47,939 nucleotides of DNA. It comes from Acidaminococcaceae bacterium. GTDB lineage: Bacteria; Bacillota; Negativicutes; Acidaminococcales; Acidaminococcaceae. Numbering within the stretch: the stretch's first letter is position 1; each line of letters begins with the position of its first letter. The translations under genes were made by a program, and so were the position numbers. The notes under the pieces are model-generated. The model was not told where the DNA came from, made no database searches, and saw only the letters and a program-made list of their open reading frames with translations. Of the stretch, positions 1-47,939 are shown in pieces. The stretch lies in contig JAFZIG010000095.1 in NCBI GenBank assembly GCA_017554485.1, positions 1 through 47,939 on the forward strand, read 5' to 3'.

Positions 1-351
1 GCAAAAGCTGATGAAGCGGTAGCAGAACCTGTTGAAGAAGCAAAAGCTAAGAAAACTGTAAAACGGAAAACTGCAGCTAAAAAGACAACTGCCAAAAATG
101 CAGAAGAAAAAACAGAAACAGAAAAGAAGCCTGCGACGAAAAAAACAACAGCCAGAAAAACAACTGCGAAAAAAAGCGCCGCTGTAACAGAAGAAGGAAC
201 GGAAACCAAAAAAAGTTCTGCAAGAAAAACAACGGCCAAAAAGAAAACTGACGCAGCTGTCGACGTTGTAACGGAAACTGCTGAAGTTGCTGCGCCGAAA
301 AAACGGGGACGTAAACCCGGGACTAAAAATAAAAAGAAAGACGCTGAATAA
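1..351 (+). CDS. C-terminal tail of a Lys/Ala-rich, histone H1-like DNA-binding protein (5' truncated)
   Basis: The open frame runs from the window edge to TAA at 349, so only the last 116 codons are visible. The composition is extreme: repeated K-K-T-T-A-K / R-K-T-T-A-K blocks between acidic stretches, ending in an AT-hook-like R-G-R-K-P-G followed by a lysine tail. Such tails bind DNA or RNA non-specifically and occur on bacterial H1-like proteins, on some HU proteins and on some Rho or ribosome-associated proteins. The N-terminal domain that would decide between these lies outside the window. A strong terminator follows about 90 bp downstream. Confidence 0.7.
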   Translation, partial: AKADEAVAEPVEEAKAKKTVKRKTAAKKTTAKNAEEKTETEKKPATKKTTARKTTAKKSAAVTEEGTETKKSSARKTTAKKKTDAAVDVVTETAEVAAPKKRGRKPGTKNKKKDAE

Positions 352-442
352 TAAGTGTAGGGAAAGCCAAGAATACTTTTCTGCTTGCCGAAATATTTTC
401 TCGACAAGCTTATAAACCTGTTTAATCAGTGTTTCCTTAATA

Positions 443-485
443 AGCGAAAGTGATTTCTGAAAAGCAGGAGCACTTTCGCTTTTTC
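443..485 (+). terminator. Rho-independent terminator of the H1-like gene
   Basis: Perfect 10-bp arms AGCGAAAGTG (443-452) and CACTTTCGCT (471-480) run directly into a T tract. The loop is long (18 nt). It lies between the H1-like gene and the glucanotransferase gene and separates the two transcripts. Confidence 0.75.
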
Positions 486-564
486 TGTAAAAAGAAGAAA
501 GATAAATACCCGTTATTTTTCGGGGGAAAGGAAGTCCCGCAGGCCTTTTGCTGTTGGACGATGT

Positions 565-3500
565 TTGTTTATGCATCCCGTAGTCATTCACGATTCAAGA
601 AACACAACATACCGCTATCCCTTTGGCGCCGTGGAAGCAGGTTCTGCCGTTACGCTGCGCTGTGACGTAGAAGGGGACGGGAAGGAAAAGGTCATCCTGC
701 GTTTGTGGCAGGAGGGCGCCGGGGAAACGTTAGTTGCCATGGATGTTGAACAGTGGAAACGGAAACAGGAAACGGCAGAGAAGGAGAAAACGCTTTCTGT
801 TGAAGAAGCTGTGCCTGTGCCAGATGGTGCAGTCATTGATGAGGCACCGGCAAAAACCGTAACAGAACCTGTTCAGAATGAAAAAATAAAAACACCGGCC
901 GCATCCCGTATTCCTGCAACGAAAGAGGTGAAGGAAAAACGCCGTTACGTCTGCCGAATCACCGTTCCGGAAAAAGGCTGCCTGCTCTGGTATTACTTTA
1001 TCGTAAAAACAGCGGAAAAAACATATTATTACGGCAACAATACCGCGCAGCTGGGAGGCTGGGGCCAGCAGTACGAACAGGAACCGCCTTCGTACCAGAT
1101 TACGGTGTGTGACCGGGGTGTTGCTACACCGGACTGGATGAAACATGCCGTGGTGTACCAGATTTTCCCGGATCGGTTCAACCGGGGAAATGTACCTTTG
1201 TCTCAATTTGGCGGCAAACCCAACGCGCTGCTCCACGGAGACTGGAACGATCTGCCGCATTATATTAAAGACCCGAAGACCGGCTGCATCATCCATTATG
1301 ATTTCTTCGGCGGCACACTGGAAGGAATCCGGGAAAAATTGGATTACCTTGCGGCCATGGGCATTACTTGCCTGTATCTGAATCCGGTTTTTGAAAGCCG
1401 CAGCAATCATCACTACGATACCGGGGACTATAAAAAAATAGACCCCTTCCTGGGTACGGAAGAGGAATTTTCCAGCCTGTGTAAAGAAGCGAAAGAACAT
1501 GGCATCCGTATCATTTTGGACGGGGTGTTCAGCCATACGGGAGACGACAGCATTTATTTTAACCGGCAGGGAAATTATCCGGGAACCGGGGCGTATCAGT
1601 CCAAAAATTCTCCGTATTATTCCTGGTATCAGTTTAAAAAATTTCCGGAAGAGTACAGCTGCTGGTGGGGGGATAAGAGCCTGCCGGAAGTGGACGAAAC
1701 GGACAGCGGCTATCAGGATTTTATAATCAAAGACAAAGACAGTGTGCTGAAACATTGGCTGAAAGCCGGCATCAGCGGCTGGCGTCTGGATGTGGCGGAC
1801 GAACTGCCGGATGAATTCCTGACGGCATTTTACAGTGAACTGAAAAAGAGTGATTCGGAGGCTGCGCTGATCGGCGAAGTCTGGGAGGATGCCTCTAATA
1901 AAATCAGTTACGGCAAACAGCGGGCCTACCTGTGCGGTGGCAAGCTGGACAGCGTGATGAACTACGTCCTGCGCCGGTTGATGCTGGACTTTTTGCTGGG
2001 CAAAGCTGACGCGGGACACACTAACACACTGTATATGCAGCAGATGGAAAATTACCCGAAAGAAAACTTGTATGCCATGCTGAACCTGGCAGGCAGCCAT
2101 GACGTGGAACGGATCCTGTCGGTGCTGGAAGAAAATAATAAGGAAAAAAATAGTAAAGCTGCCGGTGATACCGGACGGGAGGTTATTGCCGGAAAGGCGG
2201 GAAATGATAATAAAACCGATAATATAAGCAGTAATGGTTTAACAACTATAAATAATTCGCCGAAAGTACCGGCAGAGTTTTCTGAATTGGGCATCGGAGA
2301 GCGCCGCCTGCTTTTATTCTGGGCCTGGCAGATGACGCTGCCCGGGATGCCCTGCATCTATTACGGCGACGAAGCCGGATTGCGGGGCGGAAAAGATCCG
2401 GATAACCGCCGTCCCTATCCCTGGGGCAGGGAAAACAAAAAATTGCAGTCCTATTGCCGTGAGTTTATTCAGTTGCGGAAAAAGTTTGACGCCCTGCGTA
2501 CGGGACGGATGATCCCCATTTATGCAGAGGGTGAAGTGTATATTTATGCCCGTTCCATTGAAGGCGGAAAAGATGTTTTTGGAAAACCGGCAGAGGATGG
2601 ACTGTTTTTTGTGGCTCTGAACCGGGGAGATTTAGCACGCACGGTGCGTGTCTACACCGGGGAGCTTGCTTTCGGGGAATTACAGTCAGTGGGTCCGGTG
2701 CCTGCTGAACCGGTTTCTGTAATCAACGGAATCTTTACGGTCACATTGCCGCCACTGAGCCAGCAGATTTACAAATGTGAAAAAACGAATATAAACTTGC
2801 CGGGAAATGCAGACGATCTGTCTGAATGCATACGGTCAGAGGACAAAGGCAGCCGGGCGGATTTGAGCAAAGCCGGTGTACTGCTTCATCCCACTTCCTT
2901 ATGGGGGGGCAGCGGAAAAGAGAAAAAAGAAGTTGCGAAAGAATGGATCGATTTTCTGGCAGCAGCCGGACAGAAAATCTGGCAGATTCTTCCTTTAAAC
3001 CCGCCTGGTTTGGGGAACTCACCCTATTTATCCGTTTCAGCTTTTGCAGGACATGAAACACTGTTTGCGGAAGAAAATGAAACTAACAATACCAACGCAG
3101 CGCTTTCGGAAAATCATAAAAATATCCCTAAGAAAGTGTTGAGGGGCAAAACCGAAACAACGGTTGAAAAAGGGCAAAAAACGTATCTGGAGTTTTGCGC
3201 AAAAAACACTTACTGGCTGTCGGATTATGCCCTGTTCCGGGCACTGCAGGATCATTTTCATAAGCCCTGGCAGGAATGGCCGGAAGAGATACGTACACGT
3301 CGGCAGGCGGCGTTAAAAAGATACGGAAAACTGCTGGAAAAACAAATAGAAAATTACAAATTGAAACAATTTGAATTTTTCTGTGCCTGGCAGGAAATTA
3401 AATCATATGCCAACACAAAAGGCATTTCTATTTTAGGTGACATGCCTATCTTTGTGGCAGCGAACAGCGCGGACTGCTGGGCCCATCCGGAATATTTTAA

Positions 3501-4272
3501 TCTGGATGAACAGGGATACCCGGAGGAGGTGGCCGGTGTGCCGCCGGATTATTTCAGCGCTACCGGACAGATATGGGGGAATCCGTTGTACCGTTGGGAT
3601 GTAATGGCAAAAGACGGTTTCCGCTGGTGGAAAGAACGGTTCCGCGCCATAACCCAGTTCACCGACATGGTCCGGGTGGATCACTTCCGGGGCTTTGCGG
3701 CCGCCTGGGGTGTTCCCCGGGGAGAAAAGGATGCCACTACCGGCTGCTGGAAACCGGCTAAAGGCAGGGAGATGTTTTTGGCGTTACGGAAGGCGTTGCC
3801 TGATTTGAAGCTGGTGGCAGAAGATCTGGGACAGATCAGCGAGGATGTATACCAGCTGAAAAATGAACTGGGACTGCCGGGCATGCGGATCTTGCAATTC
3901 CATTTGCAGAACCGGGCTGACGGCCTTTGCGATTTTGCCACGGAGCCCAACTGCGTGGCTTATACCGGCACTCATGACAATAATACCCTGCGGGGCTGGC
4001 TGGAAGAGGAAGTTTCACCGGAACTTTGTAACCAGTTACGCAGCCTTTGCGGCAAAGAACCGGATGCCTGGTCCCTGATCGAATACCTGTACAGCCGCCA
4101 GGCGGAAACGGTCATTGTGCCTGTGCAGGATATGTTGGGGCTGCCTTCCTCCTGCCGCATGAACACGCCGGGGACGCCTTCCGGCAACTGGATGTGGAAA
4201 ATGGAAAAGGACTGCCTGACAAAAGAACTGGCGAACAGGCTGGCATTGCTGGTGGAGAAAAACAGGCGTTAA
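565..4272 (+). CDS. malQ: Fused GH13 alpha-glucan hydrolase and GH77 4-alpha-glucanotransferase (amylomaltase)
   Basis: This 1235-aa protein joins two enzymes of cytoplasmic glycogen/maltodextrin metabolism. An N-terminal beta-sandwich-like domain (about 1-180) is followed by a GH13 barrel with all catalytic motifs: DGVFSH, GWRLDVAD (nucleophile D409), GEVWED (acid/base E438) and NLAGSHD (D513). From about residue 765 a complete GH77 domain follows: LLHPTSLWG, GDMPIFVA, RVDHFRGF (nucleophile D1039), AEDLG (E1086) and THDNNTLRGW. Hydrophilic low-complexity inserts interrupt the N-terminal domain (about 55-125) and the GH13 barrel after the third catalytic Asp (about 518-575). The start is uncertain: TTG 565 or ATG 571, neither with a strong ribosome-binding site. 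The first half hydrolyses or trims glucans and the second transfers glucan chains. There is no adjacent glg gene. Confidence 0.9.
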   Translation: MFMHPVVIHDSRNTTYRYPFGAVEAGSAVTLRCDVEGDGKEKVILRLWQEGAGETLVAMDVEQWKRKQETAEKEKTLSVEEAVPVPDGAVIDEAPAKTVTEPVQNEKIKTPAASRIPATKEVKEKRRYVCRITVPEKGCLLWYYFIVKTAEKTYYYGNNTAQLGGWGQQYEQEPPSYQITVCDRGVATPDWMKHAVVYQIFPDRFNRGNVPLSQFGGKPNALLHGDWNDLPHYIKDPKTGCIIHYDFFGGTLEGIREKLDYLAAMGITCLYLNPVFESRSNHHYDTGDYKKIDPFLGTEEEFSSLCKEAKEHGIRIILDGVFSHTGDDSIYFNRQGNYPGTGAYQSKNSPYYSWYQFKKFPEEYSCWWGDKSLPEVDETDSGYQDFIIKDKDSVLKHWLKAGISGWRLDVADELPDEFLTAFYSELKKSDSEAALIGEVWEDASNKISYGKQRAYLCGGKLDSVMNYVLRRLMLDFLLGKADAGHTNTLYMQQMENYPKENLYAMLNLAGSHDVERILSVLEENNKEKNSKAAGDTGREVIAGKAGNDNKTDNISSNGLTTINNSPKVPAEFSELGIGERRLLLFWAWQMTLPGMPCIYYGDEAGLRGGKDPDNRRPYPWGRENKKLQSYCREFIQLRKKFDALRTGRMIPIYAEGEVYIYARSIEGGKDVFGKPAEDGLFFVALNRGDLARTVRVYTGELAFGELQSVGPVPAEPVSVINGIFTVTLPPLSQQIYKCEKTNINLPGNADDLSECIRSEDKGSRADLSKAGVLLHPTSLWGGSGKEKKEVAKEWIDFLAAAGQKIWQILPLNPPGLGNSPYLSVSAFAGHETLFAEENETNNTNAALSENHKNIPKKVLRGKTETTVEKGQKTYLEFCAKNTYWLSDYALFRALQDHFHKPWQEWPEEIRTRRQAALKRYGKLLEKQIENYKLKQFEFFCAWQEIKSYANTKGISILGDMPIFVAANSADCWAHPEYFNLDEQGYPEEVAGVPPDYFSATGQIWGNPLYRWDVMAKDGFRWWKERFRAITQFTDMVRVDHFRGFAAAWGVPRGEKDATTGCWKPAKGREMFLALRKALPDLKLVAEDLGQISEDVYQLKNELGLPGMRILQFHLQNRADGLCDFATEPNCVAYTGTHDNNTLRGWLEEEVSPELCNQLRSLCGKEPDAWSLIEYLYSRQAETVIVPVQDMLGLPSSCRMNTPGTPSGNWMWKMEKDCLTKELANRLALLVEKNRR

Positions 4273-4429
4273 CATGTACAAAGAAAACTCCACGGTGGGA
4301 AAGTCTGCCTGAAGAAAGATATTGCAGTAATATTTTTGCAATCGCAAATCTAAAAACCAAAATTAAAATCTGACAATTTCCTGAAAACAAATCCTGCGAT
4401 TTTACTGCACCTTCGTCGTGGGTAAAAAA

Positions 4430-4720
4430 AGTCAACAACTTTTTAAAATTTATTTTGTCCTGTTTACAAAAAATCTTCTTGACAAAACAGTCAAAATAAT
4501 CATTTACATAGATATTCCGTGTTTTTAGTTAGCGATTTACTATATGTAGTGGTGTGAATAAAATAAAAGTTATACACATGACTTATCCACAGGCTGTGTA
4601 TAACAGTGGCGAAAAAAGGCGTTTTCCAGAAAAAAGTTGTAGTTTTCCACGTTTTTTAAAGCAAAAACACCGGTTTTCTGTGGATAACCCTGTGTATATT
4701 GTGTATAAACCTGCGTAAAA
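4430..4720. other. oriC: DnaA-box cluster in a 680-bp AT-rich gap: candidate oriC (or DnaA-titration locus)
   Basis: The gap 4273-4952 has no convincing gene. Five perfect matches to the DnaA box TTATNCACA lie within 140 bp: 4570-4578 (+), 4583-4591 (+), 4595-4603 (-), 4679-4687 (-) and 4700-4708 (-), with a near match at 4691-4699 (-). A very AT-rich stretch of about 130 bp (4430-4560) precedes them and could be the unwinding element. rpsF-ssb-rpsR and serS follow within 2.5-6 kb, and these genes sit near oriC in Bacillus. Against: dnaA/dnaN are not in the window and genes on both sides point the same way. A DnaA-binding regulatory or titration site is the alternative. Confidence 0.55.
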
Positions 4721-4952
4721 TTCAAAATCGTAAACCATTTATATTGTATGATTCCTCCAGTGGACAGAATTCTTTTCAGACTGCTTCAGTAAGTTGACCT
4801 GCATTACATTTTCAAAACGGTTTTTCATAGTCTTTGGTTTGCTCTTTTGCTTAATATGGTAACCGCTTACAATAAAGCGTGTACACGCAGCCCTGATTTA
4901 TGGTAAAATATAGCAGTAAAAAATACAATACGGAACAGAAAGGATAGAATAT

Positions 4953-6332
4953 ATGGCTATCAAACGTGATATTGCGGAAAAACTGATGGGGGAGAAAGGC
5001 AATCTGGTCAGCCCCTCTTTCAGCGTAATCCCTGACGGGTATTTAGGTCTGGTAGATGACAGCAGCGGCCGCCATCTGGCGGTAGTGTGCGGTGAAAAAT
5101 CGGAATGGAACAAGGCCTGGAAAGGCGCGGAATTCGAAACAGCGGATGAGCATAAAAAGATAAAAATCGGCCTGTTCCCGCTGAACCCCAACAACGCGGC
5201 GCTGGTGCGGCGTCTGATTGGCTGGGCGGCTCCGTCTTCCTGCGGTGTAAACGGAATCAGCGTAGGTTTCAGCGATTTCCTGGGTGTGGTGAACTGCCAG
5301 CTGCCGAATTTGTTTGTGCATAAGCAGATCAAGCCGGTACTGGTGGACTTCACGCCGGAACAAAGCGCTGGATTGCAGCGCAATTTCCTTGAGGTGATGG
5401 ACGCTGCCACCTGGAGCGTCCTGTCTTCCGGTTACAAAGGCGGCTGGGCAGCCAATGCAGTGGGGCTGAAAACGGAAGAAGAAATCGTCAAGGCGCTGCT
5501 GTACGGCTATAGCGGCATTGGCGTGGACTGCAGCGACAAGATAGACCGTTCCGTGGAAGAACTGAGCGTGGAAGAATCGGAAAAACGCTTTGGAGAACTG
5601 GACAAAGACTTTAAGGAAGCTATCGACAAATCCTATCTGGACGCAGAATTCCAGGTAGGCGATGTAAAAGTTAAATTTGAAGAAAAAGCGCTGCACCGGA
5701 TGGTGCTGGAGTTCGGCCAGGCCATCATGTTCCTGCAGAACATGTATAAGGATTACCTGGACGATACGCCCTGGGACCTGGATTTTGAAGTGGACCTGTC
5801 CCGTTGCGACAAGGCCCTGACGCCCCAGGAACACTACTTCCTGGCCAACGAGCTGAAGCGGGCGGCGGTAAAATTCGATACCCTGTGCGTCAATGCCGCT
5901 ACCTTCAAAAAAGAAATGGAAGAAAACCTGGCGTATCACGCGGGCATCGCCAAAGCCTTTGATTACCGCATGAGCTTCGGGGATGCGGTGCCGGCCTTTG
6001 ACGATCTGGCGGCAGTAGCCAAGAATTTTAACCAGCGCGTCAACTTCAAACTAACCCACATCCTCTGGATGGCGGCCCTGCAGACCATTGCCAAAACCGA
6101 CTCCGCTTTGCTGGAACAGATTGCGGAACGGGCAGGACTGGCCGTTCCCAAACCGGAAGAGCTGAGCTTTGAACAGGAAGCCGGTGTCGCTTTTGCCGCA
6201 GCATACGATAAAATTCTGGGCAGCGCGGAAGGCAAAGAAAAACTTCCTGTGAAAGAAGCTGTGGAAAATGAAAAAGGCCTTTATGAAGAAAATCTGGCCG
6301 CGCTGGTGAACGGATACATTCGTATGCTTTAA
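4953..6332 (+). CDS. uxaE: Tagaturonate epimerase (UxaE) family protein
   Basis: The 459-aa cytoplasmic protein starts at ATG 4953 behind AGAAAGGA. The best recognisable stretch is FEVDLSRCDKALTPQEHYFL followed by ANELKR (about 285-310). It matches the pattern of the metal-dependent UxaE family, which interconverts D-tagaturonate and D-fructuronate in hexuronate catabolism: an acidic strand, then T-P-x-E-H-x-F-x-x-x-E-L. No signal peptide or membrane segment is present. No uxaB, uxuA or kdgK gene is adjacent, so the hexuronate role rests only on family resemblance; another sugar-acid epimerase is possible. It is the first gene downstream of the DnaA-box gap. Confidence 0.55.
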   Translation: MAIKRDIAEKLMGEKGNLVSPSFSVIPDGYLGLVDDSSGRHLAVVCGEKSEWNKAWKGAEFETADEHKKIKIGLFPLNPNNAALVRRLIGWAAPSSCGVNGISVGFSDFLGVVNCQLPNLFVHKQIKPVLVDFTPEQSAGLQRNFLEVMDAATWSVLSSGYKGGWAANAVGLKTEEEIVKALLYGYSGIGVDCSDKIDRSVEELSVEESEKRFGELDKDFKEAIDKSYLDAEFQVGDVKVKFEEKALHRMVLEFGQAIMFLQNMYKDYLDDTPWDLDFEVDLSRCDKALTPQEHYFLANELKRAAVKFDTLCVNAATFKKEMEENLAYHAGIAKAFDYRMSFGDAVPAFDDLAAVAKNFNQRVNFKLTHILWMAALQTIAKTDSALLEQIAERAGLAVPKPEELSFEQEAGVAFAAAYDKILGSAEGKEKLPVKEAVENEKGLYEENLAALVNGYIRML

Positions 6333-6372
6333 AGAGAAAACTGAATTAATTTGATTGCAGGGAGGTGTTCGC

Positions 6373-7098
6373 ATGGACGAAAAGATAGCAAAATTAAATG
6401 AAATGATACGTGAATCACAACGCATCGTCTTTTTCGGCGGCGCCGGCGTTTCTACGGAAAGCGGTATCCCGGATTTCCGCAGTACCGACGGTCTGTACAA
6501 CCAGACCTACCAGTACCCGCCGGAGATGATCGTCAGCCACACCTTCTATGAAGAGTTTCCGGAAGAATTTTTCGATTTCTATAAAAACCGCATGCTGTTT
6601 CTGGATGCAAAACCCAACGCCGCACACTTAAAACTGGCGGAACTGGAAAAAGCCGGCAAGCTGACGGCAGTCATCACCCAGAACATCGACGGACTGCATC
6701 AGGCGGCCGGCAGCAAAACCGTTATGGAGCTGCACGGCAGCGTGCTGCGGAACTACTGTGAGGACTGCAACAAATTTTTTGATGTGCAATACGTAAAAAA
6801 TTCCAAAGGCATCCCTGTCTGCGACAAATGCGGCGGCCGGGTAAAACCGGACGTGGTGCTATATGAAGAAAATCTGAACATGGACATCCTGAACGCGTCG
6901 GTGAACTACATCTCCCAGGCGGACATGCTGATTATCGGCGGCACTTCCTTGGTGGTGTACCCGGCGGCGGGGCTGATCCGCTACTACCGGGGCAACAAAC
7001 TGGTGCTGGTGAATAAATCGGAAACCTCGGCGGACCGACAGGCCAACCTGGTCATCCACGACAGCATCGGCAAAGTGTTCAGTCAGATAACGTTATAA
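6373..7098 (+). CDS. cobB: NAD-dependent protein deacylase, sirtuin (SIR2) family
   Basis: Class III deacylase that removes acyl groups from lysine using NAD+, giving nicotinamide and O-acyl-ADP-ribose. The 241-aa protein has GAGVSTESGIPDFRS (NAD loop), TQNIDGLHQ and catalytic His in LHGSV, a four-Cys zinc module (CEDC about 20 residues before CDKC), then KPDVVLYEE and GGTSLVVYPAAG. ATG 6373 is chosen over the upstream TTG 6355 because GGGAGGTG ends about 6 nt before it. It follows the uxaE-like gene by 40 bp, so co-transcription is likely. A second sirtuin lies at 24460-25200. Confidence 0.93.
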   Translation: MDEKIAKLNEMIRESQRIVFFGGAGVSTESGIPDFRSTDGLYNQTYQYPPEMIVSHTFYEEFPEEFFDFYKNRMLFLDAKPNAAHLKLAELEKAGKLTAVITQNIDGLHQAAGSKTVMELHGSVLRNYCEDCNKFFDVQYVKNSKGIPVCDKCGGRVKPDVVLYEENLNMDILNASVNYISQADMLIIGGTSLVVYPAAGLIRYYRGNKLVLVNKSETSADRQANLVIHDSIGKVFSQITL

Positions 7099-7104
7099 TT
7101 TCCC

Positions 7105-7133
7105 TTGACAACTTCCACAGCAGGTGATAATAT
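7105..7133 (+). promoter_or_regulatory. Sigma-A-type promoter of rpsF-ssb-rpsR
   Basis: TTGACA at 7105-7110, 17 bp, then TAATAT at 7128-7133 (TATAAT also at 7131-7136). It gives a 5' leader of about 75 nt ahead of rpsF. Confidence 0.7.
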
Positions 7134-7164
7134 AATAAAGCTTGTGATAGAGCATATTTTACTT

Positions 7165-7204
7165 CTTCTGCTCTCCAGACAGGGGGAGCCGAAAGTCCAG
7201 AGGA
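7165..7204 (+). promoter_or_regulatory. Possible S6:S18 autoregulatory leader hairpin of rpsF
   Basis: CTTCT-GCTCTCC (7165-7176) can pair with GGGGAGC (7183-7189) and AGAGG (7199-7203), leaving a 3'-side bulge CGAAAGTCC. A helix with a CCG-containing bulge is the general form of the bS6:bS18 binding motif known in rpsF leaders. The outer helix overlaps the Shine-Dalgarno sequence, so protein binding could block translation. No alignment was made. Confidence 0.4.
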
Positions 7205-7216
7205 GGAGGTGATTTC

Positions 7217-7501
7217 GTGAGAGCATACGAAGTCATGTACATCATTAAACCGGTTGAGGATGAAGTTATCGATGGCGTTATCGCCAAATTCGAAAAACTG
7301 CTGACCGATAATGGTGCTACAGTAGAAAAGACAGATCGTTGGGGCAAAAAGCACTTGGCTTACCTGATTCAGGATTTGTCCGAAGGGTACTATGTACTCG
7401 TTGATTTCAAGGCTGAACCTGCCGCTGTCAAAGAACTTGACCGTGTAATGAAAATTACCGACGATGTGCTGCGCCATATGATTATTAAAAAGGAAGACTG
7501 A
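7217..7501 (+). CDS. rpsF: 30S ribosomal protein bS6
   Basis: 94 aa, the usual length for bS6, beginning with the typical M-R-x-Y-E-x-M-Y-I-I and containing RWGKKHLAYLI (about 41-51). It starts at GTG 7217 behind a very strong AGGAGGAGGTGA. bS6 binds the 16S rRNA central domain together with bS18, encoded two genes downstream. The operon order rpsF-ssb-rpsR is the standard Firmicute arrangement. Confidence 0.97.
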   Translation: MRAYEVMYIIKPVEDEVIDGVIAKFEKLLTDNGATVEKTDRWGKKHLAYLIQDLSEGYYVLVDFKAEPAAVKELDRVMKITDDVLRHMIIKKED

Positions 7502-7528
7502 TCGGACGATCGGTTTTGGAGGTAATTA

Positions 7529-7981
7529 ATGAACAAAATTATTGTTATGGGTCGACTGACAAAAGATCCGGAAGTGCGCTATACCCCTTCCCAGAAGGTG
7601 GTTTGCTCTTTCACACTGGCAGTTGACAGACCTTTTTTAAATCAACAGGGCCAGCGCGAAGCAGATTTTATCCCCGTGGTAGTATGGGGAAAGGCTGCTG
7701 AATTATGTGGAAACAGCCTCGCGAAAGGACATCGTTTATTGGTAGAAGGACGTCTTCAGATCCGCAATTTTGATGCCAAGGATGGCACTAAGCACTGGGT
7801 AACGGAAATCATCGCGAATAACGTTGAATTTGTTGAACGCAAGAGCGAAAGTGCCAACCGTAACCAGCAGCCGTATCCCGGACCGGATACCGGCATTGCC
7901 GAATCTGCAGCTCCCATGGCCAAATCGCCTATGAGCGGTTTAGGCAGCGATGTTCCCTTTGACGAAGAAGTTCCGTTCTAA
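7529..7981 (+). CDS. ssb: Single-stranded DNA-binding protein
   Basis: 150-aa OB-fold protein that coats single-stranded DNA in replication and repair. The N-terminal MNKIIVMGRLTKDPEVRYTP and the VEGRLQIRNF strand are typical. A Pro/Gly-rich linker (about 110-140) leads to the acidic tip DVPFDEEVPF, a variant of the D-D-x-P-F peptide that recruits partner proteins. Start ATG 7529 follows TTGGAGGT. It lies 28 bp after rpsF and 21 bp before rpsR in one operon. Confidence 0.97.
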   Translation: MNKIIVMGRLTKDPEVRYTPSQKVVCSFTLAVDRPFLNQQGQREADFIPVVVWGKAAELCGNSLAKGHRLLVEGRLQIRNFDAKDGTKHWVTEIIANNVEFVERKSESANRNQQPYPGPDTGIAESAAPMAKSPMSGLGSDVPFDEEVPF

Positions 7982-8002
7982 ACAACAGGGAGGATTAAGC
8001 TA

Positions 8003-8233
8003 ATGAAAATGCAAAGAGGCAGAAGGCCGAGAAGAAAAGTTTGCAGCTTCTGCGTAGATAAAGCGGAGAGCATCGATTATAAAGAAGTTGCCAAGCTGCA
8101 CAAATTCGTAACCGAACGCGGCAAGATCTTACCCCGCCGTATTTCCGGTTGCTGCGCGAAACATCAGCGCGAACTGACCACTGCGATCAAACGTGCGCGC
8201 AACGTTGCGTTAATGCCGTTTACCGCTGACTGA
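8003..8233 (+). CDS. rpsR: 30S ribosomal protein bS18
   Basis: 76 aa, basic, with the family core KILPRRISG followed by C-C-A-K-H. The pair C-S-F-C near residue 16 together with C-C-x-x-H marks the zinc-binding (C+) form of bS18. It partners bS6 on the 30S platform and may co-repress the operon. It starts at ATG 8003 behind AGGGAGGA and is followed by a strong terminator. Confidence 0.97.
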
Positions 8234-8258
8234 TCGGTAACATGATCTGTAAAACAAA

Positions 8259-8294
8259 GTCCCCGTCACGTAAGTGGCGGGGATATTTTTTTGT
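8259..8294 (+). terminator. Terminator of the rpsF-ssb-rpsR operon
   Basis: CCCCGTCAC (8261-8269), loop GTAA, GTGGCGGGG (8274-8282), then A-T-A and a seven-T run. One G-T wobble in a 9-bp GC-rich stem. Confidence 0.9.
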
Positions 8295-8410
8295 AAAAGA
8301 AATCTTTGCGGCAGGAACGGTTTTGCGAGGACTTTCCTGCCACTTTATTTTATAGAAATTTAAAGTGCAATAAAATGCGCTATTTAATAAGCAACTGCCA
8401 TCGTTTTTTC

Positions 8411-8439
8411 TTGACCGTGACACTGCCGCTTGATATAAT
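8411..8439 (+). promoter_or_regulatory. Promoter of the DHH phosphoesterase gene
   Basis: TTGACC (8411-8416), exactly 17 bp, TATAAT (8434-8439). The gap 8234-8536 holds only the upstream terminator, this promoter and the ribosome-binding site. Confidence 0.7.
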
Positions 8440-8536
8440 AATTATGTATGTAATAATGTAAAAAACGCTGCATTTATGCAGCAAAAAATGTTATCCGGTT
8501 TGGTAGAACTGCGATGAACAGGAGGGACTATACACA

Positions 8537-9475
8537 ATGGAAGCAACAGCGCCGAAAAGAAGGCTTGTGACCCGCAGCGATTTTGACGGGCTGGCCTGTG
8601 CAATGATGTTACGTGATCTGGATCTGATTGACGAAATCAAATTTGTACATCCCAAGGATGTGCAGGATGGAAAAATCGAACTGACGAAAAGTGATATTAC
8701 CACCAATCTGCCCTATGACCCACGGGTAGGACTGGCTTTTGACCATCACGAATCAGAAATGGACCGGCTGAAGGCGGTTGAAACCGGCGGCAAGCTGATC
8801 ATCGATCCCAATGCCCGCAGCGCGGCCCGGGTGGTATACGATTATTACGGCGGCAAAGAGACGTTTAAAAAGATCAGCGATGATCTGATGGCAGCAGTGG
8901 ATAAAGGCGACAGCGCTGATTTTACCATTGATGAGATCCTCAACCCGAAAGGCTGGGTGCTGTTGCATTACCTGATGGATGCCCGTACCGGTTTAGGGCG
9001 GTTCCACCAGTTCCGCATTTCTAATTATGACCTTATGATGGAACTGATTGCCTATTGCATGGATCATAGTATTGATGAGATTCTGGAGTTGCCGGACGTA
9101 AAAGAACGTGTTGATTTGTATTTTGAACAGGCGGAACAGTTCGTAGCCCAGCTGAAACGCATTGCCAAAGTGTACGACAAGGTGGTTGTGCTGGATCTGC
9201 GCAACGAAGAAGTTATTCATGCAGGCAACCGCTTCATGATTTACGCCCTCTATCCCGAAACCCAGATCTCCGTACATGTAGCCTGGGGTTTCCGTAAACA
9301 GAACACGGCGGTCATGATCGGCAAATCCATCGTGAACAAGGCATCGAAGGTGGATATCGGCGAACTGTGCCTGAAGTATGGCGGCGGCGGACATCACAAT
9401 GCCGGTACCTGCCAGCTGGAAAACGATGTTGTGGACAACCAGCTGCCTGATATCATCGCAGCACTGAATGCGTAA
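8537..9475 (+). CDS. DHH-superfamily phosphoesterase
   Basis: The 312-aa protein has the DHH/DHHA1 layout: RSDFDGLAC near residue 13 (the first metal motif, in the D-F-D-G variant), AFDHHES around residue 70 (the DHH motif) and a C-terminal GGGGHHNAGTCQ (DHHA1 substrate-binding Gly-rich loop). Members of this superfamily cleave nanoRNA, pAp, cyclic dinucleotides or polyphosphate with Mn2+. Which substrate applies cannot be told from motifs alone. No PAS, GGDEF or membrane domain is attached, so it is not GdpP-like. AGGAGGGA precedes ATG 8537 and it has its own promoter. Confidence 0.85.
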   Translation: MEATAPKRRLVTRSDFDGLACAMMLRDLDLIDEIKFVHPKDVQDGKIELTKSDITTNLPYDPRVGLAFDHHESEMDRLKAVETGGKLIIDPNARSAARVVYDYYGGKETFKKISDDLMAAVDKGDSADFTIDEILNPKGWVLLHYLMDARTGLGRFHQFRISNYDLMMELIAYCMDHSIDEILELPDVKERVDLYFEQAEQFVAQLKRIAKVYDKVVVLDLRNEEVIHAGNRFMIYALYPETQISVHVAWGFRKQNTAVMIGKSIVNKASKVDIGELCLKYGGGGHHNAGTCQLENDVVDNQLPDIIAALNA

Positions 9476-9571
9476 GAAATCAGATAACTGTAAAATACTA
9501 TTTGTTCTGTCTTAATGCGTTTCACAAAACTAATTTTGGCAACGGAACAATAAATTGGAGGATGGGTCAGT

Positions 9572-10858
9572 ATGTTAGACATGAAATTTGTCCGGGATAA
9601 TCCTGAAGTAGTCATTGAAGCTGTTCGCAAACGCAACGGCGAACTGAACCTGGATGAGTTTCTGGCGCTGGACAAGGAACGCCGGGAAATCACCCAGCAG
9701 GTGGAAGCCTTGAAAAATGAACGCAACACCGCTTCCAAGGAAATCGGAAAACTGAAAAAAGCAGGTGAAAACGCGGAAGAGAAGATGGCGGAGGTCCGCG
9801 CCATCGGTGATAAGATTGCAGCCGATGATGCCCGCCTGCGAGATATTGAAACCAGGCTGAAAGAAATCATGCTGACGATTCCGAACATTCCGGCCGATGA
9901 TGTTCCCGTTGGAAAGAGTGACGCGGACAATCCGGAAGTGCGGAGATGGGGCGAACCCCGGAAGTTTGATTTTCAGCCATTGTCTCACTGGGATCTGGGC
10001 GAAAAGCTGGACATTCTGGATTTTGAACGGGGGCACAAGATTTCCGGCGCCCGCTTTACGGTATATAAAGGCCTGGGCTCCCGTCTGGAGCGCAGTGTCG
10101 TCAATTTCTATCTGGACCTGCACACGTCCCAGCACGGCTATACGGAATTTTTCCCGCCCTTTATCGTAAACCGGGACAGCATGCAGGGTACAGGCCAGCT
10201 GCCGAAGTTCGCGGAAGACATGTTCAAGCTGCAGGGCATGGACATGTACCTGATTCCCACGGCCGAAGTACCCATCACCAACCTGCATCGGGATGAGATT
10301 CTAAACGGCGACGACCTGCCGCTGCGTTACTGCGCCTACAGCGCCTGCTTCCGTGCGGAGGCTGGCAGCGCGGGCAAGGATACCCGTGGCCTGATCCGCC
10401 AGCATCAATTTAATAAGGTAGAATTAGTGAAATTCACCCGTCCGGAACAGAGCTGGGAGGAACTGGAAAGCCTTACCAACAATGCGGAGCATGCGCTGCA
10501 GATTTTGGGCCTGCCCTATCATGTAGTACGGCTGTGCACCGGCGACCTGGGCTTCTCTAGCGCCACCACCTACGATTTGGAAGTATGGCTGCCTCAGGCC
10601 AACTGCTACCGGGAAATTTCTTCCTGTTCCAACTTCCTGGACTTCCAGGCCCGCCGTGCCAACATCCGGTTCCGCCGGGACGCCAAGTCTAAACCGGAAT
10701 TTGTACATACCCTGAACGGCTCCGGCCTGGCTGTAGGTCGTACCGTAGCCGCTATTCTGGAAAACTACCAGCAGGAAGACGGCAGCGTAGTAGTTCCGGA
10801 AGCATTGCGTAAGTACATGGGCTGCGATGTGATCCCGGTACCGGAAAAGAAGAAATAA
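9572..10858 (+). CDS. serS: Seryl-tRNA synthetase
   Basis: 428-aa class II synthetase charging tRNA-Ser. The N-terminal charged helices (about 30-105) form the antiparallel coiled-coil arm that grips the long variable arm of tRNA-Ser. The catalytic core shows [20 protein letters not shown] (motif 2 with the G-K-D-T-R-G-L hallmark) and [20 protein letters not shown] (motif 3). ATG 9572 follows TTGGAGGA. The 96-bp upstream gap is too short for a T-box and shows no specifier structure. Confidence 0.97.
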
Positions 10859-10972
10859 AATCAGGGATTGCAAAAATAATTAACTGTGCGTGTTATTTAA
10901 AGTAAACATATAATTAACTGGTCTGATACAGGGAAATTCAGTTTTCCATAAAGAAAGAATCGAGGTGACAAC

Positions 10973-12076
10973 ATGGCAGATACATCTGTAAGCTACAAAT
11001 GTCCAAATTGTAGCGCCCCCTTAAGTTTTCTGCCCGGCAATGACAAAGTGACCTGTGAATACTGCGGTACGGAATTTGAGGTCAAGACCATTGAAGAAAT
11101 GTTTGCCAAGCAGGAAGAGCGGGCAGCTCAGGCTGAAGAAGCCAAAGAAGCCAAATGGGATACCGCCCATGCGGGCAGTGAGTTCACGGAAGACGAAACA
11201 GCTTTCCTGAAATCTTTCACCTGTTCCACCTGCGGCGCGGAACTGGTCTGCGATGAAAATACCATGGCGACGGAATGCTGCTACTGTGGCAATCCCACCA
11301 TGATCCCGTCCCGGTTTAAGGGCATGCTGAAACCGGACTATGTCATTCCCTTTAAGAAGACAAAGGAAGATGCGGTGGCAGCCCTGAAGAAATTCTACGA
11401 AGGGCGGAAACTGCTGCCGGATGCCTTTACGGCCAACAACCGTGTGGAAGACATCCAGCCCATGTATGTTCCCTTCTGGCTTTTTGATTCCGAGGTAACG
11501 GCATCGGCGGCCTTCAAGGCGGAAAACGATGTGGTCTTTGATACGGCGGATTCGGTCATTACCGAGACCAGTGTCTATGACGTGGAACGTACCGGTACTA
11601 TGAAGTTTGAACGGATCCCGGTAGACGGCAGTGAGAAGATGGACGACGCTTACATGGAAAGCATTGAGCCTTTCGATTACAGCGAGATGGTACCCTTTAC
11701 CACGGCGTACCTCACCGGCTACCTTGCGGATAAATATGATGTGAGCGCGGAAGACAGCGTACCCCGGGCGGATAAGCGCGTGGAATACAGTGCGGCCGGC
11801 GTACTGGAAGAAACCGTGACCGGTTACATGCGGCATCAGGTGGAATCCTGCGCCATCCGGAAAGACGTGGGCAGTGTAAAATATGCCCTGGTTCCGGTCT
11901 GGATCCTGACCACCCGTTACCAGAATCAACCCTATACCTTTATGATGAACGGGCAGACCGGCAAGTTTGTAGGCAGCCTGCCCTGGGACAAGGGCAAAGC
12001 AAGCAAATACCAGGCTATTGCCACTCTGATCCCGTTGCCCATCATCTATTTCATTGCGAAATTCTTATTGAATTGA
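10973..12076 (+). CDS. Zinc-ribbon protein with a C-terminal membrane anchor
   Basis: The 367-aa protein starts with two zinc ribbons: CPNC...CEYC (about 9-28) and CSTC...CCYC (about 84-105), separated by a charged helix (about 40-65). A long soluble domain follows, with MYVPFWLFDSEV near residue 165, and a single C-terminal hydrophobic segment (about 345-365) would tether it to the membrane. It resembles the broadly conserved TFIIB-type zinc-ribbon proteins of unknown function. It is 16 bp upstream of the TPM-domain gene, so the two probably act together in the envelope. ATG 10973 follows CGAGGTGA. Confidence 0.7.
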   Translation: MADTSVSYKCPNCSAPLSFLPGNDKVTCEYCGTEFEVKTIEEMFAKQEERAAQAEEAKEAKWDTAHAGSEFTEDETAFLKSFTCSTCGAELVCDENTMATECCYCGNPTMIPSRFKGMLKPDYVIPFKKTKEDAVAALKKFYEGRKLLPDAFTANNRVEDIQPMYVPFWLFDSEVTASAAFKAENDVVFDTADSVITETSVYDVERTGTMKFERIPVDGSEKMDDAYMESIEPFDYSEMVPFTTAYLTGYLADKYDVSAEDSVPRADKRVEYSAAGVLEETVTGYMRHQVESCAIRKDVGSVKYALVPVWILTTRYQNQPYTFMMNGQTGKFVGSLPWDKGKASKYQAIATLIPLPIIYFIAKFLLN

Positions 12077-12092
12077 GGGGAGGCGGCAGATC

Positions 12093-12881
12093 ATGAAGAA
12101 AATTTTTGCGATAGTGACTTTGCTGGTTTCCCTGTTAATGGGTATTTCCACCGGGTTTGTGGCAGAAGCTGCCGAGAAATATCCCAGTTTTGTAGACGGT
12201 GCGGAGCTGGTAGAGCCGGTTGACAAGACAAAGCTATTGAGCAATTTGCGGCAGATTGAAACAAAGCACGGCATCCGCTGCGCAGTGCTGACGGTGAAAT
12301 CCACCCAGGGCATGAACATCCGGCAGTACGCGGAAGCTGTGCAGGATAAGTATTTTGCCGATGCCGAAAAGGGCAGCATCCTGATGGTTATCAGCATGGA
12401 TAACCGGAAGTGGCACATTACAACGGACAAAACCATGCGGACTAAAATTATTGATGACGTTGTAACTGGTTCTTTGAAGGAAGCTTTTATCAAGGACCTG
12501 GGACAGGGTCGTTATGCGGCGGCGTTCAACAATTACGGACGCAAGGTCGATGAGCTGATGACCTATTATGAAAAGAATGGGGAAGCTTATGATCCGTCCA
12601 AAGAATTCAGCTTTGGCGCGGCAGGTGTTGCTGCTATTATTTCCTTCCTGATTGGCGGCGGTGTAAAGAAGGGCATGGTAGATTCCATGAGCAACGTGAC
12701 CAATGCGGTGGAAGCAGGGCAGTACCTGAAACGGGACACTTTTAACTTAATCGGCAAGAATGACAGATATCTGTATACCCATACTACCGTAGTTCCGAAA
12801 GCCAAGTCCCGCAGCAGTGATGACGACAGCGGCGGCGGTGGCGGCGGAGGCGGCCACGGTGGCGGAGGCGGAAGTTTCTGA
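12093..12881 (+). CDS. Exported TPM-domain protein (TLP18.3/Psb32/MOLO-1 fold) with a glycine-rich tail
   Basis: 262 aa. A signal peptide (1-25, cleavage probably after A-E-A) precedes a TPM domain (about 30-150) with LSNLRQIETKHGIRCAVLTV and Y-A-E-A-V-Q-D-K. A hydrophobic glycine-containing segment (about 172-192) is likely membrane-spanning, and the chain ends in a tract of about 15 Gly interrupted by His and ending S-F. This build is typical of YgcG-like envelope proteins of unknown function. ATG 12093 follows GGGGAGG. It forms a two-gene unit with the zinc-ribbon gene. Confidence 0.8.
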   Translation: MKKIFAIVTLLVSLLMGISTGFVAEAAEKYPSFVDGAELVEPVDKTKLLSNLRQIETKHGIRCAVLTVKSTQGMNIRQYAEAVQDKYFADAEKGSILMVISMDNRKWHITTDKTMRTKIIDDVVTGSLKEAFIKDLGQGRYAAAFNNYGRKVDELMTYYEKNGEAYDPSKEFSFGAAGVAAIISFLIGGGVKKGMVDSMSNVTNAVEAGQYLKRDTFNLIGKNDRYLYTHTTVVPKAKSRSSDDDSGGGGGGGGHGGGGGSF

Positions 12882-12972
12882 TTCATGGAAGAAGTTTTTT
12901 GGCACAGCTGCATGAAACAGTTATGCTGAAGCCAATACCGAAATGCTGATTTTATAATTTCATATTGTTATG

Positions 12973-13098
12973 ACACGGGGAGCAATTTGCTGAGAGGAAC
13001 CCGGGAACTGCAAAAAAGATTTGCGAAGAGATTTTGTTGCAGCGACCTGCGGTTCGACCCGCAACCTGATTTGGATAATGCCAACGTAGGAATGTCAG
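12973..13098 (+). promoter_or_regulatory. TPP riboswitch (THI element) controlling thiC
   Basis: The thi-box core is present: GGGGAGC followed by CTGAGA (12990-12995), ACCCG, and the 3' half CCTGATTTGGATAATGCCA with ACGTAGGAA (13065-13091). A terminator follows 25 nt downstream, consistent with transcriptional attenuation when thiamine pyrophosphate is bound. The gap 12882-13303 holds this element, its terminator and the thiC leader. Confidence 0.95.
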
Positions 13099-13116
13099 AA
13101 ATAAATTTTAAAAATA

Positions 13117-13156
13117 AACGCAGGCAGCGTCCATAAAAGATACTGCCTGCGTTTTG
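13117..13156 (+). terminator. Expression-platform terminator of the TPP riboswitch
   Basis: CGCAGGCAG (13119-13127 region) pairs with CTGCCTGCG (13143-13151) and is followed by TTTTGTTTC. It lies between the aptamer and thiC, so read-through decides thiC expression. Confidence 0.85.
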
Positions 13157-13303
13157 TTTCACGTGGAACTTTACCTGAAAAAATCTCAACGTTACGTTCA
13201 TTGTGCTCAGGTCATGTCAAGTGTTTAACAAACCATATTATTTCATTTCGAAAAAAGCAATTTAGGAAATAACTAAAAAATTAATATGGAAGGAAAATAC
13301 AAA

Positions 13304-14617
13304 ATGCAAAAAGAGTATAACACTCAAATGGAAGCGGCACGGAAAGGGATCGTCACACCGGAGATGGAAATTGTAGCGAAAAAGGAAGAGCGTTCCGTGG
13401 AATTTATCCGGGAACGGGTGGCGGAAGGAACTGTCGTCATTCCCGCCAATCCGAAACATAAAAGCCTTGACGCCAACGGCATCGGCAGCATGCTGAAAAC
13501 GAAGATCAATGTGAATCTGGGCGTCAGCCGCGACTGCAAGGATTACGATATTGAAATGCAAAAAGTCATGAGCGCCGTGAACATGGGAGCCGAGGCCATC
13601 ATGGACCTGTCCAGTCACGGCAACACGCAGCCCTTCCGGCAGAAACTGTGCCGGGAGTGTCCCGCCATGATCGGCACCGTGCCGGTGTACGATGCGGTGA
13701 TCCATTACCAGCGGGACCTGAACACATTAACGGCAAAAGATTTTGTGGAAGTGGTGCGCCTCCATGCGGAAGACGGGGTGGACTTTGTGACCCTCCACTG
13801 CGGCATCACCCGGAAGACCATCGAGCAGATCCGGGCAGGCAAACGCAAAATGAATCTGGTGAGCCGGGGTGGCAGCCTGATTTTTGCCTGGATGAGCATG
13901 ACCGGGGAGGAAAATCCCTTCTATGAATATTATGATGAAATTTTGGAAATCTGCCGGGAACATGACGTGACCATCAGTCTGGGGGACGCCTGCCGTCCGG
14001 GCTGCCTGGCGGACGCCACCGACCAGTGTCAGATCGAAGAGCTGGTACGACTTGGCGAACTGACCCAGCGTGCCTGGGCAAAAGACGTGCAGGTGATGGT
14101 GGAAGGGCCGGGGCACGTGCCCCTGGACCAGATTGCGGCCAACATGAAAGTGCAGCAGACGATCTGCAAGGGCGCGCCATTTTATGTGCTGGGACCTCTG
14201 GTGACGGACATTGCTCCGGGCTACGACCACATTACGGCGGCTATCGGCGGCGCGGTGGCTGCTATGTCCGGTGCGGCGTTTTTGTGTTACGTCACTCCGG
14301 CGGAACACCTGGCGCTGCCTAACGTGGAAGACGTGAAACAGGGCATCATCGCCAGCAAGATCGCGGCCCACGCGGCGGATATCGCCAAAGGCATTCCCCA
14401 CGCCCGGGAACAGGACGACCGCATGGCGGAAGCCCGGCGCAAGCTGGACTGGGAGGCACAGTGGAAAGAAGCCATCGATCCGGAAACCGCCAAAGCGGTC
14501 CGGGCCAGCCGCAAACCGGAGGACGACCACAGCGACACCTGCAGCATGTGCGGCAAATTCTGCGCCGTCCGCAGCATCAACAAGGCGTTGGCCGGGGAAT
14601 TAATTGATATTTTGTAA
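13304..14617 (+). CDS. thiC: Phosphomethylpyrimidine synthase ThiC
   Basis: Radical-SAM enzyme that converts aminoimidazole ribotide to HMP-phosphate for the thiamine pyrimidine. The 437-aa short form, common in anaerobes, contains [42 protein letters not shown] and the C-terminal cluster motif C-S-M-C-G-K-F-C (C-x2-C-x4-C). ATG 13304 is preferred over ATG 13286 because GGAAGGA (13288-13294) sits 9 nt before it. Transcription is governed by the upstream TPP riboswitch. No other thi gene is in the window. Confidence 0.97.
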
Positions 14618-14620
14618 AAT

Positions 14621-14660
14621 AAAAAAAGCAGCCGGTAAGGCATCGCCTTACCGGCTGCTA
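14621..14660. terminator. Shared terminator between thiC and the convergent diguanylate cyclase
   Basis: Perfect 14-bp arms AGCAGCCGGTAAGG (14627-14640) and CCTTACCGGCTGCT (14646-14659). On the - strand the stem is followed by seven U, so it is strongest for the cyclase gene. It can also stop thiC transcripts. Confidence 0.88.
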
Positions 14661-14672
14661 CATTTATATTCT

Positions 14673-15962
14673 TTATTCGTTTTCCAACTCCGGCATGTAC
14701 ATCTGCCAGTAGGCGCGGCCGTGGTTTTTGGCATAATACAAGGCCTTGTCCGCCGTGTGGTACAGTTCTTCAAAGGTTTTTCCGTGTTCCGGGAACATGG
14801 AGATGCCGATGGAAACAGAGACATAGGTACGGATGTCCTCGTCCAGGATCAGGCGGTTCGTGTTTCGTTCAATGCTTTCTGCCAAATGCATTGCATTTTC
14901 CGGCTTTTCGATATCCCGCAAAAATACCATGAACTCGTCGCCGCCGATGCGTCCGGCCACGTCCATGCCTTTGAAAGTGTTCTTGATGATGCTGCTGATC
15001 GCGCTGAGCACCTTGTCGCCTCTGGCATGGCCCAGCGTGTCATTGATGGTCTTGAATTTGTCCACGTCGATCATCATCAGCGCGCATTTGCTTCTCTCTG
15101 GAATATCTTTATAATAATTGAGCAGCATCATGCGGATCAGTTCTTCCGTGGCGCCTTTGTTCAGCAGGCCGGTGAGGGAATCGGTCTTGGAGCGTTTGTC
15201 CAGTTCCAGCTCCAGCAGCTGCTGTTTTGTCACATCGTTGATGAGGGCGATGATGCCGTTTATTTTTCCGTGTTCATCATACGTAGGCCGTTTGATCAGC
15301 TGCAGAAATTCCTGGACGCCGTCATAGTTTTCTTCAATTACATAGTCTGTCCCCTGACCGGTAGCCACGATTTTTTTATCCGAATCCATGGCGATTTTGG
15401 CGTTGTGTTTGTCCTTGCGGATCTCCAAGTCCGTTTTGCCACGGAGGGTCCAGTGGGGATCGTCCTGTTTAATATGGCGCCAGTAATGGGTCATGAATAC
15501 GTAACGGCCTTCGGTATCCTTCCAGAAAATGTTAGAAGGAAGCTGCTGCAGCATCCTGACGATTTCGTTAAAGGTAAGGGAGTCCTTGGCGCGGACGGCG
15601 TTGTTGATGCGCTTTTCCAACAGCTCCCACTCATTGGGAGGCGTCAGCAGTTCCGAAAAACCGTGTTTCAGGCATTCGATGTCTTCCGCATTCGGAAGGT
15701 TAGGAGAAAGGGCTATCACCGGAATGGAAGTAAACAATTTGTCCATGCTCATCTTTTCCACAAAAGAATAGTTGCTCTGCCGTGCAAGATTCAGATCAAG
15801 CAGCACAGCCGAAATGTCGGTGGTGCGCCGGATCAACACTTGGTAGGCTTCTTCTTCGTTATCCGAAGTTAAAACCGTAAAAGCATTGGAAAGCTTTTCA
15901 ACAAATTCCGTGGCCAGGGCATCTTGCGGGGCAATCACAAGGATCAGCTTTTTATCTTCCAT
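14673..15962 (-). CDS. Response-regulator-like REC-PAS-GGDEF diguanylate cyclase
   Basis: The 429-aa protein makes cyclic di-GMP from two GTP. Residues 1-125 resemble a receiver domain (LILVIAPQDALA, then VLLDLNLA with the likely phospho-Asp, and IPVIALSPN). A PAS domain (about 130-250; NIFWKDTEGRYVFM) and a GGDEF domain (about 262-425; GRIGGDEFMVF) follow. The active-site G-G-D-E-F is intact. The allosteric I-site is degenerate (K-x-x-D in place of R-x-x-D), so product inhibition may be weak. No EAL domain is present and no partner histidine kinase is nearby. It is monocistronic, on the strand opposite to its neighbours. Confidence 0.9.
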   Translation of the reverse strand: MEDKKLILVIAPQDALATEFVEKLSNAFTVLTSDNEEEAYQVLIRRTTDISAVLLDLNLARQSNYSFVEKMSMDKLFTSIPVIALSPNLPNAEDIECLKHGFSELLTPPNEWELLEKRINNAVRAKDSLTFNEIVRMLQQLPSNIFWKDTEGRYVFMTHYWRHIKQDDPHWTLRGKTDLEIRKDKHNAKIAMDSDKKIVATGQGTDYVIEENYDGVQEFLQLIKRPTYDEHGKINGIIALINDVTKQQLLELELDKRSKTDSLTGLLNKGATEELIRMMLLNYYKDIPERSKCALMMIDVDKFKTINDTLGHARGDKVLSAISSIIKNTFKGMDVAGRIGGDEFMVFLRDIEKPENAMHLAESIERNTNRLILDEDIRTYVSVSIGISMFPEHGKTFEELYHTADKALYYAKNHGRAYWQMYMPELENE

Positions 15963-16019
15963 TTCAGGTTGTTGTCCTTCTTTCTTCTATATTACTTAAT
16001 TACTCATATGCCTTTAGTA

Positions 16020-16047
16020 TTTATATTAGTATAGCACTCGGTCACAA
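16020..16047 (-). promoter_or_regulatory. Probable promoter of the GGDEF gene
   Basis: Read on the - strand: TTGTGA (16047-16042), 16 bp, TATAAA (16025-16020), about 60 nt before the start codon. It shares the 15963-16439 gap with the divergent htpG promoter. Confidence 0.45.
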
Positions 16048-16245
16048 GAAAAGAAACCCCCTTTTTCTGTTTTTTGTATGATAATCATTAGCGTTTAAAT
16101 TAAAACGTTGGCAAGTCTGTAAATCATTCATGGTTGGAAAAACAGAATTTTTAAATGAATCATTTAATGATAATGAAAATATATAAACTTTCTGGCTTGC
16201 GGGCAGCGATAAACAGAAAAAATTTGTGAAATCGCCATTGACTTT

Positions 16246-16312
16246 TTGACTTTTTGCGAAAAGAGTGGTATTATAATTATGCTGGCTGGCACTCTGTGCA
16301 AAAGAGTGCCAA
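16246..16312 (+). promoter_or_regulatory. htpG promoter with a CIRCE-type HrcA operator
   Basis: TTGACT (16246-16251), 17 bp, TATTAT (16269-16274; TATAAT overlaps at 16272-16277). Just downstream, TGGCACTC (16287-16294), 9 nt, GAGTGCCA (16304-16311) is a perfect inverted repeat. It matches CIRCE (TTAGCACTC-N9-GAGTGCTAA) in spacing and core, with A-to-G and T-to-C changes that preserve the symmetry. Its place over the expected start of transcription fits HrcA repression. The leader to htpG is about 155 nt long. Confidence 0.75.
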
Positions 16313-16439
16313 CGAAATCATTTATCAAAATACTTGTTACACAGTTTTGCTTGGCAAATAAGCTGCATATCATCGGTTTTTAAAAATATATTTTTGTTTA
16401 CTATTAATTAATTTAACAATAAAAGGAGCTGTTACCACC

Positions 16440-18446
16440 ATGGAAAATGAAAACATTGCAAAAGAAAAATTTGAATTTCAGGCAGAGACCAAACAACTGC
16501 TGAATTTAATGATCAATTCCATTTACACCAACCACGAGATTTTTTTGCGTGAGCTGATCTCCAACGCCAGCGACGCCATCGACAAGCTGCGCTTCGCCTC
16601 CCTCACCGACAGCGATCTGCTGGAAGGGGACAACGAGTTTGTGATCCGCCTCACTCCGGATGAAAAGGCCCATACCCTGACCATCACCGACAACGGCATC
16701 GGCATGACGAAAGAAGAGGTCATCAAAAACATCGGCACCATCGCCCAGTCCGGCACCAAAGAGTTTCTTGCCAAACTGGAAGAAGCCAACAAGATCGCCA
16801 AAGAAGCGGAAGAAGCCGCCGGCAAGGAAGTGAAGACCGACGCCACGGTGAAGGACCTGATCGGCCAGTTCGGCGTGGGATTTTATTCTGCCTTCATGGT
16901 TTCGGACAAGGTGACCCTGATCACCCGCAAGGCTGGCACAAAGGAAGGCTGGAAGTGGGAATCTTCCGCCGACGGCACCTACACCATCGAACCCTGCGAC
17001 GTGGCAAAACACGGCACCACCATCACCCTGCAGCTGGGCGAAGCCTATGCCGGCGAAGGGGCGGAGCAGGACATGACCAGCTACTGGACCCTGGAAAGCC
17101 TGGTGAAAAAGTACTCCGATTACATCCGCTATCCTATTAAAATGGAAGAAACTTCCGAGGAACCGGCCCGCAACGACAAGGGCGACATCGACGACAAGCT
17201 GCCGCCCACCGTCAAAGTGGAAGACAAAACACTGAACTCCCAGACCCCGTTGTGGAAACGGAACAAGAGCTCCATCAAACCGGAAGAATACAAAGAGTTC
17301 TTCAAGCACCAGTTCCACGAATGGGAAGACCCCATGTGGCATTACCACACCCGGGCGGAAGGCACCGTGGAATACACCGCGCTGCTGTACATTCCCGGCA
17401 AGGCGCCGGCAAACCTGTACTTCCAGGAATACGAACCGGGCCTGCAGCTGTACTCCCGTTCCGTGTTCATCATGGAAAAATGCAAGGACCTGCTGCCGGA
17501 TTACCTGCGTTTCGTGAAAGGCCTGGTGGATTCCCCGGATCTGTCCCTGAATATTTCCCGGGAACTGCTGCAGCAGAACCATACCATTAAAGTCATCGGC
17601 CGCAACCTGGAGAACAATATTCTGAAACAGCTGGCGGATATGCTGGCCAAAGAGCGGGAAAAATACGAAAAATTCTGGAACGAGTACGGCCGTTCCATCA
17701 AAGCCGGCGTGTACAACAGCGTTTACGATCCGGAAAGCAAAAAAGACAAGCTGGCGGACCTGCTGCTGTTCATGACCAACAAGGAAGGCAAGCTCTGCAC
17801 GTTGAAAGAATACACGGACCGCATGCCGGAAAGCCAGAAGGCGATTTATTTCGCTACCGGCAAGGATAAGGAAGCCATCGAGCACCTGCCCCAGATGGAA
17901 GCGGTGAAGGACAAAGGCTTTGAAGTCCTGTTCCTGCTGGATCCGGTGGACGAGTTCTGTCTGGAAGCCCTGAATGAATACGCGGGCAAGAAGTTCCAGT
18001 CCCTGAGCCGGGGCGACCTGGACCTGGGGGACGTGGAAAGCGAGACCAGCAAGAAGGAAACGGAAGACATCGCCAAGGACAACGAGACCCTGCTGAAAGA
18101 TTTCAAGGAAGTACTGGGGGAAAAGGTCAACGAAGTGAAACTGACCAACCGGCTAAAGGACAGCGCCGTGTGCCTGGTGGCCGGGGAGTACGGCCCCAGC
18201 TTCGCCATGGAGCAGGCCTTTGCCATGGCCAATGCGCCCATGTTCAAGGCCCAGCGTATTTTGGAACTGAACCCGAAACACAAGTTGTTTGCCAAGCTGC
18301 AGGAAGCCCACGATCAGGGCAAGGACAGCCAGGACTTTAAGGATTTCTGTTCCCTGCTGTTCGATCAGGCGCTGCTCTTGGACGGCATGATCCCGGACGA
18401 CCCGGCGGCGCTGGCCCAGCAGATTGCAAGGATGATGGCAAAATAA
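16440..18446 (+). CDS. htpG: Hsp90-family molecular chaperone HtpG
   Basis: ATP-dependent cytoplasmic chaperone of 668 aa, slightly longer than the roughly 620-aa E. coli protein. The GHKL ATPase motifs are present: LRELISNASDAIDKLR (about 37-52), DNGIGMTKEE, IGTIAQSGTKEF and GQFGVGFYSAFMVSDKV. The middle-domain catalytic-loop region SLNISRELLQQN is also present. It starts at ATG 16440 behind AAAAGGAG. The CIRCE-like operator upstream predicts heat-shock control by HrcA, whereas htpG of B. subtilis is not in the HrcA regulon. Confidence 0.97.
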   Translation: MENENIAKEKFEFQAETKQLLNLMINSIYTNHEIFLRELISNASDAIDKLRFASLTDSDLLEGDNEFVIRLTPDEKAHTLTITDNGIGMTKEEVIKNIGTIAQSGTKEFLAKLEEANKIAKEAEEAAGKEVKTDATVKDLIGQFGVGFYSAFMVSDKVTLITRKAGTKEGWKWESSADGTYTIEPCDVAKHGTTITLQLGEAYAGEGAEQDMTSYWTLESLVKKYSDYIRYPIKMEETSEEPARNDKGDIDDKLPPTVKVEDKTLNSQTPLWKRNKSSIKPEEYKEFFKHQFHEWEDPMWHYHTRAEGTVEYTALLYIPGKAPANLYFQEYEPGLQLYSRSVFIMEKCKDLLPDYLRFVKGLVDSPDLSLNISRELLQQNHTIKVIGRNLENNILKQLADMLAKEREKYEKFWNEYGRSIKAGVYNSVYDPESKKDKLADLLLFMTNKEGKLCTLKEYTDRMPESQKAIYFATGKDKEAIEHLPQMEAVKDKGFEVLFLLDPVDEFCLEALNEYAGKKFQSLSRGDLDLGDVESETSKKETEDIAKDNETLLKDFKEVLGEKVNEVKLTNRLKDSAVCLVAGEYGPSFAMEQAFAMANAPMFKAQRILELNPKHKLFAKLQEAHDQGKDSQDFKDFCSLLFDQALLLDGMIPDDPAALAQQIARMMAK

Positions 18447-18521
18447 TACATATTCCGGCAGAGTGTGATATAATTATCATAATCACTTTTTCAATAACGA
18501 TTCTGAAAGTAGGAACGGTTC

Positions 18522-19298
18522 ATGCGTTATCGATTACTGGACACACTGCGGGGCTTTTCCCTGGTGAGCATGTTTTTGTACCACACCTGCTGGAACCTGG
18601 TGAACATCTACGGGTTCAACTGGCCCTGGTTCGTAAAAACAGAAGGATATCTCTGGCAGCAAAGCATCTGCTGGCTGTTTATTTTCATCAGCGGGTTCTG
18701 CATGAGCCTGAAGCCGGAAGAAAAACCGTGGTCTGCTGTCACCAAAAGAGGCCTGACCGTCATGATCTGCGGCGTCCTGGTGACAGTGTTGACTCTGGTT
18801 TTTATGCCGCAGTCGAAAATCATCTTCGGCGTGCTGTTCTTCCTGGGGGTTTCCATCATACTGACAGTCTGGCTGCAGCCGCTGCTGAAAAAAATACCGG
18901 CAAGAGCAGGCCTGCTGAGCAGCACTGTCCTGTTATTTATCTTCCGGAACATCAATTACGGGAACCTGGGTTTTGAAAATATTATACTGTACCGGCTGCC
19001 GGATTTTTTGTACGAGCACGGCATGCTGGGGACCTTTCTGGGACTTCAGGACAAAAACTTTTCTTCCGCCGATTACTTTTCCTTAATTCCCTGGTACTTT
19101 TTGTTTATAAAAGGTTATTTTATTTGCCGGGTCATCCTCAAACACCGGGAAGCAAAAGGCCTCACCGGTCTGCCGGATGTTTTTCACAAAGGCATTCCTG
19201 TTCTGGAAACCCTGGGACAGCATTCCCTGCTTTTCTATATGCTGCACCAGCCGGTGATATTACTGATCCTTACTTTGCTTTTAAAACCGGCACTGTAA
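18522..19298 (+). CDS. Integral membrane DUF1624/HGSNAT-type acyltransferase
   Basis: 258 aa with about seven hydrophobic helices. The N-terminal RLLDTLRGFSLVSMFLYHT, with its R-x-x-D-x-x-R-G core and the following His, is the hallmark of the heparan-alpha-glucosaminide N-acetyltransferase catalytic domain. The family moves acyl groups across the membrane to surface sugars; the substrate here is unknown. The C-terminal LGQHSLLFYMLHQPVILLIL is also typical. It starts at ATG 18522, 75 bp after htpG, and is probably transcribed separately. Confidence 0.8.
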   Translation: MRYRLLDTLRGFSLVSMFLYHTCWNLVNIYGFNWPWFVKTEGYLWQQSICWLFIFISGFCMSLKPEEKPWSAVTKRGLTVMICGVLVTVLTLVFMPQSKIIFGVLFFLGVSIILTVWLQPLLKKIPARAGLLSSTVLLFIFRNINYGNLGFENIILYRLPDFLYEHGMLGTFLGLQDKNFSSADYFSLIPWYFLFIKGYFICRVILKHREAKGLTGLPDVFHKGIPVLETLGQHSLLFYMLHQPVILLILTLLLKPAL

Positions 19299-19441
19299 GA
19301 TAGTTTCTTTCCCAATTTCATACAACCAAAATTTCCTGTTGCCAAAGCTGCCAACTTTTTAAATTAAAATTACCGCATACTCTGAATTTCCTCTTGCTTT
19401 TTTTCGCGAGTTGTCGTAATATAGTAAAGTAATCTTTAAGT

Positions 19442-19517
19442 GGGGATGTAGCTCAGCTGGGAGAGCGTACGGTTCGCATCCGTAAGGTCGAGAGTTCGAA
19501 CCTCTTCATCTCCACCA
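19442..19517 (+). tRNA. tRNA-Ala (anticodon CGC)
   Basis: A full cloverleaf folds: acceptor GGGGATG/CATCTCC with a G3-U70 wobble (the alanine identity element), D-stem GCTC/GAGC, anticodon stem TACGG/CCGTA with loop TTCGCAT (anticodon CGC), and T-stem GAGAG/CTCTT with loop TTCGAAC. CCA is encoded. A plausible promoter is TTGCTT (19394-19399), 17 bp, TAATAT (19417-19422). Confidence 0.93.
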
Positions 19518-19526
19518 TAACTGCAC

Positions 19527-19594
19527 ACGACACTTTTTGGTTGAATTGTGTCGTAAAAATAAACTCCGTCAGTATTTTCGCTGACGGAGTTTTT
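19527..19594 (+). terminator. Hairpin and rho-independent terminator after tRNA-Ala
   Basis: A first hairpin ACGACAC (19527-19533)/GTGTCGT (19548-19554) is followed by a strong terminator: AACTCCGTCAG (19562-19572), loop, CTGACGGAGTT (19581-19591), T run. Confidence 0.85.
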
Positions 19595-19666
19595 GATTAT
19601 TTACACATATTTTAATTGAATATTTTCCCTACAAATAATTATAATTCGCTGTCTATAATAAAATTC

Positions 19667-19695
19667 TTGTCAGAATGACGGAATTTTTTTATAAT
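19667..19695 (+). promoter_or_regulatory. Promoter of the autotransporter gene
   Basis: TTGTCA (19667-19672), 17 bp, TATAAT (19690-19695). The predicted start of transcription is near 19702, just before the leader hairpin. The promoter overlaps an AT-rich hairpin with a T run (19660-19690). Confidence 0.6.
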
Positions 19696-19714
19696 ATCAA
19701 TAGTGAAAGTCGGT

Positions 19715-19752
19715 TTCTCCTCCCAGCGAAACCATGCGAAGAGGGAGGAGAA
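19715..19752 (+). promoter_or_regulatory. Leader hairpin masking a Shine-Dalgarno sequence
   Basis: Perfect 10-bp arms TTCTCCTCCC (19715-19724) and GGGAGGAGAA (19743-19752). The 3' arm is a consensus ribosome-binding site placed 9 nt before ATG 19760. That ATG opens a 49-codon frame (to 19909) overlapping the start of the autotransporter frame, whose own ATG is at 19785 behind a separate AAAGGA. The hairpin probably controls translation of the leader frame, the autotransporter, or both by coupling. Confidence 0.5.
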
Positions 19753-19784
19753 CTGCGTTATGGAATTGAAAGGACGCGAACCGT

Positions 19785-22700
19785 ATGAAAAACTCGAAGC
19801 TGCGCAGGAAAAACCTTGGGGAAAAGACCGCTGCCGCGCTGGCGATCGCTGTATCGCTGTGGTTAGCGGGCGGCGGAGTCGCGTTGGCGGGTGGCAATCT
19901 TTATATTGACCGTGACGACGATAACAAGCTTAGACGCGAGGGGGACCAACTGCCGTCCGGAGCGATGGTTTCTCCGGTTATTGGCTCATCGACGACGACG
20001 ATGACCGTCAAGGGCGGCGAATGGTACGATTGGTATTTCTGCAGCGGGGATACCGGCGAGGCCGAGCACGATGTGAAAAACTATACTGCGGATCTCAGCA
20101 ACCTGAAAGGGCGCATAACAGTCCATGGCGGCAATATCAAACATAATGCCGAGGTTTCAGGGAATCTCGTGAGGGGAACGAATATCGACACGGAGGGCCT
20201 GATTTGCGGCGGTGTTATGGGGGTTTATGGCAAAGGCCTCAACAACACGATTCTGCTGACAGAATCCAAGGTGCAGGGGGGCGTTTTTGGCAGCGCCAGT
20301 TTTTGGCCCATACTTGGCGAAATCGTCGCCAGCGCATCGAACAACACGATTGTTTTAGACCGCACGGAGATTCAGGATGCCGGCAAAGCCAAAGAGAACG
20401 AAAAGGGCGTTGTGGGAGGTCTGGGAGGCGTAGTCAGAGGCAACACGATCACGATGAACTCTTCCACTGTGGGGGGCACAGTTTCCGGCGGATACGCCGG
20501 AATCCTCAACGAGGGCCACACGCTGAACCTGTTCGGCGCCAATACGGCAGGTTCGGTGGTAAACTTCGCAACGATGAAGGTACAGGACACATGGACCATG
20601 CCCGAAGTGAACGGGGTGAAGGGTCCCACCTTCAATCTCGCATGGAGTGAAGATGCGCCGCTGCTCACGGCAGGCCGTTTCAAGGACTGTGACACACTGG
20701 ATATTGCGGACGCGGCGGTACTGACGAACCATACGGAGTATGGCACCATGGCCCTTTTGCAGTCAGGGACGGATACTAATTTTAACGGGCTGAAGGTGAA
20801 GTACGCTGGCGGCAGAGTGACCTTTGACGATACTGTGAAAAGCCAGGTTGTAAAGGCTGGCACAGAGGCGGAGAAAACCGTCAACGGCGTGACGCTGGTC
20901 TATACTAAAGACACGCACACGGTCGCCCTTGCGGACAACGGGAAAAAGGTGAACTATATCGTCGGCGACAAGTATACGGGCGCGACTCTCGGCGGGATGA
21001 ACTGGGCGGACGGCGGCTATGCATTCGCGGCGCTGGATACCATTGATCCCGCGGGTCTGGTGGTGAGCTTCGCCGAAGATTTCAAGGTGGCGGGCGCGGA
21101 AAACCGGGGGAACAACGAAACGCTGACGCTGCTCGACCTTTCGTCGACCATGGAGACGATCAGGACCAACGACAGCAGGGATGTGACAGCGAATCTCCCC
21201 GAAACGGCGGTCAGGGACGGACTGAAATTCGCGGCGACCCGTACGGACACGGCAGCGGCCACAGCGGGTGAACAAAAGGTTCTCTACACCACGGGCGCCA
21301 CAAGCAAGGTGACGACGGCGACTTTGACGGGTCCGATTGCCTGGGACGCGAAAACTCCCTATTACGACGCAAAGGACACGGCTTACACCTTCGACGGTAA
21401 CACGGCGATCGACGCGGCGGGCCTGACCGTCACCGGGTCAACGACGGAAAACCCGATGAACCAATCCATGGCGCTGATCGCGAACGCGGCGGGCGTCACC
21501 GGCGACCACCTCACAGTCTCCCCGACGGGCTACGGCACGATTTCCGTCGATTACACGAACGACGAAGCGGTACGATTCAGCGGGACGGCCGAAGGCGCAG
21601 TCGAGGTCGCGGAGAACAACGTAAACTACAAGATCAACAAAGTCGTGGCAAACAAAATCGACCTTGCGTCGTGGACAGGCGCGGAGAGCGCGATCCCCGA
21701 CGGCTGGGCGGTGCAGCAGAATATCCCTGTGACGACGGATGGTCTCGACGTGCCGGATGAACTCCTCGCGGGCGAGTCGAGGACGATCCTGACCACCGCC
21801 GATGGTACGTTCTCCGATGAAAATATCAGCGGACAGAATGTCTATCGCACCGTTTCCGGCAGCAATACGAAAAACGGCGTCACTTTAACGGGTACAGGCG
21901 AGCGCGGCGTCCGGGTGGAAAAAGGGGAAAATGGTGTTTCGAAACTCGTCTACAGCTCCGCTGACCTCCGTATCAACGGCGTCGCCGTCGGCGAAGTGAC
22001 ATTCACGGCAAACGACACCCTTCGCAAGGTGTCCAACGCCCGCGCCTTTTACGACGGCGTGAAAGTAGACTTTTCCGGCTTCGCTGTTGCGAATCCCACA
22101 GAAGCTGGGGCAGGCGAATCTATGACCCTGCTCGAAGCGAACGCTTCCCTTGCGGACATGGCGAAGCAAACGAAAACACAGGCGTACAGTGTCACGCCCG
22201 TACAGGGCCTCACCGTGGACGCGGCGCTGACCGGAAGTGTCTCCGTCGAGAATCACAATGCCGTCTACCGCGCCACGAAAAACAGCGCCCAAATCATTTC
22301 CTTCGGCAGCGTGGCCTGGAAAAACAACGGTACGCTTTTCAACCACGCGGATAAGCTCTCGAAAGTCTCTTTTGACGGCGCGACGGTCAACACATCCCAC
22401 ATCACCTTTGCACCGGGCACTGACCTTTCCCATGGCGGCAAGATGACGCTTATCAAGAATTACGACGCCAACCCGGCCGACGGCCTTAACGACAAACCGG
22501 GCAGCATTGTCGGCAACGTCTATTATGTGGGCACCGCCGTCCAGGGCGAGGGCGCAGCGACTATGGACGGCAACGATCTGGTATTCAAGGCCGCGGGGTC
22601 GCCGGATACCCCGCAGCCACAGACCCACAGCACACTGATGGCGGGACTGGTGGGCATGGCGGCCCTCTCCGCCGGTAACGAATTCATCGGCGCGGCGACA

Positions 22701-23525
22701 GATGGACTGTCCCTCGCCTCGAACACCGGCGCCGACGGCGTTTCCACCTTCGCGAAGATGGGCGGCGGCAAAATCCGGCAAGAAACGGGCAGCCATTTCG
22801 ACGTCCACGCCTGGAACGCCATTCTTGCCCTTGGGCACAAGAATGAAAAGGAAAAATCCTCGTTCGAGTACGGCGCCTTCTTCGAATACGGCACCGGCAA
22901 CTACACCACCATCGACGGCGCCAATCGCGGCGACGGCAGCCTGCGCTACACGGGTGGCGGCCTGCTGGCGAAATGGACCGCGAACCACGGCTTCTACGTC
23001 GAGGGCAGCCTCCGGGCTGGCAGCGTCCACAACAATTCCAACAACGTTCTCCGGGAGGCGGACGGTACGCCCCACAGCTTCGAGACGGACACGCCGTATA
23101 TCGGCGCGCATATCGGCGTGGGCAAGGAAATCGCCCTGAAAAACGGCAACGCGGTAGACGTCTACGGCAAATACTTCTACAACCGCCGGAACAGCACTAG
23201 CTTCAACGCGGGCGGCCAATTCGACCTCGACGCCGTGACGAGCCAGGTCCTCAGCGTCGGCGCGCGCTACACTGTGAAGCGGGAGAATTGGGATTTCTAC
23301 GTGGGTGCGGCCTATGAACACGAGCTGGACGGCGAAGCGTGTGGCAAGGTCAACGGACTTTCGATCCGCAGTGCGGACATCGGAGGCGGCAGGGTACGTG
23401 CCGAAATCGGCGCGACGATGAAGCCGGGTGCAAAATCCCCGTGGAGTCTGGATTTGAATCTGACCGGATTTGCCGGGAAAAAGCGCGGCATCTCGGGCGG
23501 CGTGTATGTGGCGCGGATGTTCTAA
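19785..23525 (+). CDS. Type Va autotransporter with beta-helical passenger
   Basis: 1246 aa. The signal peptide (about 1-36; basic start, then AAALAIAVSLWLAGGGVALA) is followed by a Thr/Gly/Asn-rich passenger (about 37-935) without Cys-rich or protease motifs, typical of a beta-helix. A Pro/Gln linker (PDTPQPQTHST, about 938-948) and a C-terminal barrel (about 975-1246) follow, the latter with FDVHAWNAILALGHKNEKEK and GGLLAKWTANHGFYVEGSLR and ending in V-A-R-M-F with a terminal Phe for BAM recognition. It should be displayed on the outer membrane, probably for adhesion. It is visibly richer in GC (many GCG, ACG, GAC codons) than its neighbours and lies between two tRNA-Ala copies, suggesting transfer. 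Confidence 0.88.
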   Translation: MKNSKLRRKNLGEKTAAALAIAVSLWLAGGGVALAGGNLYIDRDDDNKLRREGDQLPSGAMVSPVIGSSTTTMTVKGGEWYDWYFCSGDTGEAEHDVKNYTADLSNLKGRITVHGGNIKHNAEVSGNLVRGTNIDTEGLICGGVMGVYGKGLNNTILLTESKVQGGVFGSASFWPILGEIVASASNNTIVLDRTEIQDAGKAKENEKGVVGGLGGVVRGNTITMNSSTVGGTVSGGYAGILNEGHTLNLFGANTAGSVVNFATMKVQDTWTMPEVNGVKGPTFNLAWSEDAPLLTAGRFKDCDTLDIADAAVLTNHTEYGTMALLQSGTDTNFNGLKVKYAGGRVTFDDTVKSQVVKAGTEAEKTVNGVTLVYTKDTHTVALADNGKKVNYIVGDKYTGATLGGMNWADGGYAFAALDTIDPAGLVVSFAEDFKVAGAENRGNNETLTLLDLSSTMETIRTNDSRDVTANLPETAVRDGLKFAATRTDTAAATAGEQKVLYTTGATSKVTTATLTGPIAWDAKTPYYDAKDTAYTFDGNTAIDAAGLTVTGSTTENPMNQSMALIANAAGVTGDHLTVSPTGYGTISVDYTNDEAVRFSGTAEGAVEVAENNVNYKINKVVANKIDLASWTGAESAIPDGWAVQQNIPVTTDGLDVPDELLAGESRTILTTADGTFSDENISGQNVYRTVSGSNTKNGVTLTGTGERGVRVEKGENGVSKLVYSSADLRINGVAVGEVTFTANDTLRKVSNARAFYDGVKVDFSGFAVANPTEAGAGESMTLLEANASLADMAKQTKTQAYSVTPVQGLTVDAALTGSVSVENHNAVYRATKNSAQIISFGSVAWKNNGTLFNHADKLSKVSFDGATVNTSHITFAPGTDLSHGGKMTLIKNYDANPADGLNDKPGSIVGNVYYVGTAVQGEGAATMDGNDLVFKAAGSPDTPQPQTHSTLMAGLVGMAALSAGNEFIGAATDGLSLASNTGADGVSTFAKMGGGKIRQETGSHFDVHAWNAILALGHKNEKEKSSFEYGAFFEYGTGNYTTIDGANRGDGSLRYTGGGLLAKWTANHGFYVEGSLRAGSVHNNSNNVLREADGTPHSFETDTPYIGAHIGVGKEIALKNGNAVDVYGKYFYNRRNSTSFNAGGQFDLDAVTSQVLSVGARYTVKRENWDFYVGAAYEHELDGEACGKVNGLSIRSADIGGGRVRAEIGATMKPGAKSPWSLDLNLTGFAGKKRGISGGVYVARMF

Positions 23526-23556
23526 ATATATGCAGGGGCGACGCTCCTGCATATAT
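23526..23556 (+). other. Hairpin immediately after the autotransporter stop codon
   Basis: Perfect 11-bp arms ATATATGCAGG (23526-23536) and CCTGCATATAT (23546-23556) start at the base after TAA. There is no T run, so it may stabilise the mRNA 3' end more than terminate transcription. Confidence 0.5.
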
Positions 23557-23570
23557 CATGTGGGAATCAA

Positions 23571-23646
23571 TGGGATGTAGTTCAGCTGGGAGAGCGTACG
23601 GTTCGCATCCGTAAGGTCGAGAGTTAGAACCTCTTCATCTCCACCA
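23571..23646 (+). pseudogene. Degenerate full-length copy of tRNA-Ala(CGC)
   Basis: 76 nt identical to the tRNA at 19442-19517 except at three sites: G1 to T (breaks the first acceptor pair), C11 to T (a G-U wobble in the D-stem) and C56 to A in the T-loop (loses the G19-C56 tertiary contact). Anticodon, variable loop and CCA are unchanged. These changes predict a non-functional tRNA. As a 76-bp direct repeat 4.1 kb from the intact gene, it marks the far boundary of the autotransporter segment. Confidence 0.8.
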
Positions 23647-23688
23647 TCGAAAAGCACACTTTTTACTCGTCTTGTAAAAAGTTGAAAA

Positions 23689-23734
23689 AGCGCGTGGTTA
23701 TCGCAGTTACAGCGATTCTGACGCGCCTTTTTTA
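23689..23734 (+). terminator. Terminator after the tRNA copy
   Basis: GCGCGT (23690-23695) pairs with ACGCGC (23721-23726) around an inner hairpin ATCGC/GCGAT, then C and a six-T run. Confidence 0.7.
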
Positions 23735-23766
23735 TTGTTTTTATCTGCATTTTTTAAGAACTTTCG

Positions 23767-23790
23767 ACTCAAAACAGCGTTGTTTTGAGT
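23767..23790. repeat. Perfect 10-bp inverted repeat with tetraloop
   Basis: ACTCAAAACA (23767-23776), GCGT, TGTTTTGAGT (23781-23790). It has no T run and lies about 60 bp before a possible -10 (TATAAT, 23848-23853). It could be an operator or an mRNA hairpin. Nothing else is seen in the gap 23735-23924. Confidence 0.5.
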
Positions 23791-23924
23791 ATAAGTGATT
23801 ATTTCTTTTGCGTTGGTTGGAGTTGCCAATACCCATTGTCCGTGTGTTATAATATATTAAAAATTTTAAGAAGCAGGGATTTGCGGATCCGAAGTTTGAA
23901 CTTTAATTAATAGGAGGTCACAGA

Positions 23925-24440
23925 ATGAGAAGCTGGAAAACAATGGCGGCGGTTTTATGTTTAGGCATGTTCTTCCCTGTATTTTTTGGTATGGCAGAGG
24001 CGAAAGCTGACAAGGGTATGGTACAAGAAAAAACAGCTTACGTTGCAAGGTGCAGTTACATCAGCGTCGGCAGTTCGACTGGCGGACATGAGCGCATTGA
24101 GCTGACGCGCATCAGCGATACGGAAGCCAATTATACAAGCAGTTCTAAAGACTGGCACAATTCGCCGGAAAGAAAAGTAGAAAAGAAAGTTTCCGGGGAA
24201 GTGCTGAAAGAGATGGAAGCACTGGGCAAGGAATACAAAATTTTTAAATGGAAAGCTTTTCGTAAAAGCGCGCTGTTTGCCTTGGACGCGGCCAGAGTAA
24301 GCCTGTCTGTATCCTATAAAGATCCCACTAACGGAGCCGGTTGGACACTTACCATGAGCTCTGATGACGAACTGACCGACAAGCAAAACGAATATTATCA
24401 TAAGCTGTTTGATTTGTTGTGCAGCGCCGAAAGACGATAA
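23925..24440 (+). CDS. Secreted hypothetical protein
   Basis: 171 aa with a clear signal peptide: MRSWK, a hydrophobic core, then A-E-A-K-A with cleavage near residue 26. The mature part is mixed alpha/beta. It contains two Cys (near residues 43 and 167), a Ser/Gly-rich ISVGSSTGG, and a D-D-E-L-T-D-K-Q motif near the C-terminus. I do not recognise the family; export to the periplasm or outer-membrane face is inferred. ATG 23925 follows TAGGAGGT. It is 19 bp upstream of the second sirtuin and probably co-transcribed with it. Confidence 0.7.
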   Translation: MRSWKTMAAVLCLGMFFPVFFGMAEAKADKGMVQEKTAYVARCSYISVGSSTGGHERIELTRISDTEANYTSSSKDWHNSPERKVEKKVSGEVLKEMEALGKEYKIFKWKAFRKSALFALDAARVSLSVSYKDPTNGAGWTLTMSSDDELTDKQNEYYHKLFDLLCSAERR

Positions 24441-24459
24441 ATAAAAAGAAGGAGGCAGC

Positions 24460-25200
24460 ATGGACAGTATAGATAAGCTTGCACGAATCCTCAGGGAAAG
24501 CAAAAATACTGTATTCTTCGGTGGCGCCGGGATGTCCACGGAATCCGGTGTGCCGGACTTTCGCAGCGCGAACGGGATATACAGCAAAAGGCTTCATCAG
24601 GAGTTCCGCCCGGAGGAGATGGCATCCCACAGCTTCTTTGTAAATCATACGGAAGCGTTTTTTGAGTTCTACAGAGAACACAGGATATTCCGTAACATCC
24701 AGCCAAATGCAGGTCATAAGGCGTTGGCGGAACTGGAACGGCGCGGTATACTGAAAGCCGTCGTTACGCAGAACATCGATGGGCTTCACCAACTTGCCGG
24801 GTCAAAGACCGTGTACGAACTGCACGGTACGATTCTTAAGTGGCCATGCATCCGGTGTGGCAGAATCTATCCGGTTGAATACGTTCTGAGAGAAGAAAAC
24901 AAGCCTGTCCCATATTGCGAGGATTGCGGAGGAATTGTCAAGCCTGGCGTAGTGCTATATGAGGAAGGATTGGATTCCGAAGTCGTGGAAAATGCTGTCC
25001 AGGCCATCCGTCAGGCGGATACATTGATTGTTGGCGGCACGTCGCTGGTGGTCTATCCGGCTGCAGGGCTGATTGATTATTTCCATGGCCGACATCTTAT
25101 CCTTATCAACAAGACTGAGACCAAAGCGGACGCCAGGGCGGAGCTCGTCATACGGGATGCCATCGGTGAGGTGCTGTCTGCTGCTGTGGCCAAGATTTAA
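24460..25200 (+). CDS. cobB: Second NAD-dependent deacylase, sirtuin family
   Basis: 246 aa with FFGGAGMSTESGVPDFRS, TQNIDGLHQLAGSKTVYELH (catalytic His), zinc Cys pairs CIRC and CEDC about 20 residues apart, and GGTSLVVYPAAG. It is clearly paralogous to the protein at 6373-7098 and both are full-length with all catalytic residues, so both should be active. The zinc module and the substrate loop differ most, suggesting different targets or acyl chains. AAGGAGGC precedes ATG 24460. Confidence 0.92.
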   Translation: MDSIDKLARILRESKNTVFFGGAGMSTESGVPDFRSANGIYSKRLHQEFRPEEMASHSFFVNHTEAFFEFYREHRIFRNIQPNAGHKALAELERRGILKAVVTQNIDGLHQLAGSKTVYELHGTILKWPCIRCGRIYPVEYVLREENKPVPYCEDCGGIVKPGVVLYEEGLDSEVVENAVQAIRQADTLIVGGTSLVVYPAAGLIDYFHGRHLILINKTETKADARAELVIRDAIGEVLSAAVAKI

Positions 25201-25226
25201 AAAAAGATAAACGGGTGCATAGCCTT

Positions 25227-25358
25227 ATGATCGAAGTGAACCGCAGCCTGTATATGAACGAAATGACCGGGGAAAAGCAGGCGACCTTCCATGAAATACA
25301 AGCCATATTGCAGCGTTTTTTACAAAAATTAAGGAAGAAGCACATTGATTCGTCATAA
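25227..25358 (+). CDS. Small ORF or gene remnant after the sirtuin
   Basis: A 43-codon frame (ATG 25227 to TAA 25356) encoding a charged, helix-prone peptide with EIQAILQRFLQKLRKKH. No good ribosome-binding site is visible. It may be a remnant of a larger gene or a translationally coupled small protein. Confidence 0.25.
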   Translation: MIEVNRSLYMNEMTGEKQATFHEIQAILQRFLQKLRKKHIDSS

Positions 25359-25442
25359 GTGTAACATAAAATGACGATGTCGCTTCTGAAGCGACCACTT
25401 TTGGAAGCGTTGTGGTATAATAATATTAGAAGGCAGGAACGT

Positions 25443-25471
25443 AACGAATCACCGCCCGGTGATACGTTTTT
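25443..25471 (+). terminator. Terminator-like hairpin before riboswitch 1
   Basis: ATCACC (25448-25453), GCCC, GGTGAT (25458-25463), extended by ACG/CGT, with a T run from 25467. It lies just after a TATAAT (25416-25421). A GTAACG...CGTTAC hairpin sits at the matching place ahead of riboswitch 2. Confidence 0.5.
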
Positions 25472-25545
25472 ATCATATAAGTTAATGGAGTGACGTGAAT
25501 TATGAAGTAAAAAAGAGCAATCAGGATTGCATTTTCTTCTTTAAT

Positions 25546-25731
25546 ATTGATTCCAGAAATGGAAAGCAATTGACCATAGAGAGTGCGCGAGAGACAAGCT
25601 CTTTGACCGCACAGCAACCTGGCCGGCAGGCTAAGGTGCTAAAGCTTGCATGATGGGATATTGAGTAATCGGCCCATCATAACGATGGGCTTTTGTGTTT
25701 TCAGCAGCCCGTCATTTTGATGGGCTTTTTC
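25546..25731 (+). promoter_or_regulatory. SAM-clan riboswitch 1 with tandem terminators
   Basis: The aptamer carries the SAM-I/SAM-IV core: P2 GTGCG/CGCAC around P3 GAG...CTC, then AGCAACC, a P4 hairpin and AAGGTGC. The stretch 25573-25601 is identical to 32539-32567 in riboswitch 2, whereas P4 covaries (GGCC/GGCT here, ACCGGG/CCCGGT there). The platform is explicit: ATGATGGG (25650-25657) can pair with CCCATCAT (25673-25680). This excludes the terminator GCCCATC/GATGGGC (25672-25690, T run). A second terminator, AGCCCGTCA/TGATGGGCT (25706-25726), follows. The layout predicts OFF when ligand binds. The controlled gene is the HTH gene at 25768. Confidence 0.75.
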
Positions 25732-25767
25732 TTTTATCCCCGGATTATGGAAAGGAGAGATTTGACC

Positions 25768-26103
25768 ATGGAAGAGACCTTCACACAAATGTTGATCCGT
25801 TTTATGGAAGAGCGGGCAATCACCAGGCCCGAACTGTATATGGACGCCTGCATGGACCGCAAACTGGTTTCCAAAATTCTGAAGCATAAGGATTATCAGC
25901 CGAAAAAATACACAGCGGTGCGTCTTGCGCTGGGGTTGCGGCTTTCGCTGGACGAAACGAAAGCATTGCTGGAAGCCGCCGGGTTCGCATTGTCCCGCAG
26001 CATTCGAAAAGACTGTGTGATTTCCGATTGCATCGTGCAAAACAAGAAGGAAGTATGGCAAGTGAACTGTATGTTGAAAGCCCGGGGACTGGGAGGAATA
26101 TAG
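25768..26103 (+). CDS. XRE-like helix-turn-helix protein under a SAM-clan riboswitch
   Basis: 111 aa. An XRE-type fold is likely: LYMDACMDRKLVSKILKHKD (about 27-46) is the helix-turn-helix, followed by AVRLALGLRLSLDETKALLE and AAGFALSRS, a C-terminal pattern common in Firmicute regulators. The C-terminus differs from the usual family ending. ATG 25768 is chosen because AAAGGAGA lies 9 nt upstream. It directly follows the riboswitch terminators and heads a run of small genes to 27972. No methionine-metabolism gene is near. Confidence 0.65.
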   Translation: MEETFTQMLIRFMEERAITRPELYMDACMDRKLVSKILKHKDYQPKKYTAVRLALGLRLSLDETKALLEAAGFALSRSIRKDCVISDCIVQNKKEVWQVNCMLKARGLGGI

Positions 26104-26145
26104 AATATTTATCATTCCAATAAATTTTATAGGAGGAAAACGAAA

Positions 26146-26844
26146 ATGACCACTATGTTTAGACAGAAGTACAAATGTGCCGTATGCGGTGCGGAACAGG
26201 AGTTTTACGGTATTGCCAGCACGAACTCGTTCGGTTCTCCCGATTTGGACCTGCGCCCGCCGGAAATGCAACGAAGTACCATGGAGCAGTAGATTCAGCA
26301 ATGCCCGAAATGCGGATATGTTTCCGGGTCTATAGATGATGACGCAGGTAAAGTTACAAAAAAGTGGCTGAAATCAAAGGAATATACTCAGAATGACGGC
26401 ATTGAATTCCAATCTTGGTTGGCGGATCAGTTCTATAAATTCTATAAAATCAGCCTTTTAAATGATAATTGTGAGGAAGCCTTTTATTCTTTGCTGCATA
26501 CTGCTTGGGCGTGTGACGACAGTGAAGACACAAAGAACGCGGCGCACTGCAGAAGCTTGGCGATTCCTTTGCTCAACAAATTGATAGAAGAGATTGTTGC
26601 AGGCAAGTATGAACCCGAGGATGATTGCGATGAGAATGTTGAAGTTAAAAAAGATAATTTATTACTGATGAAAACGGATCTTTTGCGCCGATCGGGACAG
26701 TTTGAAACATTGCTGACAGAGTATGCTTCCCAAAGTTTTAAAAATGATATCATGAATAAAGTGCTTGTCTTTCAACTGGCCAAAGCTGCAGAGAAAGATG
26801 ATGCCTGCTATACGGTAGAAGATGCTGTTGATTGGAATAAGTAA
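26146..26844 (+). pseudogene. Zinc-ribbon (DUF2225-like) gene interrupted by one amber codon
   Basis: The frame from ATG 26146 (behind AGGAGGAAAA) encodes KYKCAVCGAEQEFYGIASTN and meets TAG at 26290 (codon 49). The same frame then continues with I-Q-Q-C-P-K-C-G-Y-V-S-G and about 170 more residues to TAA 26842. Two zinc Cys pairs, CAVC and CPKC, straddle the stop, as expected of one protein. A TGG-to-TAG change (Trp in E-Q-W-I-Q-Q) would explain it. The rest is not decayed, so the mutation is recent, a sequencing error, or amber read-through; internal restart at ATG 26419 is also possible. Confidence 0.65.
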
Positions 26845-26860
26845 AAAAAGGGAGAGCATC

Positions 26861-26986
26861 ATGGAAGACAAGGAACAGGAAGCCGAAGAAGATATGAAAA
26901 AGATTATAAATTTTATTTTTGCGGATATGAAATATCACGACCTGCTGGAGGAAATAAAGCAAAAGGAGAAGAATAAAGAATCATGA
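26861..26986 (+). CDS. Small acidic/lysine-rich protein (41 aa)
   Basis: ATG 26861 follows GGGAGAG by 5 nt, and the TGA at 26984 overlaps the ATG of the next gene (ATGA at 26983), a classic coupling. The peptide begins MEDKEQEAEEDMKKI, contains FADMKYHDLLEEIKQ and is probably one amphipathic helix. The family is unknown. Confidence 0.5.
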   Translation: MEDKEQEAEEDMKKIINFIFADMKYHDLLEEIKQKEKNKES

Positions 26987-27528
26987 AAAAAGCCGGAATA
27001 CTATTGATGATGGTTTTATCGATGTTGATGATAACAATAAATTGCCATGCTTACCCCCTGTATCCGCAGACGCTGGATAATGGAAACCTGGTAGCGGTAG
27101 ACGCCCATATGGGTGTAGCCGATTATGCAGACCGCAGTTCCGTTGTGGTGCAGAAGTATGAACCACCAAATTATCAGATTGCAATCAATATCGTGGCCGT
27201 TCAGTTTTCGGAAGACTATTTCAAGGCGCATAAAAATTACCTGCATAGCCCATACACTAAGCTGGGCGTGCGTACCAAATGCTTCCGGTATAACTGGGAC
27301 CGCAAATCGGTTTCCTATCAGCGTTATGACGGTACCTGGCACGACTGGGATATTAACAGGGATAATTGCCATGCGGACGGTCAGCCTTTTGTTCCTAACA
27401 CAGCAGAAACCGCCTTTGTGGCAGCATACAATATGCGCTTTTATAATGAGACCATGGGATACCACCCGGTCTTAAAGGAATACTATCGGGTAATTGGTGA
27501 AGAGTTTTATCGGACTTTGGGAATTTAA
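26983..27528 (+). CDS. Secreted hypothetical protein
   Basis: 181 aa with a signal peptide (1-23; MKKAGILLMMVLSMLMITIN then C-H-A). The Cys right before the cleavage region is not a clear lipobox. The mature domain is rich in Tyr and Trp, with IAINIVAVQFSEDYF, YNWDRKSVSYQRYDGTWHDW and FVAAYNMRFYNETMGYHPV. I do not recognise a characterised family. It overlaps the upstream 41-aa gene by 4 nt; AAAAGGAGAAG provides the ribosome-binding site. Confidence 0.65.
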   Translation: MKKAGILLMMVLSMLMITINCHAYPLYPQTLDNGNLVAVDAHMGVADYADRSSVVVQKYEPPNYQIAINIVAVQFSEDYFKAHKNYLHSPYTKLGVRTKCFRYNWDRKSVSYQRYDGTWHDWDINRDNCHADGQPFVPNTAETAFVAAYNMRFYNETMGYHPVLKEYYRVIGEEFYRTLGI

Positions 27529-27552
27529 TTAAATACGGGAAATGAGGCCAAA

Positions 27553-27972
27553 ATGAGTGTGAAAAAAGATAAAGCAGCAAAACGATCTGAAAATGCGAAA
27601 AAGATTAAAAAGATCCCCATCAGCGCGGAAGATTTTCTGCGTAAAATCGGAAGAATGTACAGTGAGTACGCAACAGAAGATATCAGATGCCACATGGAAC
27701 CGGATTTCCGGTATAACTCCTTTTGGGTGCTTGAGGAAATGACTTCCGCTGAGCAATACGTTGATTACATTACCGGAAAAATCCAGACCCTGAAAAAAGA
27801 AAATATCGTGATCAAAACCAGTATGATGCACATCCGGGACTGGGGGGAACCCTGTCTTGTACTTGAACAAGGTCCGGATATAAAAACATGCCTTTTTGTG
27901 GAACGCTCCAAAAACGGCTTGATAGCCAAAATGGACATGATGCCGAAAGGGTTTTATAAGCTGGTTCCTTAA
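27553..27972 (+). CDS. Hypothetical cytoplasmic protein, possibly NTF2/SnoaL-like
   Basis: 139 aa. A lysine-rich start (KKDKAAKRSENAKKIKK) leads to a small alpha/beta domain with IRCHMEPDFRYNSFWVLEEM and EQYVDYITGKIQTLKKENI, ending in MDMMPKGFYKLVP. The order of helices and a curved sheet resembles NTF2-like folds, a weak inference. GAGG precedes ATG 27553, 24 bp after the secreted protein gene. It converges with hicB. Confidence 0.55.
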   Translation: MSVKKDKAAKRSENAKKIKKIPISAEDFLRKIGRMYSEYATEDIRCHMEPDFRYNSFWVLEEMTSAEQYVDYITGKIQTLKKENIVIKTSMMHIRDWGEPCLVLEQGPDIKTCLFVERSKNGLIAKMDMMPKGFYKLVP

Positions 27973-27987
27973 GTTTTGGAAACTCTC

Positions 27988-28350
27988 TTACTTTTGAGGC
28001 AGCGCAGTAGCACTGTTTGCGACGAACTGTTCCAGGCTTTCGTTAATATACTGATTCAGCGACTTACCTTCGTTTAATGCGTTATAGGCCAGCTGGCGGT
28101 GAAGCTCAGGCTGAATCCTGATATTGAAACTGCCTTTAAACTCCCGCTCCGGTTCTTCGCCCAATTCTTTGCAAAGATCCAGATAATTATCGATGCACTG
28201 GTGGAACATTTCTTTTAGTTCCTGCACAGTGCTGCCGTGAAAATTTAGTGAATCATTTAAGCCAAACACTTCTCCGACAAAAATATCGTCTCTTGCATCA
28301 AAATATATTTTTGCGTGATAGCCTTTATATTCTAACATCTGATCTGCCAT
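27988..28350 (-). CDS. hicB: HicB family antitoxin
   Basis: 120 aa. The N-terminal partially degraded RNase-H-like domain (YHAKIYFDARDDIFVGEVFG) binds the HicA toxin. The C-terminal ribbon-helix-helix part (FNIRIQPELHRQLAYNALNE, SLNQYINESLEQ) binds the operator. It lies 35 bp after hicA in the toxin-first order normal for hicAB. This is the longer HicB type, with two domains separated at about residue 85. Confidence 0.88.
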   Translation of the reverse strand: MADQMLEYKGYHAKIYFDARDDIFVGEVFGLNDSLNFHGSTVQELKEMFHQCIDNYLDLCKELGEEPEREFKGSFNIRIQPELHRQLAYNALNEGKSLNQYINESLEQFVANSATALPQK

Positions 28351-28385
28351 GTTCGTTCCCTCCTAAAAGCATGAGTCAAAATAGA

Positions 28386-28655
28386 TTAGTTGATTTCGCC
28401 TATGATTTTTAAAAACTCTATGACTTTTTCAATTTGATAGCTGTATAAGTTATTTCCCGGGTGTGGTTCATCAAATATCAGTTTTCTTGTGGTGTGATCG
28501 TTTATCCTGAAAATATATTTAATGGAAGAACCTCTGCCGCCAGACATTTTTATACAACCGCATTTGCTCATTAAAGAATCTAACTGTTGTTTGGTGAAAT
28601 CCTTAGGCATTGGTTTAGCTAACAGCTTGGCCAACAGTTTTTCTTTACCAGACAA
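28386..28655 (-). CDS. hicA: HicA family mRNA interferase toxin
   Basis: 89 aa with a double-stranded-RNA-binding-like fold: LDSLMSKCGCIKMSGGRGSS, IKYIFRIN and the family signature H-P-G-N-N-L-Y-S-Y-Q-I. The position usually taken by the catalytic His of G-S-H is Ser here, as in a HicA subgroup ending P-H-P-G-N; activity is therefore uncertain. The start is TTG 28655, with AGG only a few nt upstream. Co-transcribed with hicB. Confidence 0.82.
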   Translation of the reverse strand: MSGKEKLLAKLLAKPMPKDFTKQQLDSLMSKCGCIKMSGGRGSSIKYIFRINDHTTRKLIFDEPHPGNNLYSYQIEKVIEFLKIIGEIN

Positions 28656-28673
28656 AACCTAATCACCGTCCTT

Positions 28674-28703
28674 ATTTTATTGCAACTATAATTCAGTTGC
28701 AAT
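28674..28703 (-). promoter_or_regulatory. hicAB promoter with an embedded palindromic operator
   Basis: On the - strand: TTGCAA (28702-28697), 17 bp, TAAAAT (28679-28674). The inverted repeat ATTGCAACT-N7-AGTTGCAAT (28679-28703) covers the -35 and the spacer, the expected place for HicB autorepression. Confidence 0.65.
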
Positions 28704-28773
28704 AATTATAACAAATATAAGGATTCGAGGCAAGCTTTATTTTAATCTCTCCATTCACGTAAATTTTCGGCGA

Positions 28774-28844
28774 GACGTTATGGCAGCTCTTTATTAACGT
28801 ACTTGCAGTTAACAAAGATAACATACCAGAGCTGCTATAGCGTC
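28774..28844 (+). repeat. 17-bp inverted repeat that pairs fully as RNA
   Basis: Arms 28774-28790 (GACGTTATGGCAGCTCT) and 28828-28844 (AGAGCTGCTATAGCGTC), loop 37 nt. As + strand RNA all 17 positions pair, two as G-U; as DNA they are mismatches. This points to a transcribed hairpin read on the + strand. It lies in the 28704-28915 gap, where I see no gene. Confidence 0.5.
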
Positions 28845-28915
28845 CTCTTCCAATAACGTTTCCTTTAATTAATAAAGATCAGGTACAGAAGCCCGCACTA
28901 CGCCTGGATTTGTGA

Positions 28916-29086
28916 ATCGGTTTCGGGTGTTTTAACGCCCGAAGGTGGGAAAGATCTTTCAGGAAGATCAATGCGGTGGATGAAGAGCAACTAGTGAATA
29001 ATGAAAAACTGATTCATAAGGTGTTTAAGGAAGGAAATCGGATTTATAAAGGAATGGCAAGCGTTGACAAGGTGACACAAGAATGA
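28916..29086 (+). pseudogene. Start-less remnant of a protein-coding gene
   Basis: An open frame of 56 codons without start codon runs from after TGA 28913 to TGA 29084. It encodes a protein-like, helical sequence with WERSFRKINAVDEEQLVNNE and a terminal YKGMASVDKVTQE. Just upstream, another frame reads ARTTPGFVNR, so a frameshifted, decayed gene is likely. Its stop overlaps the ATG at 29083. Confidence 0.35.
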
Positions 29087-29478
29087 AGGTAATTGTTTTA
29101 CTGATTATAGCAGCCTTTTGTTTTTATGAAGCGTTTAAGACTGCGCCAGCCGCATCAATGGCTATAGTTGTTCTTTTCTCCCTGTGGTTTTATGAACTCG
29201 GCAAAAACAATAACAAAGAAACAGAAACGTCAGCAGAAGAACCGCTGGAAATGGTTGAGCACAAAGAGGAAGAAGAGTATTTCCCTGAACCATATTATGA
29301 AGACCCGCCCATGATACCGGACTCCCAGACCTGTTTGCAAAACGTTAACAGATATGAAGAACTTGCAGATAAAGCGAGAGCCTGCGGGCGTGATGAACTT
29401 GCAGAACAGTATGAAGAAATTGCGGGGCGCTGGCGGTATCTGTTTGAAGAAGCGGAAGACGAAGAGATGGAGTGGTGA
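29083..29478 (+). CDS. Small membrane-anchored acidic protein
   Basis: 131 aa. Two short hydrophobic segments (about 1-17 and 21-39) are followed by a strongly acidic, Pro/Tyr-containing linker (about 45-80) and a helical C-terminal domain (ADKARACGRDELAEQYEEIA and on). It probably sits in the inner membrane with the acidic domain in the cytoplasm. Family unknown. The stop codon lies inside a perfect palindrome (29475-29499). Confidence 0.5.
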   Translation: MKVIVLLIIAAFCFYEAFKTAPAASMAIVVLFSLWFYELGKNNNKETETSAEEPLEMVEHKEEEEYFPEPYYEDPPMIPDSQTCLQNVNRYEELADKARACGRDELAEQYEEIAGRWRYLFEEAEDEEMEW

Positions 29479-29499
29479 AGTCACAAATTGTGACTTCAC
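29475..29499. repeat. Perfect palindrome A (arms of 10 bp)
   Basis: GTGAAGTCAC (29475-29484), AAATT, GTGACTTCAC (29490-29499). On the + strand it reads V-K-S-Q-I-V-T-S and on the - strand V-K-S-Q-F-V-T-S, the peptide pattern seen in ORF6N/KilA-N proteins, although no such gene is open here. Confidence 0.8.
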
Positions 29500-29513
29500 G
29501 TGATTAATAGAAT

Positions 29514-30602
29514 TTACTTCAAAACCAGCTCTGGATTCTTCAGCAATTGCGTCACGAAATTATGAAACAGAGCTTTAACTGCATCTTCCCTGTATTCGGT
29601 GATAGAAGTCATCTTTTTGCCCGCGTCTTTTGAGGATGCGCCGCAGTGGTAGATACGCTCCTGTTCCGTATCAAAGTCCAGAACAATATAACGATCATGA
29701 ATGATGTTGCCGACAGACAGGAAAGTTATGGAAATTTCCGGAAACTCTGTCTGAAAATCCGTTACATCGCTGGCGTGAAGTTTGTTGCCGGTGTTGTCGC
29801 TGAAAATGGTAACGGTCACTCCCTGCTGCACATCCTGTAACAAGCGAAGCGTTTTGATGCTGATGTAATTGTCAATGATAAAAACTGACTTTTTCGCCTC
29901 ACTGTACAGGTTGATATAAGTTTCATTAGCTTTCGCCGGTTCGCCGTTGAGGATCAGAAATTCATGTTTTTCCGCAGGTTTGCCGAAATCCAAGAGGAAC
30001 GGGGAAAGCTCTGAACGCATTACCACGTTGCTCATGTTGTCGACCACGCTTTTGAGTTGCTCGTCAATTTCGTTCAGCTTTTTCCGGCTGCGTAGTTCGA
30101 CGTCTTTATTCTTGGAAACGACCAGCTGCAGCTGGGTAAATTCATGTCGGCCAACGAGGTCCTGGTTTTCAATGATATAATCCTTCATGGCGCGGAAGGT
30201 ACGGATGAGGGCTTTGCTCTGCTTGACAGCCAAATCACCTTTGAGTACGGTCATCAGCATGTAAATACCGGATTCAGTGAAAGCAAAAGGAAGGTATGAG
30301 CGGCCCCCCTTAACACCTTTTGTTTGCATCGAGGTCAAAATTTTTGACCTCGATAAAGAATCGGTTTCTTCATGTGTAAGCTGGAACCGGAAATCATCAT
30401 CAAACTTTTCAATGTTGTTTTTGACCTGCTGATTAAAAGCTTTTGTCGAATACCCGTAAATCTCCGCCAGTTCAAAATCCAACATGACCTTTACGCCACG
30501 TACTTCGTAAATCTTGTCACGAATAGTGCGTTCATCAATGATGGTAACTTCCATGTTGGGCTTTGCCTGGGCTTTTTCATTTTTCTTTTCCAGTGTTATC
30601 AC
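29514..30602 (-). CDS. ORF6N-domain DNA-binding protein with PLD-like C-terminus
   Basis: 362 aa. The ORF6N/KilA-N domain (about 20-130) shows IYEVRGVKVMLDFELAEIYG, LSRSKILTS, LPFAFTESGIYMLMTVL; this phage-derived module binds DNA. A central coiled coil (about 155-200) and a C-terminal phospholipase D-like half follow (SVFIIDNYISIKTLRLL and HDRYIVLDFDTEQERIYHCG with S-S-K-D). That C-terminus has one H-x-(K/R)-like motif, so nuclease activity is uncertain. The start is unsure: GTG 30602 lies too close to AGGAG; a slightly later start is possible. It converges with the membrane protein gene. Confidence 0.8.
   Translation of the reverse strand: MITLEKKNEKAQAKPNMEVTIIDERTIRDKIYEVRGVKVMLDFELAEIYGYSTKAFNQQVKNNIEKFDDDFRFQLTHEETDSLSRSKILTSMQTKGVKGGRSYLPFAFTESGIYMLMTVLKGDLAVKQSKALIRTFRAMKDYIIENQDLVGRHEFTQLQLVVSKNKDVELRSRKKLNEIDEQLKSVVDNMSNVVMRSELSPFLLDFGKPAEKHEFLILNGEPAKANETYINLYSEAKKSVFIIDNYISIKTLRLLQDVQQGVTVTIFSDNTGNKLHASDVTDFQTEFPEISITFLSVGNIIHDRYIVLDFDTEQERIYHCGASSKDAGKKMTSITEYREDAVKALFHNFVTQLLKNPELVLK
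30328..30354. repeat. Perfect palindrome B inside the ORF6N coding sequence
   Basis: ATCGAGGTCAAAA (30328-30340), one central T, TTTTGACCTCGAT (30342-30354). It encodes S84-R-S-K-I-L-T-S91, the most conserved ORF6N stretch. Read in the other direction it gives S-R-S-K-F-L-T-S. Confidence 0.9.
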
Positions 30603-30789
30603 TCCTGTCTAAAAATAATTTGCTTTTAAAACATTGCGTTATCCTTCCGGCGCAAGGAAAGCACAGATTTAATTATGAACCTGCTGACGGGAAAGGTCAA
30701 GCCGTTGAAGCGCGGCTATGTAAATTCTTTTTGAATAAAAAATGAGATTTACGTCAATTTGCAGGGCAAGGTGAAAGAAGGAGCGCAAC

Positions 30790-31098
30790 ATGAATAATAT
30801 GAACGAGAAAAAGCTATTGAATCTTGATGACATAACCACTACGGAAGACCTCCTGACTTACTTTTCGCAGTATATGCCGTCGGGCAACTATGAAACGGAA
30901 AGCCTGTACGAGAAACTGCAGAAAAAAACGCTGACGCATTGGAACTTGAGGTTCCAATTTGGAACCTCAAGAGAAGAACATGGTGGTTGCAGATATGGAA
31001 GATATCTGGCTCCGCCTGACTGTCCTTTAAAGAGATTACCGTTTATAAATTGTAAAGAACGTTCTCTCTTTTCATCAGAATTTCATAGAAAGCTTTAG
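30790..31098 (+). CDS. Hypothetical ORF, probably a disrupted gene
   Basis: 102 aa from ATG 30790 behind GAAGGAG. The first 50 residues look like a real N-terminus (NEKKLLNLDDITTTEDLLTY). After the palindrome at 30945-30971 the composition changes (Cys/Arg/Pro/Phe-rich), suggesting that insertion of the palindrome or a frameshift replaced the original C-terminus. The junction reads L-R-F-Q-F-G-T-S (residues 53-60), an ORF6N-like motif. Function unknown. The gap 30603-30789 contains only a short frame at 30675. Confidence 0.35.
   Translation: MNNMNEKKLLNLDDITTTEDLLTYFSQYMPSGNYETESLYEKLQKKTLTHWNLRFQFGTSREEHGGCRYGRYLAPPDCPLKRLPFINCKERSLFSSEFHRKL
30945..30971. repeat. Perfect palindrome C (arms of 11 bp)
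   Basis: CTTGAGGTTCC (30945-30955), AATTT, GGAACCTCAAG (30961-30971). In frame with the 30790 ORF it encodes L-R-F-Q-F-G-T-S; the reverse strand encodes L-R-F-Q-I-G-T-S. Same design and codon phase as palindromes A and B. Confidence 0.85.
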
Positions 31099-31131
31099 CA
31101 AACTATGCTATAATACAACTGCGGAAGAATC

Positions 31132-31992
31132 GTGCCGGTCGGAAAGACAGGTGTCGGCTTGAAAGATTTTGATAAAATTGATTGGGATTCTTTAACCTTT
31201 ACCAACAACTATGTATTTTTGGAGGTGATGAGCAACAAGAAACGTTGCCAGTATCTGATAGAGAAGGTTTTGCACATACCTATTAAGAAGATTTTGCAAA
31301 TTGTTGCGGAACGCCACACAAGTAGTCCTCGGATCAGCAGCAGGAGCATACGGCTTGATGTGTATGTGGAAACCCTGGACGGAACAATCATTGATTTGGA
31401 ACTGCAGGTGACAGGGAAAGGCAGCACTATTTATCGCGACGCTGATGAAGAACAAGTGGAAAGCGAGCTTCCTTTGCGCACACGGTACTATCAGAGCCTG
31501 ATCAGCATGGACATGCTGCGCAGAGGGATGGATTATCCGGAACTGCGTAAATCCTTTGTAGTATTCATCTGCACCTTTGACCCGTACGGGAAAGGCCTGC
31601 CGGTGTACCACTTTACGTATCGCTGCAAAGAAGACAAGACTTTGCAGATGGGAGACCTGACGGAGAACATTTTCCTGAATGCAAAAGCTGCAGACAAGAC
31701 CACAGATAAAGAATTGGCTGCGTTTTTGCGGTATATTAACAGCGGTCTGGCGCAGAATGCATTTACACGGGAGATTGACAAAGAAACCAAACGGGTAAGA
31801 CGAGACAAAGATTGGAGGGAGCGCGTCGTGACTTGGGAAATGGATTTGCGGATTATGGAAAAAAGGGCACATGAAAAAGGCAAGAAAGAAAAGGCTTTGG
31901 AAATTGCTGAAGCCTTGCGCAAAAAAGGTATGCCCGAAGATGAGATTGCCGAAGTGACAGGCCTGCCGGAAAAGAAGGAAGCGTTGAAGTAA
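31132..31992 (+). CDS. Rpn-family PD-(D/E)XK nuclease
   Basis: 286 aa. The N-terminal F-T-N-N-Y-V-F-L-E-V-M and the nuclease core IRLDVYVETLDGTIIDLELQ (D...E-x-Q) are characteristic of recombination-promoting nuclease/PDDEXK_2 proteins, DNA endonucleases once annotated as transposases. RTRYYQSLISMDMLRRGMDY and the LRKSFVVFICTFDPYG strand follow. The charged C-terminal helices (KKEKALEIAEALRKKGMPED) are typical too. GTG 31132 with GGAAG 5 nt upstream is the listed start; TTG 31159 (M-K-D-F-D-K-I-D-W) is a credible alternative. A TATAAT at 31109-31114 may be its -10. Confidence 0.85.
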   Translation: MPVGKTGVGLKDFDKIDWDSLTFTNNYVFLEVMSNKKRCQYLIEKVLHIPIKKILQIVAERHTSSPRISSRSIRLDVYVETLDGTIIDLELQVTGKGSTIYRDADEEQVESELPLRTRYYQSLISMDMLRRGMDYPELRKSFVVFICTFDPYGKGLPVYHFTYRCKEDKTLQMGDLTENIFLNAKAADKTTDKELAAFLRYINSGLAQNAFTREIDKETKRVRRDKDWRERVVTWEMDLRIMEKRAHEKGKKEKALEIAEALRKKGMPEDEIAEVTGLPEKKEALK

Positions 31993-32073
31993 CAGTTTGC
32001 CTTTGGTTAAGTATTTGTATTTTTTTCATATAGTTTTATTACAAAATTTAAAATGATCGCACGATTCTTTCGC

Positions 32074-32102
32074 AGCGCCTGCAAGTATGCAGGTGCTTTT
32101 TG
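32074..32102 (+). terminator. Terminator after the Rpn gene
   Basis: AGCGCCTGC (32074-32082), AAGTAT, GCAGGTGCT (32089-32097) with one mismatch, then a T run to 32101. Confidence 0.8.
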
Positions 32103-32315
32103 TTGGACTTTAGTTCATGGAGAATAAGATATACCGCATTAAGACAACTGTTAACCGAAAAAATGTTTAGGGTATCAAAATAGCACTTAATTTTAACGTT
32201 AAAATTAGCCATAATTGAACCGAAGTAAATCAAAATGACCCTAAATTTAATGTAAAACAAACCACTGCTTAACCAAAACAGCATAAAACAGGTTCGGTGG
32301 GCGCATTGAAGCTAT

Positions 32316-32460
32316 AAACAAATTTTTATAAATAAAAATATAAAACGAAAAATTATTTTAAAAATATAAATAAAAATTTAATATAAAAACCAAATTACAA
32401 AAATTAGAACCATTCTCTAAACCTGCGTTTGTTGCAAGTTTTGGCGACTTGTGTTATAAT
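32316..32460 (+). promoter_or_regulatory. AT-rich tract and promoter of the Hxs operon
   Basis: About 95 bp (32316-32410) are almost pure A/T and could act as an UP-element-like or H-NS-type silencing tract. They are followed by TTGCAA (32432-32437), 17 bp, TATAAT (32455-32460). The rest of the gap 32103-32511 shows no gene. A GTAACG...CGTTAC hairpin (32467-32496) begins the transcript. Confidence 0.65.
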
Positions 32461-32511
32461 ATAAATGTAACGAGGGTTGTGGCAATCTACGTTACGCTTA
32501 CATACTTTAAT

Positions 32512-32682
32512 ATTGTTTCCAGCAACGGAAACCAATTTACCATAGAGAGTGCGCGAGAGACAAGCTCAGTGACCGCACAGCAACCTGACCGGGCGCCCGG
32601 TTAAGGTGCTAATGCTTGTATGATGGGATATTGGATAATTATGCTTTTCAAGCCCATCAGACAGATGGGTTTTTATTTTTTG
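32512..32682 (+). promoter_or_regulatory. SAM-clan riboswitch 2 controlling the Hxs operon
   Basis: Near-identical to riboswitch 1: an upstream hairpin ATTG-TTTCC/GGAAA-CCAAT, the invariant 29-nt block at 32539-32567, P2 GTGCG/CGCAC, AGCAACC, a P4 with ACCGGG/CCCGGT, and AAGGTGC. The antiterminator strand ATGATGGG (32620-32627) faces CCCATCA (32653-32659). The competing terminator CCCATC (32653-32658)/GATGGG (32664-32669) is followed by a long T-rich run. Ligand binding should stabilise the aptamer and allow termination 17 nt before the ribosome-binding site of the first gene. Confidence 0.78.
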
Positions 32683-32716
32683 TGTCTAATAATTAATTAT
32701 GCTGGAGGGAAATCAT

Positions 32717-33625
32717 ATGAGTTATTATAATACAGATCCGCAGTATGTAAGACAAGAAAAGCAAGACTTTTACAATTGGTTGAAGACCGAACAAAAATTG
32801 AGCATATATGACTCCAGGCGTTATATGTGTGCTATAAAAGGCGTGGAAGATTTTGCATCTACAAGAAATTATCATTCAAAGAAACTGTTTTCATTAAACA
32901 GGGACGAAGTTTTTGAAACGGTTAGCGAGTTATTATTAGATGATGTTTATCGTAATGATTATGTAGTTAGATGTCGTATCTACCCTGTAAAACCTACAGA
33001 TGCCGTCCATAAATTGGTTATGTATGCGGCAGCGAAACTTTCTTCACATAAAAAGCAAAGGGAAAAACGTGAATTAGCACCTGTATGGAATCAGAATAAC
33101 ATACTGTATGTACATAAAGGTTTGTTATCTTGTCAAAAGAAAGGACATCATCTCATTACCGCAACAGCTGTAATGCTTGGTCTAAAGAATAAAGATGTTA
33201 GAATGACCGTCAGTTATTGCAAAGATTGCAACCGCTTCTTTATCAGCGAAGTTTCGTATCAGTACTATCGTAAAAAATATGGAGCGTTAATAGGAAACAT
33301 TCAGTTAGAACATAGTAGAGTCGCTTATAACGGAGAATTCCTGGCAGAGGAGTCGCCGCTTCATTTATGCGGTTATAATGTTAATCAACAAGACAACTAC
33401 TCCCGTGAAGAACGAAGATTTATTATTTCCAAGATCATAGACAGAGGGATTATGAGTAAGTATGAAGTCATTAACTATTTGGAATATTTTATTAGTCATA
33501 ATGGACAGCAGACAAAAAATTGGTTGGCTCTTGCAAAGTGGAAGGAAGATTTGCAATTTACAAGAAGATACCAAAGGCAATATGATCCCGTCTATGGTAT
33601 AACTGCTATTCGTGCCATTAGCTAA
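32717..33625 (+). CDS. Uncharacterised first gene of the riboswitch-controlled Hxs operon
   Basis: 302 aa, basic and cytoplasmic. ATG 32717 has GGAGGG 7 nt upstream and is preferred over ATG 32699. The N-terminal FYNWLKTEQKLSIYDSRRYM resembles the core-binding helices of phage integrases. A middle C-K-D-C (about 175-180) may bind metal. The C-terminal part (LCGYNVNQQDNYSREERRFI...IMSKYEVINYLEYFI) is a domain I recall from Firmicute proteins of unknown function. It is not one of the known Hxs components. It may be a regulator or may simply share the promoter. AT-rich like the whole cluster. Confidence 0.6.
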   Translation: MSYYNTDPQYVRQEKQDFYNWLKTEQKLSIYDSRRYMCAIKGVEDFASTRNYHSKKLFSLNRDEVFETVSELLLDDVYRNDYVVRCRIYPVKPTDAVHKLVMYAAAKLSSHKKQREKRELAPVWNQNNILYVHKGLLSCQKKGHHLITATAVMLGLKNKDVRMTVSYCKDCNRFFISEVSYQYYRKKYGALIGNIQLEHSRVAYNGEFLAEESPLHLCGYNVNQQDNYSREERRFIISKIIDRGIMSKYEVINYLEYFISHNGQQTKNWLALAKWKEDLQFTRRYQRQYDPVYGITAIRAIS

Positions 33626-33685
33626 AATCAAGAGATGCGGATTTTCTACTGAAAATTTAGGGTATATTATTGTGAAGGTTTTATT

Positions 33686-34405
33686 ATGGATAAAACAGTA
33701 AGTTTATTAATTCCCATGTTAATAACTCCTTCTTTGTGTTTTGCACGAAGAGGGGACTGGTTAGATACAGGCTTAAGGGCCTTTCCTGATTGGGTATTTT
33801 ATGCATGTTTTTTTGTTGCAATGGCCTTTTATTTTTATATTAACAGCGATAAGGACAATTACGATGGTGTATTCAGCTTCATAGCTTACTTATTCGGTGC
33901 TATTTTTACTGGTTTTTTTGGTGGTGCTATAATTTGCCTTGTGTTAGTCATTCTTTGGTATCTATTAGCTTTTTCATTTGTGATAGGTGTTATTGCTTTA
34001 TGTTTTGCAGGATATTGTCTTTTTATGTGGATACCTATGTTACCTTTTGCTTTAAGAGACGAAGCTAATAAAACAAATGACAGTAGAAAAAAGAGTTTTT
34101 ACAATATTGCGTCCATAGTAGTGGCAGTAGCAATTATTGCCTTCATAATCAATAGTTGCAGTCATGGTTCAACCCCAAAAAAAGCGGAGAGAAGCTTATT
34201 TGTTACAACAAAACCTGGTGTAAAATTCACCTATTACGTTGATGATAAAACATATTATTATAGTTTAAATGAAAATGAAAAGTTTGTTTTCTTATCTTAT
34301 AGCAAGCCAACAAAGAGTTATTATGTAAAATTGGTTTCAAATGGACGCAAAGGTTGGATAAGTAAGTATGCTTCTATTAAAGAAATAGGTACTGTTTATG
34401 AATAA
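33686..34405 (+). CDS. Polytopic membrane protein with extracytoplasmic SH3-like domain
   Basis: 239 aa. An N-terminal hydrophobic segment resembling a signal peptide (1-21), then about four further membrane helices (about 30-50, 60-85, 85-125, 150-168). A soluble C-terminal domain (about 175-239) with TKPGVKFTYYVDDKTYYYSL and KLVSNGRKGWISKYASIKEI has the G-W-I/V ending of bacterial SH3 domains, which bind peptidoglycan or peptides. It lies between the 302-aa gene and hxsD, so a role in export, sensing or anchoring of the Hxs product is possible (inference). Confidence 0.6.
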   Translation: MDKTVSLLIPMLITPSLCFARRGDWLDTGLRAFPDWVFYACFFVAMAFYFYINSDKDNYDGVFSFIAYLFGAIFTGFFGGAIICLVLVILWYLLAFSFVIGVIALCFAGYCLFMWIPMLPFALRDEANKTNDSRKKSFYNIASIVVAVAIIAFIINSCSHGSTPKKAERSLFVTTKPGVKFTYYVDDKTYYYSLNENEKFVFLSYSKPTKSYYVKLVSNGRKGWISKYASIKEIGTVYE

Positions 34406-34476
34406 CAGTATTGTAGATGGATAATGTTATATAGATTGTAATGCGGTAATAGTGCTTTTATATGGAGGTAGAAACT

Positions 34477-34806
34477 ATGAGTGTTTTCTCTCTAGAAAAA
34501 CTAGAAGGTGATGTGTTTAAGTTAGTTTTAAGCAAAAAAATTTACGATAAAATGGCGGTTCTAAATGCATCGTATAATCAATCTGATATTGCTTTTTTCA
34601 AAATCGACAGTATAGACGAGAAAAATGTTGCTGTTTTTATAAAATTTAAGAATACTGTACAAGATAATGAAGCACAAGTTTTTGCAGATAATTTTTTAAA
34701 TGATATTATTGATTATCAAATTAGATTAGATTTGGATGTTAGAACTAATCATATTAAACAAGTTATTTTTGATAAAGCGTTTTCCGCTTTAAAGGTATCA
34801 AAATGA
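34477..34806 (+). CDS. hxsD: His-Xaa-Ser system protein HxsD
   Basis: 109 aa. Small HxsD-like protein with FKLVLSKKIYDKMAVLNASY near the start and FADNFLNDIIDYQIRLDLDV towards the end, as in the family of about 100 residues found beside HxsB and HxsC. Its role in the system is unproven; a peptide-carrier or accessory role is plausible. ATG 34477 has GGAGGT 7 nt upstream and is preferred to ATG 34462. Its TGA overlaps the hxsB ATG (ATGA at 34803), indicating translational coupling. Confidence 0.8.
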   Translation: MSVFSLEKLEGDVFKLVLSKKIYDKMAVLNASYNQSDIAFFKIDSIDEKNVAVFIKFKNTVQDNEAQVFADNFLNDIIDYQIRLDLDVRTNHIKQVIFDKAFSALKVSK

Positions 34807-36260
34807 AACTGCTTCCATTTGATTTTGAAAGACTTGATTTAGACAATGTACTTCTGACAAATATTGCTGGTGAAGCGATTCTGCTGACATCTAAAGAATT
34901 TGAAATTCTTTGCAATGAAGATTATGATTGGCTGCCGGAATTGTCAGTAAATGAACTTGCTGCTAAACATTTTATTGCAAATGATGACAGCCTTGATTTG
35001 AGTATTAATTTGCTTGCAAACAAACTGAGGAGTAGAAAAGATTATCTCTCCGGATTCACGTCTCTTCATATGGTTGTGCTTACTTTACGTTGTAATTGCA
35101 TGTGTAGTTACTGTCATGCATCTTCTAAAGGGGGAATTAGCGATCATGCTTATGACATGGATGAATTTACGGCAAGAAATACAGTAAACATGATTTTTAA
35201 ATCACCGGCTCCGGTAATCAAAATAGAGTTTCAGGGCGGAGAGCCAACATTAAATTTTGATATTTTAAAGGTGATTGTTTTATATGCGGAAGAATTAAAT
35301 ACAACTGCTTGCAAAGAACTTTCTTTTGTTATTTGTACCAATTTACTTTCTTTATCAGATGAGCAACTTGATTTTTTGCATAAACACAAAGTAGATATTT
35401 CGACTTCATGTGATGGAACTAAAAGTATGCATGATTATTGTAGAAAATCTTTAGTATCCGATAGCGCATATGAATCTTTCATTAACAACCTGGAAAAATG
35501 TAGAAATATTTACGGAAGAGATAATGGGCCATCTGCTCTTTTAACAGTTACACGGAACAATCTAGGTAGACTTCGTGAAATCATTGATCATTATCGCTTT
35601 TTGGGCTTTAATAATATGTTTATTAGGGCCCTTAATCCATACGGATACGCATTAGACAATAAAAACAATTTAGATTATTCCGTTGATGAATTTGTGAAAG
35701 CTTATAAAGACGCACTAGCTTATATAATTGACCTGAATATTAAAGGCATTTTTTTCGTGGAATCATATGCTGCACTTTTATTGCAAAGAATCCTAACGCC
35801 TTTTTCTACTGGGTTTGTTGATCTGCAATCTCCAAGTGGTGCGGGGATTTTAGGGTGCATCTATAATTTTAATGGTGAAGTTTATCCTGCAGATGAAGGC
35901 CGCATGTTAGCCGCTAGAGGTGATAAAACGTTCCTTATGGGCAATGTTAACAACAACAGTTATGAAGATATTTTTCATGGTAAATTGATTCAAAAACTGG
36001 TTAAAAATAGTTGCGTAGAGTGCATGCCCGGTTGCAGTTATTGTGCTTATAAGAATTATTGCGGTTCTGATCCAATCAGATATTATGTAGAATGTAACGA
36101 TATAGTCGGTAAAAGATATTCTAGTGGCTTCTGCAAAAAGAATAAAGCTATAATTAAAGAACTTTTGCATTACCTAATTAAAAAGGATTCTGCAACTATG
36201 AAGGTTTTTTGGTCTTGGATTAACAGGAAACCGTTGGAGGTATGCGATGATAACAAGTAA
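34803..36260 (+). CDS. hxsB: His-Xaa-Ser system radical SAM maturase HxsB
   Basis: 485 aa. The radical-SAM cluster motif is C97-N-C-M-C101-S-Y-C104 (C-x3-C-x2-C), followed by the G-G-E-P SAM contact in EFQGGEPTLNFDILK. A SPASM-like C-terminal region (about 400-450) with C-M-P-G-C-S-Y-C-A-Y-K-N-Y-C and later C residues should bind auxiliary Fe-S clusters. The N-terminal 90 residues may be the peptide-binding part. HxsB and HxsC are thought to modify the His-Xaa-Ser peptide of HxsA by a SAM-derived radical; the product is unknown to me. It overlaps hxsD by 4 nt and hxsC by 14 nt. Confidence 0.9.
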   Translation: MKLLPFDFERLDLDNVLLTNIAGEAILLTSKEFEILCNEDYDWLPELSVNELAAKHFIANDDSLDLSINLLANKLRSRKDYLSGFTSLHMVVLTLRCNCMCSYCHASSKGGISDHAYDMDEFTARNTVNMIFKSPAPVIKIEFQGGEPTLNFDILKVIVLYAEELNTTACKELSFVICTNLLSLSDEQLDFLHKHKVDISTSCDGTKSMHDYCRKSLVSDSAYESFINNLEKCRNIYGRDNGPSALLTVTRNNLGRLREIIDHYRFLGFNNMFIRALNPYGYALDNKNNLDYSVDEFVKAYKDALAYIIDLNIKGIFFVESYAALLLQRILTPFSTGFVDLQSPSGAGILGCIYNFNGEVYPADEGRMLAARGDKTFLMGNVNNNSYEDIFHGKLIQKLVKNSCVECMPGCSYCAYKNYCGSDPIRYYVECNDIVGKRYSSGFCKKNKAIIKELLHYLIKKDSATMKVFWSWINRKPLEVCDDNK

Positions 36261-37365
36261 AGGTGTTTCGCATGGCTTTGTTAATTCTAAGATTTTACGT
36301 ATTGAGAAAAATAGCGGTTTAAACTTTTTTTCCCGTGACGGCATAATAATATCTGAGGGAGATGATAACAGTTATCTTGCAAAATACGTATTATCAACCT
36401 CAAAGTCCATTAAATCTTATCAAGCCGGAATTAGTAGTTTAGATAAATCTTTTGTTAAATCGCTGTGTGTTGGAGATATTATTTCAATAGGTGAAGATGG
36501 CCGTGTAAATCTATTGTGGAAATGCGGGCAAGACGATAATTTATTGTTTGTCACTGATTTTTGTAATTCGAAATGCATAATGTGCCCACAAACAAAAATT
36601 GAAAAGCCTCAGAATTATTACAAGGAAGCAACGAGAATAATTGAACTTGCTAAAGATAAACCAAAGTATTTGTGTATTAGTGGTGGCGAACCAACGTTTT
36701 TGAAAGAAGAATATATAAAAATTGTTTCTTTAATCCAAAAAAAATACCCGCACGTAAGTTTACAAGTTTTAACGAACGGGAAGAACTTCAGTGATTTTCA
36801 GTTTTCGAAACAATGCGTGCTAAACTCGCCAGTCGACACTTTGTATGCAATCCCGATTCATAGCGGGAATTCAGCATTACATGACAAAATTGTAAGAACA
36901 AAGAACAGTTTTGTCCTCACAATACAGGGGATTATAAATTTATATAAACTTAAACAAAATATTGAAATCCGCATAGTTATTACTAAACAGAATTATAAAG
37001 ATTTACCAAATATCGCTCATTTTATATATTGGAACATGCCATTCGTTTTCCACGTTGCTTTCATGGGAATGGAAACACACGGGTCGGCACATGATAACAT
37101 TGAAGATATTTGGATTGAGCCTAATGAATATATTGCTTACTTAGAAGAATCAGTATCATTTTTGAATAATCGAATGTTAAACGTGTCAGTCTATAACTTA
37201 CCGCATTGCATATTATCTGAATCGTTAAGGAAATTTGCAAAAGATAGTATTTCCGCTTGGAAAAAAGTCTTTTTAGAGCCCTGCCGGCAATGTTCTATGG
37301 TGGAAGTTTGCTCTGGCGTTTTCGCAACATCTTCTCGCAATCCTCAAGGTATTCACCGCATATAA
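36247..37365 (+). CDS. hxsC: His-Xaa-Ser system radical SAM maturase HxsC
   Basis: 372 aa. Radical-SAM motif C106-N-S-K-C110-I-M-C113, then ISGGEPTFLKEEYIKIV (SAM contact G-G-E-P) and a partial barrel. The C-terminal C-R-Q-C-S-M-V-E-V-C-S-G-V-F is a short auxiliary-cluster segment. The N-terminal 100 residues (KGVSHGFVNSKILRIEKNSG) form a family-specific domain. TTGGAGG precedes ATG 36247, which lies inside hxsB. It ends the operon and converges with hxsA through a shared terminator. Confidence 0.9.
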   Translation: MITSKGVSHGFVNSKILRIEKNSGLNFFSRDGIIISEGDDNSYLAKYVLSTSKSIKSYQAGISSLDKSFVKSLCVGDIISIGEDGRVNLLWKCGQDDNLLFVTDFCNSKCIMCPQTKIEKPQNYYKEATRIIELAKDKPKYLCISGGEPTFLKEEYIKIVSLIQKKYPHVSLQVLTNGKNFSDFQFSKQCVLNSPVDTLYAIPIHSGNSALHDKIVRTKNSFVLTIQGIINLYKLKQNIEIRIVITKQNYKDLPNIAHFIYWNMPFVFHVAFMGMETHGSAHDNIEDIWIEPNEYIAYLEESVSFLNNRMLNVSVYNLPHCILSESLRKFAKDSISAWKKVFLEPCRQCSMVEVCSGVFATSSRNPQGIHRI

Positions 37366-37391
37366 AAAAGCCTCCCTTTTTGCGGAGGCTT
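37364..37391. terminator. Shared terminator between hxsC and hxsA
   Basis: AAGCCTCC (37368-37375), CTTTTTGC, GGAGGCTT (37384-37391). The A run at 37364-37369 becomes a U run for hxsA on the - strand, and the stem also ends hxsC. Confidence 0.8.
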
Positions 37392-37407
37392 GTAAATGTG
37401 AAAAGGA

Positions 37408-37689
37408 TTAATAACTGCTACTATAATGTGAATAATGTGAACGATGTGATGAATGTGAAGTATGTGAATAATGAGACGAGTGAGAATAGTGAACTAAATC
37501 AACATTTTTATTACTCGTAACATTACTACCGGTAATAAAAGATTTATTAAATTGAAAATCCTGGCTATGTTGAAGAATTACAGGCGTGTTTTCATTAATA
37601 CTTTTTATTTCTTCAGCATACAGGCTCGTAGGGGTTATTATCCCAACGATTGATAAAACTGAAATAAATAATTTTTTAACAATGCTCAT
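37408..37689 (-). CDS. hxsA: HxsA: secreted His-Xaa-Ser repeat precursor peptide
   Basis: 93 aa. Signal peptide (SIVKKLFISVLSIVGIITPT then S-L-Y-A; cleavage near residue 24), a 40-residue spacer, and a C-terminal tail of eight consecutive H-x-S triplets (x = Y, S, Y, T, S, R, Y, Y) ending S-S-S-Y. This is the expected substrate of HxsB and HxsC. The repeats are written as a 9-bp rhythm in the DNA. ATG 37689 is chosen because AAAGGAGT lies 7 nt upstream; an earlier ATG at 37707 lacks one. It has its own promoter on the opposite strand, outside riboswitch control. Confidence 0.9.
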   Translation of the reverse strand: MSIVKKLFISVLSIVGIITPTSLYAEEIKSINENTPVILQHSQDFQFNKSFITGSNVTSNKNVDLVHYSHSSHYSHTSHSSHRSHYSHYSSSY

Positions 37690-37721
37690 GAAAGTAACTC
37701 CTTTCATAAATTTGCAGAATT

Positions 37722-37751
37722 ATTTTATCATAAAGCAAGGTGTTATTGCAA
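37722..37751 (-). promoter_or_regulatory. Probable hxsA promoter
   Basis: Read on the - strand: TTGCAA (37751-37746), 18 bp, TAAAAT (37727-37722), about 33 nt before the start codon. The -35 hexamer is the same variant as in the Hxs operon promoter. Confidence 0.45.
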
Positions 37752-37892
37752 GTATAAAATATAGACCCTTATAATGGCAAGCGTTACGGTAAAAATGGGC
37801 TACCAAAACATTAAAAAGCACTGGTTTCATACCAATTTTTAGTGTCAGGATTGCATAATACTTGCTGTATTCATGAAAAAGAGGATGGTTTT

Positions 37893-38306
37893 ATGGCAAG
37901 TCTAATGAAAACAGTAAAAGTTGTTGCTGCGGTAATCTGTGATTCCATTCGTGAAAAGAAGAAGATATTCGCCACGGCGAGAGGCTACGGTGAGTTTAAA
38001 GGCCAGTGGGAATTTCCCGGCGGAAAGATGGAAGAAGGAGAAACGCCCCGGCAGGCACTCATCAGGGAAATCCGGGAAGAGCTGGAGACAAAGATAATAG
38101 TAGGAGATCTGATTGGAACGATTGAATATGACTACCCTGCGTTCCATTTGTCCATGGATTGTTTCTGGTGTGAGGTTGCCGAGGGTGAACTGAAGTTGTT
38201 AGAAGCAGAAGAGGCTCGGTGGCTTACAAAAGAAACCCTCTATGATGTGGCATGGCTTCCGGCCGATATAACAATAATCAAAGAGATCGAAAAGTATATG
38301 AAATAA
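37893..38306 (+). CDS. mutT: NUDIX hydrolase, MutT/8-oxo-dGTP diphosphatase type
   Basis: 137 aa. The NUDIX box reads GGKMEEGETPRQALIREIRE then E-L (G-x5-E-x7-R-E-x2-E-E). W-E-F-P-G-G before it and ARWLTKETL near the end are typical of MutT-like pyrophosphohydrolases that clean oxidised nucleotides. ATG 37893 follows AGAGGATGG and is preferred to the upstream GTG 37842. It converges with the PLD-helicase gene; NUDIX genes are often found beside helicases of this type. Confidence 0.88.
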   Translation: MASLMKTVKVVAAVICDSIREKKKIFATARGYGEFKGQWEFPGGKMEEGETPRQALIREIREELETKIIVGDLIGTIEYDYPAFHLSMDCFWCEVAEGELKLLEAEEARWLTKETLYDVAWLPADITIIKEIEKYMK

Positions 38307-38340
38307 CTTGAAAATCAAATTCTTCTAATAAAAAGATTTT

Positions 38341-38385
38341 GCCGGTAACACATTCTGTAAAGAGAAATGTTACCGGCGGTTTATA
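38341..38385 (+). terminator. Hairpin between the NUDIX and helicase genes
   Basis: Perfect 10-bp arms GCCGGTAACA (38341-38350) and TGTTACCGGC (38368-38377), followed by GGTTTATATTT. The T run is weak. It can serve both convergent genes. Confidence 0.6.
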
Positions 38386-38419
38386 TTTGACGGCTATGTT
38401 GGGTGAATAAAGGCTACTC

Positions 38420-41400
38420 TTACAGTACCAACTTATTCGTGCACTGGATCATGCTGGCGGGAATTGGCTTTTCTAATCGCCAAATGATATTCATGGGACG
38501 GGAGCCTTCGTTTTGCACAAATTCAGCTAATCCAAGAAACATAAACGGAGCAGCCTTTTTAGCTTCATTTTCACCATATTCGCGAACAAATAAAAGTACT
38601 TTGCTTCCCTGCTTTTTATGATTGATATATCGTTGGCCAGTGGGTGATGCTTCGGAAGTGGTACTCTGACTTTGCCAATGGAACAGGTTTTCGTTAATGG
38701 AATAGTCATTGTACATAGTAGAAGGGGAATAATCTTTTTCGCTTTTAATCAGCGTATTGATTAACACGTCGATCTTTTTATCCGGCAACCATTTTACGCC
38801 CTGGCGGATATTGCTGGGATTTAAGTAATCCAACGCAGCAAATAACTGGTCGCGTGTATAATGGCAATGCAAATCTAACGGACAGTCAAACCCTACGTCT
38901 ACGGAATCGTCCACAAAGGTAATGTGTTTTAAATTATATTCCAATACGCTGATCATTTCTTCCCACACTGTATTATATTGGGAAAGCTCCTGCAATTTGT
39001 GAATGGCCGTCTGCAATTTCCTGTCCCGTTCCGAAAGGGTTTCAGAAGATGTATTTGGAACATCTTCTGCTTCGATAGTCTGGTAAAATGTAAAATAAAA
39101 CATCCAAATCATCCGTTTTTCCAGTTCGCTAAACCACGTAACTTTCCAGTTTGCTATGGACGGGAGTTTATCTAACAGGAACTGCAACCAGCGGCGGCTG
39201 TCAATGGTAGCGATACGTGGGAGGGCTTTGGCTAAATAATCCTTCTCTGGTATCTCATAGGGCGGAAGTAAATTCGCTGCAACGCAAAGAGAAGAAAAAG
39301 TTGTTTTCGAATACAGATACAGTAACGAAATATGATAATAATCGGCAAAATTTCCTACAGTTATTGGATCTTTGGTTTCCTGTGCATAATCGCGCAGTTT
39401 TTCTATTAAGGCAGTTCTTGTGATTAAAGAATCTTTGATATTTTTTAAAATTACGCTTTGCGCTTGTTTTTCCAGTTGAATGTAACAGCCAGCAGGAAGA
39501 GATATAAAACCCTGTTCGATTTCGCGGTACAGACCTTTGCGTGTGCGATGCAACAGAGCTGTGAATTTTTCATCAAAACGATATTTTTTATGGGACTGAC
39601 CAATAAAATCCAAAACAGTCAGGCATTCTTTGTCTTCAGCAAGACGCAAGCCACGTCCAAGCTGCTGCAAGAAAATAGTTAACGATTCTGTGGGACGTAA
39701 AAATAAAATGGTATCAATTTCGGGAATGTCAACACCTTCGTTATACAAGTCTACAACAAAAATAAATTTGATTTCGCCTGAGATCAGTTTGCTGCGGGCA
39801 GTATTGCGTTCTTCATCAGAGCTGCCGCCTGTCAGGCAAATGGAAGGAATACCTTCTTCATTAAAAACCTTGTTCATAAATATGGCATGTTCGATGGAAA
39901 CGCAAAAGCCTACACCGTGCACAAGATTTAAATCGGCCGTGTATTTCCGTACCGCCTGAACGACGAGGGTAGCCCTTTTTCTGGCAGCAAATGCGTTGAG
40001 AACATACACATTATTTAATTCTTTTATGTCATAACCACCACGGCTCCATGTGAGACCAGAAAGATCGGTTCCGTCGCTGACACCGAAATAATGAAACGGA
40101 CAAAGCAGTTTCCGCTCAATGGCTTCTGGCAGGCGAATCTCTGAAGTGATCCTGTTATTAAAATACTCTGCCACATTTTTTCCGTCCATGCGTTCCGGCG
40201 TTGCCGTTAAGCCAAGCCAGATTTTGGGTTTATAGTAATTTAAAAGCTTTTGATAAGAAGAAGCCGCCGCATGATGGAATTCATCAATGATGATGTAATC
40301 ATAAAAATCTGGAGACGTTTTTGAAGTCCAATCCTGCGAATTAAAGGTTTGGATTGACATGAACAGGTGCGATACCTGCGAGGTTGGTCTATGTGAACCT
40401 ACAAATAAATCTCCAAAATTTTCATCTTCCAAAATTCCGCGGAAACAGGAAAGGCTCTGGGATAAAATCTCTTCCCGGTGTGCAATGAATAACAGTTTAT
40501 TCGCTTGACCGGGATTCTGTTTGCAGAAACGTTTGTAGTCAAAAGCGGCAATGACAGTTTTGCCGGTGCCCGTTGCAGCAACAATTAAATTTTTATAATT
40601 AGCACGCAATGTCCGTTCCGCTTCAATTTCATCCAATATTTCCTGTTGGTAAGGGTAGGGCGTAATTTTAAAATGGTAGGCGCCTGGATTTTCTGCAACT
40701 AAATACTGCTTGCCAGGTTTATTCTGGAAGCGTTCTCTGTATAATGCGGTTTTTAAGCGTTCTTTCTGTGCGGCATTATAGATATCAAAGTCAGGAGAAT
40801 GCCAATAGGCATCAAAAGTGTGCAACACTTTGTTCATGGTGTTGCTCAAGTCTTTTTCCGTTATTTTGACATTCCATTCCAAACCGCTGGACATGGCTGG
40901 ATTGGACATGTTGGAAGAACCGATATAAGCTGTAGTAAAACCGGTGGCCCTGTGAAAAATGTAGGCTTTGGCATGTAACCTTGTCCGCTTGGTATCATAA
41001 GAGATTTTGATTTCCACATTCGGCAACGCGTTTAGAACTTCAATGGCTTTATAATCCGTAGCGCCTAAATACGATGTGGTAATAATACGAAGTTGTCCAC
41101 CACGATGCGTAAATTCCTTCAGCGAATCCAATAACAAACTGAGACCACTCCATTTAACAAACGAAACTAGCATGTCAATACGATCGCAGGTGCTGATCTC
41201 TGCTTTCAATTCGCTATACATTTGAGGTTCGTGTTTGGCTCCGGTAAACAGAGATGTTTCTGTTAACGAAGTTTGGGGGCGTAGAATTTTTGCATTTGCG
41301 TTTACGACACGTATTGTGTTTTGCGAATCCAAAAGGGTCAGTAATTCTTCACCTTTTTTGTCTACCAGTAATTCTGCTAACTCTTCATTTTTAGTTTCGT

Positions 41401-41665
41401 ACTGAATTAGTTTTATGATTTTATTGGCAAGAACAATCTGGCGCTGAATACCTGTTGTATTGCTTTTCGTTTCTTCGGTATCTTTTGCAGATTCTAACCC
41501 CTGTGTTACTATATCTTTTAGATAGCTGGACAAAACAGAGGATGCCTCGGTCTGATCAATTGATTCAATTTCTTTAAAACGACTGTCAACATGTTCCAGT
41601 TGTTTTGCATAATATTCATTGATGACCTGTTCGTAAAATCCAGGCGATAGTTTTTTGTCGTCCAT
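38420..41665 (-). CDS. PLD-nuclease / superfamily 2 helicase / DUF3427 fusion
   Basis: 1081 aa. An N-terminal helical region is followed by a phospholipase D-like domain (about 140-290) with LHAKAYIFHR and a downstream G-S-S-N-M-S. The SF2 helicase core (about 330-750) has ATGTGKTVIA (Walker A), DEFHH (motif II), LTATPER (motif III) and LQQLGRGLRLAEDKECL (motif VI). The C-terminus (KKAAPFMFLGLAEFVQNEGS) is the DUF3427 ending. Such proteins are common in defence islands and probably cut and translocate foreign DNA. ATG 41665 with GAGGT is preferred to ATG 41698. It is the third gene of an operon. Confidence 0.88.
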   Translation of the reverse strand: MDDKKLSPGFYEQVINEYYAKQLEHVDSRFKEIESIDQTEASSVLSSYLKDIVTQGLESAKDTEETKSNTTGIQRQIVLANKIIKLIQYETKNEELAELLVDKKGEELLTLLDSQNTIRVVNANAKILRPQTSLTETSLFTGAKHEPQMYSELKAEISTCDRIDMLVSFVKWSGLSLLLDSLKEFTHRGGQLRIITTSYLGATDYKAIEVLNALPNVEIKISYDTKRTRLHAKAYIFHRATGFTTAYIGSSNMSNPAMSSGLEWNVKITEKDLSNTMNKVLHTFDAYWHSPDFDIYNAAQKERLKTALYRERFQNKPGKQYLVAENPGAYHFKITPYPYQQEILDEIEAERTLRANYKNLIVAATGTGKTVIAAFDYKRFCKQNPGQANKLLFIAHREEILSQSLSCFRGILEDENFGDLFVGSHRPTSQVSHLFMSIQTFNSQDWTSKTSPDFYDYIIIDEFHHAAASSYQKLLNYYKPKIWLGLTATPERMDGKNVAEYFNNRITSEIRLPEAIERKLLCPFHYFGVSDGTDLSGLTWSRGGYDIKELNNVYVLNAFAARKRATLVVQAVRKYTADLNLVHGVGFCVSIEHAIFMNKVFNEEGIPSICLTGGSSDEERNTARSKLISGEIKFIFVVDLYNEGVDIPEIDTILFLRPTESLTIFLQQLGRGLRLAEDKECLTVLDFIGQSHKKYRFDEKFTALLHRTRKGLYREIEQGFISLPAGCYIQLEKQAQSVILKNIKDSLITRTALIEKLRDYAQETKDPITVGNFADYYHISLLYLYSKTTFSSLCVAANLLPPYEIPEKDYLAKALPRIATIDSRRWLQFLLDKLPSIANWKVTWFSELEKRMIWMFYFTFYQTIEAEDVPNTSSETLSERDRKLQTAIHKLQELSQYNTVWEEMISVLEYNLKHITFVDDSVDVGFDCPLDLHCHYTRDQLFAALDYLNPSNIRQGVKWLPDKKIDVLINTLIKSEKDYSPSTMYNDYSINENLFHWQSQSTTSEASPTGQRYINHKKQGSKVLLFVREYGENEAKKAAPFMFLGLAEFVQNEGSRPMNIIWRLEKPIPASMIQCTNKLVL

Positions 41666-41723
41666 GATAGTACCTCGTTGGAAAAGGGACATAAACATTT
41701 GACTGTCAATGTTGAGGTCTTAA

Positions 41724-42968
41724 TTAAAATTCAAATGGATCTTCTTCTATAACTTTCAAGTTGTTCAACGCTTTTAGTTTTAGCATGCCGTTATCAAAAG
41801 AAATAGTTTGTGTACAACCATTACTAAAATAATTTTGACAACCAAAAAATGGTTTTGAATCCCGATTTCTCATCCTTAATATCATTGGAACATTACAATT
41901 AGGGCATAAAAGTGGGGAATAATTTTCCCAGAAATTATTTTTTTGATTTATTCCCATAACGAATGCATTAATATTATTTGCGTTATTGTTAAGCAGTAAA
42001 CTTCCGATTTCTGATATTGTTGCCCCAGAGGCAACAATATCGTCAATAATAATTACGTTTTTTCCAATGAATGGATTAGAATTTAATTCTGGATTAAGAC
42101 AAAAAACACCTTGTAAGCTTTTTGCTCTTTCAACTGCATTTCTTGATTTATTATTACCATAGTTTAATGGACAAATAATATAATCGGATCCATCAATAAA
42201 ACCAAAGAATCTACTTAAATTTTCAACTAACCTCTTAAAACGATTGATTTTTCCTGGTTGCGGTGGCACAGATACAATAATGGTATTATTACTGGGGTTC
42301 ATCCAACATGTTTTAATCATTTTTTTATAGAGTGGATAAAACAAGGGGTTCTCTTTACCGTCAGTTTTATTGGAAATAATTTTGTTGCTCAGAAAGTGGT
42401 ACTGTGACTGACAGCAGTTTTTCTTGTAGTAACGACCTCCAGCAAATACATTGATATAAGCATTATCGGATTTTAAGACTTTTTTTAATAACATAGATTT
42501 TGGACAAGGATGATTTAGAAAAAAGTTTTCTGCAAAATAGGTTCCGAGTATATTTTGTGTAACCTCAATCAAATCTCTTGAGGAACGACAAAGAAAGTCC
42601 GGCGCGTGCTCAAAATCACCTTGGCCCGAAACAAGGATATTTCTTATATTGAGACCTGTTAAGTAATCTAGGGAATCGATACTTTTTGTGACCACAGCTG
42701 CTTGATCGGATTTAATATTGAATGAATTTAATATTTCAACCATAAGATTATTGTTATCAATGAATGCAAAAATATTACTAAAGCCAAAGAAATGACATAC
42801 CTCTCCATATAAGTGTAAGTTTTGAATTTTAGGATTTGTTACATCTACTGTAAAAAAAACCAACTTAACGGAGTTTGCCAAAGTTTTCCATATTTCTTCA
42901 CAATAATCCTCGGAAAAAGTATCAATATCAATAAATAATAACTGAAAAGGTTCAACTTTCAGAAACAT
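41724..42968 (-). CDS. HAD-like / phosphoribosyltransferase / zinc-ribbon protein
   Basis: About 414 aa. The N-terminal L-L-F-I-D-I-D-T and IRNILVSGQGDFEHAP suggest a HAD-like fold (weak). A type I phosphoribosyltransferase motif lies at about residue 310 (NVIIIDDIVASGATISEIGS, the PRPP loop), as in ComF. The C-terminus has a topoisomerase-type zinc ribbon (C-P-N-C-N-V-P-M...F-F-G-C-x8-C). ATG 42968 behind AGAGGT is preferred to TTG 42974. It overlaps the end of the DprA-like gene, indicating coupling. A nucleotide-based immune role is inferred from the neighbours. Confidence 0.68.
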   Translation of the reverse strand: MFLKVEPFQLLFIDIDTFSEDYCEEIWKTLANSVKLVFFTVDVTNPKIQNLHLYGEVCHFFGFSNIFAFIDNNNLMVEILNSFNIKSDQAAVVTKSIDSLDYLTGLNIRNILVSGQGDFEHAPDFLCRSSRDLIEVTQNILGTYFAENFFLNHPCPKSMLLKKVLKSDNAYINVFAGGRYYKKNCCQSQYHFLSNKIISNKTDGKENPLFYPLYKKMIKTCWMNPSNNTIIVSVPPQPGKINRFKRLVENLSRFFGFIDGSDYIICPLNYGNNKSRNAVERAKSLQGVFCLNPELNSNPFIGKNVIIIDDIVASGATISEIGSLLLNNNANNINAFVMGINQKNNFWENYSPLLCPNCNVPMILRMRNRDSKPFFGCQNYFSNGCTQTISFDNGMLKLKALNNLKVIEEDPFEF

Positions 42969-44157
42969 ATTCAACCTCTGTTAAATCATCTTGAAAAAGT
43001 GCTAGTTCTGTAACTGCATTAGTATTTTTAAAAATAGGTATCTGTTGTAGTTGTTCTAACAGATCTTTGATTGTTCTGAACTTATGTGCTCCTCTCTGTG
43101 TAATATATTTTTTCGGCCATTTAATTTTATTATTATCAAGAGCGCTTTGAGGAATAAACACAAAACGATTTTGTTTAAGAGCATAGTCAGCCTGTTTTAA
43201 GGCACCGCTAGTTTCACCTGCTTCAACAACTACAGTGGCCAAAGAAATACCGCTCATAACAGCATTTCGTACAGGGAAAAACCATCTTTGAACTTTTTCC
43301 GATGGAGCAAATTGCGATAGTAAAAGCCCTTTTTCAGAAATTTTTTCTTGAAGATATTTGTTTTCAGCAGGATAGGCTGTTTCCAGTGATGTGCCAATTA
43401 CAGCAATAGTTCTACCATTATTTTCTTTTAATGCTGCCATGTGTGCTTGTGTATCAATTCCTCGCGCTAATCCAGAAGCAACGACAATTTGGTAACGACC
43501 TAATAAACTAGAAAGCCTATACGCTTTATCACAACCTTCTGGCGAGGCTTTCCTACTTCCAACAACAGAAACTATTTTCTGTTTCAATAATTCAATATCT
43601 CCCCTTGCAAAAAGAAAAGGCGGTGCCTGGTCAGTAGTTGCTAAATTTTCAGGAAAATCATCGTTTCCTTTTTTTAATATTACATCAGATTGTCGAAGTC
43701 GCAAAAACCCTTTTTCTACAGTTTGATAAGCTTCTTCTAATAATTGAATGTTAATATTTAAACGCTTACTCACTATTTCAGAAAAATTAAGTAATGGTTG
43801 TGAGACATCAAATTCTTCTTTAAGCTCAGTAAAAATAGGGAATGCTGTTTTTGCAGAACCATTATAAAAAGACTGGATTGTATAATAATTAACTGCTTCT
43901 TGTTTTATAGCTGAATCAATTTTCATAGGAACAGAATAATCACTTTTTGATATATTAATGCCAATAGAATTGATAGAAACACGACGTGCTTCTATGTCTG
44001 GCTTATAAAAAAGCATTCCGGCAGAACCTTTCTTTACTGGTGTAATTTGCCCGTCGTGAACTAATTGATTTAGCCGTTGTACAGTAATGCCCAAATAGTC
44101 AGCGGCTTCTTTAGAAAATAAAATATTTTCCATTAGCTTCTCAATATCCTTTTTCAT
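42952..44157 (-). CDS. DprA/Smf-like Rossmann protein with N-terminal helix-turn-helix
   Basis: 401 aa. The N-terminus (ILFSKEAADYLGITVQRLNQ) is an excisionase/MerR-like helix-turn-helix. The C-terminal half has the DprA core: VVGSRKASPEGCDKA, VVASGLARGIDTQAHMAALK, GRTIAVIGTSLETAYPAENK, then the F-F-P-V-R-N loop and ATVVVEAGETSGALKQADYA. DprA loads RecA on incoming DNA, but this copy sits with a phosphoribosyltransferase and a helicase and looks like a defence-island version. AGGAGGA is placed ideally before ATG 44157. First gene of the three-gene operon. Confidence 0.85.
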   Translation of the reverse strand: MKKDIEKLMENILFSKEAADYLGITVQRLNQLVHDGQITPVKKGSAGMLFYKPDIEARRVSINSIGINISKSDYSVPMKIDSAIKQEAVNYYTIQSFYNGSAKTAFPIFTELKEEFDVSQPLLNFSEIVSKRLNINIQLLEEAYQTVEKGFLRLRQSDVILKKGNDDFPENLATTDQAPPFLFARGDIELLKQKIVSVVGSRKASPEGCDKAYRLSSLLGRYQIVVASGLARGIDTQAHMAALKENNGRTIAVIGTSLETAYPAENKYLQEKISEKGLLLSQFAPSEKVQRWFFPVRNAVMSGISLATVVVEAGETSGALKQADYALKQNRFVFIPQSALDNNKIKWPKKYITQRGAHKFRTIKDLLEQLQQIPIFKNTNAVTELALFQDDLTEVEYVSES

Positions 44158-44409
44158 TGTATCCTCCTGGTAGGCAAACTGTATTTTTATGATTTTATAA
44201 ACAGAATTTCACTTATATGATAACATAAGTATTTAAGATTATCAATAGTTGAACGGAAATCTTTTATCAAAACATATTTACAGTAATTAGTATTATTATT
44301 TTTGATAACTATATGATGCTATTACATATTGATTTTCTATTCTTATGAAGAATTTGATTTCAGAACGGAGAGGCAAAAACTTTGTTAGTAAATGAAAAAA
44401 CAAAACACT

Positions 44410-44438
44410 TTGAAGTAAACACAACAGAATGATATAAT
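44410..44438 (+). promoter_or_regulatory. Promoter of the HNH endonuclease gene
   Basis: TTGAAG (44410-44415), 17 bp, TATAAT (44433-44438). The gap 44158-44487 also must hold the divergent promoter of the DprA operon, which I could not fix. Confidence 0.6.
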
Positions 44439-44487
44439 AAACAAAAAGAATATTGATTCATCATAATATATAGGAGTAGCATCCATC

Positions 44488-45714
44488 ATGCACCTCCACC
44501 TTCAATCAAATTCCATCTACACAAACCAACTGAATACAGACAACTTCGCCCGCATGCTGAAGGATCCGTCCCAATGCTACAAGTTTTACTGGCTGGAAGC
44601 GATCCTCACGTTGATGGAAACCACAGAGGGCGATTTAAGTTTCGACGCCATCATCGATGAGATGATCTGTGCGGCGTGGTATTCTGTTGTCAATTATCAT
44701 TTGCACCTGGGGCCCACCATCCGGGGCAAGTCAGAGAATTTTCTGGAGCATGCCATCCGCATCCTGGAAACGGATCCGGTTTTGCCGAAGCCTTGCACCA
44801 AACAGGATCTGCTGCAGGCGATCCAGAGAAACAATAAAGAGTTACGCAACGATAAGAACGGGCTGGCGATTAATGTGCCATACAGGCTGCTGTCATCGTT
44901 TTTGACTGAAATTGCCGGCACCAGCCGTCTGTGGTATCAGCGCCGGCAGATGATAGGGTATCTGTTGCAAGCCAATGAGAAAAGTCCGCTGCCTTATATT
45001 ATCCTCGATGGCCCGGGCCTGGAGAAGAAGGTTCGCATCAATCCCCTTTGGCGGCAGCTGATTTTTGATAATTATCCTGTAATTCGAAGCTGGATCCAGT
45101 TGAAGAAGGTGCGTTTTCTGCAGGACCGGAATCCCGGCGTGCCCGGCATCATATATAAATTGGAAGAGAATGAGGCAGGCGCCCGGAAGCTGAACAATGC
45201 CCGCCAGTTGTGGAAGACGGTGGCGACGGTCAGCGACAGGCCCATCAGGGATATCTATACGGGCAGGCTGCTGGCAAATCATCAGTTCGATCTGGATCAT
45301 TTCATCCCCTGGTCGTATATCACCAACGATGAGCTGTGGAACCTGACGCCTATGGACGGGCGGCTGAATTCCAGCAAGAGCAACAAGCTGCCGGAGTGGG
45401 ACCTGTATTTTGCGTCCCTGGCGGAGAATCAGTATTTTTTGTATGAGATGATTTTTTCCCGGGAGCTGGTGCGCAGGCAGTTTGAGAAGTGCCGCCGGGA
45501 TAACCTGAATGCCATCTGGGCTACGGAGACGCTGTACGTGGAGGGCAACAGTGAAGGGCAGTTCAAGAATGTTCTGGAGCATAACCTGAAGCCGTTGTAT
45601 GAGTCCGCGAAGCTGCAGGGGTATGAGTTGTGGCGGTTTGGCGGTAATGTGAGTTGTGATGTAACGTTTGATGAAGGTTCGGAAGGGTTTTATCTGGCTG
45701 CGGAAACGAAATGA
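44488..45714 (+). CDS. HNH endonuclease-domain protein
   Basis: 408 aa. The nuclease motif D-L-D-H-F-I-P-W-S-Y with NDELWNLTPMDGRLNSSKSN and K-L-P-E-W (about 268-308) is a His-Me-finger HNH core. The helical N-terminal region begins MHLHLQSNSIYTNQLNTDNF. The C-terminal half is probably a DNA-recognition domain. It is isolated, with no methyltransferase or McrB-like partner, so it could be a modification-dependent restriction enzyme or a stand-alone defence nuclease. Its composition is richer in GC than the preceding operon, indicating a different origin. ATG 44488 has a weak AGGAGTAG upstream. Confidence 0.8.
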   Translation: MHLHLQSNSIYTNQLNTDNFARMLKDPSQCYKFYWLEAILTLMETTEGDLSFDAIIDEMICAAWYSVVNYHLHLGPTIRGKSENFLEHAIRILETDPVLPKPCTKQDLLQAIQRNNKELRNDKNGLAINVPYRLLSSFLTEIAGTSRLWYQRRQMIGYLLQANEKSPLPYIILDGPGLEKKVRINPLWRQLIFDNYPVIRSWIQLKKVRFLQDRNPGVPGIIYKLEENEAGARKLNNARQLWKTVATVSDRPIRDIYTGRLLANHQFDLDHFIPWSYITNDELWNLTPMDGRLNSSKSNKLPEWDLYFASLAENQYFLYEMIFSRELVRRQFEKCRRDNLNAIWATETLYVEGNSEGQFKNVLEHNLKPLYESAKLQGYELWRFGGNVSCDVTFDEGSEGFYLAAETK

Positions 45715-45817
45715 GTTTGGATTATTAAGATGAGCATGATAGTTGATGAAAACGGCACACACTGTGTGCCGAATTGAGAAAGGATAGCAATGTATTTCTG
45801 CCTTGCAAACATGATAA

Positions 45818-45935
45818 CTTGCAAAAAAGTTGCAAGTTGGTTGCAAGATTGTAGCAAGTTGGAGATGCGAAACAGTATGGTTGACATGTTTTCGACATGT
45901 TGCAACAATAGATTTAGTTGCAAGTTGGTTGCAAG
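45818..45935. repeat. 11-bp tandem repeat array (GTTGCAAGTTG) upstream of dinD
   Basis: TTGCAA (or TAGCAA) cores at 45819, 45830, 45841 and 45852 are spaced exactly 11 bp, about one helical turn. A second block at 45917 and 45928 repeats the spacing. The 20-mer AGTTGCAAGTTGGTTGCAAG occurs exactly at 45828-45847 and 45916-45935. This looks like a cooperative protein-binding site. A 77-codon frame over it (45790-46023) is probably not a gene. Confidence 0.7.
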
Positions 45936-46007
45936 TGCTAACGTTTTTTGCAATTGTATGAAAAAGGTTAGCATTCCAAAGAGCGAAGGAAAGGACATAT
46001 ACAAGTT

Positions 46008-46877
46008 ATGGAAAAAGGTTTAATCACGGAATTAAAAAGTCGTTTTGATTCTATGGCTCACATTGACGAAGAAAGTGGTATTGAATTTTGGTACGCCAGA
46101 GAATTGCAGGCAGCATTAGGATATTCAGAATGGCGTAATTTCACTAATGCAGTTGATAAAGCAAAGATATCTTGTGAAGCCGCTACAGGGCTTGTTTCCA
46201 ATCATTTTGTTGACGTCAACAAAACGATACAGATGCCTAAAAATGCTGAAAAGACCATCCCAGATATGAAGCTTACCCGCTATGCCTGTTACCTTATAGC
46301 ACAAAACGGCGACCCACGAAAAGACGAAATCGCTTTTGCGCAAAGCTATTTTGCATTACAAACACGCAAGCAGGAGCTAATTGAAGACCGCATTAATCTG
46401 ATACGGCGCCTGGAAGTCCGTGACCGGTTAAAACAGTCAGAAACCCGTTTATCTAAAAACATTTATGAACGCGGTGTTGACGATGCCGGCTTTGCCCGGA
46501 TCCGTTCAGCCGGCGACGCAGCTCTTTTCGGAAGGTCAACTGCTTCCATGAAGGCGCATTTAAATGTCAGGCAGAACCGGCCTCTTGCCGATTTCCTTCC
46601 TGCTCTTACGATTGCGGCTAAAAACCTTGCCACTGAAATGACCAATTATAATACAGAAGAGAAAGACCTGCAGGGCGAAAGATCTATCACCGCCGAGCAT
46701 GTTTACAACAACAGAGCAGTCCGCAATATGCTTGGCCAGCGTGGCATTAAACCTGAAAACCTTCCTCCTGAAGAAGATATCAAAAAGGTTGAAAGGCGTG
46801 TAGCTTCAGAAGAAAAGAAGTTGGCTCAGGAATCAGGTTTTTCTAAAAAGTGTCCGGATTCCGATTCGGAATCTTGA
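46008..46877 (+). CDS. dinD: DNA damage-inducible protein D
   Basis: 289 aa. DinD family: FWYARELQAALGYSEWRNFT (Bro-N-like), SNHFVDVNKTI, LTRYACYLIAQNGDPRKDEI, ARIRSAGDAALFG, LADFLPALTIAAKNLATEMT, and GERSITAEHVYNNRAVRNML. In E. coli DinD is LexA-controlled and inhibits RecA filament functions; no LexA box is evident here. GCGAAGGAAAGG precedes ATG 46008, though the gap is long. A perfect 20-bp palindrome lies in the codons for residues 66-73. The upstream repeat array is the likely control region. Confidence 0.92.
   Translation: MEKGLITELKSRFDSMAHIDEESGIEFWYARELQAALGYSEWRNFTNAVDKAKISCEAATGLVSNHFVDVNKTIQMPKNAEKTIPDMKLTRYACYLIAQNGDPRKDEIAFAQSYFALQTRKQELIEDRINLIRRLEVRDRLKQSETRLSKNIYERGVDDAGFARIRSAGDAALFGRSTASMKAHLNVRQNRPLADFLPALTIAAKNLATEMTNYNTEEKDLQGERSITAEHVYNNRAVRNMLGQRGIKPENLPPEEDIKKVERRVASEEKKLAQESGFSKKCPDSDSES
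46205..46224. repeat. Perfect 20-bp palindrome inside dinD
   Basis: TTTTGTTGACGTCAACAAAA, fully self-complementary with no spacer, encodes H66-F-V-D-V-N-K-T73, which corresponds to a conserved DinD segment. Confidence 0.9.
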
Positions 46878-46907
46878 ATTTGGGCGATGTTCCCAAATGT
46901 TTGGGAA
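46857..46907. repeat. Two inverted repeats at the end of dinD
   Basis: GATTCCGA-T-TCGGAATC (46857-46873) lies in the last codons of dinD. TTCCCAAA-TG-TTTGGGAA (46890-46907) lies just after. Neither has a T run. The second falls in a 45-codon frame (TTG 46874 to TAA 47009), which lacks a ribosome-binding site and may be a remnant. Nothing else is seen up to 47054. Confidence 0.6.
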
Positions 46908-47054
46908 TTAAAAAACTGCTCTGGTGGGAGGCCAGGAAACTGAACACTCTGTTATACGCAATTATTTTTATCAATAGCCAAGTATTTAAATCCGACAAGA
47001 AAGAGGATTAATAATGAGTGTCTGGTTTTAAGAACGAGAAAGGATTTGCCGGCT

Positions 47055-47819
47055 GTGACGATAGCCTATTATGACAATTATGCAAAAGAATATGCAGACC
47101 TGACTGTAAATGCGGATATGTCTAAGCAATATGCAAAATTTATGGCATATCTTCCGACGGGCGCTAGCATTTTGGATGTAAATGATGGTGACGTTGCCAA
47201 ACGAAACGTTAAGAGTAATCAGAGCATCATTTTGGATGTAAGTTCTGCTTCGAGAGAAAATGTTGCAAGAGGTCAGGTCAAAATATTGGATGCAGGCTGC
47301 GGCAGCGGGCGTGACAGTTTGTATTTTATGAAAAAAGGTTACGCTGTTACGATGCTGGACGCTTCTGCCGAAATGTGTAAGTGCGCTGAGAGGTTGACAG
47401 GGCAAAAAGCTTTGCACATGCAGTTTGAAGATATAAATTTTGAAAACCGGTTTGACGGAATTTGGGCCTGTGCGTCCTTGCTTCATGTTCCGGAAAAGAA
47501 ACTTGAAACTATTTTTGAAAAGTTTTGGCGTGCGCTGAAGGACAACGGCATTTTATACGCGTCGTGGAAGTATGGCGAGTTAGAACGCTATGACGGCGAA
47601 CGTTTTTACTGTGACATGACGGGAGAAAAATTGAAAAATGTTTTGGCGCGTGCAATAACGACGAAACACTTGCAGAATGCAAACTTGTTCAGCGAAACTT
47701 ATGACTGTGCAGGTGACGCGAACTTGTTTGAATGTCTGGACTGCTGGGTGGCTGAGGATGTGTTGCCGTTAGACAGAGAACAGAAGTGGCTGAATGTAGT
47801 GTTGCGTAAAAGTTACTAA
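47055..47819 (+). CDS. Class I SAM-dependent methyltransferase with internal insertion
   Basis: 254 aa. Motif I is ILDAGCGSGRDSLYFMKKGY, followed by VTMLDASAEMCKCAERLTGQ, FDGIWACASLLHVPE and a C-terminal LDCWVAEDVLPLDREQKWLN. It is of the UbiE/Tam-like small-molecule type; the substrate is unknown. Just before motif I the strand I-L-D-V occurs twice more (47169 and 47229), so about 38 residues appear inserted by repetition of the first strand. GTG 47055 is chosen because AAAGGA lies 10 nt upstream; TTG 47046 would overlap it. Confidence 0.8.
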   Translation: MTIAYYDNYAKEYADLTVNADMSKQYAKFMAYLPTGASILDVNDGDVAKRNVKSNQSIILDVSSASRENVARGQVKILDAGCGSGRDSLYFMKKGYAVTMLDASAEMCKCAERLTGQKALHMQFEDINFENRFDGIWACASLLHVPEKKLETIFEKFWRALKDNGILYASWKYGELERYDGERFYCDMTGEKLKNVLARAITTKHLQNANLFSETYDCAGDANLFECLDCWVAEDVLPLDREQKWLNVVLRKSY

Positions 47820-47825
47820 AGATAA

Positions 47826-47933
47826 GATGTAGTAGTCATATTTGCAGAAGGAGAATTAACAGTAGATTCAACTGTTGCAAAATTTGCAACAGTTCAAAAA
47901 GAAGGTAAGGGGATATCATGGCTAAATATTTAG
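47826..47933 (+). pseudogene. Fragment of a RhuM-family gene
   Basis: A 35-codon frame without start between two stops reads F-A-E-G-E-L-T-V-D-S-T-V-A-K-F-A-T-V-Q-K, then E-G-K. It matches the RhuM/KilA-associated pattern G-E-L-x-x-x-S-x-x-A-K-F-A-T-x-x-x-E-G. After that it leaves the family sequence and stops at TAG 47931. RhuM proteins are phage-like virulence-associated proteins of unknown activity. Confidence 0.5.
47870..47894. repeat. Perfect 25-bp palindrome in the rhuM fragment
   Basis: AACTGTTGCAAA (47870-47881), central A, TTTGCAACAGTT (47883-47894). It encodes T-V-A-K-F-A-T-V, the conserved RhuM motif. Confidence 0.9.
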
Positions 47934-47939
47934 GTGGGA
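47918..47939 (+). CDS. Start of a gene cut by the window edge
   Basis: ATG 47918 follows AAGGGGAT and opens M-A-K-Y-L-G-G. Only seven codons are visible, so no function can be given. Confidence 0.4.

Follow-up and report, generated by a model that had tools for sequence, protein, structure and literature searches.

A P4-less SAM-I riboswitch variant found before phage and accessory genes heads a His-Xaa-Ser radical SAM operon in an Acidaminococcaceae bacterium

SAM riboswitches have been described for methionine and sulfur genes, and a leader of this kind at the head of a His-Xaa-Ser (Hxs) operon with two radical SAM maturases raises the question of what the RNA is, which genes it governs, and whether its ligand has anything to do with the chemistry of the encoded enzymes. 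The sequence studied here is the forward strand of the 47,939-nt Acidaminococcaceae bacterium contig JAFZIG010000095.1 (assembly GCA_017554485.1), referred to in its full length as the window. In our best explanation, which we hold with a probability of about three in four, the leader attenuates transcription as a SAM-I riboswitch of a variant form without P4, a dispersed copy of an element that makes accessory, phage and defence cargo SAM-repressed and that was acquired by the Hxs operon as a cassette. This explanation builds on the observed sequence, structure, covariation and distribution of the element, from which we infer SAM binding, control of termination and co-transcription of the genes behind it. 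Counting against it are the absence of the canonical P4, the replacement of C8 by A, promoter-like sites that would allow an internal promoter before hxsD, and the fact that the union of leader and Hxs genes was seen only once. Within the searchable literature we found no SAM riboswitch joined to a RiPP-like system, in line with the first-pass annotation of this locus, and nothing relevant on P4-less SAM-I or phage SAM riboswitches, which is weak evidence given the partial coverage.

In a cmscan search of the whole window, the SAM (S-box) family RF00162 matched positions 32537-32629 of the + strand with 49.2 bits (E-value 2.1e-8; 1.6e-10 with the scan restricted to the leader), above its gathering score of 44.4 bits, so that the SAM-clan aptamer postulated at the head of the operon withstood the covariance-model search proposed for it. 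Membership in two related classes was rejected: RF01725 (SAM-I/IV) reached 33.9 bits, short of the 41.1 bits of its cut-off, and for RF00634 (SAM-IV), where a score over 38 bits was demanded, there was no match, nor does the aptamer show PK-2 with P5. The aptamer as delimited by us (32533-32634, +) has the core of SAM-I, with the P2 kink-turn signature (GA...UGA), P3 with GCAACC and AAGGUGC, and PK-1, in which CAAG of the P2b loop (32561-32564, +) pairs with CUUG (32615-32618) and whose pairs are changed on both sides in relatives. The distance from GGUGC to the P1 strand (AGAU) is about 16 nt in the window copies, whereas canonical S-boxes of the family have 27-35 nt there, room enough for P4; the metK of the window's genome, for example, has a canonical S-box (70.5 bits). 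None of the 43 distinct copies in the alignment has P4, a count that includes viral copies whose selection partly demanded the absence of this helix, and the P3 loop is variable among copies. R1, a model built from the P4-less variant, scores the window copy with 111.4 bits, a value that is not independent because the window sequence was included in R1. Upstream, a consensus scan predicts a promoter-like site (TTGCAA-17-TATAAT with an extended -10; 32432-32460, +), whose -35 element is the point at which the first-pass annotation let the feature begin, and a small hairpin (32515-32532, +; -6.6 kcal/mol), which recurs at several other copies of the genus, abuts P1. The window contains a second P4-less SAM-I element (25571-25674, +; RF00162 49.7 bits), followed by tandem terminators and by a gene for a 111-aa HTH-like protein (25768-26103, +), an arrangement that is repeated in the genomes G044, G046, G047 and G054.

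Among 18 distinct copies, eight pairs are changed on both sides in a structure that includes PK-1, and this structure surpassed 500 of 500 shuffles both in paired cells and in covariation score. In the 43 distinct copies, which include those of another family and of phages, such changes on both sides were found for 13 pairs, located in P1, P2a, P2b, P3 and PK-1. The residues A6, U7, G11, C44-A45-A46-C47, U57-G58, A87 and U88, which we take to be those touching SAM in SAM-I crystal structures, are kept in all 43 copies, with the exception of a one-base register shift at A6, U7 and G11 in two rows of the alignment. In 40 of the 43, an A replaces C8 of the canonical C8-G86 pair. This exchange, the loss of P4 and the unusual regulon could be taken to mean that the variant senses a different ligand, such as SAH, methionine or a modified SAM, and a SAM-related product had indeed been considered in the first-pass annotation. 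With all SAM-touching residues of the SAM-I structures unchanged, a changed ligand is not suggested, and we regard this alternative as quite improbable.

The 3' strand of P1 (UGAUGGG, 32621-32627, +) could serve alternatively as the 5' strand of an antiterminator. Its alternative partner, CCCAUCA (32653-32659), is the 5' arm of an intrinsic terminator of nine pairs followed by a T-rich tail (32650-32672, +), and the antiterminator and terminator, both of which had been noticed at the outset, are mutually exclusive. Constrained folding, without ligand or tertiary contacts, gave near-isoenergetic structures of -44.8 (ON) and -42.4 kcal/mol (OFF), which differ by 2.4 kcal/mol. The 57 parsed copies all have a nearly complete antiterminator (7/8 or 8/8 pairs), and a terminator-like hairpin lies downstream of every one of them (57/57). 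For 28 distinct versions, the complementarity of the antiterminator (214 of 224 observed, shuffle mean 200.5) exceeded that of 2000 out of 2000 shuffles; its level is biased upward because the 3' arm was picked as the best complement, but what the shuffle measures is how well the two arms fit each other. At pair 7 the copies have C-G, U-A or U-G, and at pair 8 A-U, U-A or C-G. The score, the conserved ligand contacts and the covariation support an aptamer of the SAM-I type coupled to an attenuator of the OFF type, and we take the leader to be, very probably, an OFF switch that senses SAM and belongs to the P4-less SAM-I variant. At high SAM, P1 (and PK-1) would be stabilised and the 3' strand of P1 thereby occupied, which would leave the CCCAUC arm to pair within the terminator, so that transcription would halt ahead of the first gene. 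At low SAM, UGAUGGG would pair with CCCAUCA, the terminator could not form, and the polymerase would read through the first two genes into hxsD-hxsB-hxsC.

The first gene behind the leader encodes a 308-aa protein with a Cys motif, CKDC (32699-33625, +; likely true start at 32717, Shine-Dalgarno sequence at about 32704), for which no family was found in Pfam, NCBIfam, PHROGs or PADLOC and no relative among viral contigs; its structure model (pLDDT 36.5) was of no use. It is followed by a gene for a 239-aa membrane protein with hydrophobic stretches and no matched family (33686-34405, +), by hxsD (34462-34806, +; TIGR03976 56.4 bits, cut-off 50), and by the genes of the two radical SAM maturases already recognised in the first-pass annotation, hxsB (34803-36260, +; TIGR03978 545 bits, cut-off 370) and hxsC (36247-37365, +; TIGR03977 314 bits, cut-off 267.9). 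All five are read from the same strand, no gap between them exceeds 60 nt, and no terminator of the + strand was found between 32672 and 37365. The HxsA-like substrate (37408-37707, -), with a signal peptide, His-Xaa-Ser repeats and a HYSHSSHYSHTSHSSHRSHYSHYSSSY tail, scores 27.3 bits against the HxsA4 model (cut-off 55); its gene is convergent and has its own intrinsic terminator (37368-37391, -), which places it outside the riboswitch transcript. The proposed operon layout thus held in so far as the aptamer heads it, but the genes next to the aptamer are those for the 308-aa and 239-aa proteins, and the peptide is not part of the transcript.

The main rival to a control of hxsDBC is that the riboswitch governs the first two genes alone, that is, that it serves the 308-aa gene and perhaps also the 239-aa gene, while hxsDBC has its own promoter. 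Promoter-like sites within the 239-aa gene make an internal promoter before hxsD possible, and neither of the two genes was found in the 422 nt that precede hxsD in the closest relative of this locus. In addition, relatives of the 308-aa gene sit, like other accessory cargo, by restriction and helicase genes; in genome G262, distant relatives adjoin a type I restriction-like gene and a helicase. However, none of these relatives is accompanied by the P4-less element, and the short gaps, the lack of a detected terminator and the overlaps of hxsD, hxsB and hxsC suggest a single transcript. We consider a separate hxsDBC promoter a serious possibility, short of an even chance, and riboswitch control of hxsDBC likely. 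The region from 29.5 to 47 kb of the window further contains ORF6N, HicB, an Rpn-type transposase, a PLD-helicase methyl-directed restriction enzyme (mREase_IV, 748 bits), a ShosTA-like pair (ShosA, 230 bits, with a ShosT-like partner) and BRO-N proteins. With these phage-derived and defence-type neighbours, the setting of the Hxs operon resembles that of other copies of the switch.

HxsB exceeded its cut-off in one of 59 genomes of the family Acidaminococcaceae and in ten of 380 genomes of the class Negativicutes, the window's locus included. At none of the nine other Hxs loci in these 380 genomes was a match to a SAM-family RNA or to R1 found. The nearest relative (L034), whose HxsB is 79% identical, has the same hxsD-B-C order and convergent peptide; the P4-less element, like both upstream genes, was not found in the sequence available before its hxsD. 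The survey of Hxs loci suggested in the first-pass annotation therefore returned the leader at the window's locus only, and we rejected the notion of SAM-regulated Hxs operons as a class. This bears directly on the idea, raised there, that the ligand is matched to the radical SAM chemistry, and on the reading that the switch is kept because HxsB and HxsC consume SAM, which would adjust the operon to the SAM supply. Both maturases are radical SAM enzymes encoded behind the switch, and no terminator was detected in between, as such feedback would have it. Yet HxsA lies outside the transcript, the logic would activate enzymes that use up SAM just when it is in short supply, and sibling copies of the leader head genes without evident SAM use. 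As the variant precedes many unrelated genes and is missing at the nine other Hxs loci, the data do not support that the ligand is functionally tied to the chemistry of HxsB and HxsC. Feedback is in our view unlikely, and the placement of the riboswitch before SAM-using, peptide-modifying enzymes is probably a matter of chance.

The distribution of the element in bacterial genomes is consistent with a dispersed regulatory cassette. Applied to the order, R1 set apart 26 copies, spread over nine genomes of the family and scoring 89-120 bits, whereas no other S-box exceeded 57 bits. In the window's genus, seven genomes carry one to six copies each, with two in the window's own genome; sibling copies head unrelated accessory genes or islands, and near-identical copies occur within genomes. 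Seven more single copies were found in another family among the 380 class genomes, and in six of these seven the next gene is N-formylglutamate-amidohydrolase-like (PF05013, 161 bits for the copy tested). Five copies in the window's genus also head such a gene (148 bits), and a target common to both groups would seem to be ancestral. If the enzyme deformylated N-formylmethionine, the target would have a methionine-related sense, which is speculation on our part. Other copies of the genus head long accessory islands that encode repeat proteins of the Sel1 and WG types, an internally deleted MetK, and HTH proteins, and in two cases in the genus a Nif11-type peptide is encoded several kb downstream. 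The internally deleted MetK-like frame, found in several downstream islands, and a deformylase-type target that could salvage methionine both fit a SAM/methionine theme, if weakly, and to that extent speak against a different ligand. Three loci from the phylum-wide search (L149-L151; R1 57-61 bits) were not counted as the variant, since they score 75-89 bits with RF00162. The leader was not found in plasmid records. Being multi-copy and near-identical within genomes, the element might also be a repeat that has decayed, or a selfish one, with no function today; compensatory changes in both aptamer and antiterminator across copies, genomes and phages argue against this, as does its strict linkage to one phage gene described below, and we consider it very improbable. 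The P4-less element would rather be one of the dispersed copies that place accessory, phage- or defence-associated cargo under SAM repression, and the Hxs operon probably gained it as a ready-made regulatory cassette and not for the SAM use of its enzymes.

The core pattern of the P4-less form matched 16 viral contigs, a scan that yields no unbiased rate because it demanded the absence of P4, and several of these viral copies head a gene for a protein of about 100 aa. With this protein as the sole query, 20 viral contigs with about 13 distinct proteins were recovered, and an R1 element lies about 80 nt upstream of the gene in 20 of 20, a linkage that is independent of the RNA because the contigs were gathered by the protein alone. 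About half of the 20 contigs carry a convergent cytosine DNA methyltransferase gene. The same arrangement is present in the annotated genome of Ruminococcus phage NatCom_28274, and one non-viral genome from another family of the phylum contains the element and a homologue of the phage protein. The structure of the protein was modelled confidently (pLDDT 89.6), and neither a significant structural match in PDB or BFVD nor a sequence match in PDB was found; a match to Pfam SH3_15 is below the cut-off. It is tempting to view the P4-less SAM-I sub-class as a mobile, phage-linked cassette that strictly controls a phage protein family beside DNA methyltransferases and has spread within one bacterial genus to defence- and RiPP-like islands, the Hxs operon of the window among them, with the cargo switched on at SAM depletion, an interpretation that we offer tentatively. 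If it were true, SAM depletion, resulting for example from phage DNA methylation or methionine starvation, would induce the cargo.

The P4-less, phage-associated variant and its spread on phages and in the genus deserve most attention. This spread would mean that mobile cargo responds to the methyl-donor level of the host, and since the ligand pocket is kept while P4 is gone, the shortened form represents a natural test of the contribution of P4 to SAM-I. For the Hxs system, the window offers one locus at which limitation of methionine or SAM should induce the maturases.

Among known systems, that of Hxs (TIGR03976/TIGR03977/TIGR03978), attributed to Haft and Basu in PMC9062424, agrees with the window's locus in HxsD, HxsB and HxsC, all above their cut-offs, and in an adjoining secreted peptide with His-Xaa-Ser repeats, whereas the convergent orientation of the peptide gene, the two extra upstream genes and the SAM leader set the window apart. 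SAM-IV lacks P4 and has PK-1 (PMC6890682); the window variant resembles it in the core and in the missing P4 but has neither PK-2 nor P5. In SAM-I/IV, which has P4 and lacks PK-1 (PMC6890682), the core is again alike and the pattern of P4 and PK-1 is the opposite of that in the window variant, which keeps PK-1. With SAM-I (RF00162) the variant shares a score above the cut-off, P1, the P2a/P2b kink-turn signature, PK-1, the SAM pocket of P3 and, as predicted, the antiterminator/terminator OFF logic; it differs from SAM-I in the missing P4, in the A at position 8, and in its targets, which are accessory, phage and defence-type genes instead of methionine genes.

In viral genomes, the shortened SAM-I riboswitch without helix P4 was found upstream of a gene for a phage protein of about 100 aa in all 20 IMG/VR contigs (L153-L172) that had been retrieved by this protein alone. 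The protein family, for which 44045-44515 of PV036439.1 (L144) is a further locus, shows no known fold, and in these contigs a cytosine DNA methyltransferase gene is often convergent with its gene. At locus L091, a P4-less SAM element stands at the head of a MORN-repeat gene (5226-5678, minus strand), which lies in reverse orientation between phage replication and packaging genes, a moron-like placement.

Among bacterial genomes, an N-formylglutamate-amidohydrolase-like gene (PF05013) is a target of the switch common to two families, represented by G044, G046, G047, G052 and G054 and by the single-copy loci L098-L103 of the second family; its product is a possible N-formylmethionine salvage enzyme. 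Islands downstream of P4-less elements repeatedly contain an internally deleted MetK of about 111-118 aa, in which the N-terminal part is fused to the C-terminal tail (islands of G046, G047, G054 and G055; L092, 5544-5900, minus strand). Two islands of genome G044 include a Nif11-type RiPP precursor peptide, encoded 6.2 kb past element G044b (L036) and 3.7 kb past element G044f (L096).

Within the window, a methyl-directed restriction enzyme of the PLD-helicase type, scoring 748 bits as mREase_IV, adjoins a ShosTA-like DprA/phosphoribosyltransferase pair (38420-44157, minus strand). Two nearly identical tRNA-Ala(CGC) genes (19442-19517 and 23571-23646) flank a 1246-aa ORF; in the second the T arm is altered, so that this copy may have decayed. 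In the gene at 26146-26844, a TAG codon interrupts the reading frame some 48 codons in; its G046 counterpart is intact (243 aa). A TPP riboswitch (12966-13109) precedes thiC (13286-14617) in the ordinary arrangement.
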